This document shows, piece by piece, positions 1 through 64,000 of a stretch of DNA of 64,000 bases (positions are counted from its first letter, which is position 1; each line of letters opens with the position of its first letter). The DNA comes from Arthrinium phaeospermum (lineage: Eukaryota > Ascomycota > Sordariomycetes > Amphisphaeriales > Apiosporaceae), in the NCBI GenBank assembly GCA_006503535.1, contig QYRS01000011.1, positions 2,418,001 to 2,482,000 of the forward strand, given 5' to 3'. Under the pieces are notes generated by a model. That model was not told where the DNA came from and searched no databases. It was given only the letters and a program-made list of their open reading frames with translations. Position numbers and translations under genes: made by a program.

Positions 1-2033
1 GCGCCTTGTCCTCCGTCACCTCCACGTTGGCCTCGTAGCTCTTGTGGTCCGGGTCCGCGTCCTGGTCCGCCGTCGCCCCCGCACCGGCCAGGTTCCGCTT
101 GCTGCCGCCGAACAGCTCGTCCATGTGCTCCAGAGATACGCCTATGGAAGAGCAACGCGTCAGTCGGGTGATTGGGTGATTGCGAAAAGAAAAGTGGCAC
201 TTTGGACTTACCCTTGGTCTCGGGGATGAAGAAGAAGACGAAGAAGAACATGCAGACGCAGAAGCTGCCGAAGATGAGGTAGGTCCCGTAGCCGTGGGCG
301 CCGACCGTGACCAGCATGTTGGGCACGGCGCGGGCCACGACGAAGTTGAAGAGCCACTGGGTGGCGGCCGCGAGTGCGACGTTCTGTAATGTCATGGTCT
401 GAATCAGTATACGACTTCATCTCGCCGGGGAAAGAGGGTTGGGTCTCGTCGGTATGCGCAACACTTTCAAAGATTAAGACTTACCAATGGTCGAAGCCGC
501 GCCGTGGGGATCTCAGCCACGTAAATCCAGCAAGCCGGCCCCCAGCCGAACTGGAAGAAGGCCGCAAAGACAAAGATGCAGACGAGCGCAAAGTACCCCG
601 CGGGAGGCACATCCGCGCCGTCGACGGGCGGCGAGATGCGGACGTAGATACCAATGTAAAACATGCAGAACGCCTGCCCGACCGACGAGACGAGCAGCGA
701 GCGGCGGCGGCCGAGGGAGTCGGCCATGAACAGCAAGAAGGCCAGGCAGGAGATGACCTTCACGATGCCGTAGACGCCCGTGCTCAGCAGCGAGTTGGAC
801 TGCCCGACGACTCCGAGGTTCTTGAAGATTGTGGGCGCGTAGGTGTTGATGGCGTTGGTGCCCGTCATCTGCTGGCAGATCATGAGGGTGATGCTGAGGG
901 CGGCGCGCTTCCGGTTCGACGCCGACTGCGCCATCTCCTTGATCAGGACCCAGAAGGTGGCGTCGCCCATGACGCGCCGCTCGTGTTCTAGTTGGGTCTG
1001 GATCTCGCGGTACTCGTCCTGCAGGTAGGGGTGCGTCTCGGGCAGGTTGCGCACCCGCCGCAGCACCCGCTTGGCCTCCTCCCACTTGTCCATGCGCGCC
1101 AGGTACCGGGGGGACTCGTTGCTGATGAGCATCAAACTAAACAAGAGCAGGGCGGGCAGGCCCTGGATGGCCAGCGGCACAATGTACTGGCGGTGGCCGC
1201 TCAGGTGCTTGTTGACGGCGAAGTTGCCCCAGAAGGATATCATGCCGCCCAGCACGATGAAGAGCTGGTAGCACGACGTGAGGAGGCCGCGGATCGCCCG
1301 TGGCGCGTTCTCGGACACGTAGATGGGGTTCACGACGCTGGAGCAGCCGACGCCAAGGCCTGTACACAAGAAGAAAAACAAAGGTTAGCGAATGAGAACA
1401 TCGAGGGGAGCGTGGGAAGGGTTCGAAGCCGCCTTACCAGAGATGAAGCGGCCGATGTACATGGGCTCCAGATGGCCCGAGGCGGCGGCTTGCATGACGA
1501 CGCCCGACAGGGTGAAGAGGGCAGATCCGATGAGACTCCATCGGCGCCCAATCCTGTCGGCCAGGTAGAACGCCGCCAGAGCACCCGCGAAACAGCCAGC
1601 TTGGAGAACCGACACGATGTTGCCTTTTAGGTTGGCCGTCGGCACACTGTCCGGATCGCCTAGGTCATAAGCGCTGTGGAGAAAACAAGAAATTGTCAGT
1701 AAAATCTTCAGAGGCATCGTCTGTCAATGATGTTGCGGTGTGATACGACACGGGTTATCGTCTCGCGGGATTGCAGTAACATACTCGGCAAACGTTTGCA
1801 GCTCAATGACACCACCAATCACACCACTGTCCCATCCGAAGGACATGGCACCGAAGCAGGCCTGTCATGAAGAGGAGTCAGCTTCTTCTATCTGTAAGTC
1901 TTTTCTCTTCCCGAAAGCAGCAGCCGAGAAAACGTACCGAGAGGGTTAGGACGTAGACTCTCCATCCGTAGATCTCATTGGGGTCTGATTTCATCGCATC
2001 ATTGCGGACAATCTTCTTGAGAAGCGCCGCCAT
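1..2033 (-). CDS. MFS sugar/quinate-type transporter, 3' end cut by window edge
   Basis: Plasma-membrane 12-helix sugar porter that probably imports a sugar or quinate-like acid by proton symport. Six exons fit consensus splice sites and phase: 1938-2033, 1785-1861, 1438-1673, 485-1359, 212-383 and <1-141. Sugar porter signatures are visible: [10 protein letters not shown] in helix 1, DRIGRR after helix 2, an ESPRYL box, DSLGRRRS, and [15 protein letters not shown] after the last helix. The protein resembles fungal quinate permease and related hexose transporters more than yeast Hxt proteins, but the substrate cannot be read from sequence. The start at 2033 gives an [12 protein letters not shown] leader followed by the YGWRVY motif common in this branch. 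The stop codon lies left of the window, with 532 codons seen. It diverges from the BNR_4 gene across a 1.6-kb spacer, suggesting possible shared control. Family confidence is high, substrate confidence low. Confidence 0.9.
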
Positions 2034-3652
2034 CTTGATGGGTTAGATCGGCAATGTTGCTCCCTTTGAGCTACCTTCGCCAAGTCGCCGGGAGGAACGA
2101 GATAGATGGGTTGAATCGCTTGGTCGCAGGATACGATGATTAGTTGTACATTAGGCGATAGTCTCGAAGCAGACGAGCGACGATATTCAAGGGGTGGGAT
2201 GAGAGAGCAGCGCGACGTACTTTATTTAAGTAAGAACTCCATCCCGACAATGTGCCTGGTGATCATTGGCTGCACCCGCGATTGAACCCAATGCAACGGG
2301 GAGTATACGGATATCCACCCGGCTGCATCCTGCTATGTGCGAGTCGAGCGAGGATAGGCATGGGTGGCAGATGGTCTCGGCAAAATGCTTGCACAGGAGC
2401 GGTGGAAAGACCGACTGCTGGAGACCGGCCAGAAAATCCACCAAAGAGAGCGCTCGAATCAGGCCAGCATCTGTCTCCTAGCCAAGGATATTAGAATGGC
2501 GAGATGCGCCAGAGCCTGCGTAGCAGAGCTCCAAGATCATCGCGACAATGTGACCCCGTCGCACCTAGCCCGCCCGTGTAGTGGGTAGGATGGTGGATGG
2601 GGGGTTGGCAGTTTGTGCGTGATTGGTGATAGGATGGGCTCTTCGGGTACGGAGGGGACAAGGTTGGATGCTTGTCAGCCAGAGGATCCGGGGTAGCGGG
2701 AGCTGTTCACGGCCAAGACGCTATTCTCGGCGACAATTTCACTGTAAAACACCCAAAAGGAAACCTCTTGCGTGCAATACCAAGGAAAAAGGCTAAGAAG
2801 GCCAGATCTGGACTCTGCACCGTTTGAATATATATCCACCACTGAGGAAAGAAACACTCTATGCGAAATCCTTGGAATGTCTCGCGACTTCAATTGAACG
2901 CAGCGAGTGCCAGAATCGGGGGTTTTCCGCAACCTGTCGATTCATTCCGTGGGCCTTGTGCCCATGGGGAACCTGTAGAATCTGACTACTGGACCCTGCG
3001 TCCCAAATGCAGTAAGTAAGCATGTCAACTTGAGGCATATCTTTCTGCTGCTGTCAGTGTCCGGCAGCGTAGGCCCGAATGCGCAAGCGACCCAAAGAAT
3101 CAATCCCATTGAACCAGAGTCTTGGAGGATATTACTGTCAATAGGTGTGGTCAGCATCCAGGATGATACGTCGGCTGCAGTGGGTCGACATGTTTAGCCG
3201 TAATGCGGGGATGGGGGAACATTGGGGAACATGGGGAAATGGCCAAAAACATGGAGGGAAAGTGGGCTCGCCAACTCGGCACATGAATACCCCGGACATT
3301 GCCAGCAAAGTGAAATCGGCAGGTTGACCGCTGCCATCATCCCCGTTTGGCTTCACCGTGGAGTAGTGAGGGGATTGTGTCTGTACGTCTTCATCATCGT
3401 CACAAAACGCTGCGGAGGAGTGGATTGTGTCGCTGCAGAATGAGCAAGGCAAGTTGGAGATGGTGCAGGCGACAGGGGCACATGGCGATTGTCGCATGTG
3501 CAAATTGACAAGATGAGGAGAAGCTATATGCAGATCCATTATAATACCAGCGACGGAAGGCTTTGGCGGGCAAACGTTTAGCCAGTGGACTCGTAGATTG
3601 TAACAACTCATAAGCAGTGAGTCGGCAACGATTGACATCAGCATCGTATACA
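2034..3652. other. Divergent intergenic region between transporter and BNR_4 gene
   Basis: A 1.6-kb spacer that must hold both promoters. Open frames inside it (for example 3138-3695 on the minus strand) have no coding character and overlap the start of the BNR_4 gene. I see no repeat or RNA gene. Confidence 0.5.
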
Positions 3653-5338
3653 ATGCTTCCCGAGCCCACAGTTTCCGTCCTGGGGACCGACCCATCGTGG
3701 CGGAAGCACGTTCTCAACGGAAACGCCTTCCAGCAGGATGCTATACAATCTTTCAATGGCTGGCAGTATGCGTGCTTCTACAGCACCCGCCGCTTCGAGT
3801 CGGACCCCCAGGAACCTCTGTACGTCCACTTGTCGAGGAGAAAGTTGCCCAACGGACAGTGGGAGAGTCTAGTGTTCCACGACTACCCGCAGACGACGGA
3901 CGATGGCCACAATACAGTTCAGGTAGGAGTTCCCGGCGCTGTTAAGGGCAGCGCTGAGTTGTGAGAGACTAGCTTGGTGGAGACCCATTCACGTTACATA
4001 TATGTGCACACGAACTTGACTTGACCTGACCTGTAACAAAAAGCTCGGTATTTGCCCGGGCGACGGCACGATCCACCTCTCCTACGACCACCACTGCGAC
4101 CAGCTGCGATACCGCCATTCGATACCGACCCTCGCGACGGACCCGGAATCATTCAGCTGGTCACCCCATTACTTCACCCCACGCTCCATCACCTCCCCGG
4201 TCTAGAGTCCTCGCTCCCTCACGCCGACTTGTTGAAAGACATCACCTACCCCCGTTTTGGCCAATTCGGCCCCGACCTCTGGTTCTCCTTCCGGACGGGC
4301 AAGGCCGGGCTCGGCGACGACCACTTGTACCTCTATTCCGCCAGCCGCGGCGCATACTCTTCTTCTCCTTCCTCTCCAGCTTCCGGGGCAAGCATAGCAA
4401 CAACCCCGTTCCTCAAGGGCATCCAGAACAACCCCTACATCCACGGCCTCGACGCCCGCAACGGCACCCTCTACGTCACCTGGGTGTACCGCGACTTCGT
4501 CTGGTACGCGGGCTGGGACGACCCGGCCGACACGCAGCACAAGCAGCAGGCGGGGCCCAACTCGGCGGCCAACAACCGGGACCTGTGCTTCGCCTACTCG
4601 TCCCCTGCCATTCCTTCCCCCTCCCCTTCGACTTCAGCAGGCGAAGAGAAAGAAGCAACGACAGCACCGGCAGGCCAACTCTGGCGCAACGGCGCCGGCG
4701 ACGTCATCGCCGACCTCGCCCAAGGCGAGAGCATCACCCCCTCGTCGCCGGGCGTGACCGCGTTCCGGATCCCCAAGGGCTCGGGGCTGACGAACCAGGA
4801 GGCCCAGGCCGTCGACCACGAAGGGGGGGTGCACGTGCTGAACCGGGACTGCTGCTCATCATCAGTCCCGAGTCCAGGCGACACCGATGACAAAAGCAGC
4901 AACAACAACAAGGAGGTGAAATGGAAACACTACTACCGCGACCCCGCCACCAAAACCTGGACATCGCGCGCGCTGCCGTGCGGCTACGTCAGCGGCAAGC
5001 GCGGAAGGTTGGTGGTTAGTAGGGAGGATGATCTGTACTTCGTCCTGCCCGGGGGTGGTGACGAATACGGCAACGGCCTGAGTATCTGGAAAGCCGCCAA
5101 GAGGGACGCATATACCACCTACAGTCTAGTCTGGAGCAGTAAGAGCAGCAGTGCCAAAGAGGAACTGTTTCCACTCACCGAACCGCTGGTGGACACGTAC
5201 CGGCTCGATCACGACAACATGCTCTCTGTCTTCACCAGGCGGTCCGCCGAACAAGAAGTGATGACGGCAGCAAGGGCAGGCTCGGGAGAAGGAGATGAAA
5301 GAAGAATCGACGTGGTCGTCCTGGATTTCCAGCTGTAG
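3653..5338 (+). CDS. BNR_4-type beta-propeller protein, with an apparent one-base frameshift
   Basis: Exon 1 is 3653-3922 and exon 2 is 4044-5338, with donor GTAGGA and acceptor AAAAAG. The hallmark is the segment GICPGDGTIHLSYDHH at the start of exon 2, followed by a YPRF motif and repeated aromatic/Asp blades. This pattern is typical of BNR_4 proteins, a family that includes polysaccharide lyases and related hydrolases with a seven-bladed propeller. The His-rich motif lies where that family has its active site. The frame entered from exon 1 meets TAG at 4203, and the homologous reading continues in the frame one base earlier from about 4190. One extra C in the CCCC run at 4195-4198 would join them, giving about 521 residues. 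No signal peptide is evident. Ser-rich loops near 4360 and 4620 look like expanded linkers. It is either a recent pseudogene or an assembly error. An enzymatic role on plant or microbial polysaccharide is inferred only. Confidence 0.75.
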
Positions 5339-5595
5339 CCCAAGTAGGGCTCAATTCGCAAAATCACAAAACTCCTCACCCCAGTCAGAAAGGAGGTCAG
5401 ATATGAAGGAAGTCAGACATGGATCTTCGAGCGTGCAGCATGTTTGGTTACGTCTATTCCGTAGATTATACATGAGATACAAAAATCCAAACCTATACCC
5501 ACCGCGCACGATTGATTCCCTTCGCTATGCATTCCCGAATCCAATATCCCGTAGGTATATCCTGTGAAGAGGAAGGAAACCCGCCCCTCAGCATC

Positions 5596-7401
5596 TCATG
5601 TTGTTTTCTTCAATACCCCATTAGTGATATGTACACCCCCGTTCTTGGCCTCCTGCCCATTGGGAGCCGCTGCCGCCCCCTTGCCATTGCCGTTCTCTTG
5701 TGTCTCCTTAGCTTTCGTCTTCGTTGCCGTTGGTGCAGATGCTGTTGCAGACGCAGGAACCATGAACACAGGCCACCTGTCGACATCGTACCCCGCCGAA
5801 GAAAGCCCCATCAAGACCCCGTACAGCAGGAAGCCGACGACCACGATGAGGTTGCTGACGTGCACGAACCACCAGGGGTACTGCGTGCCCAGTGCGCAGT
5901 TGGCGAACTCGTACCTCCACTCCCACGTCTCCTCGTCGAACCACGCGCTCAGCAGGCCGGCGTTGCCGCCGTACTGGGCCATCATGCTCCGGACCGTGAT
6001 CTCCCTTAGGCCCGGGTGCCCCGCGCGGCCGGGCACCTCCTGGTCTTGGGCCTCGTCCCAGCGCAGGACGTCCCACGCCCGGTCCCCGGGCTCCTTGTCG
6101 TCGGTCTGGTTGACAAAGTGCCACGTGTCGCAGCCTTCGTGGTCGTGCCCGTTGAGCAGGACGCCGCGCCGCCCCTTCCCGCCGCCGGGCGCGTCCGGGT
6201 TCGCGTGCAGGCCGAACATGCCCTCGAGGAAGCCCTTGGAGGCGTCGGCCGACAGCTGGTACTGCTCCCGCACGCCGCCGCCCTCCTCGGCCGGGTGGAA
6301 GTCGAAGAAGGGCGGGTCGACGCAGACGCCGCGCCGCTTGTACATGGGGATGTGCGTCAGCACCACGGTGAAGTGGCCCTGGAACTCGACGGCCGACGCC
6401 GTGTTGATGACGTCGTTGACGAACGAGTACGTCTTGTCCTGCAGGTCCCCGATCAGGGCCGGCGTGTCGAGGTTCATGTCGTTGACCACGACGATGCGCA
6501 GCTCGGGCACCAGCCGCGTCGAGTCCGGGTTCGTCGCCGGGTCGTGCAGGGTCGCGTTGAGTGTTGTGTTGGTGACGGGCAGCTCGAAGCGCAGCTCGTA
6601 GGCGGCCTTGCCGAAGGCGCGCTCGAACCGCGACAGCCGCTCGTACGTCAGGTCGCCCGCGTAGCCGACGTCGTGGTTGCCGGCGATGTTGATGATGCGC
6701 CGCTGCCAGACGGTGTCGTTGGAGGAGCTGGAGCCGAGAGTGCCCGTCACGTCGTACTCGCTGGCCGGGTGGGCGGCCACGTCGTCGGGGACGCGCTCGC
6801 CGCCGGCGAAGGAGCGGTTCCAAAACCGCCAGCTGCGCCGCCAGAACTCGTCGTTGCTGATCCACTGGCTGCCCAGCAGGTCGCCCAGCACGGTGACGTG
6901 CGTCGGGCGCGCCCACCAGCGCAGCGTGCGGTAGATGTGGGCCAGGTAGTAGTCGTTGCCGAACAGGTCGATGCGCTTGCGGACCGACTCGAAGGTGTCG
7001 GGGATGTCCTCCATGTAGAAGTCGACCATGTCGTGCAGGGCTTGACGGACGCGCCACCGCAGCGAGTGGTGGTGCGTCTGGAAGGAGATGTGCCGCCAGG
7101 CGTCCTTCAGGTGGGAGAAGGTGTCGCGGTAGGCGTTCGGGATCGACGTGTCGCCCTCGAGCTGAGGGTCGCCCAGGGCGAGAAGACGGAACGGCGCATG
7201 TTTGTTCGTATCTTTGCTGCCGGCGAAACCGAGGTGCTGGCGCAGCGTCGACTGGAAGGCGCTCGAGGGGTCAGGTCGGTCGGCGGGTGTCGGAAAGGCA
7301 CAGCCCAGGAACACCGGGTAGAGGTAGAGCCAGACGGTGCAGGCTACGCAGACGGGAACGAGCAGGCGCAAGGCATTGCGAAGGAGGGCCGCGGGCGTCA
7401 T
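5596..7401 (-). CDS. Cdc1/Ted1-type metallophosphoesterase, ER membrane
   Basis: Single-exon protein of 601 residues. The start at 7401 puts a hydrophobic helix (LLVPVCVACTVWLYLYPVFL) close to the N-terminus; a longer frame reaches 7500 but adds only AT-rich translation. All five calcineurin-fold metal-site motifs are present in order: LGDPQ, VLGDLLGSQ, AGNHD, LTHIP and NGHDHEGCD. A second hydrophobic stretch near the C-terminus (LIVVVGFLLYGVLMGL) gives two membrane anchors with the catalytic domain between, as in yeast Cdc1 and Ted1 and animal PGAP5. Those enzymes remove ethanolamine-phosphate side groups from GPI-anchor mannoses in the ER. The protein ends in KKTT, a canonical KKXX retrieval signal, supporting ER/Golgi cycling. 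Several NXT/S sequons lie in the lumenal part. Whether it is the Cdc1 or the Ted1 orthologue cannot be decided here. Confidence 0.88.
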   Translation of the reverse strand: MTPAALLRNALRLLVPVCVACTVWLYLYPVFLGCAFPTPADRPDPSSAFQSTLRQHLGFAGSKDTNKHAPFRLLALGDPQLEGDTSIPNAYRDTFSHLKDAWRHISFQTHHHSLRWRVRQALHDMVDFYMEDIPDTFESVRKRIDLFGNDYYLAHIYRTLRWWARPTHVTVLGDLLGSQWISNDEFWRRSWRFWNRSFAGGERVPDDVAAHPASEYDVTGTLGSSSSNDTVWQRRIINIAGNHDVGYAGDLTYERLSRFERAFGKAAYELRFELPVTNTTLNATLHDPATNPDSTRLVPELRIVVVNDMNLDTPALIGDLQDKTYSFVNDVINTASAVEFQGHFTVVLTHIPMYKRRGVCVDPPFFDFHPAEEGGGVREQYQLSADASKGFLEGMFGLHANPDAPGGGKGRRGVLLNGHDHEGCDTWHFVNQTDDKEPGDRAWDVLRWDEAQDQEVPGRAGHPGLREITVRSMMAQYGGNAGLLSAWFDEETWEWRYEFANCALGTQYPWWFVHVSNLIVVVGFLLYGVLMGLSSAGYDVDRWPVFMVPASATASAPTATKTKAKETQENGNGKGAAAAPNGQEAKNGGVHITNGVLKKTT

Positions 7402-8309
7402 GTAGATGGCGGCATGTGAGGCCCAAAAACCCCGACTTTTTTTTCTGAAGTAGCACAGGGGGGAATAAACTCTAAATAGGAAAATAGGAGAATTGAACAA
7501 TTATTGAAGCAGGGCGAAGACCAAAAGCCAAAAACTATGCAAAACGAATGTTTTTGGGGAGAGCTCGCCTGTCGCGGTGGAACAGGTGCGAAGCGTTGGG
7601 TGTAATCAGATTAGAAAAGTCAATAACATCGCAGGTGTTTGAAGGCATACCCATCTACCAATCCAAGGGCAAGTCAGGTTGGCCATTCAATTTCACTACC
7701 GACGGGGCGCTTATGGCTGCAAAAAATAGGAGACCGGACATAAAACTTGTGTTCCCCGACCCGCCATTGCCTTGCAACACGCCCCTGCTCCTAAAATAAA
7801 ACGGCCTTGGGGTTGCACCGCATGTGACAGCCTGCAACCGACAGAGTCAGGCTCTCTGGCTTCAATAAATCGGTATCGGTTTATTATTCCAAGTCTTAAT
7901 CAATTTGAATATTGATTTCAGTCGTCCATTCGGATTCTCCATTTTACCAAGATGCAGATGGTCTCTGAATCTTGGAACCCAACGATAAAAGGAGGGGCAT
8001 CGCCAAGGCCCATCGCTTCAAAAGACCACTGCCTGCCCCCTCCACAGAGAAAACAGCCAGGCTGCCCCCTTTCTTCGTGGCTTATCCCTGAGCGAGCATG
8101 ACATCATATCAAGCCAACGATGTGCAAGTCTGATACTTCTTTGTGTTGTGCGGACAGAACACATTGAATCGGTTATATGTGACGATGTTTATGAAAGCAT
8201 CCATGGCCGTGGCAGCCGTCTAGAAGGTGACGTACATATCTATCCATCAACAAGATAATCAATCCAGGTCCCTTTGATTCGTAACTTCATCAAGGCGTCA
8301 TCTCGTTTG
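7402..8309. other. Intergenic region
   Basis: Holds the phosphoesterase promoter side and the 3' region of the next minus-strand gene. No coding frame, repeat or RNA gene recognised. Confidence 0.5.
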
Positions 8310-8769
8310 TTACATCTCCTCCTCCATCTCGTCATCGTAGGTCGGGAAGTCCACCTCGAACTCGACCTCACCGTCATCGTCCTTGAACGCAAAGGCGACC
8401 ATGGCGCCGTTCTTCAGGCCCTTGGACACCCATGTATCCGAAGAGCCGACCTTCAACGGCTTCCAGCCCTGTGTGGGATCTGCTGCGGACTTGGGTACAG
8501 CGTAGGCGATCTGAGACGCATCGTCGGGCAATGCGATGCCAGACTTGGAGGCGCTTGGGATGCCCTCGGGATACCGCTCTTGCAGGATTTCCAGCAGCTC
8601 CTTGGACACATTGGCGAATGTTGACATGGGATCTACAAATAGAAAGATTGTGCAGGTGCCATGCTTGAACCGGATGGTGATGTCCACATCCGTGATGTTG
8701 TCTCGTTGAACCTGTAAATTCTGATTAATATGATGATGCTCTGCATTGATGATTGAACTCTCTTACCAT
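8310..8769 (-). CDS. Conserved small acidic protein of unknown function
   Basis: Predicted 134-residue protein, not recognised as a named family. The main exon is 8310-8711. Its frame runs upstream through VQRDNITDVDITIRFKHG to an acceptor at 8712-8713. The only consensus donor upstream (GTAAGA at 8766) directly follows an ATG at 8767-8769, so the first coding exon would be just the start codon. The internal Met at 8687 is an alternative start but would lose the well-behaved VQRDNITD stretch. The sequence looks like one small alpha/beta domain, with strands DITIRFKHGTCTIFLFV and a helix VSKELLEILQERYP, loosely like a ubiquitin-type fold, then a very acidic tail (DDEMEEEM). It is divergently arranged with the Tim17-like gene, 473 bp apart. 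No function is assigned. Confidence 0.7.
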
Positions 8770-9242
8770 CTTGCTGCGACTGGTATTCTGGGATGTTGAT
8801 GTTTTTGTTTCTTCGTCGCAAATGAGCCCAACTCCTGGTGATGATTAGGGATAATTGACAAGGAAGGAATGCAAACGCGCTGCGGCTGCGGCTGCGGCAG
8901 GCTGAACACGAAAACACGTGAAGCCGTGATACTGCAGACGGTGGAAGGTGAGCAGTGAGTTTGAGTGCCTGCAGCTTAGTGCGGGCAGCCAGCAAGTACA
9001 CTCGTACCTGACCTGCCTATTTCTCGCTGGAGGCCCGAGCTCCCCACCTCTGGCAATCCCGAAAGCTCCAATCATCACCGAGCAGCAGAAACCAATCAAG
9101 AGAAGAGGCTGCTCGGCTACAAGACGGTTTTTCGTCGTTTGCCAATCCACATTTGCGATATATACAGCAAGTGCTTACAACTCGACCTGCCCCAAGACAA
9201 GAAAGGACAAATTCCTCCCCTCGTCCATCCCGCCAGCCGAGT
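8770..9242. promoter_or_regulatory. Divergent promoter region
   Basis: A 473-bp spacer between two divergently transcribed genes, so it must carry both promoters. It includes a short GCTGCG repeat near 8878-8902. No specific factor site is claimed. Confidence 0.45.
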
Positions 9243-9976
9243 ATGGGGTTCCTACAAGAACGGGTCGAGCAGACTCGCGGCAAGCAGCTGCAACGCCCGA
9301 CCTTCACCAAGGAAGACTACGACGAGCTATGCAAGAACTCACGACTGTCCCTGCCGCCCTTCCTGCGCATCCCCATTGCCGCCCTCGCCGGCTTCTCGAT
9401 CGGCATGTCGCTGGGCCTCTCCTACGGCAGCAAGATGGCGGGCCTGCGATTCCGCGCCGAACACGCCCACAAGCTCCCCAACACCACGGCCGGCTGGTAC
9501 ATGTATCACAAGAGCAAGAACTACCACTTGGCTTTCGGCGGCATCAAGGAGGGCCTCAAGACGGGCATGCGCATGAGCGTCTTGACGGCCGCCATGTTCT
9601 GCGCCGAGAACCTGTTCGACGTCTACAGGGGGTCCAAGGATTTATTCAACACCGTCGGCGCTAGTTTGGCCGTCGCCGGAGGCTTCAGTCTTTTGAGTAC
9701 GCTTTGCCCTCTCCCCCCCTTGCCTTATCTGTCGTACGATGCCAATGCATTGCATCATTTGCTTTCGTCCGTACTAACAAATTGCTCCGAACAATAGACC
9801 GATTCTCCGTTCCCGAGACGGCAAGGACAGCACGAAAAGGCCTCATGTTCGGCATTGCCTATGGCGGCGTCCAGGACCTGCTCTCGCTCGCCCAGGGCCG
9901 CCCGGTGGGATATGTTGAGTTTGCGCGCAGACACCTCGGAGGGAGTACGACAATGGAAGAGCAGGAATTGGTCTGA
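9243..9976 (+). CDS. Tim17/Tim22/Tim23-like membrane protein
   Basis: Exons 9243-9696 and 9798-9976, with donor GTACGC and acceptor ATAG, phase 1; the protein has 210 residues. It has several Gly-rich moderately hydrophobic segments: a first helix around ALAGFSIGMSLGLSYGSKMAGL, a second around MRMSVLTAAMFCAENLFD, a third around NTVGASLAVAGGFSLL and a fourth around GLMFGIAYGGVQDLL. Helices with GXXXG spacing and basic loops are typical of the Tim17 superfamily, found in the mitochondrial inner membrane. I cannot link it to a specific subunit; it is not classical Tim17, Tim22 or Tim23. The charged N-terminus (QERVEQTRGKQLQRPTF) is not a clear cleavable presequence. Mitochondrial placement is inferred from the fold only. 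Confidence 0.7.
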
Positions 9977-11433
9977 GATATGCGCCATGGAATTCTTATG
10001 GTGGTTTCCTGACTAAACGATATGCACAGCGTGGATCTGTGACTAGTGTGTGCCAGGACATTTTCATTGTCTTCCGTCGCTAGGCGAGGACTCCATCCCA
10101 GCTCCTACACCACCTGGTCTCGCTGCCCTGTATCGGAACCACTCGAGACGCTCTGCAAGCCTGCACGGCCGAGTCAGGCCAGGGTCAGTCAGTGCCGCTG
10201 CAGCTTACCCGTGCCAAGCCTGCAGTGGGAGCTTATTGTCTCGCATCCTTTGGTCGCTGCCCAAGAACAACAATAGCGGCGCCTATCTTCATCTTCTCTG
10301 CTTCTGGGCTCGCCAATGTTCCGACAAAGGACTCTAAAAACGAGGGGCAATATTTCCTAGTGGACGGCCGACACTATTCTTTGCGGCTCACGTGTGGGAT
10401 GCGACTAAATTTCCACCGTGGCCTCGATTTAATCTCATTAGCTCAGCACTCTCAGTGCCCTCGAAAATGTTGCGCCAGCGATAGCCGAGTCGTTTCTTGA
10501 GGGCGATGGAGCTTGTACCCCACAATGTCACAATAGTCACGACGACTGGAGAAGAAAAGAAGGCCCCTACTCCACCCTGAGCCGAGTCCCCCAAAACTTG
10601 AGCCGAAGGGGCTCCGCCAAGCAGACGGGCTAGAGAGTGACCGGCAGGATGAAGCAGCAAGCCAGACTCGCCAGAGATAGCAAATCTATGGGCTAGTCCG
10701 ACTGCGCATGCCCTCAGTTCGCGCCGTTGCGGCATGGTGCAGCTAGATTGAGCTTCTGCTGCTCTGCCTGGGCCCTTTTTTCGCTGCGAACCAGCTGGGG
10801 ACTAGTGCCCATGCCGCGGCCACCGACGGTCTCGAAGCTTATTCGCCAATGCCCTGAGTCTCCCAGGCACGGCTATAGGCGGCATTCTCGCTCTTCATTT
10901 CCCCACCTACGCGATGGCACCGATAAGCAGGAGCATATCGCCGTGTCATAGCCTCCATTGGTACGACTTCCTGTTGGCCAGACCGGTGGAGGGATCGGGT
11001 ATCTGGGAGATGCGTCCTGCCTATGCAGCCTATTGCACCTGCCTTGGCGTGCCTCCAATGGCGCACTTGCGTGAATGTGTAGCATCACCTGCCTCCCTGC
11101 ACCTTAAGCCGTTGCGAAAACCGGAGATAAAGCCCACCCCGACGATGGACGATGCCTGAGTAAGGAGGATTATTTAGGTTGGATAGCATCATCTACCAAT
11201 GCAGTGTGTCCGTCCTCTCCAAGTCGCATTGTTGTCGTCCTTGTTACTATTATTGCATCTTCGTCTGCTGGCATAGCCCTTGTTCTTTGTTGATACCAAT
11301 CTCACTTGTAGAGAAGACCTTTACCACCCAGAAAGACGACAGACTACTCTGCACCACCACTTACTACTTACTCCGCACCACCTGGTTTTCGGATTTTACC
11401 ATCGATTTTAGACCACAGAACGCATCACAGATC
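9977..11433. other. Intergenic region upstream of proline dehydrogenase
   Basis: About 1.45 kb. Open frames here are short, overlapping and lack coding character. It presumably holds the 3' end of the Tim17-like gene and the promoter and 5' UTR of the next gene. No repeat or RNA gene seen. Confidence 0.5.
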
Positions 11434-12983
11434 ATGTCCCGAGTCGCCGCGTTGGGCGGGCCTATGGCCATGCCTTCCATCCGAAGGGTAACAAACACGG
11501 CATCATGTGGCCTCTTGGTCACACGGGTGATGGCCATGCACAGAATGACAAGCACACAGCGCAGGAGGATGCAGACCTCCTCCAAGCGCCCTGCGCCGCC
11601 ATCTGCCGATACCCTGGCATCGCCCACCAGCAACCTGATCCCACCCGCCGTGACAGAAGACGCCACCACCATGGCGCTCAAGCAGACACCGCTCGCCGTC
11701 CTCCCTCTGGCCACCGTCATCCGCACCCTCTTCACAACGACAGTCTCGTCGTCCCGCGTGCTGCTGCCGCCGTCGCTGGCCGTCATGGGCATTCTGGCGC
11801 ACACGAGCAACCCGATCCTGAACCCGGACAAGAACCCCATCCTCCGCTACTTCATGAAGAAGACCTTCTACGCCCAGTTCTGCGCGGGCGAGAGCGCGCC
11901 CGAGGTCCGCCAGACCATCTCGGGCCTCAAGAACATCGGCTTCACGGGCGTCATTCTGGGCTACGCCAAGGAGGTCGTCCTGACCAAGGAGCAGCAGCAG
12001 GGCCTCGAGAAGAGTGGCCTGCCTACCGGCGCGGCCGCCGAGGAGTGCGTCCGCAACGAGGTGGTCCCCTGGGCCACGGGCACCATGGAGACGGTGCGCC
12101 TGGCGAGCCCCGGCGACTTCGTGGCGCTCAAGTTCAGCGGGGCCGGGCGCCAGGCCCTCTACGCCCTCAAGAACCGGCTGCCGCCGCCCAAGGAGCTGCG
12201 GTCGGCCATTGACGCCGTCTGCGACCTGGCGCGCGAGCGCGACGTGCCGCTGCTGTTCGACGCCGAGCAGGACGCCGTCCAGCAGGGCATCGACGACTGG
12301 ACCATGGAGTACCAGCGCAAGTACAACACGACGCCCGGCCACGCCCTCATCTACGGCACCTACCAGGCCTACCTCAAGAAGGCGCCCGCCGTGCTGGCCG
12401 AGCACCTGGCCGCCGCCGGCAAGGACAACTTCACGCTGGGCGTCAAGCTGGTGCGCGGCGCCTACCTGGGCTCCGACCCCCGCGAGATCATCCACGACAC
12501 CAAGGCGGACACGGACGCCTGCTACGACGGCATCTCCGAGGCCCTGATCCGGCGCGAGTGGAACACGGTGCTCAAGCCCTCTTCGGCGACCAAGTCGTCG
12601 GACCCTTCCCCCTGGTCTCGCTGGTCCTCGGCTCCCACAACCAGACGTCGGTGCGCCGGGCCCGCGCCATCCGCGACGAGATGCCGGCGCACGAGGGCAC
12701 GCGCGAGCTGGCCATCGCGCAGCTGCAGGGCATGGCGGACGAGGTGTCGTGCGAGCTGGTGGCGGTCAAGAAGGGCGACCTGGTGCGGGACGGCGGCGTC
12801 GAGAAGACGCGCGCGTACAAGTACATCGTCTGGGGCTCCACGGGCGAGTGCATGAAGTACCTGCTGCGGCGGGCGCGCGAGAACCGCGACGCGGTGCAGC
12901 GGACCCGCGACGGGCGGGACGCCATGTTCGGGGAGGTGGTGCGAAGGGTCAAGGGGGCGTTGGGGTTCGGGGCCCGGGTTTGA
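11434..12983 (+). CDS. Proline dehydrogenase (proline oxidase), with an apparent one-base frameshift
   Basis: FAD enzyme of the mitochondrial inner membrane that oxidises proline to pyrroline-5-carboxylate, the first step of proline use. The start at 11434 gives an Arg/Ser/Thr-rich, acid-poor N-terminus typical of a mitochondrial presequence. The body shows the PRODH barrel: FYAQFCAGES, the strand GVILGYAKEVV, LLFDAEQDA, and the FAD/substrate strand KLVRGAYLGSDPR near residue 338. The frame breaks near 12577: upstream it ends IRREWNTVLKP, and the conserved continuation LFGDQVVGPFP...GSHNQTSV...KYIVWGSTGECMKYLLRRARENRD is in the frame one base earlier. One extra C in the CCC at 12577-12579 would give 516 residues, normal for fungal PRODH. 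Since everything else is conserved, an assembly error is more likely than gene loss. No intron is needed. It corresponds to yeast PUT1 by function. Confidence 0.88.
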
Positions 12984-13581
12984 GCAAGGAAGGACATGAT
13001 GACGAGATGACGGAAAAGGAGGAAGCGAGGGCATATTGACATTGACGATTCATACGAGCGAAAGGCGGGGGTTACTGCTTTGAATTTTCCCTCTACCACA
13101 TGGGGTGTTCCGGAATTTGATTCGGGGGAGTTGTCGGTGGGAAGCCAGACTGGGCGTTTTATTGTTTTTCTTCGGAGTTCTTGTTGTTCAAGCCATGGAT
13201 CTGTTATAGATTGCATTGCGTGCGGTACATGCGGCCGGTTTGCTTTACAAGGAGAGGGGGGTTCGCCCGATGATGGGTGTGCACAGAATTTGCATTGCCC
13301 GGTTTACGAAATGCGTTGCTTGCTACGAGACCACGCTACAGCATGATCATGATCATCGTCACGGACGCGGCGGATGGTTCTAGATTGCATTAGGCTTGTT
13401 TTGGTTGTATATGATAGTTAGTCATACAGACGGACATCAATGCACATATACACATATCAACTATGATCATACTTGCAAGTGAAACAACCGCCCATACAAT
13501 GTGCATTTCAAATGCCTTTTCCATTCATAGCGAATGGTTCGTTCCGTGCCAACATGGCGGCTTGGGGTGGTGGTGGTTCGA
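12984..13581. other. Convergent intergenic region
   Basis: A 600-bp spacer between the 3' ends of the proline dehydrogenase and HET-domain genes. No coding frame recognised. Confidence 0.5.
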
Positions 13582-16117
13582 CTAGATAATCTCGAGGTCC
13601 CTCATGTCATGCTGCTGAAAGATCCCACGAACGACCTCCATCTCGTCCTGCGAGGTCCCGCAGGAAACAAACGTGCCTATCCGGACGAACTTCTGGGTGA
13701 ACCCGGCCGCATCGTCGTCGTCAGCTGCGGCGGCCGTTGGATGGACGACGAGCCCGGCCACCACCCATCTCTCCTTGTCGTAGTCGTAGTAACTGGCGAC
13801 GAGAAGGAAAAGGCAGCCTCGCAGCTCGGTGTGGTCGCCCGCTGCGAACTCGAACCAGCACTGTAACGAGAGTCCTTCTTCGCCGTCTTCCTCTTCCCAT
13901 TCCCCTTCCCATTCCTCCTCTTCTTCCTCTCCTCCTCCTCTTCCTCCTCCTCTTCTCCTCCTCCTCCTCCTCCTCCTCCTCCTCCTCCTCCTCTTCCTCT
14001 CCGCCTTTTTGCCTAATCGGTACTGAGCCCACCCGTCCTCGCTCCAGGTCTCGGTCTGCCAGTAGCCCACCTCTTCGTCGTCCGCCGGGAACGCGCGGGC
14101 CCGGATGTGCAGGGAGGCGCGCCGGAGCTCGCCGCAGGGGTCGGAGCCCGCGGGCACACAGACAGCTCGTATTTCGTCGCACTCGTCGCGGAAGTCGGGC
14201 AGGGCCAGGCTGGCGAAGCTGCCGGGCTCGTGGTAGGCGACGCAGCGGGCCACCCAGCTCCACGAGGGGCCGATATATGCTTTGTTTGCATTCGAGTCAT
14301 CAACGTCGTCGTAGGAGGCCAAGAGCGAGGCGAGGTCCGGGTGCGGGGGCTCCATGCACTGCCAGAGCAAGCCGGACGCGAGCCGGCCCGCCCAGAGGCC
14401 CGCGGCGTACTCGTCCCGGAGCAGCGGGGCGAAGACGTGCGCCAGCCCCGAGAGGGAGGGGAAGGCGTCGGTCGGGCTCGTGGTCGCGCGGGCGCCGTAG
14501 CCCATGACGACCCAGTACACCCACTCCCGATAAACCGCGTCGGGGTCTTCGAGGCGCGCGACGGCGTCGAGGCCGAAGTGGTCCTGGACCGCGTACCGGC
14601 CGATCTCGGGCCTGTAGGTCGGGCCGAAGACGTGGTCGTACTCGGAGCGGTAGCCGGGGCCTTGGGTGCCTCGGTCTTGGTCGTCGTCGTCGCTTCCCTT
14701 GCCGTCGCCGCAGACAAAGTGCATGCCCGAGGTGGTGAAGTAGAGCTTGCGCGTCGACATCATCATCTCCTGGAACGTCCAGGCCCGCGTGCTCCAGAGG
14801 CTGTTGCCCAGGCCGAACTGGCCCCATTCGTTGTGCGTCTCGGTCGAGGCGTCGTCGGAGGAAGACCAGCCGGAAGATGCCTCGTCGGAGTGGAACGACC
14901 ACGTCAGGGGCTGGAAGCAGTACGTGCCCCTCCGCGTTCCCGACGGGTCCGCCACCGGGTCGACCGGCACCGTCAGCGCGGGCACCGACTCCCCCCGCCG
15001 CAGGAACCCTTCCTGGCACGAGGCCGAGGACACGGCGCACACCGTCAGGAAGGCCCCGCCGTAGACGCGGCCCATGGTCGCCGACTCGGGCTCCCAGTCC
15101 TCCCGGTCCCCCTGCCGGATGCACAGGGCGTCGATCCAGACGTAGGGCACCCCGAGGGCGCGGGCCAGCGCCACCGTGTCGCGCTGCGTCGGCGACAGCT
15201 CGTATTGGTCGAAGCCCGCCGTGAGCCGCGCCTCCGACGCCCGCGTGAGCAGCAGCTGCGACTGGCCGCCCCAGCAGTAGCTTAGGGCTAGGTAGCGGCG
15301 ATCCGTAGGAGGCTCTTCTTCTTCTTCCGAGGAGGGAAATGCTTTGCGGCGGTTGAGCTCGACGACGCGGGGGCGCTCGCCTCTCACGTCGACCAGTCTG
15401 GTTGGCAAGAACCCGGTGGCCTTGGTTTCGGGGTGCGCGTGGCGTGCGCAGCTGTATAGGGACGTCTTGAGGAAGTCGACCGGCTGGGCGGCCAGAGCAT
15501 ACGGTTCGATCGGCTGGGGGAACCGGCGCGATTTCGCAATTTCTTCTGCATTGCCAAAACCAAGAATGTTTGAGAACACGGCCTGTTGGAGGGAACTAGA
15601 GACGGCCGCGGATGGGGGACTTACCGCATTTAGACGTCACCGGGAATGACAGCACGAGCATCCCGCCTCCCCACGGCGGGACTTCGTCGTGGTCGCCGTA
15701 GGCGTCCCAGACCAGGATCTGGAATAGCCAGCCGGCCACGGGCCTGTCGGGCTGCGCCAGCCATCGCAGGCCCAGCCGCAGCTTCTCCACCGCGTGGCCG
15801 TCGGGCCACTGCCGCGCCTCCCGCGACGACAGGGCCGCCCGGAGGAAGCGGCAAAAGCCGCAGCCCGTCTCCCGGATCGAGGCCTCGATCGTCGGCAGGC
15901 CCGGCCACCTGTCCTCCCACCACAGCCAGTCCGGGCTCCATGTGCAAAAGCCGCCGGCCGCGGCGTGTCTCCAGCCGTCCCCCGTGCCGTCGTCGGGCTC
16001 ATCCCCCTCCTCGTTTGCAACGGGCCCTTTGGTGGACGGCGGCAGGCAGGGAAGTTGAAGGGCTGGTTTGCAGTAGTCGCACAGGACCGCGACGCTGTCG
16101 CCCTCTCCAGGGCCCAT
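13582..16117 (-). CDS. HET-domain protein (heterokaryon incompatibility type)
   Basis: Two exons, 15625-16117 and 13582-15545, joined by donor GTAAGT at 15624 and an acceptor at 15546-15547; the phase fits and the product has 818 residues. The first ATG at 16117 follows in-frame stopless sequence without another ATG. Exon 1 has a CDYC pair and a Trp-rich WSPDWLWWEDRWPG region usual upstream of fungal HET domains. The HET domain covers about residues 249-360, with the marks LALSYCWGG, VPYVWIDALCIRQGD and the AFLTVCAVSSAS strand. Such proteins can trigger cell death on fusion of unlike strains, though most family members have no known partner. Near residue 690 a (CCT)n-type microsatellite encodes a long Arg run followed by Gly and Glu runs, most likely slippage. 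The C-terminal part after it (LQCWFEFAAGDH, then VAGLVVHP) is again conserved-looking. Confidence 0.85.
13893..14001. repeat. CCT/TTC microsatellite inside the HET gene
   Basis: More than 100 bp of CCT, CTT and TTC units, with a pure run of about a dozen CCT triplets at 13957-13992. Read on the minus strand it encodes an Arg block then a Glu/Gly block. The triplet unit keeps the frame open, so length variants would be tolerated. Confidence 0.9.
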
Positions 16118-17622
16118 CGTGATGGGTATATAGAGTTCTTCTTCAAAGAGAAGAAGGCCGACCTTGGGCGTCTCCCAACTTTCTTTGCGTGTGAGCTTTT
16201 CCTGCTGTATGACAAAGATCGCGGCACCTTTGGAATCAACTAAACCAGGCAAGAGAAAAATGATATTTCACACGAGAGCGAGAAAGAGAGAGACGGTCGC
16301 TCGGGGATGGGGGCTGAATGAGTCCCGTACGGGCGGGGCGGTCTTGAGATTTAGGTCATTTGTGCCTTACAACACTCCCGAGAGACGATTAAACGGGGCA
16401 CCGGGGCTCTTCCCGAGCTTTTTGTATGGCGGTGGTGATGTGCCAAGTACAGTGGGATGGATCACTGCCATGTTTCTTTTCTCGAGTAAGCACTAGTTCA
16501 TCTCGTAGGATGGCCTGGGTGGTGTTGGCGATCCTTGGAAGAGCTGATCCTGCTAACTGTTAGCAAGTTCGCATAGTGGGACCTTCCTACATGATACCAA
16601 GTCTGCTGATCCAATTGAGCCACACTTGTCGGATGCTGTCGACTATTGTAATCAAGCCTATCATCGCCAGTTCGTCAAGAGTATCTGGACACGCGCTTGC
16701 TTATTATACCTGGCCGCTTTCGTCGCGATGGTCGATCTCATCAATCCATGCTCGGGCACTCCAGCCAGTATTCCTAGCCCGAGGTGACAATGCGCCGCCG
16801 TCGCCCTCTGGGCGGCGACGGTCAAGTGAGGCCAGCCTCTTGATAACGAGACAAAACGACGTGGTGAACGGGGAATTGTAAGCCCAGCCAGAGGAGAACG
16901 CAGTATCCTCAACCTTCTGCTCCAGCACGTGAGGCGATCGGTCTGTAGAAACATAGGAGCTGTCATCGACCGCCGTCCCGTTCGCCTTCTCATATGGACG
17001 TTGACAACAGGCGACATTAGTAGTTGCCGCGCCTGAACATGGTGTCAGTCCTCGAGGGCTGCTTCCTCTCATAGTTACGATTGCTGGAACAAAAAACGAC
17101 CAGCGGCGGGACGAACGGGGAGATAGCGAGCAGGTATCAACGACGACTGGTAACGTTTGGGGTTGGCGCTGTATTCGGAACGACATCGTGTGCCAAAACT
17201 ACCGAGCGCTCAGGAAAGGAAAGTACGGAACGCCTAGAATTATGATCACCTAAGCGGTGTCGAATTCAGCGTCTCGGAGAAGTCACCGGACAAGCATGGC
17301 CGCATCACATAAAACGTACCAGATCAGTCAAGTAGAGCAGCAATCATATTAGTATACACACATGTACATTAGGGACGTAATTTTGGCAGTCTGAAGCCCC
17401 TTTGGCTTTGGCGGAAGAAACATTACTACATTCCCTAGCAAGAGGCTTTTAAAACGAGCGTCCTTCGGTTCGCCACACTTCCCAAAAACATGACTCGTAA
17501 ACGTGGTGAGTCGTATCAACTCCATGAAAAAATGCAAATTAGTCTACACGCCGAACATCCCTTATTGGCCCTTCGCTGGCCGACAATTCTGAGGTGTGAG
17601 CGGACAGTCGCTGTTGTTCCCC
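16118..17622. other. Intergenic region upstream of the HET gene
   Basis: About 1.5 kb. A 160-codon open frame on the minus strand (16704-17186) has irregular composition and no recognisable domain, so I do not call it a gene. No repeat family seen. Confidence 0.45.
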
Positions 17623-18582
17623 CTAGGCCAGGACCAAAACGCTCGTTCCATGCTCCTGAGAGTGGCTCGAGTCAATCAGCACGTGGGCATTCATAGCCAT
17701 CCGCGAGCCGATTTCACCGTAGCTGATGATTTTGATTTCGTCCTCCTTCTCTTCACCATCATCCCACCCTTTCTGGGGACCCCACGCCAGCTGGCATCCC
17801 TTGGCCGTGGTGGCTTCGAGTAGGGCCTTCATCATGGCGCCGTTCTTCTTCACCGAAGGGTTGGCGTCGAATTCCACCGTCTCGAGGTTTGGCAGCTCGT
17901 CCAAGACGGCAGCCAGCAGTTCGCGCGAGAACCGCTCGTAGAAGCCGTCCGAGTGGCGGAATCCCTTGAACATCTCGTTGGAGGGGTCGCACTCGACAAA
18001 GACCTTGACCCGGCGCGCCGAGACGCAGTCTTTGAGGCCGAGCCCTTCGTTGACGACCCAGCCGCGGGGAGGCCGGTTCCATCCGGGCCCTAGGCGGAGC
18101 TCGAACGTGTTGATCATGGATCGCTGGTTCGGCTTCATCCGGGCAAGCAGGGGCTTCTTGGCCTTGAAGAACTTGCCGTAGATGGGGAAGAGGCGCACGG
18201 GGTGCGTGCTGTAGAAGACATAGCTAGCCTCCCGGTAGACGAGGCGGCATGTCCGGAGGAGGCCGAGCCTCTTGTGGTAGCGCTTGTAGTTCTCGAAGTC
18301 GAGATCCAGGACCTCGTCAAAGTTGTCGAAATGGTATTCGTAAACCTTGATGCGCAGCTCTGAAGGCAGATCCAAGAATCGGAAAGGGACGAGGGGCTTT
18401 CGCTTCGGTTTGGGGGCGTTCTCGATGGGCACGTCCATGGTGAGGTCGCTGAGGTTGATGGCCAATGCCGAGACTGGGTCCGACTCGGCCCCAGGCGCAT
18501 TCTTCGCAGACGAGACAGGAGTCGGCCCTGCCTTGGTGCCAGAGGCTCGCGAGCCTTTGGCTCCTGCCGAAGGACGTCGCAT
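17623..18582 (-). CDS. 2EXR-type protein (F-box-like fungal family)
   Basis: Single-exon protein of 319 residues. After a basic, Ser/Ala-rich N-terminus, the segment PFRFLDLPSELRIKVYEYHF (residues 66-85) is the fungal 2EXR motif, related to the first helix of F-boxes (LPxELRxxIY). It is followed by RTCRLVYREASYVFYST, the usual second block where old relatives have CRQIxxEAxxVFY. The remainder has alternating strands and helices up to a Ser/His-rich tail. These are large, mostly uncharacterised families in Pezizomycotina; a ubiquitin-ligase role is only presumed. The start at 18582 is the first ATG and gives normal length. Confidence 0.8.
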   Translation of the reverse strand: MRRPSAGAKGSRASGTKAGPTPVSSAKNAPGAESDPVSALAINLSDLTMDVPIENAPKPKRKPLVPFRFLDLPSELRIKVYEYHFDNFDEVLDLDFENYKRYHKRLGLLRTCRLVYREASYVFYSTHPVRLFPIYGKFFKAKKPLLARMKPNQRSMINTFELRLGPGWNRPPRGWVVNEGLGLKDCVSARRVKVFVECDPSNEMFKGFRHSDGFYERFSRELLAAVLDELPNLETVEFDANPSVKKNGAMMKALLEATTAKGCQLAWGPQKGWDDGEEKEDEIKIISYGEIGSRMAMNAHVLIDSSHSQEHGTSVLVLA

Positions 18583-19924
18583 GGTGTCTTATGGGTGTGG
18601 GTGCAGTTACAGTATGTGCTAACTGGATGCAGGTGGCGAAGGTGAACGATGAAGCGGTCGGTTTCGCGCGTGGAATGATGGTGGGGTCAATTCCTTATCG
18701 CAGGTAGTCGAGGGTCGATACGGGATCGAGCAGGATAAATCCGGAGTATTTTGATTGTATGAACAGTGCTGTCTATTGTCGTTGGAGTTGGAACAGAACG
18801 AGGCGTGCCGAGGGTGGTGCCATCGTGATATTCTCAAACGAATGACAACCACCCTCTAAAACGCAGCTCCCTGAGCAGCCATGGTTGCGTTGTAGGGGTC
18901 TGGTGGGATAAGTGGGAGTGTCGGCGGGGACTGGCAATTGGTTGTTGGTCACTCAAGTCGCAAACAACCGTCAATGTCAATCTGTTGCGGCAGGTTGCAA
19001 AGAATCAATTCTAAATCAACTTAACACAATCGACTAGAAGAGGGGGAAGGTTCGATAAGTACAGGCAAACAGGACGGAAGAAAGGAATAGGTTGAGGTAC
19101 GATGAGTAAGAGGCGAGAGTGAATTTGTAGATTGAGTTGCAATCTCGAGTCTTTGTACCGGCAGAGTGCCAAAGTCTGGGGTAAGTCGGTGATTGGCAGG
19201 GCGGGTCAGATGATGGCAAATAAGGCGGGGCTCTCTTTTTTAGCATTTGCTTAAAGGCCGCTTCGGCATTGCGACAAGCGACTGGACTGGCAGCGAATTG
19301 ATGCTTTCGGCCGGCCGCTGAAAAGATTTGAAGCGTGCTTGTAGCGTCCGACTCGGACGATAATATGTAAGTTGCCACCCAGGTTCTCTCAGTAATAGGC
19401 CAGATCAAATCATTGAGACCCATCTCAAAGCAACGCACTGTCGCCAGAAATTCAATTGATCCCCAAATTCCTTTGAGCTGACCTCGGTGAAATGTCAATT
19501 GGCATACACAGTATCTGTTTGGAAGAGGCCGCTGCGACAACGGCCTCGGGGAGAAAGTGGAATGACGTGAGGGCTGTGGCTGATGATGGTACGATCGTCA
19601 TCAACCGATAAGGTGCAGCACAGGCCTGGATTGCGGATTAGCGGTTGGCAGCGCTAGCTTATCTGCCCAACCCAACCAAGCAGCTTGTGGCTGGGTGGGA
19701 TAAAATTTAGAGGTAGAGCTGGACAGAAGCTCGTCGACTGGCAAGCCAATTCGATTTGATTGATTCTGACGCAACCTTTTTTTGTACACCACCCAATCTT
19801 CACTTCTACGCCAGAACTACAGTCAGCTGCCAGCTCGGCTGTTTGGGTTGGACGGATCCTACCTCTTAATAATCCTTCTTCGGCTTGTCTTAGCATTATT
19901 GGTGCGACCAGATTCTTATCCAGC
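18583..19924. other. Divergent intergenic region upstream of TIM50
   Basis: A 1.34-kb spacer between the divergent 2EXR and TIM50 genes. A minus-strand open frame at 19034-19540 (168 codons) has no domain and poor codon bias. No repeat or RNA gene seen. Confidence 0.45.
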
Positions 19925-21439
19925 ATGTGGTCGAGAGCTCTGCTGCGCTCCGCGCGCTCGCCCGCTTTCACAAGGACAGCCCTGCGGACACCGATAGCTT
20001 CCAGAGTCACAGTCCCGTCGACCTCCTTATGGATGCGAGGCCTGGCAGACCAGAAGCCCTCTTCATCACAACCGAAAGAGCCTCAGTCCAGCTCGCAACC
20101 GCCAAAGCCCGAAGATGCGCCCTCGTCAGAACCCACAGAAACGACCCCTCAAAAACCTTTCAATCTTCCCGACCTGACCCAAGGTATCCCCTCCACCCTC
20201 GAGTTCGAAAAGGATGGCGCCACTAGCAAATCCGCGCTGCAAGCGCTGGAGGAGGAGGAAGCAGCTACCGGAAGCAGCGGCCGCGGCAAGGGCGAGCTAC
20301 CGGCTTCCGCATACGTCTCCTCCACTGATCGGAGGCGCAACCAAATGGCCAACTACATGTACGGTGCTGCCCTGGCCCTGGCCATCGCCAGTGTCGCATA
20401 CCTCGGTCGGGATTGGGACGAGGAGGAGGCCCCGACGCACCAGGATATCCCCAACGGCTGGTATCCCGGCCTGTGGTGGAAGCGTTTCCGCGCGCGTACC
20501 GGCGACACCCTGAGCTACTACAACGAGCCCACGTTCGAGAAGCTGCTGCCGGACCCCGACCCCATGTTCGAGCGCCCCTACACCCTGTGCATCAGTCTGG
20601 AGGATATGCTGGTCCACAGCGAGTGGACGCGCGAGCACGGCTGGAGGATCGCCAAGCGACCCGGCGCCGACTACTTCCTGCACTACCTGAGCCAGTACTA
20701 CGAGCTGGTCCTCTTCACCACCGTTCCCTTCGCTATGGGCGAGCCTCTGGTGCGCAAGATGGACCCCTTCCGCTTCATCGTCTGGCCCCTGTTCCGGGAG
20801 GCGACCAAGTACGAGAACGGCGAGATCGTCAAGGATCTCTCCTACCTCAACCGTGACCTGTCCAAGGTCGTCATCGTCGACACCAATGCCAGGCACGTCC
20901 GCAACCAGCCCGAGAACGCCATTGTCCTCCCCAAGTGGACCGGCGACCCCAAGGATAAGGAGCTTGTGTCGCTGATCCCCTTCCTCGAGTACGTCCACAC
21001 CATGCAGTACAAGGATGTCCGTGAGGTCCTCAAGTCCTTCGACGGCAAGCACATCCCCACCGAGTTCCAGCGCCGCGAGGCCATCGCCCGCGCCAAGTTC
21101 GAGGAGGAGTTCAACGCGCGCAAGCCCAAGCACAAGTCTGGCATGGCCTCTCTCGGCTCTATGCTCGGCCTGAAGCCCAGCAACATGACTATGATGGTGG
21201 TCCCCGAAGGCGAGGTCAACCCGAGTGAGGCGTTCGCCCAGGGCAAGATGCTCCAGGATATCGCCCGCGAGCGTGGCCAGCGCAACTACGAGATGATGGA
21301 GGAGGAGATCCGTAAGAACGGAAAGAAGTGGCTCGAGGAGGAGCAGCAGATGCAGGAGAAGGCTCAGGCCGAGGCCATGGCCAGCATGAAGGGCTCCCTG
21401 ACCGGCTGGTTCATCCCTAGTGGAGGCGAGAAGAAATAA
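19925..21439 (+). CDS. TIM50: Tim50, presequence receptor of the TIM23 translocase
   Basis: Single-exon protein of 504 residues. The N-terminus (MWSRALLRSARSPAFTRTAL) is an Arg/Ser-rich amphipathic presequence. A Pro/Ser/Glu-rich stretch follows, then one transmembrane helix at about 142-160 (YMYGAALALAIASVAYL), then the intermembrane-space domain with the FCP1/HAD-like fold. Tim50 marks are clear: TLCISLEDMLVHSEW, KRPGADYFLHYLSQYYELVLFTT, and SYLNRDLSKVVIVDTNARHVRNQPENAI. The HAD nucleophile position reads SLED rather than DLDE, as in yeast Tim50, so no phosphatase activity is expected. The C-terminus is a long charged helix (IARERGQRNYEMMEEEIRKN). Tim50 receives presequence proteins from the TOM complex and passes them to Tim23. 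Confidence 0.95.
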   Translation: MWSRALLRSARSPAFTRTALRTPIASRVTVPSTSLWMRGLADQKPSSSQPKEPQSSSQPPKPEDAPSSEPTETTPQKPFNLPDLTQGIPSTLEFEKDGATSKSALQALEEEEAATGSSGRGKGELPASAYVSSTDRRRNQMANYMYGAALALAIASVAYLGRDWDEEEAPTHQDIPNGWYPGLWWKRFRARTGDTLSYYNEPTFEKLLPDPDPMFERPYTLCISLEDMLVHSEWTREHGWRIAKRPGADYFLHYLSQYYELVLFTTVPFAMGEPLVRKMDPFRFIVWPLFREATKYENGEIVKDLSYLNRDLSKVVIVDTNARHVRNQPENAIVLPKWTGDPKDKELVSLIPFLEYVHTMQYKDVREVLKSFDGKHIPTEFQRREAIARAKFEEEFNARKPKHKSGMASLGSMLGLKPSNMTMMVVPEGEVNPSEAFAQGKMLQDIARERGQRNYEMMEEEIRKNGKKWLEEEQQMQEKAQAEAMASMKGSLTGWFIPSGGEKK

Positions 21440-22607
21440 ACCAAAAAGGACCTGTCGACGAGTAGCCACGGTGGTGGTGGCGGTGCCGGCTTGAGAATAT
21501 CTCTGTACTAATATGAAACGAAACGATACATTACCTACCTACGTTTTCTTCGGTTGAAGATAGGGGGTTCGGCGCAAACCGGGGTGGTGCTACGATTCGC
21601 TAGACTGGGCCTGAGTGTGTGTGCGACCTGGGCGAGCAGGCCAGGAAACGGCCGCAATACAACAGCGCCTCTGTTTTGATCTCTCTACTCCCTTGTTGGT
21701 TGATGGGCAAAGCGGGCACAACATGTATGCATAACGATATAGGATGAAACCCCTTTCCCATGGTCGCGACGATCATGGAATGATGTTGTACCTAGTGTTC
21801 TAGTTTAGTGGTGGTGGTGGGCGGTCTAGTTCTGATGTCGCACAAGACAGTCAGAGCATGGGTGGGCATAATATTATGTATATTACCTGTAAATCTTCAC
21901 GAACGAAAAAAAACAAAATGTCTAATATGGGCCTCGTTATCATTTGGAAACTGCAGTATCACGTTTATCATACTCGTGGAAGACGACTTAGAAGCTTGTT
22001 GGTCATGATAGATCAATTGATCGGGATTCAAACCAATGTGCGAGCTCCTTGTTGTCCTGCAAAAAAGAAATCCCCGCCATTTCTTGGCCAACTACGTACA
22101 GTACAGCCAACGGTGGCTCTCTGGGAAGGGGAAGTAGGTATGCATCAATCAATGCATTGAATGTTGGTGACCTCAGGCTGGCAAGCTGGTTGGTTCCCAT
22201 ACAAGTTAGCCGCGTGCGCCGAGACCCAGACCACACACATGGGTTTGGCAGCTAAGAATGTGTTTCAACTGAAAATGATCGGGCCGTGTGGGGTTGGCGG
22301 TGATGGTGATTCAGTCTTTCCCGAACCAGCCACTGCATAGAATCAATTGGGAGCTGACGGTCAGGTAGTCGAATCGTTGCTCACTCCCAAAGGGATAACC
22401 GTTGATTTCGCTTCCATGCAGTCGCAAAGGTTGGCCATTGCTTGATTACTCGAATAGTTCCTCTGTGTATTAGTAGAACAATGTTAGTGTTATAACAGTT
22501 GGATAAATACACGCATTCTATGCGGTGATGCCATCCCTGCGCAGCAACAGGTGAGTGCTTACACCAGCCCCTGGTTGTAACAAGTCTCCCGCTTGGACTC
22601 CAGCTCA
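21440..22607. other. Intergenic region between TIM50 and the small-protein cluster
   Basis: About 1.17 kb with no coding frame recognised. It marks the change from dense core genes to the sparse accessory cluster. Confidence 0.5.
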
Positions 22608-22868
22608 TCAGTTCACGCGGCGGCGGCGAACCGGTCGACCTTCGGCCGGGAATGTAGCTTTGGGGACAATGGGGTCCTCGTCACTGACCCACATGTCGCC
22701 GGTCTGGCGGTATGGGTGGTGTTGTGAAGGCCAAGACGTGTCGCGGTTGCTTGAGGCAGACGGGCGTTGTTTGGTGTAAGTGAGGTAGGCAATCCAGAGT
22801 GATGCAACGGCAACGAAGAAGGAAGGGATGCCGAGGGCTAGGGCCACGACAACTTCAGATGAGAGCAT
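22608..22868 (-). CDS. Small single-pass membrane protein, cluster copy 1
   Basis: An 86-residue member of an unrecognised paralogous family with copies through 34.5 kb. Residues 4-27 form one hydrophobic helix (EVVVALALGIPSFFVAVASL, then WIAYLTYT). A polar middle rich in Ser, Pro, Trp and His follows, then the tail PVRRRRVN. The Glu before the helix and the Arg-rich tail suggest, by the positive-inside rule, that the C-terminus faces the cytosol. It is supported as a gene by conservation of the reading frame among copies that differ freely in the middle. A TATTAAA-like box lies about 115 bp upstream and a GTAAGC donor-like site 46 nt after the stop. Function unknown. Confidence 0.7.
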   Translation of the reverse strand: MLSSEVVVALALGIPSFFVAVASLWIAYLTYTKQRPSASSNRDTSWPSQHHPYRQTGDMWVSDEDPIVPKATFPAEGRPVRRRRVN

Positions 22869-23951
22869 GATTGGATTGGAAGACTAAGCAGTCATACACT
22901 GTCAACCACTCTAGACAATGAAATCTAGAAGAAAAGGGATCGTGGGTTTCACATTCTCACGATCGCTGCTGCGACAGACCTTTAATAGCAGGATACAGCA
23001 CTTGGGCTGGGCGGGCGGTGGAACTTGTCGTGAGGGACCGACGAATCATTTGCCATGGTGAAAGCTCCAACGAATTATCGGCCATTGTAAGAGCCATCAT
23101 GAAGAACTGACGAATTATCGGCCATCGTGAGAGCCATCACGAAGAACCGACGAATTATCGGCTATTGTCAAGTGTGGGAGGTTTTTGTGCTTACGCTGCG
23201 TAGCCACACCAGTCATCATAGCTCGGCTGTTGAAGGTTATATTGTTCAGTGCAGTCGGAGTTGCCCTTTTTAATGTCAAAGATGCTGCTAACTGACCCTG
23301 CTTGGGTAAATTTACATTGTACCCTTTCGCTTGTGTCGAAAGGGATTTCCCTACGAAGGGTGGCGTTTTGATGTTTCAAGGGATAACCTGCCAATCACGT
23401 AGAATAATGAGAGCCTCGAGGGTGCGTGGTGGGGCTCTGCCACTCAATGTTTGGGCTCTTCCGCTTACGACCGCCGAGAGTGCCTCATATATAGGTGCCA
23501 GTAGCTAGGGAAAACGACAATGAAAAAGAATATGTGGGAGACAACTGAATTGAAGCTGATCTTAAACACTCTGGCCTGAACCTGTACATTAATGCAAGCC
23601 CATTGGCAAACACTCATACGGATATCTGAAGCCCTAAGCAAGCACGATGCTTCAACCACTTGGATCTTGATCCCTCTGACCAAGACTCAGCTGCAGTATT
23701 GCCAGCTGTTTGAAGAACGATGTCACGAGACGAATCTTTAAGCTGCGAAGGAATGAAAGTTAGGATTCGCAGCAGTAGACGGGCGTGTGTGTGCAATCGT
23801 AGCAGCTCTTCGGGAAGGGGTAAGTACATACCCGAAAGTCGCCCCTTCGTCCCACCAATTGATCGGAGCTTGTTCATTTAAGCTTAAGCGCAGAGATCTC
23901 CCGTCAAGAGTGCCAGTTCTGGCAAATAATCACTTACAAGTTCCACCAATC
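22869..23951. other. Spacer between cluster copies 1 and 2
   Basis: Contains the minisatellite at 23036-23168 and otherwise no recognisable gene. Confidence 0.5.
23036..23168. repeat. Imperfect minisatellite, about 40-bp unit, roughly three copies
   Basis: The core CGAATTATCGGCCAT plus GAGCCATCA and GAAGAACYGA recurs three times in a row, with a decayed first copy (CGAATCATTTGCCATGGTGA). It lies in the 5' region of copy 1. Confidence 0.8.
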
Positions 23952-24239
23952 TCAACCGCCAACTCGGCGCCGGAGAGAACGCCCCCCTGCCGGGAACGCT
24001 GCCAGGGGGAGAATGGGTTCGTCGCAACAAATGGAGTATCTACTAGCCCATGTGCTGCGGCCGCTGTTCGAGGACATTAGCGTGTAGTTTTGTAATTGCC
24101 AGAATGGGTCGGTATGGTTTGCCGGTGCAATTGGAGACTGCCGCGAATAGGTGAGGTAGGTGATCCAGAGCGCTGCTATGGCAACAAACAGTGATGGGAT
24201 GCCGAGAGCAAGGGCAACGATCACCTCGGGAAAAGGCAT
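23952..24239 (-). CDS. Small single-pass membrane protein, cluster copy 2
   Basis: A 95-residue paralogue of copy 1. The head PEVIVALALGIPSLFVAIAA plus LWITYLTYSRQ matches the family closely. The middle is lengthened and carries two Cys (SICCDEP). The tail is AAFPAGGRSLRRRVGG. A GTAAGT donor-like site starts 15 nt after the stop. An (AT)n tract lies 136-155 bp upstream of the ATG and can serve as a TATA element. Function unknown. Confidence 0.7.
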   Translation of the reverse strand: MPFPEVIVALALGIPSLFVAIAALWITYLTYSRQSPIAPANHTDPFWQLQNYTLMSSNSGRSTWASRYSICCDEPILPLAAFPAGGRSLRRRVGG

Positions 24240-26092
24240 TTGGAAAACAGTAGGGAAGGACGGAAGAGGGAAAAGGATCTATATGTTTTCTATTGATACA
24301 CTGGAAACAACTAGGTTAGGGAAATGTCGAGTTGGAGGACATGAAGAAGACACAGGATTCACCCATCGATAAGAATATATATATATATATATATGCCATC
24401 GAGATTTCAAGTATTACACTGGTTTAGTCTTGGTCGTGATAGATATTAGATGTTATATGTTCCCTCTTCGTCATGCGGAAAACGAGCTGCATTGCCACAG
24501 AGTCTATGGTGACATGCAGTTTCGCAGGACGCCACAAGTCTCATAAAACTGTTACCGCTTTCTGGAACTAGGTGTAGTACGGCGGTCAAGCACGGACGGC
24601 GAAAGAAACGATTGGTCAGGGTAATAAACAGGGCAATATTTGGCGTCTGGCGGGGCTTCGTAGCAGGTCGCCGGCTGTCCAGGCTGGCGACCCGACTGAC
24701 CAGCCCAACCAGATTGGTGCGAGGAACCTAAGCAGCATCCCGTCCCAGCCCAAGGCGCCCTTACCGCTCCCCACCGCGGGCGTCTCCGAATAGACGGTAT
24801 GCGGGGAGGCGGATATACCGGCTGAGCAGACTTCAGCCCTATCTGGACTGCCTGTTGATGTCGACGACTATCATTTTCTTCCAATTTGGACTCGGTTACC
24901 CTCGGTCATCAACTGTCTGGAGGTAAGAGGCAACCGCGATGAAGATTGGTGTCGCAGCAAGGGTTTTGCCCAATGCTGCGAACACTGCATCTGCCGCCAA
25001 TGTCTCCTTGACACCGACACAAATGCTTGAGCGTACGCATTCTTCATGGCTGTCCCCTTTCAGTAAAATCATTGTAATGTCAATTCCTCTCTCTGGCTAA
25101 GTATATGCAGTCGTACAAGTCCGATGAATCAACTCCCGGGAGACTGCTCGTGTGCCATCCAATACATGCATCCTCGATACTTGATGTTGCGCCTACCCAT
25201 TGCAATTAAGCCCCGCCAAAAGCCCATCTCAAGCTGGAAGCAAGCAATCCTGAGCACAATTACCTAAGGGTTGATCCCTCAAATCAAAACTAATCCGCAG
25301 CACTGGCAGCTGTCGTGACTGGCCCTCACATGGGTTGTCTGTCGAAGCCGAGAGGTATGTCGATGTAAGTACAAGGTTCGCAGTATTAGTGATTGCCCAG
25401 ATCAAATCCCCGGATACGTACCGAGTGCTACCACCCCACTAACGAATTGGAGCTTCTTCACCTGTCCGTAAACGCCGGTCTCCCGTGCCGTTGTACCACA
25501 GAGATAGATAGTGGGAGGCAATCTTTAATGATCAATACTTGGATTCCTTGGCATTGGTCATTTAACGGCGTGGAGTCCTAGTCTCCCTGTGAAGACCATG
25601 AAGAAAAGATACGAGCTCGTGGTAGTGGTTCGCGAGGGCAAGTGTAAATGAGTAAGTCAAGCCAGAGACTTGAGCAACCCAGTCGCAGCCAAACACTAAC
25701 ATGCAGCTTAGTGCTATGCTCATCAATTTCACGGAGGTCTTTGGTGACTGGCGAAGCAGAACAGAGAGCTATATAGGCCACAACTTTCGGCTAATTCATG
25801 AACCTAGTAAAGCAACTAAGTAATGAACAAATACACCTCTAGATATCGCTGCCCACTTTCATCATGACAGAGTGTCATTCCAAACCGCTTCAAAAGCCCT
25901 TCGACTAAAGCCAAGCTGCATAGTTGGGAGCTACCAGGGGGCTTCCTCCTTGAAAGGTCTGTCTATGGGATTGGTAAGTGTGGGAACAATGAATATGAGT
26001 GTCGGCTAGCTGCAGATGGACGGGAACCTACCTACCCCACGGAACTAGTTGGTGATCCAAAGTTCCACAAAACCCCGAACAGGCATATCCAT
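24240..26092. other. Spacer between cluster copies 2 and 3
   Basis: The longest gap inside the array, 1.85 kb. A minus-strand frame at 24552-24884 contains a Pro/Arg-rich stretch (IPSIRRRPRWG) but no family head, so I do not call it a copy. No other gene recognised. Confidence 0.45.
24375..24394 (-). promoter_or_regulatory. (AT)n tract, possible TATA element of copy 2
   Basis: About ten AT dinucleotides located 136-155 bp upstream of the copy 2 ATG, in the position where other copies have TATA boxes. It is also a microsatellite, so its length may vary between strains. Confidence 0.5.
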
Positions 26093-26353
26093 TCACACGC
26101 GACGCCGGGGGAATGGCCCGGAGAATGCGGCTTGGGGGGCATTGACAAAATTATTCCCATTATGAAAAGAAGTGCTGGAATCGAAAGGCATATGATACTG
26201 CACGGTAGGCCATGATGGTACACGGCTTGCTGGTGGATGGGAGGATGATCGCGAGTGGGTGTAAGTGAGGTAGGTAATCCAGAGCGAAATGGCGGCCACT
26301 AAGAGTGACGGGACGCCGAGAACTAGAGCAACGACGACTTCTTCTGATACCAT
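26093..26353 (-). CDS. Small single-pass membrane protein, cluster copy 3
   Basis: An 86-residue paralogue. The head SEEVVVALVLGVPSLLVAAI plus SLWITYLTYTHSR is nearly identical to copy 4. The middle (HPPASRVPSWP, then Asn/Phe-rich) differs. The tail is APQAAFSGPFPRRRV. A TATATAAT box lies 71-80 bp upstream, and a GTAGGT donor-like site about 58 nt after the stop. Function unknown. Confidence 0.72.
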   Translation of the reverse strand: MVSEEVVVALVLGVPSLLVAAISLWITYLTYTHSRSSSHPPASRVPSWPTVQYHMPFDSSTSFHNGNNFVNAPQAAFSGPFPRRRV

Positions 26354-27201
26354 GATATAAGTAAATGAATCGAGGTGGGAATACTCTTGTGTAAGGTTCG
26401 CGTATAATTTAATGTTCAGGGCGTATTATATAATTTGAACATATAGCACTATGAAAGAGTACATTCGATCCTGGAAAATATATTCTTTATAGACGAGGTT
26501 CGATCTACTTTTCAATCCGTTAAATAGACAAGTGAGGCATAGGTGACGATTGTGGCGGAGTAAAAATATAGCCATGCTATCAAAATGATAAGTACAAGTA
26601 ACATATTCAGTGACAGGTCACACTCAGGATGTAGCTAATGGGGGTAACAATAGCACTGAATACACCATGGACAGGCGCTGCCAGCTGCTGGATATGTGCA
26701 GGCTGCTCACTTCCAAGGTTCCAAAGCACGACAGCATCTCAATTTCCTATATCTTTAGAGATAAGAATGGAATGATTGTGCATTGTATAGAACAGGTGCT
26801 TTAGACTTATCAGCTCATGAACCGTCACCATTGACCTCATCCAGACCCAAGATATCCCCTTGCCAATGATGTCCAATATGTAAAACCAACCCCATTCCAA
26901 GGTTTCCAGCCGCACCCGTTGCTATTACCACCTTTAGCCAGCCGTTCTTGAAGCTATCCAATAGAGCAAAAGCTCCAATGAAACTGGCTGGGCACAGCTG
27001 ATGTATATTCCTCATGTCTTTCTGGGTGATCCTAGGCGTAAAGACGTGCGTGTAAGTGCATGCATGCATGTTTGATCGATCGGCTATCCATACATGGCAG
27101 TGGGTGGGGGAGGGTCAGTACATGTACATGCATGTAATTCACGTACCTATTGGATGGAACATTGATTCTAAGCTCCGACCTACCGACGAGCTAGGGCTTT
27201 T
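26354..27201. other. Spacer between cluster copies 3 and 4
   Basis: AT-richer than the flanks near 26400-26600. No gene recognised. Confidence 0.5.
26424..26433 (-). promoter_or_regulatory. TATA box of copy 3
   Basis: TATATAAT on the minus strand, 71-80 bp upstream of the copy 3 ATG. Confidence 0.5.
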
Positions 27202-27444
27202 CTATATCCACATGCGGCGCCGGACCGATCCTCCAGAGGAAGCAGCACGTGGGGTAGACGTTTCATTGCCCGCATTGAACGTTAAGGAGAACTGCGCTGG
27301 CCACGCTGGGGTATGGCTTTCCGTTAAAGGAGTGGGCGGGCGACTGTGTGTATAAGTGAGGAACGCAATCCAAAGAGAAATCGCCGCCACGAGAAGGGAT
27401 GGGATACCAAGGGCAAGGGCAACGACGACCTCTTCCGATACCAT
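27202..27444 (-). CDS. Small single-pass membrane protein, cluster copy 4
   Basis: An 80-residue paralogue, the shortest intact copy. The head SEEVVVALALGIPSLLVAAI plus SLWIAFLTYTHSR shares its first two blocks with copy 3, suggesting these two are the most recent duplicates. The middle is Pro/Thr-rich (PPTPLTESHTPAWP) and the tail is SVRRRMWI. A donor-like GTACGT lies 56 nt after the stop. A weak CTATAG element lies about 70 bp upstream. Function unknown. Confidence 0.72.
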   Translation of the reverse strand: MVSEEVVVALALGIPSLLVAAISLWIAFLTYTHSRPPTPLTESHTPAWPAQFSLTFNAGNETSTPRAASSGGSVRRRMWI

Positions 27445-28984
27445 AGCGAATAGGAAAAGAAAGAAACTCAGAGTGGGTACAAGTTGAGGCTACTGCTGAG
27501 TCTGTGCGCTGATTCTATAGTAGTGCCAGTGCTTATCGTAGAAGGTGGAGTGACCCAAAACGTGGGGATGGAAGGATTTATTGAACGGAAGCGGGTGGTA
27601 AAGCCCTCGTAATTGGGGCCATGGGTCGCGAACCAGCTTGAGCCTCCAAGGTGAGGTACTTAGGCAGCCGTGAGGCTAGAAGTACCGCTCCGAATATCTT
27701 TGGTTTTGAAAGTTAGTGTATCCCAAAGGCTCCAGAGGGTCTTTATGATTGGTGCCGAAAACCATATGTGCATTAGAGATGGTGTTCTTGAGGAGACTTC
27801 GCCTGGCGCATCCGCATATTAAAAAGGTATGATTCGTGACGCTTGTTTTAGCGTAGATCTGGTTTCCCAATCGAAGTCTTTCTTTTGTCTATACAATCTG
27901 AACAATAGAGAGCATGTATATAAGAATCTCATGGCAGTCGGTTCTGTACGCAATAGCATTATGCTACCTACGGTCATGACGGGGACGAACTACCGTACGT
28001 CTGTTCAACTTCCTTTGACCTTGACGAAGAGAATGTCTATAACATCCACTACCAAGTTCACAATTAGCAGGTAAAAGCGCGCTACGTATCTAGCTGCTTG
28101 AACTGCGACGGCTCGAGCATATCAATAGCTAGCTAACAATTAATCACTTCAATTGCTGAGACTGCATTCTTGCGAATCATGCAGTCTACGGCTTTCGGAG
28201 AGTGACTTCGAAGAACTAAAATGCGCGTCTAGACCTAGCAGGGAGTACGAGACAGCCACTTCTTCTGGGCGGTCAAAGCTTGTCAGCAATCGGGCGGTGC
28301 CTTTTGGCGCAGGACTACTCTGTAGAAGCACATCCATTCGACGTGGTTATGGACCGGAACAACAACAGCCTGCTCGAGGTGGCAGGAGTCTGCGGCGTTT
28401 GGGTTTGGGCAATCCGACTACCAATTGCAGATAGGTCAGAATTTCCCCTCCCTTGATTCGAGAGAAAATACGATGTAGAAGACCAAGGCATATACATATA
28501 CCTTACATGCGTGAAGCCTGCTGTGGTCTTGTTTTGACCAGACGCACGGAGAAAACAGTAGAGTACGATTCGGTATCGCGATAGGAAGAGGTGCTTTTTT
28601 AGTTGTTACTAATAAACTAATCAGGTTTAGAAAAAATGGCACATGAGGGCCTGATATGAGAAATACATGCCTACCAGGAGTCAATACTTTTGTCAATCAT
28701 ATACTTGAATGTAATGGGACCGTACGGTTGAACTGGTAAGAGGCCGATGGCCACTATGAACCTCCTCTCCCGTCATCAAAATGCCGCCGTGAAATAGGGC
28801 TTCCATATACAGTCAATCAGGGGCTTTTTGGGGAAGCTCTGCAAACAGGCCCGGCTTGAAGTGTTGTCGGCCCAGTCTTTGTTCTCGTCCTGCGAAAAGT
28901 CTGCCTGTAGGACGGTGTGAGTGTATTGCATGAACCATCAATTTGTGGGCACTTACTCCGGCATTCCGCTGCACTAAGTTGCGC
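27445..28984. other. Spacer between cluster copies 4 and 5
   Basis: 1.5 kb without a recognisable gene. A plus-strand frame at 28153-28434 lacks the family head and is probably chance. Confidence 0.45.
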
Positions 28985-29305
28985 CTAGTCCTGGACTGCA
29001 CGGCGCCGCATGGACGACCCCGGAGAGACCAGCTGCGGGACGCCGAGGCTATCGTTGCTCGCCGCAAACGCCGGAACTCTACTGTCCAAGGGCCGTGCGC
29101 CAGCTGATGGGTGCTGAAAGTGGTAATGGTGGTGTGCATGCCATGGCGGGACGGCAGGCGGTGCAGGCGGAGGAGTGTGCGGCTCTTGAGGGCGGGTGTA
29201 AGCGAGGTAGGCGATCCCAAGCCCTGCAACAGCGACCAACAATGAAGGAACCCCAAGGACCAGCGTAACGATAACTTCAGTTGAAATTCTGTCAGAGTCG
29301 GACAT
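28985..29305 (-). CDS. Small single-pass membrane protein, cluster copy 5
   Basis: A 106-residue paralogue, the longest. An extra N-terminal MSDSDR precedes the head ISTEVIVTLVLGVPSLLVAV, followed by AGLGIAYLAYTRPQ. The middle has a Pro run (PHTPPPAPPAVPPW) and a His cluster (HAHHHYHFQH). The tail is GSSMRRRAVQD. The start is the only ATG in frame. TATATAAT lies 108-115 bp upstream. A GTAAGT lies 29 nt after the stop, with a plausible acceptor (CCTACAG) about 50 nt further on, consistent with a 3' UTR intron. Function unknown. Confidence 0.7.
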   Translation of the reverse strand: MSDSDRISTEVIVTLVLGVPSLLVAVAGLGIAYLAYTRPQEPHTPPPAPPAVPPWHAHHHYHFQHPSAGARPLDSRVPAFAASNDSLGVPQLVSPGSSMRRRAVQD

Positions 29306-30162
29306 GTTTAGGAGACTGATAAGTTGCAACTATATGCCAATGTTGATTTTTCATATTACATGGTAGTGAGATCGATTGGAATTCAAGATTGCATCTAAAA
29401 GGATGTCGATGGATTATATACAGCCTGGAGTAGCTGTAGGTTAGGGCAAAGAGCGACTGAGATAGATGTACATTTGGTTGCCCCGATGGCCCGTGCGGGA
29501 GGGTTGCTGTAAACGCTGAGGAGCGAGCGCATGCCTTATCAACGGTTGGCGCATCGCTCTGAGCAGCGCTTACCTGCGATGGGCGAGGAAGCTCAGAGCC
29601 GCCAGTGCCTGGGTATGAGTAGGTTTCTCCATTGGTCCCGTATTGGTGGCTGAGCCTTGCGTACTAGTTGCGACACATGCATCGCCGCCTATCTGCAAGC
29701 AGCACAGCTGGATTCTTCGTATCTACATCACGGAACGTTTCAGACCTTGGACCTATGTGTGTTGTGTATCCCCCTTAACCTGGCATGGGGTTGTAGGTAG
29801 TCTTAAGCCTATCTTCCTATGTGCCAGCGAAGACGTGAATACAATGTTGGATGGACCACCCAGAGCTCGGTCCAGCGCGAATCGATTAAACATAGCCGCC
29901 AGAGCCTCCAGCGACAATGATTGCGATTGTGAAAGCCACAGATCAGCCCCCCCAGCATATCCGAATCCCTGCGTAGTGTGGCTTGTCAGATCTACAGGAT
30001 TATATGCCCTTCTCATGCCCCGATCATTAACAATCTAGTGGTACTATGTTGGGAAGATTAGCTGGCATGCGTGCATCTGCCCCTCGGAACATTTTGGACA
30101 CTCACCTCCAATGCCCCGACTCTCTGATGTGTCCGCCAGTAATCGTAACTAGCTATAATACT
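29306..30162. other. Spacer between cluster copies 5 and 6
   Basis: No gene recognised. Contains the TATA element of copy 5. Confidence 0.5.
29413..29420 (-). promoter_or_regulatory. TATA box of copy 5
   Basis: TATATAAT on the minus strand, 108-115 bp upstream of the copy 5 ATG. Confidence 0.5.
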
Positions 30163-30447
30163 TTATCCGTTGACACGGCGCCGAAGCGACTTCGGAAATA
30201 TGGGCTGCGGAATGATCAGGCCATCGTCTGTGACTGAAGACAGCCTGTTGCTATTTGCCCATGTTTCAGAAGCTAGGAAGGATGAGGGATAGTATGCAGG
30301 CCATAAAGGAACTCTACTCGTAGGAAAAGAAGACTGTGATTCCCGAGAGAAGGCATAGGTAAGGTAGGCGATCCAGAGTGCAGCCGCGGCGACTAGTAGC
30401 GACGGTAAACCTATGGCCAGCGCGACAATGACTTCAGTCGTGAGCAT
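30163..30447 (-). CDS. Small single-pass membrane protein, cluster copy 6
   Basis: A 94-residue paralogue. The head TTEVIVALAIGLPSLLVAAA plus ALWIAYLTYAFSRE matches the family consensus. The middle is SRVPLWPAYYPSS with a Trp/Asn stretch, then TDDGLIIPQPIFPKSLRRRVNG. An in-frame ATG further up (30534) would add 29 residues, but all paralogues start at the equivalent of 30447, so I chose that. A TATAAAA box lies 122-128 bp upstream, and a GTGAGT donor-like site 58 nt after the stop. Function unknown. Confidence 0.7.
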   Translation of the reverse strand: MLTTEVIVALAIGLPSLLVAAAALWIAYLTYAFSRESQSSFPTSRVPLWPAYYPSSFLASETWANSNRLSSVTDDGLIIPQPIFPKSLRRRVNG

Positions 30448-32199
30448 GGTCAGATTGGGGGTATGGGATTTGGAAGACTGGTAGAGCGAGAAAATAGCAA
30501 TTATCGATATTTGGCGCGTAAAGACGATATGCATCTTCTCGAATCTAGGATCTGCCTGGTCATCGTCGTTTTATATTTCAGGTCCGGGAAAGCGTGATTT
30601 CATCATTGCGGGAGTGATAGAGATCGCTCCAAGGGGCGTTAATGTGGTGGAGAAGGGCAGACGCAGGCAGGGATGTACAGTATGAGTCGGCAGCCGTTGA
30701 AACGCGGTTTCCGGTGTCTTAGAGGACTCGCATAACAACATACATGGGGGAGTTTACCATAAAGTACCTTCGTACCCTGCGTAGTGGTCGAACCAGGATT
30801 GGAGAATGGCAGGGACCACCCTTGTACTGGTGCGAAAGGAGAAAAGGCTCTCGAGATAAAAAGTCAATCTGGGTAGTGCATGGCAAGGTCAAGTTCTGGC
30901 CGAGTGAGTACTTGTATCCTTTACACAGCCCAAACATCCAAGGAGATGTACTCTCTGAGGGTCCAGATATCATCCTGAACTGATAGATTGATTGCGACAG
31001 AATGGCCCTTTAGACGTTACTAACTCTGCACTTGAACTAATAATTCACCAAATTCTTTCTACGTACAGATGGTACTGCTGGTCTGTTCATGGTGCTTGCG
31101 CGACACTGACTTGCTACTGAGAGCATTCAGTTTTGAGGGCATCGAGGACATAACCAAAGGTCGCGAAAAGCCTTGTCCACGCCCCAAGCCAGATGACGCA
31201 GCTGCGGGGGCTGCGTGGACGCAATTATTGCGACGTCCCGTTGGGCGGTCACAACACCAGATGGTAACAATTTTTGCCAACTTTTACTGTGAGCATGCAG
31301 CTTTGGAACCGGCCGTGAAATCACCCGATTGGTAAATGCGAACGACGTTACCTCCCCAAGGATCGTCGCCCGTAAGTAAGTGGTGAAGACGGGTTGCAGT
31401 CGGCAGCCAGCTCGTGTGTTCGGCAAAGCTGTTCATGGTTACTCGTAGAAAATTGACCGCTGTTGCAGGTCGCCTCACAGATTAGAGAAGGGGCAGCTGA
31501 GGTCTGGGCCAACATATAAGCCTCTATGCCTGCTGGGGCTCGCCGAGCCACCCGAGAACGGCTTGCTTATTACCAGTTTTCTACTTAGCACGAAGATTTA
31601 TTGGCTGCACCATCACGCCTGGCCACCTAGACTGCTTGGCGTATATATTATCTTCCGGGTTGCAGGATGATGTTACCATTCTTCAATTTGAGCCGTGGTC
31701 CGTGTTGGTGAACAAGTGGTCAGTTGTCACAGCGGTTGTGTTTGGTCTAGCTTGTCAGACTTGACGTTTTCAACCTCAAGTCAAAGATTGGAGACGACAA
31801 CTCCTCTGGGACGATCTTGGCGAAATAATAACCCGTCAACTGTGTGCTCGGTGAAGCTATGAGAAATCTCTCTTATCCATCACTTGTAGATATTTTGTGT
31901 ATTTGGTAGATCCGCCCAATTGATTTTGGGGTTCACTGAGTAAGTACATGCTCATCGTGTTCAGCCTGCGAATCAGGACTTCCCAGCTCCCAGATGTATA
32001 ATGAATGGTATTCATCAAGTGTCTCACTAGGTATTCCGTCAAAGCTGTCTCTTCCTCGGACAATTTGCTCTGTCAAAGGGGTTAGCAAGCCAGACTTGAC
32101 AGTCGGTCGTGTAAGTGCTTTAGTGGGGTAAACCTACCCCACGCCCCTACTTAGTTAAGCTTAATCTCTAATTGCCCGCTAAAACACAGTTTCATCCGC
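30448..32199. other. Spacer between cluster copies 6 and 7
   Basis: 1.75 kb. Short frames on both strands (30744-30983 plus, 31059-31280 minus) show no relation to known proteins. No gene is called. Confidence 0.45.
30569..30575 (-). promoter_or_regulatory. TATA box of copy 6
   Basis: TATAAAA on the minus strand, about 125 bp upstream of the copy 6 ATG. Confidence 0.5.
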
Positions 32200-32445
32200 T
32201 CAATCGGCGCCGGATCGACGCGGAGAATGCGGTCCAGGTGTATGATGTGTCCAGGTATATGATGTCGTCAACAATGGGTACTGGGATGACCACTGTGGTG
32301 AGATGTTGGCTGTAGATGGAGAAGAGAACGGTTCTCGAACTCGGGACTGGGTGTAAGTGAGATACGCGACCCAGAGGGCCACAGCAGCAACCAACAGTGA
32401 GGGAATGCCGAGGGCCAGGGCCACAACCACTTCCGTAGAGAGCAT
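32200..32445 (-). CDS. Small single-pass membrane protein, cluster copy 7, tail frame-shifted
   Basis: An 81-residue paralogue. The head STEVVVALALGIPSLLVAAV plus ALWVAYLTYTQSR is fully conserved. The C-terminus reads SPRRSGAD instead of the family RRRVxG. A 17-bp tandem duplication at 32232-32265 lies just before it, and 17 is not a multiple of three. The conserved CGGCGCCGA box is still present but is read in another frame. The protein may still work if only the head matters. A TATATATT box lies 142-151 bp upstream, and a GTAGGT site 63 nt after the stop. Confidence 0.65.
   Translation of the reverse strand: MLSTEVVVALALGIPSLLVAAVALWVAYLTYTQSRVREPFSSPSTANISPQWSSQYPLLTTSYTWTHHTPGPHSPRRSGAD
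32232..32265. repeat. 17-bp tandem duplication in copy 7
   Basis: Two adjacent units GTCCAGGTGTATGATGT and GTCCAGGTATATGATGT with one mismatch, inside the 3' coding part of copy 7. The length shifts the frame of the tail. Confidence 0.92.
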
Positions 32446-32586
32446 TATATAAAGTTGGTCAGAGGGAATAGAAAGCAGTACTGAGGAGTTTAGCTAGGGC
32501 GGTTGGAAACGATGTGTGATAAAACGATTTCTGTCAAGTTGAAGGGAAGGAATCATGGGCATAACATGTTACGAGGAATGGAGGGT

Positions 32587-32596
32587 AAAATATATA
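32587..32596 (-). promoter_or_regulatory. TATA box of copy 7
   Basis: TATATATT on the minus strand, 142-151 bp upstream of the copy 7 ATG. Confidence 0.5.
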
Positions 32597-32648
32597 ATGC
32601 ACCTGTCCCGGAGAATGGGAGCGCAGCGGTTTGGGTCTTTAGCAAGGG

Positions 32649-32748
32649 GATCCCAGCACAAGGTCAAAACAGGGATACTTGTAAGGACCGCCATTTGAGA
32701 TCCCAGCACAAGGTCAAAACAGGGATACTTGTAAGGACCACCATTTGA
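32649..32748. repeat. 50-bp tandem repeat, two copies
   Basis: The unit starting GATCCCAGCACAAGGTCA is present twice head to tail at 32649-32698 and 32699-32748 with a single G/A difference, indicating a recent duplication upstream of copy 7. Confidence 0.93.
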
Positions 32749-33149
32749 GTATGGCGCAAGTATTTCTGATTGGACAGAAAGCTACCATGACTGCATGGTG
32801 GTCTGTATAATCATATGGGTCACTGTATTCTCATACATAAGCTCTGACTATGGCGTCGGATTTTACGGTAAAGTACAATTGGTTCCCTATCTTATTTCAT
32901 CTGCCTGTTATATGTTATATTTATCCAACTCTATAATTATAATACTTCATTAATGGCAATAGCAATCTCGAAGCTGTGTATGTGGCACTATAGAAACATA
33001 GGGGTCTTCGCTTTACAAGTCCAGGCCGAGCAAACCATGGTAAAGCATTTCATTCATGGGTTAACTATAGTGCTATTGAAAGTAGATAAGCTGTTCGTGT
33101 AAGTGTTATAGCGATGTATATAAATTTGCCTTAGAAACAGGATGCATAA

Positions 33150-33320
33150 CGAATCACCCCGACGGATCCTCCGAGCGGCCTGAGGCGCAGCACGACCACC
33201 GTCGGTCGAAAAGCCACTGCTGACCCAGATGGGTGTTGGACCGGCGAGGTAGGTAATCCATAGTACAATGCCCGCAACAAGCAGTAATGGTATACGGAGA
33301 GCCAAGCGCGAGAAAGGCTT
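33150..33320 (-). pseudogene. Decayed cluster copy 8
   Basis: The family head is recognisable as LALRIPLLLVAGIVLWITYL, but no in-frame ATG precedes it: the upstream frame meets TGA just before TTTYKPFSR. The middle is short (GPTPIWVSSGFSTDGG) and the tail is reduced to QAARRIRRGD with no stop at the family position. The GCGCCTCAGGCC-type tail and the spacing match other copies. Too damaged to encode the family protein. Confidence 0.75.
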
Positions 33321-34287
33321 GTAGGTGGTAGTTCAAGAAACAGTATACAGTAGAAGTGCATTCAATGAAGACACTACCTACGGACGAAAAGGCAATGTGA
33401 AGCCGTTAAGGGATTAAGTTGTATAGCTATGGTGACTTCTAAGTCAGGTCAGTTTTCTGGACGCAAGGTGCGTACAAGGACAGTGGGGGAGGAGATGACA
33501 TCGTGCATAGGCGCAAGTACGTCGATTGCAAGCATGTGGAATGCAGCAGGATGGATGTAGGATGGATGTAGGTCCAGAGAGGTGTGATCAATAGGGGAGA
33601 TCAGTGGGCAATTGGGCTCCAAAGCCAAAAAGGCTAGCAAATGCACGGCGCAGAATCCTACATGGGGCGCTGCAGTAGTTGATACAGTACATAAGCACCG
33701 CACCAGCAGCAGCAGTAGACTGTTTGGGCCAATGACAGGCCGCGTTCGCTTGACCCGGGCGAGCAATATGCACAATTTTGCTCGGGTTTTGTGCCACCCC
33801 AAAATCCATCGCTAGCAACGTGCTTTATCGACTGCATAGAGGTTGCGGAGTGGTCTACAAGGTCCAAAATGGCTCTAGCGTCCAGCCTTCCAGTGAAAGG
33901 CCTCGAAGACCTGCGAAACCTATAATGGTTGGCTTTGATTCACTTTATGTTGTAACCAGTATCTCCTTGGCTCTGTGTTCTCCGTATGCCTCCCGATTGA
34001 GACAGTACCTGATCGCAACAGTGCCAACTGGTAATGGAGGTCTAATGAATACCGCTCCAATGCCATGCATGGAATACCCCCAATATAACCTGGGACGGGA
34101 CTTTCCTGATTGCATGTTTGAATGCTCTTGAGCCAGAGTTGACCTAACCTAACCTGCAATGTTGTCGAGATGTCCGGTATAAGTGCATGCACCTCTCTCT
34201 AGCGTGCTCTGCCCTGGTAGTTGGTGGGGAGCTACTCACACGCGACAACCAGGACTCTCGGTTCACACCAACATCAACTCGGGAGCT
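33321..34287. other. Spacer between cluster copies 8 and 9
   Basis: No gene recognised. A short tandem AGGATGGATGT pair lies near 33549-33571. Confidence 0.5.
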
Positions 34288-34543
34288 TCATCCGTCCACT
34301 CGGCGCCGGATCACCGCCTGGGGAACCATAAGGTCATTGTCAACCGCGAACCCACTATTTGCCCCATATACTTTCCGGCCATAGCAACGGGCACTGAGAA
34401 GTCCATTACGAGACACGGGTTGTCTGTAGGGGTTCGCGGGAGTGGGCGTAAGTAAGGTAGGCAATGCCTAATGCAGCAGCCTCAACAAGCAAAGATGGAA
34501 CCCCGAGAGCTAGGGCGACGATAACTTCGGTTGAAAGGGACAT
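34288..34543 (-). pseudogene. Cluster copy 9, frameshifted
   Basis: From the ATG at 34543 the head STEVIVALALGVPSLLVEAA plus ALGIAYLTYAHSRE is intact, though with a charged Glu inside the hydrophobic core. The frame then stops at 34406 after 45 codons. The family tail (VPQAVIRRRVDG and stop at 34288) persists in the frame one base over, so there is one surplus base between about 34410 and 34450. Overall span is 256 nt, against 255 for an open frame of family length. Either a recent pseudogene or a truncated head-only protein. Confidence 0.75.
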
Positions 34544-34670
34544 GGCTTGAGCCTGGGAGGACTTGATAGCTCGATGGCTTGAAGTTATTCGGGGGAGAGG
34601 GGGATGATATACAGGTTGGCATATTGAAAAGAGGACAATTGAAAGCCTAGATCGAATGGGAGAATGAACA

Positions 34671-34679
34671 TATATATAG
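34671..34679 (-). promoter_or_regulatory. TATA box of copy 9
   Basis: TATATATA on the minus strand, about 130 bp upstream of the copy 9 ATG. Confidence 0.5.
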
Positions 34680-34744
34680 GGCGACAATGGCTGCGGGAGT
34701 TATAGCGAATGGTTATAGGGCATTTTTCCAACGTCAGTAGGTTA

Positions 34745-34910
34745 AGTCCTGGCCGAGATGAGCATGGATGAGTGAAAAGGGATAAGTGAAAATGGGTGAG
34801 CTGGGTGAGAGAAAATGGATGAAGCAATGGATGCATGAATATGGAAGGATGACGATGGATAGATGAAGATGAAGATGAGAATGGAAATGGATGCATGAAA
34901 TGGATGGAAG
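34745..34910. repeat. Degenerate ATGGATGA-type purine-rich tract
   Basis: Irregular recurrence of GGATGA, GATGAAGATGA and GGATGCATGAA motifs over about 165 bp. It is strand-asymmetric (few C on the plus strand). Confidence 0.75.
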
Positions 34911-35881
34911 ATTTCACGGTGTCATCGGTGAGCCATCGCGAGTGCTGCTGGCCATCATCATCGGCTGTGCAGTATATGCAGCACCTTCCCTACATGGAGG
35001 TAGAGTACAGGCCAGGTAAGGATCTCGTGCACCGAAAGGTGAGATGGCCAATTAGAAAAGGGGCGAATTTGGAGGTTGCCTTGGCCCTCCTGCGACTCTG
35101 CAATTAGACCTCGATTTTGTTAGATATGTCTGCGCCTCTAACCAAGCATTTCGCGGGGCATCATACAGGGTACAAAGGGGAAAGATGCATCAACCTTCGA
35201 AAGCTCTTGGGTGCCGCTCGAGGTCTACATCATCAACCGTTAGTTGAGCTCCTTCAGGGCTACGCCACCTAGCCTAGACCAATTTGGTGGCTGTCGGCAC
35301 TACATTGGCTACCTCAAGATTGGCATAATACTGTATGTGGCTTACGGGAACTAGAACAACGTCATCACACGATGCATGGAGAGAGGGCAAATCTGACGAG
35401 AACCACCATAGTCTATTGTAAGCTAGGAAATCCTCCAAAATAGTACTCCATCATCAAATCTGGTTCAACCTCCCACTGCTGCCGGCGCGCTGACCTGGCG
35501 TACTGGTCTGCGAAATGGTGGCCCGGCTTGCAAGGGGTGGTTGTATGAACCAGACCGCTCCAACGTGAACGAACGAATGAATTGGCAAGTGCAAGCAACA
35601 ATCCCGAAACAAAACATCCCATATCCCCCGCAACGTGCAGTCTAGCCATCCGCCTCGATCAACCGCCGGTCCCAAACAACGCAGCCAGGGACCTCGGCCT
35701 GATCGACCAACCTTCCATACGCTCGCCTACTCCCTCGCAGAACCTCCAGCACCCAAGACCGAGGGCATGCAACAGCAGACTGCCACGAAAAGGGGACCGG
35801 GGCCAGCAAGTTGATGTTGTCGACACGGCTGCTGAGAGATCGCCCCCGGTTTACCCATCGGTCAAATCGGGCTTCTCGAGC

Positions 35882-37067
35882 TTACATGCGCGGCATGGTC
35901 GAGTTGCAGAACGAGCCCGGCGACGAGGTCCAGACGCACTCCCAGCACCACTCGCAGCTGGGGTCCTCGCTGCAGTTGACGTCGCTGTCAGAACACAAGG
36001 GGTCAGTCATGTCAGTCATGAGCTCTTCGTTCGTCATAGACATGATATCCAGGGAATGTGCTTGGGTATCGCACCTCAAGTGAAGATGTATGCGTGTGAG
36101 GGGGCAAGAGGCAGACGGAGAAAAGGAGTAAGGGGTTGAGAGGGAGGGAGAAAAAGAAAAGGGGAAGAACTCACTCGCCGCAGTTCTTGCACTTCGACTC
36201 CTGCTTAGCGCAGTCCGGATGCTTCTTGTACCCAAAGAAGGCCCCGAGGTCGACGTGGTGCCGCTTCGAGACGTCCTTGGACTTGGACTTGGACTGGGAC
36301 TTGTCGGACTTGCCAGACTTGTCGATGCTGCCCTCGATCATCTGGGTCTGGTTGACGTTGTTCTTGACGTTGGACTTGCCAGACTTGTCGGACTTGCCAG
36401 ACTTGTCGTTGCTGTCGTCCTCGATCATCTGGGTCTGGTTGACGCTGTTCTTGACGTTGGACTTGTCAGACTTGCCGGACTTGAAGCTCTGGTCACTGTT
36501 GCTGCCCTCGATCATCTGGGTCTGGTTGACGTTGTTCTTGATGTTGTTCTTGACGTTGGACTTGCCAGACTTGCCAGACTTGTCGTTGCTGTCGTCCCCG
36601 ACCATCTGGGTCTGGTTGAAGCTGGCCTTGACGTTGTCCTTGATGTTGGACTTGCCGGACTTGTCGTTGCTGTCCCGGACCACCACCATCTGGGTCTGAT
36701 TGACATTGGCCTTAACCCGGCTCATGCCGAGAATGCTCGGGAATCGCCCCTTGGGCTTCTGCTGCTGCTCATGCTGCTGCTGCTGCTCCTTCTTCTGCTT
36801 CTCTAGCTCCTGGGCCTGCTTCATCTGCTTCTCGGCCGAGATGGACGTGTCGTGGAAGGCAAGGTTCTGCACAAAAGGCACCTCGGACGGCTGAGACTGC
36901 TGCCCCTGCTGCCCCTGCTGGGATCGGCCCACGACGGTGTTGTTGCTCTGCTGATGCTGGGACTGCTGATGCTGGGACTGCTGATGCTGCATCTGCTGCA
37001 CGGGCGAAGCCAGCAAGGTCGCCGGGGCCGCGGCGAGCACGAGGGAGAGGACGGCTGACAGCTGCAT
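35882..37067 (-). CDS. Secreted repeat protein with eight-cysteine C-terminal tail
   Basis: Two exons, 36175-37067 and 35882-35984, with donor GTGAGT at 36174 and acceptor TGACAG; the product has 331 residues. It starts with a signal peptide (MQLSAVLSLVLAAAPATLLA). A Gln/Ser/His-rich block follows (three QHQQS units), then a charged Lys/Gln coiled segment. Next come five degenerate repeats of 21-33 residues, each with NQTQM followed by an SNDKSGKS-like stretch; every NQT is an N-glycosylation sequon. The tail holds all eight cysteines in about 45 residues (CAKQESKCKNCG, then CSEDPSCEWCWEC, and one more near the end) and is completed by exon 2. Even cysteine number and secretion suggest a disulfide-bonded domain at the cell surface or outside. 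No known family recognised; an effector, adhesin or wall-protein role is possible. The gene lies beside the small-protein cluster. Confidence 0.78.
36300..36720. repeat. Coding tandem repeat, five NQTQM units
   Basis: Five copies of a segment with GATCATCTGGGTCTGGTTGA or close variants, spaced 63-99 nt, inside the secreted repeat protein. Spacing differs by multiples of three, so the frame is kept. Confidence 0.88.
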
Positions 37068-38302
37068 GGTGAATTGGGTTGATGGTCTTGACGACGGGGC
37101 TCTCGTAGAATGAAGTGAAGGTGTAAGTAGAATTGCAAAGAGTGTTGAAAGCGACAAGAGTCTGTCTGTACTGGGCAGGCAAAAAAGTATGTGGAAGAAT
37201 GATAATCCCCAAAGATGAACGTTGAAGACAGCCAGGATCGATGCGATGACGATGTCTCTCAAAACCTCCGAGACAGATGGGGACGGGTTTGAGGTCGTTT
37301 ATATACGCCGAGCGACAGAACGACAAGAGGCCTGTCTCTCGAGTCCTCGCTTGGCCATCAAGTTCCACAGTCCACGAATTAGGCTCTCGAGTCACCGGAA
37401 CCATATGCCAGATACCAGACACAGGCGAGCGAAGGCCTAGAAGCCCAGAAGCCAGAAGCCAAAAACAGCCGAAGGTTATACAGTCACAAAGATAGATAGA
37501 TGGCCACGATGGGTAGGGTTGATTGATTTGAACTATTATTCCCAATTGGATTGGAGCTCGTCGCGCGATAGGGCTACGCTACCGACCGTTCTCCGCGGCC
37601 ATTCCACGCGCTCTTCCTCTCTCTCTCTTGTCCTTCATCGTACACACGCACTATATAGGTATCTCCCACGTTCACGATCTAGCACCATCACACAGAACGT
37701 CGCGCGTCCGGCTCAATCGGCGACACATACCTTTTTTCCAACCACGGGGTACATACCCAACTGGACAAGCGCCGTTGGGTAGGTAATTGTTGAAAGGCCT
37801 CTTTCGTGCTAGGTCGCTTTTCGCCGCGGACTAGCCCCCTCTGGTCCTTGTCATTGTGATATGGATTTGGCGACGTGACCTCGGGACTCGCTTCGTAATG
37901 GCAAATCGTGGTACAAATGCAATCAACCGGGGGATAGAAGATGGTGGCATCTGTCAGATTCGCACCTGGTGGTAGGCCAGAAATAGCTCAAAACATTCAA
38001 TCGTGGTACAAGACGCTCGTCTCTCTTTGGGTGGGTAGGTAGGTAGGTTCCGATTAGGTAACCCGAAAGCTTCATCTACGAAGCAAAGTTGTAGCAAGGG
38101 TTTTCTAAAACGCCCCTCGGTAAATTAGGGCTCTTCAAACAAGAGCGACACAAGCCAAAATGGGGCTTGGCAGGGGGGCTCTCAATTGAGCATGCTCTCC
38201 GACTTGCATCTAACAGTGGGCAAATTCCCGATTGGAGTCGGTAGCAGCAGAAACAGAGGGTGCGGGCGACTTTGGATGCCGAGACCAAAAGGTCCCTCAT
38301 CG
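37068..38302. other. Intergenic region
   Basis: 1.2 kb between the start of the secreted repeat protein and the 3' end of the Zn2Cys6 regulator. A GTAGGTAGGTAGGTA run lies near 38034-38048. No gene recognised. Confidence 0.5.
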
Positions 38303-41300
38303 TCAGGCACCTCCAACATTAGTACCGTCGTGGAATAGAAGTAAGGGCCACTGCATTGCCGCCGTAGCCGGCACGCCAGGTCCGCCATTCATGCCGACGC
38401 TCATGCCGAGATCGGGCTGGCCACCGTTGCTGCCATCGTTGACGTTGAGGCTACCGGACCTGGCGCCGTGGCCCAACGACATGAGCGCGTTGGCGCTATA
38501 CCGGTCCTGGTTGTCGACAATGGCGGCGGTCCAGTCCTGCCAAGTGTTGCCGCCCGTGGCTGCCGCGGCTTGCTGGCGCCAAAGCATGTCGGGTTGCGCA
38601 ATTTGCGTGGCTTGTGCGGCAAAGGCAGTAAGTGGGTTGTGGTCCGTGACTGGCGTCTGCGCTTGCGACGGTGGTTGCGTATTCTGTTGCGCCTGGCCTT
38701 GGACTTGTGTCTGGCCTTGTGCTTGCACGTGCGCCGCTGTCACTTGATCGGGGCCCTGGGCATACATGAACTGGTGGTTGCCATCGTATTGCATGTTGTT
38801 CGGGCCATGTCCCGACGAGTCACCATAGGGGATGGGCGGGTACGAGCTCTGGTCTGGAGCGGCCTCGCCAAAGTAGCTGCTGCGCGATGTCGGCATTGCT
38901 GTCGTTGGCGTGCCAGAGCTGTTGGACGGCTCGGTACCGTTGTGGCTGGAAGAGGTATTTCCGGGCGCTCCGGGCAGACTGGTGTACGTTGGCGTCTGTG
39001 GCGATTGCTTCATCATCTCCTGCGTGACGGGTATTATGACGCCCCCGGCTGTTTTACGTTGTCTGTCGCGCTCAATCCACGAGATTGTCCTATCCACGAT
39101 GGACCGCACGGCATCGTGGAACGCGTTTCCGGAGCCTAGACGCATATTAGTGGTCATTGATTGACAACAATGGATGATCATGAAGCAAACTTACCGATGA
39201 TTTTACTCGTCTCGGCCAGGATATCCAGCCACATGCCCATGTCGTGCCTCAGACTCTCCACCTCCGCGGACGTGACCTCGTACCTCCGTTCCCAGACAGC
39301 CGCCATGGAAGAGAAGGCGGCCGCAATGTAGACCGACTGCATGTAATAGGTCGTGTCGATAGACTTGATCTTGTAAAGCTTGTAGACGCATTGCAGCATG
39401 TCCTTGGCCGCCTGCTCGCATAGCCGCGTGTTCTCCGCCAGCACCTTGGGGTCCTGCGTCATGGCCACCGACGGGTGACGCACCAAGAGCCGGAACTCGC
39501 AGTCGATGTACTGCACGTACAGGGCCTGCATCTGGCCATCTCCACCCTCGACGTAGCGCAGAGCCTGGGGAAGCTCGTCCCGCCAGACCTGTAAGCGAGC
39601 CTCCAGTTCCTCGACGATCCTTAGGTAGCTCTCGGGGTCCCTGCGGGAGCAGTAGATGGTCGAGTACATCTCCAAGAAGAGGGCAGACATCTTGTAGCTC
39701 GCTATTCCGATCTCGTACAAGCACTTGCCACCGCGGGATGTGTCGACGCCTTCCGGGGTCAACATTTCGTCAGGTATCATTTCTGGGATGGGCACATCAA
39801 ACTCCTCGAGGCGGATGCCCATTGGCCGCCCCATGCGACCGTTCAACGTTACGGCCATGGATACAATCGTCCACCAGATGCGTCCTCGCATCTCGGACTC
39901 CAACGTCGGGCCTTCGCCGGGTTTCCTGGTTGCCCGGTGCAGACCGAGCTCGGTGGCCAGGCCTATGCAGTAATGCGTCATCATGCCGCTGCAGTCGGGC
40001 TTGGGAAAACTCCTCGTATGCACCGCGATCATGACCAGCGCTTGCACGTCGGCGAACGTCCGCGAGGTGGTCAGATCGACAAACTTGCTGAGCGCATAGT
40101 GGTAGTGCTTATTCGAAAGTTCGTTGAGCCTGTGTTTTTGTTCCGGGTTCTCCCGATTCCTCAGTCCGATTTGTAGATATATACAGGCGAAGACCATGTG
40201 CACCATGACCGTCTCGGCCACGGTAGGCTTGAAGCCGGGATCGTCATATAACCGGGTGAGCTGGTCGACAGATTAGCAGGCAGCAGCGATGGAGAAGGGG
40301 AGGGGCAATTTCTAGTCTTACCAGGTCCGTGAAGGTGGGCCTATGCAAGACAGGCAGAAAGGGGTACATGATGAGGAAATACCATTCTGCATAGGTGAAG
40401 GCATCTACCCTGGGCGGGTAGTCGACATGCAGAGGGGGATTGACGTTGCAGGCCGACATCATCAGCGCCTGCACTGACTTGTTGTACAGGGCCGAGCGCG
40501 GCTGGGTGCCGGGGGCGGGCTCGTCCATGTCTTCGGCGTCGAAGGAGCAGACATCGATGGTGCTGCCGAGGATGGTGAGAGTGGTGCCCTTGATGGAGCT
40601 GGAGACGGCCTTGTCGGTGGTGACGCCAATGTGGAAGTCGGCCGGTCGGGGCTCGAGCATGGACCTCGAGACCCCCGTGGTGAATTGAGTTTTCGGGGCG
40701 CGCGTCTGGCCGTTAGCCTTGACCCAGACAGAGTTTGACAGTTGCTGCCAATTCTCCTTCCCCGCGCCGCCGCCGCTAGCCATCGAGCCCGACGACCGAC
40801 ACGACGACGACGACAGCATGTTGCCCATGGCGTCGTAATTGCCCGTGGGCGAATGGCTGGGCTCGACGGCGGCGGCGCGACCCTGAAAAGTCTTGACCTC
40901 GATGCCGTTGGCGCCCAGCAGCTGCTCGAGCTCCCGGATGTGGTTCATCATGTCCGACTTCTCGCGCTCCAGCTCCTGCATGTACCCTCGACGCTCCGTC
41001 CGGCCCGTCACGCGATCCGTCACATAGCACTCGAGGTTCTGGTTGATGCAGTGGGAGCAGCCCTCGGGCAGGGCGTCGCATCGGATTTTGCGCACCTTGC
41101 ACCGGTCGCATGCCTGGCCCGTCCTCGTATACGACTGCAGTTTGCTCTTGACAACGCTCGAAAAGTCGTTTGGTGCGCCTCCGCCGCCATTACCACCACC
41201 ACCAACCATTCCTCCTCCTGACGATCCCATGCGATCCAGCTTCGGCAGCTTGCATTTGTTGTGGCTATCGGGTGTCTCGTATTCGGCATCGCCAGGCCGC

Positions 41301-41323
41301 TTCGGCGGACGGCCCGGGGCCAT
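38303..41323 (-). CDS. Zn2Cys6 transcription factor with fungal-specific regulatory domain
   Basis: Three exons, 40322-41323, 39195-40260 and 38303-39135, all consensus and in phase, giving 966 residues. The DNA-binding domain has six cysteines at residues 72, 75, 82, 89, 92 and 99, the exact CX2CX6CX6CX2CX6C spacing of the GAL4 type. It is followed by the linker VTDRVTGRTERRGY and a short coiled coil (ELEREKSDMMNHIRELEQLL) for dimerisation. Residues about 300-640 form the fungal-specific domain, with TYAEWYFLIMYPFLPVLHRPTF, then HYCIGLATELGLHR, RGRIWWTIVSMAVTLNGRMGRP and EEFDVPIPE. The C-terminus is Gln/Pro/Asn-rich and likely an activation region. The N-terminus has a Gly run. It is nuclear by class; targets unknown. 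A very long upstream region (4.5 kb) suggests complex control. Confidence 0.92.
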
Positions 41324-42406
41324 GGTATCGGTAGGTCCAAGCCTCGGGGGGCAGTCGAGGGGGGATAAAAAGCACTGGCGAGTAGCGCAAGCAGCTAAAA
41401 TCAGTCGGGCGTTTCTGGGGGAATGACGCGACGCGCGACCGTCGATGCGAACTTGGTTTAATTGCCGAACGAACCGAACCTCAACCACAAAAACGGTAGT
41501 GCGGCACGGCAATGGAGCTTGCCGGAAGAAGGAAAGAAGAAGAATAAAAAAAGCTGGGCGGCTTTTGTTCGAGAAGAATTGCAGGCGGCTTGCCGAGTGC
41601 CTGGAGGAATTGCTGGAAGATGGGGGAGCGGCAGCAGGCAGGCCAGAGCAGGTGCGACTGGAGATTCTGATTTGCGGCGGGTTTTGCCGTGGCTTGGGCT
41701 TGGGTCAAGCTGGGTCTGGCAGTGGCAGTAGTGAGCGGCCCAAGGAAACTGCCGACGGAGGTATATCCGCTGCTGATATAGCCACTACTATTCGACAGAA
41801 CACCAACCCGTCTATAAAAAATCCAAAATAGGGTATATAATAAGAACGGAAAGCTTCAGCTGCGTGTACGGATAGCTATGGCGAAAAAGTGGTGGGCGAG
41901 TCTCGGGGGGTGTTGGCGGAATACATAGGACCCTCCGTCAAGAAGTGAAAAAAGAGCGGGAGCTCGACTCAAGATAAACGAGGCAGGGCACGGCGGGACA
42001 TGACAGTGACAAGGCAGGAGACAGACAGGACGGACAAGAGCGACGAGACAAATACCACGCTCCTCAGGAGCTCGACGGGCAGAAGAGGGTCTCTTGTTAT
42101 GAGGAGCAGAGAGATGAGAGATGAGAGCGGAGACGATTAAGCCCGAACGGGGAGCCAGATGCAGAGCGACGTAGGGGTCCGTAGGGACTGGTAGGGACCT
42201 GGGCGGTACGGGGACGTGGTTCTGGCTGTTCAACGTGCCAATGGGGACGCCGGTCGGTGGTGATGGGCCCGCGAATGCTGCCATCAAGTTTGAAGAGCGC
42301 GAGTCAGCCGCTTCAGAAAGTACCTGCGAAAGGAAGACCCTTGCATCCCTGGACCCTGACCGCACCACAGATTCGGTGTTAGGTTGCGTGTAGTGTGTGA
42401 GTTGAC

Positions 42407-42456
42407 ACAGAGAGAGAGAGCAAGAGAGCAAGAGACAGAGAGAGAGAAAGAGGAAA
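42407..42456. repeat. AG-rich microsatellite
   Basis: AGAGAGAG runs interrupted by CAAGAG and ACAG over about 50 bp. Confidence 0.85.
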
Positions 42457-42668
42457 AAACCCAGGAATGCATTCGTCACCTATCGTTCGAGATGCAGAAA
42501 TGGGGTGATTTGATTTACCCGGAGTAGCAGCAGGGGAAGAAAACGACGAACGTAATAAAACCTATCTCACGTTGTCCCCTTCTGCATCCGGTGCAGGCGA
42601 TTGACGATCGATTAATTGATTGATTGATCATTGATGCACTTACCAGCAGCAAGCCTGCAGGTAGAGGT

Positions 42669-42694
42669 AGGCAGGCAGGCAGGCAGGCAGGCAG
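42669..42694. repeat. GGCA tetranucleotide microsatellite
   Basis: Six or more consecutive GGCA units followed by GACAGG. Confidence 0.92.
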
Positions 42695-45600
42695 ACAGGC
42701 CGGCTGGCATGCTGCATGCACTGCACTGCAGCGAGAGCGAGAGGTGTGCCAACCATAGGAGGTTTTTTTTCGATGGTCTGCCGTGTGTCCAACCATCCCG
42801 CAGCCAAGTAAGTCATCTGAACATTGGTCCGGCTTGCCATGTCATGAAGCAAGCTAGACAGAACCGCGGACACGCAGAAGTGCCCATGCATCCATCGGGC
42901 AGTCCCTGCGCGATTAGAGAACTGCAAAGGTTGAATAAGGATCAAATCAGGCGAATCACATCAATACATAATGTGTATCTGTTCCAATCAATAGTACCTA
43001 TGCACCATCGCCAACCGGCTTCGCATGTACATCAAGGTCAGCTGGTACCGACTGTGAGGTAGGAATGGGCAGGCAATTGAATGGATCGGCGGAGACGATG
43101 CTGTGTTGTCGGGATGGGCTGCTGGAGATCAGGAACTCCCGTTGGGAATCGTCGTCACCACCGCACTGCAGCTGTAGGGCCAGTCCCAGTCCATTGTCCC
43201 AGTCCCGAGAAGTCGCTCTCCTCCCCCATGCATGCACGCGCGTGGCGCTGGAAAAAAAAAAGATGTGCCAGCCTAGAAAAGAAGGGGTCCTCGAGCGAGT
43301 TCCCCAGTTATCGGCTATCGCTCAGGGTTCTCGTTGGTTACCGCCCAAGCAGCAGAGCACCCACACCACGGCTCAAGCTACGGTTTCTTTTTTTGAGCAG
43401 GACCCAGGCAGGGCCTGGACCGCTGGCCCTCTAGACTCGACCGCTGCAGCTGCCAAGCCCCCTGCGTCCGCTAACCACCCAACTCTAAATTCAAGCGTCA
43501 TCTCCCTATTTCAACCTTCTCATTTTGCTCGCCCTATCACCCATCGTCAATACGGCCAAATGGGTCGCTCCCAATGCCAGCACTCACAGCGCCTACAGGG
43601 GCCACGACTCGTGACGGGCATGTTTCCCTGCTGGCAGAGGTGGTATGCGTTCGTAATCCGCCCTCTCTCTCCCGATGCCAATGGAGACGATGCTTTTCTC
43701 CTATCGCTCGCTCAAACATACCAGCCACCCCTCCCGACTGGAGTTGAGAGTTGGGTCGACCTGTTTCGGTGCCCTGGTCTATTGCCTGTCTAGGTTTGAG
43801 GCAAGGAGGGGGGGATTGGGGGGATTAGATGGGGGGGCACCTCCACGGTCGTCTAACTCACACACGATGGTATGTACAGTACATACTCGAGCTTACCTCA
43901 ATATGTAAATAGAGTTTAGATGCTTCGGTGCCCTTTCCCCTTCTCTCTGTTTCCCTCCCCCTCGCGTATCGGCTATCGTGACATCGTCAGACCTGGCCTT
44001 GCTCATCTCAAAGCTCCCACCCCATGCAGATTGGCCCTCGGATCGGGACCCCACGAATCGCCGTGTCTCAACGTGACCGATGAGGAACATCAGCCCAACC
44101 CTATGCACGCCACTGACTGACCGAGGTGATGGGGCCAATCTAACCAACACCCTCGCTGCATGTCTAGGCGATGTTTAATCCACCTCGTTAACCTTTCTCG
44201 TTGCTGTTGTCGTCTTTTCTTTGCTCTCTGCTCGGGGAGGCGGGCCAGGTCGATACTAAATAAATAGCCCTCAAGTCTGAAGCAGTAGCCCCAAACCAAG
44301 ACGGGCTCGCGAGTACGATTTACTTCGGTCTGTTCTGATGTTTTCTTTTGGCTTTGCTTTTGGCTATTGCTACCCGCAACGAGAAGTGGACGCGGCGTCA
44401 GCGAACGAACAGCCCAATGTGCGGGTTGAAGGTTTTCATGCGTTCCGACAGGCTGGGCCGTCTGGTCGCTGCCAAGTCTCGAGTCGGAAGATGGATCCCA
44501 GTCATGTCTTCCCCCAGCCCAGACTGCCAGCGTGGTACTTGGACTGGAGGTCGTGCCAGATCAAATCGTAAACAGCCCGTCCATCTCCACGGGGTTACGT
44601 GATTGGCATGTCGTAACCGCCTGGTTTCATTCGGGTGCCCTGCCAAGCGACCGATATAGATCCTGCGTAGTACAATTTTGAAACACATGCAGCTCGGGAT
44701 ATATTCAGAGTGTGTAAAGTCGTCAAGAGACCAGACAAACCAAACCCGCCAGGCTAACTCCCACCCAGGACATCGGTGGGCGAGAGTTCATGCAGTGTGC
44801 CATATTTGGCGCATGGTCGTACTGACAGTGGACAGTGGGCAACGCGTTCATCTTCGCACATGACCATTCAGTATCAACAATTCATGCGAACGACTACGAC
44901 ATACGTTATCTTCGCCGTCATCAAAATGAAGAACAGAGTGAAAAAAACGGCCATCCGTAAAGAGTAAATTGCCCGCGGCTATCGAGGAACGGCGCAACGG
45001 AGGCTGGGCTTGGCGTTTGGCGGCTTGGAACTAGCAAGCTGCCAGACGGTTTTGAACCAAGCTCTGGGCAACGCGGGAAACGGCAGCGGAAACGCTGCAT
45101 GAGGAAGGAGTCTAGAAGAACTCACCAAACGGAGAAAAAAAAATCATTAGTTCATCGGTCCCGGTCGATGTCACGCCAGCTACTTGCATTGACCATGTTT
45201 CTCGGAGACGATCAATCCCAATCCAATTGAAGGTGATTAATGCCAATAACGCCAATAGCAAGAGAAGTTCATGACTCCGAGTTGGGAACTATCACTATGC
45301 CGGCAGTAGTAGAAAAATAGTTTCTCGCAATTGAGAGCCGTGACTCAACAACTTCTTAGTAATTTTGCCAGTGCGATAGATCCGACCTACCTCTGTTCAA
45401 TCTCGATACATCAAATCCATGGCTGGTCAAATGCCTGACTGACTGGCTGCACAGAATCCGATCATCAGAACAGCCACATTGACTTGACTCCCGTCGATGC
45501 AGCCATGAACGTTTTACCAGCTTTCCACCCACTAAAAAGTACCGTCCGTTGCTTGCTTCATGCATGTAGGGTTATGTCAGCAGCCGCCGGCCCAAAAACT

Positions 45601-45802
45601 GACCTACCCCGCCATTGATCCAAATCGTCCAACCCCACCATGCATTGCCATGACGAGCGCGAGCAATTGAAGCCTTATTGCGAAAAAACGAAACGCACTG
45701 CTCTGATTCACCTGATTCACCTCCCGAAGACTTGACAGGTCTCACCTCACCTGCTTACGCCCGGACCGTCCTGGAACCCCGTGTTCTGGAATCTAGACCA
45801 CC

Positions 45803-46473
45803 ATGGCCGCCCTCGAGACAGTGCAGCTGGAGCACCTGCCGGCGACGCACACGGTCCTCCTGGCGCTCTACCGCAACGTCGCCAACGCGGCGTTCCTGCA
45901 GGAGCAGCTCCTGAGCCGCAACGCCGACTTTGAGTACGCCTTCGTCGACGCCAGCACCGTCGCCTCGCGCTTCCAGCTGCTCACGGCCGTCTACAAGGCC
46001 ATCTCGGCCGAGATGGCGGGCAACATGCGCACCCCGAACGTGCACTCGGAGATGGTGGTGTCCCTCAGCTCCAATAACAATGTAGGTTCTTTTTCAACGG
46101 ACGACATATGCCCTGCACATGGGATGGAACGATGGACTAATGACTTGTGCCGCAGATCTCAGAGGCCTACAGGAGATACGGCGTCCAGCCTGCCACCAAG
46201 GACGTAGTGGTGGTCAAAGTCCTCGTGTCGCGAGAAGGCGCACCTAGCAGTCTGACGCCAGCGGACGTGGAGAAGCACCTCCAGACGCACGTCCAAGGAG
46301 AGAGCGTATCGTGTACCGACGAGGAACTGGCCAATGTGACGGACTGGCCCAAGCTGCGAAAGTATCACAAGCTGAACGGCTTGCCTTGGATTGAGGCGAT
46401 CAAGGATGAAGGTGCCAAGAAGAATGAGCTGGAGATGCTCATTATTTCTGCGATGGCCATGAGGGGCACTTAG
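45803..46473 (+). CDS. CGI121: EKC/KEOPS complex subunit Cgi121
   Basis: Exons 45803-46081 and 46156-46473, with donor GTAGGT and acceptor CGCAG, phase 0; the product has 198 residues. The sequence matches the Cgi121/TPRKB fold: an N-terminal strand TVLLALYRNVANAAFLQEQL, then FEYAFVDASTVASRFQLLTAVYKA, the central NVHSEMVVSLSSNNNISEAYRRYG (the most conserved block) and VVVVKVLV. KEOPS makes the universal t6A modification of tRNA and in yeast also affects telomeres; Cgi121 binds Bud32 and helps recruit tRNA. The start is the first ATG and follows a typical CCACC context. Length is normal for the family. Confidence 0.93.
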
Positions 46474-47054
46474 GGGCGCAAGACAGGGGAGTTTTTGGTT
46501 GGAGATGAAATAAATGATACCCCAAAATGTTAGAAACAGATCAACAGTGATACATTGAGCAAGTAAACATTTGAAACTATATTATAGAAAAGCTGAGGCC
46601 CAATTCCAATCTCCATGAGATGCATGCTGGGCGACGTAGTTGCAGATACCCTCTTTTTCGGGACGACGTTGCTGCCGGCCCGACACAGCTGCAATCGGAC
46701 CACCAAACAGACCCGTTGCTGCTGGCTGGACCTTCAACGTTCGAGCATCATGCCAACCACCCAATACGTCCCATGCGACACAAAAACACCCCATAAACCC
46801 GCCAACATCGATCAAACATAAATCAATTTGTTTCAATCCACTCGCCGGCAGTTGATCTTAGTCATCCATTTTCACTAGTCGAATTGGCAACCAAGGAAGG
46901 GAGAGCGGCAGCCCATTCACCACGCTCACTCGACCCATTCGCATCAGCAAATCATCATCCGATATTGCATCGGCCCCCTTTTTCATAGCCCTCTCACCTC
47001 CCCCCATCAATCATTTGATCTATCTCTACCTGCATAAAGAGGAAAGCCCCAGAC
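46474..47054. other. Intergenic region
   Basis: 580 bp between CGI121 and the next plus-strand gene. No gene or repeat recognised. Confidence 0.5.
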
Positions 47055-47630
47055 ATGGCCGACATCCCCTCCTCCCTCGCCCCTCCCGAGCCCACCAAGC
47101 TCCAGCGCGACATCGTCGCCCGCCCGGCCTCGTGGTTCGTGCAGTCCCCCCTGTGCGTCGGCGCCGGCCTCCTGACGGCGCGCTACTTCTTCCGCATCGA
47201 CCTGTTCCGGTCGCTGCGGGGCCGCCGCGTCCTGGCGGGAAGCGCCTTCGCCTACGCCGTCATGACCCCCTTCGACGTCTGGTACTGGCGCCGCGCCCGC
47301 GACGCCGTCGCCGACCGCAACGGCTGGGAGATGCGGCAGAAGCGGCAGGGGTACCCCGTCGACGCGCCCCGGGGGGTGCGGGGCGCGGATGGGGAGTGGA
47401 CCGCGGAGACGACGACGACGGGAGGCGCCAGGTCGGGTGCGGTTGGTCGTGGGAGCAGCGGCAGTGGCAATGTGCCGGCGGGCCGGTTTGGTGGAGGAAG
47501 CGACGGTACGCGGGGTCAGGGAGGAGGGTATCCGGGTGGTGGTGCTGGTGGTGCTGGTGGCGAGGAGGAACTCCAGGATCCATGGGCGCTGCCTCAGTCC
47601 AAGAATGGCGGCTCGTCGCGGTGGAGCTAG
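47055..47630 (+). CDS. Small two-helix membrane protein of unknown function
   Basis: Single-exon protein of 191 residues, not recognised as a named family. Two hydrophobic segments lie close together: about residues 29-47 (VQSPLCVGAGLLTARYFF) and 60-75 (VLAGSAFAYAVMTPFD), the second followed by WYWRRARD. The second half is low-complexity Gly/Ser-rich (PGGGAGGAGG) and ends in basic and Ser residues. The compact conserved-looking first half with strong GC3 codon bias supports a real gene; the Gly-rich tail could be poorly conserved or contain a missed intron. Mitochondrial or ER membrane location is possible, but I have no direct evidence. Confidence 0.6.
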   Translation: MADIPSSLAPPEPTKLQRDIVARPASWFVQSPLCVGAGLLTARYFFRIDLFRSLRGRRVLAGSAFAYAVMTPFDVWYWRRARDAVADRNGWEMRQKRQGYPVDAPRGVRGADGEWTAETTTTGGARSGAVGRGSSGSGNVPAGRFGGGSDGTRGQGGGYPGGGAGGAGGEEELQDPWALPQSKNGGSSRWS

Positions 47631-47864
47631 ACACATCGAAGATTCTACGAGAGGTCTGGCTTACTTGTGGATTTCATTCAGATCCGAAACGATGCAATTG
47701 ACGGCAGAGGTGTCTGGATGGGAGACATGTCATGATTGTTGGCAAACCAGGAGTCCGTCCACACGAGGCCTGCCAACCAGACAAGCTCACTGCAGCGCAT
47801 GCTTCCAAATCATTCGTCGCTTACCGGTAGAGGTCTACGATGGGGTCTTCTTACATGTACAGTA

Positions 47865-48050
47865 TATCCCCTTGATGGCGAGAACGCTGCTTTTCGTACA
47901 GTACTTCCCTTGGATAATTGATAGGCCAGTTTATCCAATCGGGTATTCCATTCAACGGAATAAACGTTATACCAATAGCACTAATTGATCCCTGGTATGT
48001 ACAGTACAGCATAATCTGGTGGGAGCAGCGTTCTCGCCATCAAGGGGATA
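47865..48050. mobile_element. MITE-like element with 25-bp terminal inverted repeats and TA flanks
   Basis: Left arm 47867-47891 and right arm 48024-48048 are perfect inverted copies (TCCCCTTGATGGCGAGAACG plus CTGCT and its complement). TA follows or precedes each arm (47865-47866 and 48049-48050), as for Tc1/mariner-type target duplications. The 182-bp element has no coding capacity, and the interior is AT-richer with short GTACAGTAC palindromes. A non-autonomous DNA transposon is the best reading; a structured RNA hairpin is the alternative. Confidence 0.7.
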
Positions 48051-49170
48051 GCTTCAGGTGGTTATCCTAAGCGGGGATTGATTGGCGTCCCGTCACGGGC
48101 TGACACGGCAAGCGAACTCCAACAAAAAGCAAATAACCGCATACAAGGACAATACAAGTATGTTATGTTCAATTAACGCCAGAATTTCCAGTCCAGTTCA
48201 TTCTCTTCGTCAAGCACAGCTCTCCGGCAAGAGCGACAACTGTTGATTGACGTAGAAGACGGTCGGGGTCTCACGAATTACCTACCCAACCATGGTGAAA
48301 ATGCCGGCCGTATGGCCGATTGAAATCCCGAGGAGTGCGCACAGCACAGCGTGGAACCCAGTCGCAATGAGAAATGGTTCGACGAGAATCTGGCTCCAAG
48401 CTGACTTTCAGAGTAAACTCTAGCCAAAACCTCGAATTGAAGCAATGTTAAACATCAAAAACGTGGGTGCTTTGCACCACCGTCTAGTTTGACGTGTCAA
48501 AGGCGCAAGTAACCAAGAAAGACGAACACATACCTAAGGGCAAACATCTTTATCAGACCTCGAGCGTTCATGTGTGGTATTCAGGGCTGAGACTCGGCAT
48601 TGAGCTCAGTGCTGCGAAGATGATTTGCTTCAGGATACGGTGAATCGCTATGGCCACTGTGTGTTGCACTGCTGTCTACCGTATTGGGATTGCATCGAAC
48701 CAAATGTTGGCTGGGGAGAGGCATTGACGTACAAGATTAGTTAAACACAGGTCAACTCAGAGACGGGATCCGATCACCAAAGTCTATCAGTACCGTGGAA
48801 GGCGATGGGCATCAGAGGGGAAAAGGTTCTGGCGCAGCCAAGGTGAGTGAATTTGCTATCTATCTCCGCCGCGAAAGCAATACCTATATAAGAGAGACCA
48901 TCTGCCCGCAATTGAAACATGATTCCCTTCTCTCTCCATGCTCCTCCCACAATTCCAAGTGCCTCCATGGCAAGGCGCTTGGAGCCTCACCTGGCAGCCG
49001 CAACAACATGGCCTTGCACCACCCCACAGCACGACAGCGCAACACGCCGGACAACGACATCAACACGACATGGCACCAGGACAGCGCCAACAAAGCGCAA
49101 TCACCAAGTGCTTGGGGGTTTTTCTTCTTCAGCACCCTGCACGAAGCAGAGCAACCAATGAAAAAAATGA

Positions 49171-49238
49171 GTTTGAATTCGTCAGAGACGAATAGTGAAC
49201 AAAAGTTTGGATTCGTCAGAGACGAAGAGTGAACAAAA
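49171..49238. repeat. 34-bp tandem repeat, two copies
   Basis: GTTTGAATTCGTCAGAGACG plus AATAGTGAACAAAA is repeated at 34-bp spacing with two mismatches. Confidence 0.85.
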
Positions 49239-51059
49239 AATTGGTCCATGCCGCCAGAACCGTCCAAGCAGACGCCGGTTGGGCCCGACACCTGGCTGTC
49301 GCCGTGCAAGACCTTCTTGATCGTCAAGCACAATGGACAAAGCAGACGGGTTAGCAAGAACCTGAAAGTTGTGTGCTGCCAGGGGAAAGGAATGGGGAAG
49401 GGGAAAGAAATGCCAGCAAAAATTGTACGACGGCTCAGCCCAAAGGGCGTCTCCAAGGCGGAAAACATGACGATGTGCAATGCCATGTCAATACCTTCCC
49501 AGCAGGAATACTTGATCTCCCACTGGGCCCGAAGAAAGTATGAAGAAGAAAGGGAAAAGAGGAATCAGATTGGGACGGGCAGAAGAGCTGCTTAAATACT
49601 GAAATTCCGGGGTCCTTTGCACCAAGTGCACGTGTCTACTGATTTGTAAACAGATACCGCCTAGACGTCATTGACTCCGAGTTGCCTGCAGTCGGTTGCT
49701 GTTGTGTGCAGCTACGAGTGGAAGGAGCAGACCTCGAAACGACACCCGCCCAACCCCAACACACGCAAAGGCAGAAGCTGCCTCGGCAATACACAATAGC
49801 GTGGACTGGTAATGGGAGCTTGTGCCTCTGGCCAGCACGGCCGATGCGCAACAAACAAACGGAAACGACGAGACGAGAGGCCGTCGCAAGCAACATGGCA
49901 CCTTGGCTTCCACGTCAGATCCCCCACAAGCCCCTGTTCCATGAAGGTTTGGAGGCAGGCAGACATTTCAACGAAGGAGGGAAGCATGGTTACTAAACGC
50001 ACCGCCTGCTCACTACAGTGCATGCCTCGGCTGATCTATCGGATGCACAGCAATGGGGTTCGCAGAAGCCAAGCTGCAAGGAGATCACAACTGTTGAGGG
50101 GATTGATTACAGGTCGGCATTGGTTGGATCTTGCATGCCAGGTACCTACATGCATGCAGCAAGATCTCGTTGGACTGGAAGCAGAGACATGGCGTTACGT
50201 CACAGGTGGCCGCCAGGGTCGGACTGACATATGCCCTGGTCTTGCACGTGGGGTGTCTTCTTGATTTCTGATCACCTCTACTTGCCAACAGCACAGCGAG
50301 CACTTACAAAGCTGTTTGGGTAGCGGCGGAAGGAATGGAACTGGCTGCCTGATCAGGTGTGGGGCATGGTAACCTTTGAGGTGGACTGGAGACAAATGTT
50401 GAGGGAAGGCGCGAAAGCATGGGACTGCAGAAGCCGGAAGATGACCAGACAGATCATTCTAGAGAATTTGTTGGTCTCTCGCCACGGGCAGGAGCTGTTT
50501 TTTGGCCAGCTTGATTACTTATTGAAAAAGGGTTTGATCAAGCGTGATAGATGCATGGCAACACAATTCGAGATGCAATATGTGTGAGCTGAGACGTAGT
50601 CTATCTAAATGCAACTCGCGGCATCCCCGGAAAACACATGGTCTTATTGACAAGGAGCTAGCTGACCCCCCTACGACGGCCGTATCCGGTCCTGACTTGT
50701 GACACTACTTCATGAAATTCATAACTACCGCGATCGAGATATGCGATATGATAGAGATGCTTTACTAAAACGCTGGGATGTTTTGTTTGAATAGGAATCC
50801 GAGCATGTTTGTATGATGATATCATGATGATCGAAAGAAACTTGATGACAACACCTTGGGCCTTTCAAGCAAGTAATGGAATTTCAAGCCTCTCGGGCTA
50901 CTTCCACGGGCAAGGAAAGTTCTTTTGGGCTAGAGAATGTACGACACATTACCCGGATACAAAGTTCGAAACACGGGGCATAATGATCCCAGAGCAGGTA
51001 AGGTCGACGAGGATATAAGTCGAGGCATCGGGGGGCGCGACCGAGTACCGTGCGTCTTC

Positions 51060-52412
51060 TCAGGTATATTCATGTGGGAGAGGCAGCTCCCAGATGTTTC
51101 CATCGTTGTCTTTACCACATAGGAGTACCGTGAGTGCCTCGGTACGCTTCTTTGCAAAAGCCTGCCACGCGGCCAAAACTTCGTCCCTGGGTCTCCATTC
51201 CTGATTGCCCTGCTTTCCATTCCACGACCAAGATATGTCAACTCGGTCTGCCGTTTGTCCTGTACCCCTGGCCAAGTCAAAGTTAGGTCCTGTGCTTGAG
51301 CAAGAGCGTAGGTTCATGTCCATTAGTTCTGGCATACGCTGAGCCGCAGCCGACGCGGCATCCCAGACGCGGTCTTGCAACGGCCAAAGGCTTGAAGCGT
51401 CTGAGTCTGAGCAGGCGATTTGCATCAACTCCGCAGGCCCTGGAATTTCCAGTCTATCAAGAATACACTGATCGTAATCAAAATAAAACCACTTTAATGA
51501 TGGCCACTCAGTGATCAGATCTTGCCCAAATATCCCAATGCCAACTCCTACGTTCGGAATGAGGTACAGATATTCGAGTCCCAACGATATCTGATGGAAA
51601 TTGTGCGCCAGGTTGTTAGAAGACCTTCCATATCTGATAGTGGCATCGTCCTCGTCTTCCCTGAAAATCTCCATCTCCAGGTATCTTGTGGAATCACTGT
51701 GCCATTTTAAAAGCGTCCCGGATATGTCTACTAACTAATTAGCCACTGTAACAAATGTAGGCATAGGCCGATGCACATAGAATGAGCTTGGATTCATGAG
51801 TAAGATTCGCCAATAACGACAATTGCATCTGTTTGAAACTTGGTAACTGACGACAACGCTTACCTTCAAATTCTTCTTGACGCGTAAAGAAACTGAGTAC
51901 CTTCTTGAAAGCACCAGGGGTACTCCCTACCATATGTACAGCAATGAGAGCTGCCCCAGGGCTGTCCTGGGCTTCGATTATGAGTCGTTTTATGCAAGGG
52001 ACCTCCGGCAGGGGAGCCAGTAGTTCGGTCCTGCCAGCTGGATATTGCATGGTCTTTGTCCGTAGGGTGAAGCAAATGTTTATCCCGGGATGTTTTTCTA
52101 CGTTACCAAACGCAGCCATGATCTCCTTAATAGCCGCGAAACATTCCGTTGCGACAATATCTTCGAACGTGATACTGAGTTCCCGAATGCAATATGGTCT
52201 TTTGATTTGGTGATTATGTTACAGAGCTTTCCAAGTTTTTCCGTCGAGTCACATGTCTTGGTGATTTTTTTGAAGGACACTAGTTCAACCATGTCCTTCC
52301 ACACAACGCATACATGACGGAGCTTACGCCGCTGTTCAAGTTCAGGCAGCAGGTAGTCCAAGATCAGTAGGGTGACTTCGTTGGAGAAGGGCCATGATGG
52401 TTTCGATGCCAT
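51060..52412 (-). CDS. F-box-like protein, first tandem paralogue, apparent one-base frameshift
   Basis: Exon 1 is 51864-52412 and exon 2 is 51060-51727, with donor GTAAGC and acceptor GTAG, phase 1. The N-terminus (WPFSNEVTLLILDYL, then LRHVCVVWKDMVELVSFKKI) is an F-box-like helix pair. The rest matches the paralogue at 53.5-55.2 kb block by block: FDYDQCILDRLEIPGPAEL against LHYDQCIIDPLKLP, VWDAASAAAQRMPELMDM against VWQASAAAAQRMPRLKTM, and WRPRDEVLAAWQAFA against WRPSNKVLCAWHAIA. Exon 1 breaks frame near 52200: the frame with the start runs out after KSKDHIAF, and the conserved RELSITFEDIVATECFAAIKE is one base away. An extra base in the TTTT at 52200-52203 gives 405 residues and the correct splice phase. 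F-box proteins are adaptors of SCF ubiquitin ligases; substrate unknown. Confidence 0.72.
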
Positions 52413-53525
52413 TATGAATAATTGTGAGGATTATGAGAGGGTGTTGAGAGTGCAATAACCGATCGAATAGAACTGGCCACATAGGGTCAACAGAGATGTT
52501 TAAATGGTAGATCGTGGATGTTTACATCCATTGTTGTCACGTTTCATGTGGGAGAACATGTTGGTCCAACTCATCTTCCGGCTTTGTTCTTCCTCATTCC
52601 AAGTCAAGCAAACACCTACCATATTGTGTGTCATGCATGGGAATATGTCACATGTGCTTTCCTCTTTGATACATCATAGTCATGTGGCTGTATCGATGGA
52701 AACGACAGTCGTTTGACATATCCTGCTGTTAGCTTCCCGTACCACGTGAGTCTCCTGAATGTATACTTTGATAGTCTGCTAGGCAGACTCTCTCCCAATC
52801 ACCTCAGAGCAAGCAATCAGACTCGCTTGAGGGGCAGCCGTTGGGATGTCTCATTGAACATATCCCGGAGCTGTATCCTAGCTAGATGTATCTCCGACTG
52901 AGGGTGGGAACTAGACGATCAGATGGGAGGACGTGGCAATACATGCCCCAGGTCAAATGAAGCTTCACGTCTTCGCCCAAACCCTTTTATTCGGGACAAC
53001 CAATCAATGAGACAGTCTCCTTCAACGGCTCTTGTATTTGGCTCTAGGTATGATTCAGTCCATGTATTAGTATTTATGGAAGCATGAAATATTAACAACT
53101 TATGAAACACAGCTGATTCTGGACCTCTGTGGGTCAAGTTTATTTCCATATACGATACGGCTCATTTGTCCATTTGTGCAGGCAATAATATCAAGGAGCA
53201 ACTGATGTAGTATTGGGAAAGATTATAGACTACAAAAGCATATCACAAGGTCTTCTGGTTTGAGTAGACGTGGTCGAGTGCCATCGTCTTTGCAAGCGCC
53301 GCAATTTGTCCATCCGGGACTCGGGGGCCGGAGGGGTTATACCCGGTCAACTAAGCCCTCCTTAGCACACACCAACACCTCGGGCTTCCGGTCACGCTTC
53401 CCATCAAACGCACATCACAAAGTCAGAAGTCTGCTTCTGGGCCTCCATTCGCCGCCGCCCATCATCTTCTGTCACTCCCAGAAGATCTGGGTTTGGTAAC
53501 TAACTCGCAGGTGGAATCGAGGCCC
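52413..53525. other. Spacer between the two F-box-like paralogues
   Basis: 1.1 kb with no gene recognised. It must hold the promoter of the first paralogue and the 3' end of the second. Confidence 0.5.
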
Positions 53526-55167
53526 CTAATGGGGGTCCGCGTCCCAGTCGTCGCTCCAGTCTTCCACCTTCCAGCTTGCCCGACTCTCGCTGAAGGAAAC
53601 AGGCATGTCATCGACGCACGTGGGAAAATATCCCTTATGGATGACTTCAGAGACTTCCTTGATCGACACCCGGAGCGCACTACCGCGCTTCCTCGCCGCG
53701 ATGGCGTGCCACGCACACAAGACCTTGTTGCTCGGCCTCCAGTCTGCGGCCCCGTGACCGCTCCAGACCACTTCCACATCTGGCTCCTCGCCACCGTCTG
53801 GTATCGGGTCTACGGCCCGTGAGAGGAACTTGAAGTCGCGGTTGATGGGGTAGCCCGTCAGCCTCATCGTCTTGAGCCGGGGCATTCTTTGCGCGGCCGC
53901 GGCAGAGGCCTGCCAAACGAGCTCCTCAGCCTGTTCCAAACGTTGGCGGAAATTACTATCGAAATCAGTTTTCTGCTCTTCTTTGGTCGGAAGTTTCAGT
54001 GGGTCGATGATGCATTGGTCGTAGTGTAGGACGAAATCCTCGAGCAGAGGCCATTCTGCCGCAGGGCCGTCTCCAAGGTTGGGCCCAAAGATCTCGATGC
54101 CGGCTCGTACGTCTTTGTACAGGCGCAGCCTCTTCAATCCCAGGGATATGTTGTAGAGTTTCAACGTCCTTGACTGGTCGAGGCTATGTTTCCAAGGGGA
54201 AGGCGGCATTTGATTCTCGATGAACCTCCATGCGGGGTCTTCGAATATCGCTAATTCCAATTCCTCCGTCAAATCAGTAGTCGACCAGTTATTGACCGCC
54301 TGTGAGAAGTCTGTAATCATGCATGGATGTTAGCTAGCAATTCGTTTGTGGTGCAATGACGACAAAGGAAAATCGTAGATACAGTTGGCGAGGAGGCCCG
54401 GTTTGGATTGTTCGCGTTGACGTGGGTTCCGGTATTCCTCCTGCAACACACGGAAGGACCGAGTGTTCCGTCGATTCCAGTAAATGCAGCGATTATGCCA
54501 CTGAGATGATACCGTTGATTCCATTTTGTGACCCTGTATGATGCCACTCTCATTGTGTCGCGAGGAGAAACGGTCGCCCATGTATGTACTTACCAAACCA
54601 TTCTCCGTTCCTGATGAACAAATCAGCCCTCTTCGCGGATGCGCAAGGAACGCTCCCCAGCAGCTTTGCGAGTAAAGCTGCTGTGTCGGAGGCGGTTTTC
54701 TTGGCGGTGATGTGAAGCTGCTTGACCAGGCGAACTTTTGGTAGCGAAACACGGAGATCTGCGTCTGGCGATGTCGGCGCGTAGTGTCGTAGCTTCGGTC
54801 CAATGAACTGAAGGTTCAGAGAGATCCCAGGGTGGTTGTGGACGTGGGCATTTCCGTCCAAGCTGTGCAGCCAGCCCATAACATCCTCAACGACGGATTC
54901 GCAGCGCTTCGTATCGCTGTCGTGGAAAATAAGTTCAAGGCACCGGAGATGGCTGAATCTTTCTGCCCTTGTGAGGAGGATGGAACGAAGTAGCTCAAGG
55001 TCGTCGTCCTTCTTGTACTCCTTCCTGACATTGCGAAAGGTGATCGACTCAATGACGGCTCTCCATGCAGCGCAGACGGTGGCGAGCTCTGGCAGATCCA
55101 CGGCCTCAAAGGCCAGGTTTTCCATGATGGCGATGGTGAGTTCATTGGGTAGAGACCAAGGCGCCAT
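53526..55167 (-). CDS. F-box-like protein, second tandem paralogue
   Basis: Exon 1 is 54594-55167 and exon 2 is 53526-54310, with donor GTAAGT at 54593 and acceptor ATTACAG, phase 1; the product has 452 residues. It starts MAPWSLPNELTIAIMENLAF, a typical F-box first helix (LPxEL), then LATVCAAWRAVIESITFRNV, the second and third helices. The middle has strand-helix repeats of an LRR-like type (FSHLRCLELIF, VRLVKQLHITAKKTASD). The C-terminal half shares the DYDQCI/HYDQCI, AAAAQRMP and WRPxxxVLxAWxA blocks with the first paralogue. It ends in a Trp/Asp-rich tail. Identical intron position and phase confirm a duplication. No frameshift here. Confidence 0.8.
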
Positions 55168-56078
55168 CGTGAGAACTGTTGTAGCAGGGAGCAAGTAGGT
55201 GGAATGACCAGTTGCTGTCAATGAGAAAGACGCTGTGCAAGTAGGTGAAAGAACCAGGTTGCGGCCAATGATGGAAGTCTGGATGATTGCGAGGGATACA
55301 CAGAGGTGTTGAGGCCACCCCGTAATCACATTTATTTATGTTCTTTTCAGAAAGTGACCCAGGCCCTGTTGGTACAATTACCAATGACTAAGTACCCAAT
55401 CAACTTCAAGAGAGGCAACTGACGAAGACGTATCAATCGTTTTGAGTGAGGTACATAGAAATCCAGAGCCAATCTAACCTACAACATGCTTGAAGCAAAT
55501 TCACGGGGGCTTGTCCATAGCTAGAGGCGTAGACGACCTGAAGTATGTGTCTGATTCTGCAAACGTGTACATACAGTCTGATATAAAGAAATATCCTACA
55601 TCAACCCCATGACTCATCTGGAAAACGATTTGCTATGATTTCGATTTCATGAATATGTCGGAATAGTTCAGTTTCAATTGGTTCATCTTGTAAGCCATGT
55701 CGTTGGAGAGAGGCTGTTGTTGCAAGCGGGAGGCGGCTGCAAGGGGATCTAGAACCCCCCACTGTGCCCCGCAATCCCGCGCGATCAGCCCCACCAAAAT
55801 TTTCCTAGAGCTTCGGTCATTGAACTCGTGCTTGCAGAGTTGAACGTCCGACAGCTTGGAAATCTCCATTCGGACGACCAGGACAACAGCAAAAGCGACG
55901 CGACCACGAGTTCCCAACAAGAACATCCGGGGGAAATTACAGACAGACGAACGAACGAACGGCGCATCGTCTTCAACAACCGCACGGCCCAATTGGCGAC
56001 GACGAGCTGCCACCACCGACAACAACCACCTCCCGACCGCACACACATACACAAGGGCACTCGCCCCCGCCAGCCACC
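55168..56078. other. Divergent intergenic region
   Basis: 900 bp between the second F-box paralogue and RRP41; holds both promoters. No gene recognised. Confidence 0.5.
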
Positions 56079-56900
56079 ATGCCCCTCGACACCTCCACCT
56101 ACAACCTCGCCCTCCTCCGCGTCGACGGCCGGCGCTGGAACGAGCTGCGCCAGCAAAAGGCGCAGATGGGCGTGCAGCCCTCGGCCGACGGCTCCGCCTA
56201 CCTCGAGCAGGGCAACACCAAGATCCAGTGCATCGTCTCGGGCCCCAACGAGCGCGACACGAAGAGCACCTCCTCCGCCTCCACCGCGCCGACCTCGGGC
56301 GGCCAAGGCGCCACGGTGGCCGTCAGCATCACCATCGCCCCCTTCGCGACCGTGGACCGCAAGCGCCGCGGCCGCAACGACAAGCGCCTGCAAGAGATGC
56401 AAACCACCATCGCCTCGGGCCTCGCCGCCGCCGTGCAAGGCCAATCCTACGGCCCGCGCTCGACGATCCACATCGCCCTCAACGTGCTGTCGCAAGACGG
56501 CTCCCTGCTGGCCTGTTTAATTAATGCCGCCAGCCTGGCGCTCGTGGACGCCGGCGTGCCCCTGACGGACTACCTGGTCGCCTGCACGGCGGGCTCGACG
56601 TCGTCGTACGCGGCGGCCGACGAGGCGGCCGACCCGCTGCTCGACCTCAACACGCAGGAGGAGCAGGAGCTGCCGTTCCTGACGCTGGCGACCCTCGGCG
56701 CGACGGACAAGGTCGTCGCCATGGTCTGCGAGAGCCGCGTCCAGCTGACACGCCTCGAGGGCATGATGGCCACCGCTGCCGACGGCTGCAAGGGCGTCCG
56801 CGACTTCCTCGACGACGTGGTGCGGGACAAGGGCGAGCTCATGGTGCAAGAGGGCGCCGTGGGCAGGGGCGAAGTAGTGGGCGGCATGGATTTGGATTGA
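56079..56900 (+). CDS. Exosome core subunit Rrp41/Ski6 (RNase PH fold)
   Basis: Single-exon protein of 273 residues. Rrp41 marks are visible: LRVDGRRWNELR at the start, DGSAYLEQGNTKIQCIVSGP (the first RNase PH strand pair), APFATVDRKRRGRNDKRLQEM, RSTIHIALNVLSQDGSLLACLINAASLAL and GVPLTDYLVACTAG. It is one of the six RNase PH-type subunits forming the ring of the RNA exosome, which degrades and trims RNA in nucleus and cytosol; the eukaryotic ring is catalytically inactive. A Ser/Thr/Gly-rich insertion (STSSASTAPTSGG) sits in a surface loop. Start context is CCACC ATG. It converges with the thioredoxin-domain gene. Confidence 0.93.
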   Translation: MPLDTSTYNLALLRVDGRRWNELRQQKAQMGVQPSADGSAYLEQGNTKIQCIVSGPNERDTKSTSSASTAPTSGGQGATVAVSITIAPFATVDRKRRGRNDKRLQEMQTTIASGLAAAVQGQSYGPRSTIHIALNVLSQDGSLLACLINAASLALVDAGVPLTDYLVACTAGSTSSYAAADEAADPLLDLNTQEEQELPFLTLATLGATDKVVAMVCESRVQLTRLEGMMATAADGCKGVRDFLDDVVRDKGELMVQEGAVGRGEVVGGMDLD

Positions 56901-57205
56901 TTTGGGGAGAGAAAAGAGGATACCAAGATAAAACGAGACACAAACGGTTGATAGGTAGAAGAAGGAATATGCACGTGAAGGGGGCATAGCATACATGTCA
57001 TCGATATCCGGCACAAATAGCATCTGCATGGCGTTTTCGGTTTGGTCACGAGATAGAGATGAAAGGAATTCCAAATGTTGAGGATCATATCATGTTTTTG
57101 TTGGTCGTCAATCTTGAAATGAGAAACGATATAGCTTTCTTGGCTCATTACATTTTGACAGATGTGCTAGTGTGATCGGCGTTGGTGCTATATCTCTGTA
57201 CGTAT
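56901..57205. other. Convergent intergenic region
   Basis: 305 bp between the 3' ends of RRP41 and the thioredoxin-domain gene. Nothing else seen. Confidence 0.5.
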
Positions 57206-58846
57206 TTAGAGCTCATCGTGCTCCGCCTCGGGGGCCGGGGTGGCCTCGGGCGTGGGCTCGGCGCCCTGCCACGAAGTCGACTCGTCCTCGGTGGGCACCT
57301 CCACCTTGACCTCGTCCTCGACCTTGACCTCGACCTTCTCGGCCTTGGGCGTCTCCTCGGCGACCTCGGACAGGACACCGGCGGGGAGCTTCTTCTTGGT
57401 GCCCTCGCTCAGGCGGATGGCGTCGATCCAGGCCTCGATGCTCTCGCCGCTGAAGTCGCCCTCGTACTGTCTCCACCACTTGCGCTTGCCGTTGACGGCG
57501 ATGATCTCGACTTCGGAGGCGAGCTCAAGGGTCTTAACCAGGGCTGCCACCTTCTCATCCGCCGAGTGAATCTCGTAGAAGGGGAAGAGATGGCGCTGGG
57601 CGTGCGCATGCTTGTGAGCGAGCTCGGACAGACTTCCGAGGGCCTTCTCAGCAGCCTCGCCGTGGGCGGCGGGTACAACGGCCAGAATGCAAGTGCCGGA
57701 CTTGGGGTTCAGGCACTCCTTGGTCAGCTTCGAGGCCTCGGTGATGGCGGGAATGGCGGGTGCGACCTCGGCAGCCTTGGTCGCCTTGGGGGTCTCCGAG
57801 GTCGCGGTTTCTTCCTCGGCCGTCTCCTTGGTCTTGCTCTTAGCGTCGGACGACTTGGAGGAGGCCTTCTCCTTCTTCTCCTTCTTGGCCTTGGGCTTAG
57901 CAGGGCCAGAGACGGGGTTGGGCTTGCCGGCCTGCGAGAGGAACTTGACCATGGCGTCCTTCTTCATCTCGCCATCGTACAACAGACCGGGCTTGTCGCC
58001 ACCGGGAAGCAGCACCAGAGCTGGGTAGGACTTGACACCGAACAGCTCATTGGCCTTGGTCTCCTTGTTGCGGACCTGGGCCACCTGGATGACGTCGAGG
58101 AAGTCGATGGCGAGGCTCTTGAGCAGGGCGCTGGTAGTGCCCTTCTCGCTGAACAGGATGGCCTTGGCAGTATCGTTGTTGGTGCTGAGGAAGCTGTCGA
58201 CGTCCTTGTCGGTGACCTTCGTCACGTGATTGTTGATCTTGTCGACGACGGCGTCGACGATGCCCTTGGCGGAGCGGGGGCCATTGTAGTCGTCGACGAC
58301 GGGCTTGCCGTACTTCTTGCCGGGGCGAGAGATCTTGAGGGTCGGGAAGCCCTGGACGCCGAACTGGCCGCAGAAGGGCTTGTTCTCGTCCTCGTCGCAG
58401 TTGATGGCGGCGACCTGGGCCAGACCCTCGAGGTTCTTGGCGGCCTTTTCGTAGGCGGGCTTCAGGTTCTGGCAGTGGCCGCACCAGGGCGCGTAGAATT
58501 CGAGGACCTATTGGATGCAAGAAAGAGATGGCTGTTAGTGGGTGGTCGAGTCATGAGGCGAACGGGTGGTGGGTGCATATTTGTTGGAGCCGTCCCCGGT
58601 GTAAAGTGATTGGATGGGGATAGACATAGGCACAATGCTGCTGAGACAAACGCAACGGCAAATGGAGATAGATAGAAGGGTGGGACATACGGTGGTGTAG
58701 TTGGACTTGGCTACGAGCCTGTCATAGCTCTTAGCATCGACCTGGAGAACGGGCGAGTTCTTGGTGTAGATGCCGGCGCTGACGGTGGGCAGGGCCGAGA
58801 GGAGAGCTACGGCAACGGTAGCTAGTGTGGGGTTGGAGGCATGCAT
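57206..58846 (-). CDS. ER thioredoxin-domain oxidoreductase (PDI family, Mpd1-like) with HDEL
   Basis: Exons 58691-58846 and 57206-58507, with donor GTATGT and acceptor CCAATAG, phase 0; the product has 485 residues. The signal peptide runs to about residue 24 (LSALPTVSA). The first thioredoxin domain has the active site WCGHC at residues 60-64, preceded by VLEFYAP. A second, redox-inactive thioredoxin-like domain follows ([15 protein letters not shown], then [15 protein letters not shown]). Next is a Lys/Glu/Ala-rich linker, a third conserved part ([20 protein letters not shown]), an acidic stretch and the C-terminal HDEL, the fungal ER retrieval signal. It forms and rearranges disulfides in secretory proteins in the ER lumen. 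Closest in layout to the fungal single-CGHC Mpd1/ERp38-type proteins. Sequon NYT at residue 49. Confidence 0.92.
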
Positions 58847-59855
58847 GGTCGGCCAGTGTCAGTCGATCACGACACAGCAGTAGCAGTGGGCGGGAGGCAG
58901 CTATGTATGTTCAATTGATGGAAACGCAGTCGATCAGAAAGACGGGGAATTGCGCTGGGAGACGAATGATGAGGACCGAATTGGCCATGCACAGAATGCG
59001 AAGGTTTCGCCAGAATAGTTCCGCAGGTTATAAACAGAGGATCGAAGGTGAATTGGTGTAGTTGTCCTCCTAGATTCAGCAAAAGGCCAGCGTGGAAATA
59101 AAGTCAGTCCATGAGCAGGCGGCAGCGATGCATGGGCAGGTCGACTAAAAGCAAACCGTGGGGCTCCCGTTGCATTCACCCGCACGCCACCCAGACCTCG
59201 TACCTCCATCATACTGCTCCATCACTCAATTGCGATCTTTACACTACCAGAAACAATTCCTCATGTCCAAATGAGGTAATGAAATAAATATGGAACGTGA
59301 TTCATAGTTGTCAAGCGACTGACCAGCTTTTTGAAACCTCAAGGATAAGTAAACAATCGAGATAATATGCAAGAGACAGAGCTGGGAAGTGACTTCGTAT
59401 CAGGTGGCATAAAGGCGCTTTGAGGCGATTTGGTGCCCTTCGGCAAATCAGAGAGTCGATCTGTCAAGAAGCTCAAGGTGGTCGAGAATCCAAAATCCGG
59501 GGTCCCTGTGGCTGATGCCCTGTAGCTCGAGCAGCTTGAGCCTCGCTGTGGTGAAAGCTCGACTTTAGGCTGTTGTTTCGGGTCTAATTCCGCACTACTT
59601 GGAGGGGTGAGCAACTTTTGTAGGAGCCTAGCCGCCATTACGTCGATGAGCGATGAGGGATCAGGGTCTGGGGTGTCTGGCAAACCCCCAGACAGCTTCA
59701 ACCACTGAATAGAACCTCAAAGACAACATCAGACAAAACACCACCCACCCGCCACGACATCGCCCCAAACACGATCTCGCAGTCTAGAAAGCATCACAAA
59801 CGTCTCTTCCGATCGATACCAGCATTTTCACCCGGGCGCATTGACAGCTCCGACC
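58847..59855. other. Divergent intergenic region upstream of the PDI-type gene and VTA1
   Basis: 1.0 kb. A minus-strand frame at 59339-59639 (from the first ATG, 100 codons) has a somewhat protein-like composition (MAARLLQKLLTPPSSAEL) but no recognised domain; it could be a small gene or chance. Otherwise promoter sequence. Confidence 0.4.
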
Positions 59856-61340
59856 ATGGCGGCCAATATCCCCGCACCCCTCAAGAAGGCGGGCATCACA
59901 CCCTTCGTGGTGCGCGCGACGCAGCTTGAGAAGGCCAAGCCCGTGATCGCATACTGGTGTATGTATTGGCTTCTGATCGGGGAGATGATCAATACTGATT
60001 GAGCAACAGGCGAATACTGGGTGGTCAACCAGATCCTCGCCAAGCAGCTCCACAGCACCGACGATGACTGTCTGCAATTCACCATGGCCTTGATGGACAA
60101 GCTAGAACAGACCAAATCCGAACAAGCCGGAAACGATGCGATACTGGACGATGTTGCCGGCAAGGCATACGTCGAGCAGTTCGCCCAGGAGACACTGGAT
60201 CGCGCTCTCCGGCCCCTCAATGCCAACAAGGTCACACAGTGAGTCTCTACCTAATCCGATTTCCCCTGCACATGTCGCTGATCGTCGCTCAGGCAAACTG
60301 CCGTCACATTCGAAGCGGCCGCCACCTTCTTCCACCTTGTCAACATCTGGGGCCCGGCCGACGCCGAAACGGAGCAGAAGATCAAATTCGCCAAGTGGAA
60401 CGCCGCCCGGATATTGAGAGCCATCAAGGAGGGCAAGGACCCCAACGAGTCGAACCCGAAGCCCCAGGAGGAAAAGGAAGAAGAACAATTGGACCCCAAC
60501 GACCCCGAGGTCCAAGCACTAGGCGGACTGCCCCGATCAGCCACCGTCGAGGACGCGCCGGAGGAAGGAGACAAGACCTACCTTGACCCAAAGGCCTCCG
60601 CTATATCGCCAGCAACCGTGTCGGCTCCTACATCTCCTCCACAATCAGCGGTTCCGCCCGAGCAAGTCTCTCCCATTGCACCGCCAGACCAGCCTGCCCA
60701 TGAGGGTTACTTCCCCTCTGCGCCATCTGCGCCCACGGCTGATGCTGATGACCCACCTCTTGAGCTGCCGTCCGCCCCTGGGGCCCCTTCATCTGCCGGA
60801 GACCCCGACTTCAGTATCCCAAGTCCACCCACAGTCCAGCCGGGCGCCTCAGGGGCCATCTCACCACCAGCCCTGCCCGACACGCCACAGTCCTTCTACC
60901 AACAGCCCCAGCCCCCTGTCCATCAGCCATCCGACCCGGCGTGGGCACCGGGGCCTGGACTCCCTCACCCTCACCAAGTCTATGCTCCGCCTAGCGCACC
61001 CCCGGCGCCTGGACTCCCTCACCCTCACCAAGTCTATGCTCCGCCTAGCGCACCCCCGGCGAACAACTTTTATACCCAGGCTCCGCGCCAGCCGACTCAG
61101 CCTTCAGAGTCACCCCGCTCACCTCCTGTACCCAAGAAGCCCCAATCACTCGCCCCGTCGCAGCCGGTGTCGAGCTACAGTGGTGGTCCACCTACCAACT
61201 CGGTGTATCAAGCCGATGACATGTCCATGGAACAGGCGCAGAAGCACGCCAAGTGGGCTATTTCGGCTCTCAACTTTGAAGACGTGCCTACGGCAGTTAG
61301 AGAGTTGAAGGCGGCTCTGAATGCTTTGGGGGCCTCCTAG
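59856..61340 (+). CDS. VTA1: Vta1, ESCRT-III/Vps4 regulator
   Basis: Exons 59856-59958, 60010-60238 and 60293-61340, all consensus and in phase; the product has 459 residues. The N-terminal MIT-like tandem domain is clear: PLKKAGITPFVVRATQLEKAKPVIAYWCEYWVVNQIL, then LMDKLEQTKSEQAGNDAILDDVAGKAYVEQFAQETLDRAL and FEAAATFFHLVNIWG. The middle is a long Pro/Ser/Ala-rich linker with a perfect 54-bp tandem duplication. The C-terminal VSL domain (MSMEQAQKHAKWAISALNFE, DVPTAVRELKAALNALG) binds Vps4 and stimulates its assembly in multivesicular body sorting. Linker length varies in fungi, so the duplication is tolerable. The N- and C-terminal domains are normal. Confidence 0.94.
60954..61061. repeat. 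Perfect 54-bp tandem duplication in the VTA1 linker
   Basis: 60954-61007 and 61008-61061 are identical, encoding two 18-residue units (PGLPHPHQVYAPPSAPPA). The unit is a multiple of three and keeps the frame; the lack of any difference suggests a recent event or conversion. Confidence 0.95.
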
Positions 61341-62170
61341 AGGCGGCGGCTATGATCATTGGGGGATACCTGTTATGGGAACACTGCATTTTAAGGGCTC
61401 ATGTCTATTGAAAACCACCGAGCTTTGTTTTACATGCATGGTAGCGGTAAAGGAAGTTCGTTAGGGGAACGAGGAGGGAGCATACCAGTAGGAATGATAT
61501 GTAGATACCAATGTGGGAGGAGCACGGCGATCGTTAATCGATTAAAGTCATTTATTATTCCCAGCTTGATCCGGTACAACCGAGATTCATGCAAAAAGCT
61601 TCCCTTCGCTTTCTCTCTTCACAAGCCATATCCCCTTCGTTCTTGTATGCGACTTCCTCGCCTCTCACCTGATCTGAAGATGCCATGGCCCAGACGACTT
61701 GCAAGGGGGCGATGCATAGGGTTGCTTCCATATATCAGTCTGCAGCGAAGTCAACCCGATTTTTCTTCATCCTACCCGGCATCTCGATTACATAAGACCT
61801 TTCTATCAAGTTGGTGGGCGAAATGTTTTCCCCGATGGGTCTTATATGCCTCTTGCGATTTTGAGTTCAGGGCAAACATGGCTCATCAGCGTTGAATATC
61901 GTTACCATTCACAATTCTCGGGTCGAGATCCACCAGCAGGTAGACTGTGTAGATTCATCTCCGACTACTTAATCTACAGGGCATATGAATTCGACCGAAG
62001 CTGAGAGTGACACGAATCCTATTCAATTTATCATATTAAACAGACACATTCCCTGCGTGACCTGAGCTATATTCAAACCGCATACCTCTGGCCTGTTTTG
62101 AACATAGTCAATCTTGACTTCGGTTTTGGACTCGATATATCTCTCAACACCTCACACACAGAGCTTCATC
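61341..62170. other. Intergenic region
   Basis: 830 bp between VTA1 and the next gene. A 164-codon frame at 61401-61895 has no domain. No repeat seen. Confidence 0.5.
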
Positions 62171-63139
62171 ATGGACCCATTCGTTTACGAGCTCATGCCA
62201 CGTCTCCCCCGATACGTCCAGGACTATGCCTTCTTTGCCTCGAACGGGGTTTGCAACCACCGCCATAATCAGCGGCCGCTTTACTACGCGTCCATCCACG
62301 ACAGCGACCCGGCTCCCCTACGCCACGGCTCGCTCCGTCACGACTACTACTCTGCCCGCCCGGAAGACGTGGACCCGGCCGAGGCCCTGATGGACGACGA
62401 CACGCTGCCCCCTCTCAAGGTGCAGTACGACGACCAAGGCAACGCCGTCATGGTCGACGACGGACACCCAGTCTGGCGGCCGGAATATGATGTATGTCTG
62501 GACGATCTGCTATCCCACCTCGCCGTCTACCGCGCGATCCCGCCCCTGCGGCCACTGGCCCTCCACGTCTTCAAGCAGTGCCTCGTCTCCTTCGTGCCGC
62601 GGCGGTGGTCGGGCCCGGCTATTGTCAACAGCTACATCGAGGAAGGCGCCTTCGGGGCCCTGGTCCGGAACGTCTACGAGCACACCGCCGAGGGCGACGG
62701 GCTCCGGGTCGTCTGCGCCCGGTTCGGGGTCTGGGCCCAGGCCCGGTGCGGGCTGCGCCGGCGCCGCCGGCCCGTCGAGTGGCTCGCGCACTTCCTGTGT
62801 GTCGATGCGGCGCGGCGGGCTTGCGGGGGGTTTGATGCGGATGTTGCGGAGGGGGTGCGTGGGCTCGCGGAGGAGCAGGGGCGGCTGAGGGCGCGGGCGG
62901 AGGGGGCAGGGGAGGAGGCGGCGGAGGCAGAGAAGGTAGAGGAGCGTCTTTGTGTGATGACGAGAGGTTTCCAATTTTGCGAAGAAATGCAGGGAGGATG
63001 CCAGAGCGAGAGAAACATTGGCATATTCGAATACTCAGAAATGAACGATGTTCAGATCATTCAAATTAGTGTTGAAAACTGTCTCATATCCCAGCTGATC
63101 TGGTCTATCACTTCTTGCATAGTGTTGGTGTGTATTTAG
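62171..63139 (+). CDS. Uncharacterised protein resembling the post-BTB region of fungal BTB proteins
   Basis: 322 residues in one open frame from the ATG at 62171. The part DDLLSHLAVYRAIPPLRPLALHVFKQCLVSF followed by FGALVRNVYEHTAEGDGLRVVCARFGVW resembles the region after BTB domains in many fungal proteins (DxLxxHxxVYxxAdkY.. ALAxxKF.. VYExTxxxDxGLRxxV), but no BTB core precedes it. The N-terminal part (DPFVYELMPRLPRYVQDYAFF) is unique. A His-rich stretch contains two Arg/His clusters. The end of the frame (after CVMTRGFQFCEE) changes to AT-rich composition with an unlikely hydrophobic tail, so the real 3' end may lie earlier or a 3' intron may be missed. Function unknown. Confidence 0.6.
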   Translation: MDPFVYELMPRLPRYVQDYAFFASNGVCNHRHNQRPLYYASIHDSDPAPLRHGSLRHDYYSARPEDVDPAEALMDDDTLPPLKVQYDDQGNAVMVDDGHPVWRPEYDVCLDDLLSHLAVYRAIPPLRPLALHVFKQCLVSFVPRRWSGPAIVNSYIEEGAFGALVRNVYEHTAEGDGLRVVCARFGVWAQARCGLRRRRRPVEWLAHFLCVDAARRACGGFDADVAEGVRGLAEEQGRLRARAEGAGEEAAEAEKVEERLCVMTRGFQFCEEMQGGCQSERNIGIFEYSEMNDVQIIQISVENCLISQLIWSITSCIVLVCI

Positions 63140-64000
63140 ACGAACATGAAGAGTTTCTAGCTATCTAAAAGCGATTAGACTGACATTTCCATCCAAGGAA
63201 TCAGAATGGCACACCTCTGTGGTCTTACTCCATGTGAAGTTACGCAGACCGCGATGGGAATTTTGGAGCAGTACCTAATGTTTAGGCTGCGGCAACAAAT
63301 CGCAAGATGCCATGGGCGACTAACCATCGTGAACGAGCCTGCATATCCTGCAACTGCAGATCACCTCACATCCCATCGGCGACGGAGTCCAAGGGACATT
63401 TCTTCTTTCCGGTGTATATTCTGCAGAGTTTCTGAAACTCCCTCATCCATGGAATTCGGCGATGGGACACAGAAGGAAATAGTTGCAACTGAAATGCAGA
63501 TGTATCCCGTTATTCCCATAAGATCTACTCGATAGACTGACAAACGCCGTCATGGCGTCGGATGTCATTGTTTGAGTGTAGGCTTAGGCTGGGCGCTAGA
63601 ACAACGACACGATACATTGATCTGCATCTGCCATGCTGGATAGCTGGGTGCTCGAGTCAAGATTTGTTTTCAGCAAACCGACGGCGAGAGGAAGGAATAG
63701 GCTATATTGATTTTTCCCGGCAGACTTGTTCATCTGGTCCTCACATACTTGATGCTAGTTTGACCAATTGCCTCCATCGAACCATTAATGACGGGCATCT
63801 TTTGCGGCTCAAAATACCATCGCGTTGAATGTTCAGTCCGTAGCAACGGCTAAAACCGGGTTTAGCGACCAGCTAAGTCAATGACAGTCACCTCAATGAA
63901 CCCCGTGAAATTGCAGGCTTGTGCATCTGCTTTTTACACGTAATTGCGATGGGGTTTGGAATTAGGCGCGTCCAAGACCTCGCGTTCGCGGCGTTCGCGA
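63140..64000. other. Intergenic sequence to the window edge
   Basis: 860 bp. Short frames only (109 codons at 63206-63535, 88 at 63562-63828), without domain or codon bias. No gene called. Confidence 0.45.

Follow-up and report, generated by a model that had tools for sequence, protein, structure and literature searches.

The window analysed here is a stretch of 64,000 nucleotides, positions 2418001 to 2482000 of contig C11 in a genome of 48.45 Mb and 19 contigs. The gene content of this genome is fungal, with HET domains, a Zn2-Cys6 factor and an NIF-type phosphatase that we take to be TIM50. Between positions 22608 and 34543 the window hosts nine copies of a short protein-coding head, all on the minus strand. 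An earlier reading of the DNA, made from the sequence only, had described nine same-strand copies in this interval, and two types of search now confirm them. DNA repeat detection, which uses no translation, finds a 112-nt repeat family with eight copies on a single strand. A profile built from three of the heads finds nine copies when the window is searched in all six frames: eight, the three seeds among them, have E-values of 7e-21 to 4e-16, the copy c8 has 4e-5 and the next match has 3.8.

Eight small genes and a relic

Eight of the heads are preceded by an ATG, 4 to 9 codons ahead of a conserved glutamate. In six copies, c1 to c6, the head and a C-terminal RRR motif are found in one open frame. 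All coordinates that follow are on the minus strand. Copy c1 (22608 to 22868) encodes 86 amino acids, with the head, a tryptophan motif and an RRRR tail, and c2 (23952 to 24239) encodes 95, with the head, the tryptophan motif and the tail LRRRVGG. The others are c3 (26093 to 26353, 86 amino acids, tail PRRRV), c4 (27202 to 27444, 80 amino acids, tail VRRRMWI), c5 (28985 to 29305, 106 amino acids, tail MRRRAVQD) and c6 (30163 to 30447, 94 amino acids, tail LRRRVNG). A longer in-frame ATG exists further upstream of c6, and the homology begins at the ATG of the 94-residue frame.

The remaining copies depart from this pattern. Copy c7 (32200 to 32445) is open for 81 amino acids, with the conserved RRR tail DNA (32205 to 32212) lying out of the frame of the head; a 17-bp tandem duplication at 32232 to 32265 adjoins this tail DNA, just before it. 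The frame of c9 (34406 to 34543) ends early, after 45 amino acids, and its tail motif DNA survives at 34301 to 34308 in another frame than the head. Copy c8 (33057 to 33332) is a relic with a degenerate head, no in-frame ATG before the head and no recognisable tail. The array is thus eight small related genes and one dead relic, c8. The sequence-only reading counted seven open and two broken copies. With c8 and c9 as the broken ones this count fits; in addition, the tail DNA of c7 is out of frame, which leaves six copies with head and RRR tail in one frame. The mixture of live and dead members that it described is supported, from c1 to c6 through the early stop of c9 to the relic c8.

The long copies (c1 to c7) are 80 to 106 amino acids in length. 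A short, acidic N-terminus is followed by a predicted membrane helix of approximately 27 residues with the consensus E-V-x-V-x-L-x-L-G-x-P-S-L-L-V-A-x-x-x-L-W-I-A-Y-L-T-Y. An AlphaFold2 model of c1, based on an eight-row alignment, contains one helix at residues 4 to 34 (31 residues), and the rest of the protein has no predicted structure; the mean pLDDT is 64, with values of 78 to 93 across the first 30 residues. No second hydrophobic segment follows the helix in the array frames, so the single membrane pass that had been proposed stands, as one predicted helix. The net charge is -1 or -2 before the helix and +1 to +4 after it in all eight frames. According to the positive-inside rule the basic side of a membrane helix is cytosolic, and from these charges we infer that the small proteins are oriented N-out/C-in.

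The tails are rich in proline, serine and threonine, which together make up 28-48% of the tail residues in the eight copies. The conserved ends and variable middle seen at first reading are supported. The middle was also said to diverge freely. It is indeed variable, but a single tryptophan is kept 15-21 residues past the LTY or LAY end of the helix in all seven long copies (in the contexts TSWPSQ, PFWQLQ, PSWPT, PAWPAQ, PPWHAH, PLWPAY and PQWSSQ), and it is absent from c9, which stops early. Taken together, the long copies are predicted to be single-pass membrane proteins without a signal peptide, each with a flexible, cytosolic tail rich in proline, serine and threonine.

The family had been called unrecognised, and searches of Pfam, Rfam and the PDB return nothing credible for it. 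In Pfam there are weak matches to FUSC, DctQ, Metal_resist and SoxE_N, with best E-values of 0.013 to 0.46 and each for at most two of eight members; these families resemble the array proteins in hydrophobic helix composition only. Rfam has no match at the gathering score in positions 20000 to 38000, and the best PDB matches have E-values of just 0.44 and 0.74. The GTDB genomes contain 106 stretches that fit the pattern and no relatives among them. On two viral contigs a short stretch matches the helix at 48%, with an E-value of 3e-5 relative to 29 candidate stretches. On the one that was inspected (L071) the match lies between two phage-like frames, and we take this as a probable chance resemblance of hydrophobic helices.

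Selection, age and transcription-type signals

Over 30 head codons and 28 pairs of the eight copies the mean pS is 0.65 and the mean pN is 0.19, which rules out a dN/dS near 1 in the head, an outcome that had been named as one that would speak against the family. The Jukes-Cantor corrected dS ranges from 0.62 to saturation (6 of the 28 pairs), and dN from 0.13 to 0.34. Third codon positions vary in 30 of 30 codons, first positions in 17 and second positions in 8. The protein sequence of the head is under purifying selection, and the copies separated long ago.

No recent duplicates are found among the 28 pairs of the eight copies, the lowest dS being 0.62 and six pairs being saturated. Birth and death under diversifying selection had been suggested as the mode of evolution here. 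This is not shown: recent turnover is not seen, as all 28 pairs are old, and for the middles dS is saturated and alignment is of low confidence. The picture is of an old array from which members are slowly being lost.

The open frames were compared with shuffled sequences. The tail was located as a DNA motif, the stretches between head and tail were taken from eight copies, and the middles were shuffled 10000 times. In the real sequences this stretch is open in the frame of the head in seven of eight copies, and in six of the eight the tail is read in this frame too; c9 has four stops between the head and the tail motif. In the shuffled middles a mean of 1.7 copies were open, and seven open copies were reached in 1 of the 10000 shuffles. 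An intron inside the reading frame was considered as the cause of the variable middle and dropped, since seven of eight copies are open through to the tail.

Signals of the type associated with transcription are found on both sides of the frames. A TATA-like hexamer or heptamer is located at -115 to -154 in seven of eight copies, and c4 has only ATAAAT at -137. Such a box occurs in 14% of 140-nt windows on the array strand, giving a binomial probability of 8e-6, a value that is too good because the pattern was picked after viewing the sequences and the background includes the array itself. A donor, branch-point and acceptor signature is found 3′ of the stop in five of eight copies with a strict pattern (background 9%) and in all eight with a relaxed branch point (background 14%); these intron statistics are partly post hoc, as the relaxed pattern was set after inspection and the background again includes the array. 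The predicted signatures, all on the minus strand, follow the stops of c1 (22463 to 22562), c2 (23743 to 23831), c4 (27084 to 27146), c6 (30044 to 30105) and c7 (32070 to 32137), and, with the relaxed branch point, those of c3 (25963 to 26035) and c5 (28905 to 28956). The eighth, also relaxed, follows the tail motif of c9 (34154 to 34239) and is anchored on this tail rather than on the early stop. A 3′-UTR intron is likely in most of the array genes.

Because the heads combine a high pS with a low pN, the frames are open more often than in shuffled sequences, and the TATA-like and intron-like signals exceed their background, the array copies look like real genes. It had been noted that the repeats could instead prove to be fragments of a larger gene or a transposon. 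This is not supported: the one array spacer that was tested (1751 bases) is single-copy in the genome, eight copies have an ATG of their own and seven have a TATA-like box.

The tail may also be under a constraint of another type. Its DNA, CGGCGCCG, is identical in six of eight copies, and in the window this sequence occurs 10 times against 1.7 expected, with six of these occurrences in the array tails. In the heads, third positions are uniform in at least seven of eight copies at only 2 of 30 codons, the tryptophan and tyrosine columns. Since the identity of CGGCGCCG goes beyond what the codons require, the tail may also carry a signal at the nucleotide level, in DNA or RNA.

A membrane helix common to the array and a HET-domain protein

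Among the candidates scored in searches of the whole genome, heads are found in the array and at one other place, the C-terminal end of a HET-domain protein. This protein is encoded by a frame of 657 amino acids on contig C9 (1003692 to 1005665), and its HET domain matches PF06985 with an E-value of 2.7e-14 and 54.2 bits. Four array queries (c7, the c5 head, c6 and c3) were searched at E-values up to 10, and for all four the sole match outside the array lies at approximately 1005543 to 1005656 of contig C9, with E-values of 0.0024, 0.003, 0.028 and 0.013, respectively. A c2 query was run with a cut-off of 0.001, too strict for this match. In each search the matches come from the 9-11 first-look candidates that were scored. 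In the reciprocal direction the C-terminus of the HET protein finds all eight array frames, with E-values of 3.5e-4 to 0.016, and the next match has 0.40.

Hydrophobic helices are prone to resemble each other by composition, and the similarity was measured against permuted controls. A profile of the eight array heads alone scores 33-37.5 bits against the HET end, and the best column-permuted profile scores 9.9 bits (385 scored of 400). Aligned with hhalign, the heads and the HET end are related with a probability of 96.7%, an E-value of 3.6e-10 and 53% identity over 34 columns. The scores of the permuted profiles and the hhalign result imply a similarity beyond hydrophobic composition, and at the level of sequence they show that the membrane helix is a module common to the array and one HET protein. 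The HET frames fill less than 1% of the genome (estimated as 152 matches of approximately 2 kb), so it is unlikely that the sole outside match falls in a HET frame by chance. Further distant carriers of the helix may exist, in HET proteins or elsewhere. The array head, which the spacer, ATG and TATA-like evidence places in genes of its own, is still a module that a larger protein carries too.

Close to its end the HET protein is hydrophobic over two stretches, residues 600-618 and 626-644 of 657, and the second of these is the common helix. As predicted from sequence, the C-terminus would form a two-helix membrane hairpin, in which the common helix would also be oriented N-out/C-in.

At least 152 HET matches are present genome-wide, and 30 of these loci were fetched along with the C9 protein and 19 of its relatives. 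In 51 loci there are 40 fragments that match the N-terminal half of the C9 protein. The frame closes with a stop within the locus in 37 of them, and in 6 of these 37 a hydrophobic segment lies in the final 90 residues; both the 37 and the 6 include the C9 protein twice (as L009 and L050). Alignment of the relatives with the C9 protein is confined to its HET half, residues 1-312. When the head profile is applied to all of the fetched loci, the best score besides the array and the C9 protein is 10.1 bits, with an E-value of 0.05, for a 36-residue frame (L054). Within these searches, the C-terminal half of the C9 protein with its putative hairpin appears to be its own.

The tails gave two further genome searches. 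On contig C4 the c1 tail has a match (E-value 0.26) that was rejected, as it is an arginine-rich frame that lacks any strongly hydrophobic stretch (maximum 1.02) and has no head. A search with the tail of c6 by itself returns nothing beyond that tail, which implies that the tails are too diverged to be traced elsewhere.

Possible roles of the array

HET proteins in fungi typically trigger cell death after the fusion of unlike strains. The first reading of the array had guessed at a role in recognition of this kind among others, and the HET link adds one independent, indirect clue. This clue hints that the array might act in cell death or in recognition at cell fusion, without proving it.

Our proposal, which we put forward tentatively and regard as somewhat doubtful, is that the small proteins are single-pass membrane partners of the C9 HET protein with diverging cytosolic tails. 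If both proteins are N-out/C-in in the same membrane, then helix-helix contact would be the simplest mechanism: they would meet through the common helix, variability would reside in the diverging tails, and the small proteins could tether the HET protein, gate or restrain it, or report to it. A more specific version is that the array serves in the membrane as a set of allorecognition or antidote proteins, each with a cytosolic tail of its own, which through the common helix restrain or report to a HET executioner anchored by that helix; this we consider unlikely. Were it true, amyloid-motif signalling in fungal cell death would have a counterpart that works through a membrane helix.

Some observations sit uneasily with any partnership. 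The HET gene and the array are on different contigs, C9 and C11, and one helix-bearing HET protein stands against at least 152 HET matches. A short helix can also be spread by exon capture without a common function, and this would leave the same trace.

Could the array instead be an ordinary, lineage-specific membrane family? Many fungi carry small membrane proteins of this kind. The family would have a housekeeping or stress role, e.g. as a micro-subunit for lipids or a transporter, and the helix would have been captured by the HET protein or come from a common source. The strong constraint on the helix, the lack of any sign of recent turnover, the presence of just one clear relic and the unlinked HET gene are all in accord with this, and we give it a little less than an even chance. 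On the other side, a simple subunit would not seem, in our judgement, to need as many as eight old copies whose tails have diverged strongly, all kept in one array, and the single occurrence found outside the array belongs to a HET protein.

The RRR ends suggest another possibility, that the array encodes alternative subunits of one complex. A hydrophobic residue followed by RRR is an arginine-based ER-retention motif, and it could hold each subunit back until a partner covers it. A hydrophobic residue directly precedes RRR in five of the six in-frame tails (c1, c2, c4, c5 and c6; c3 has proline), and the predicted topology places this end in the cytosol. The motif is short, the identity of CGGCGCCG in six of eight copies hints at a constraint on DNA or RNA instead, and c7 keeps an open frame though its RRR is out of frame. 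We find this improbable, slightly more so than the antidote set.

Two further explanations have very little left to recommend them. An N-terminal hydrophobic stretch followed by a variable part rich in proline, serine and threonine might be a signal peptide with an exported protein, but the N-terminus is net negative in all eight frames where a basic n-region is expected, the hydrophobic stretch runs on into LWIAYLTY (31 helical residues in c1, where a short h-region is expected), cysteines are found in c2 only of the eight frames, and the same helix at the C-terminus of the HET protein is impossible as a signal peptide; secretion is most improbable. Non-functional repeats or transposon debris might account for the relic c8, the early stop of c9, the out-of-frame tail of c7, the low GC and gene-poverty of the block and a TpA/ApT ratio that is 0.83 in the array and 0.63 and 0.59 on its two sides. 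Mild mutation of the RIP type, or just the lower GC, could lie behind this ratio, but it is below the usual RIP threshold of approximately 0.89, a second RIP index is 1.24 in the array and 1.18 and 1.28 on its two sides, and the selection, open frames, promoter-like and intron-like signals and single-copy spacer make debris equally hard to believe.

The array can be compared with known systems. The array proteins are not HET proteins themselves: at 80 to 106 amino acids they are far smaller than the C9 protein that ends in their membrane helix, and PF06985 is listed for none of the eight at E-values up to 10. In HET-S and NWD2-type pairs a short motif is common to two signalling partners. The likeness is a short module that a small protein has in common with a protein linked to cell death; the difference is that a membrane helix here takes the place of the amyloid motif, and that the genes are on different contigs. 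The wtf genes of fission yeast also form tandem arrays of small membrane proteins with intact and broken copies. A wtf protein crosses the membrane several times and wtf copies are recent, whereas the array proteins have one predicted pass and their copies are old.

To our knowledge, the trigger of most HET-domain proteins is not known. A helix common to a HET protein and a cluster of tiny membrane proteins offers a concrete set of candidate partners, and one in a size class that genome annotation often skips.

A palindrome and short repeats in the array

Six of the array copies carry in their tails, the conserved RRR-type ends, a perfect palindrome of 8 bp, CGGCGCCG, with a CGG-N2-CCG arrangement (e.g. 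at 23965-23972). Within the tail codons this palindrome is conserved beyond what the amino acids require, and it is retained in copies c7 and c9, whose tail is out of frame with the head. Two short tandem repeats are also found between array copies, one with a 40-bp unit (2.5 copies, 23070-23168) and the other with a 50-bp unit (2 copies, 32649-32749).

The HET gene and the genomic repertoire

Some 7 kb separate the array from a gene matching the fungal heterokaryon-incompatibility domain HET (13582-15294; domain match 14767-15294, minus strand), with a NIF-type gene and a DUF7730-like gene in between. Judged by eye, the HET gene has a probable intron near 15545-15626. In a profile search of the window, the array-head profile did not match this gene. 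Across its 48 Mb, the assembly has no fewer than 152 matches to the HET domain, a large repertoire of incompatibility type.

Further minus-strand ORFs

At higher window coordinates, a 298-aa ORF (36171-37067) has no Pfam match. Its start resembles a signal peptide by eye, and it hosts four tandem repeats of 29-30 residues around NVNQTQMIEGS and KSGKS; the Cys-rich C-terminal part may continue past an intron. Two DUF6546-like ORFs and an F-box-like ORF are consecutive at 51060-55167. Both DUF6546-like ORFs are diverged, with matches below the cut-off, and the three are perhaps fragments of duplicated F-box genes.
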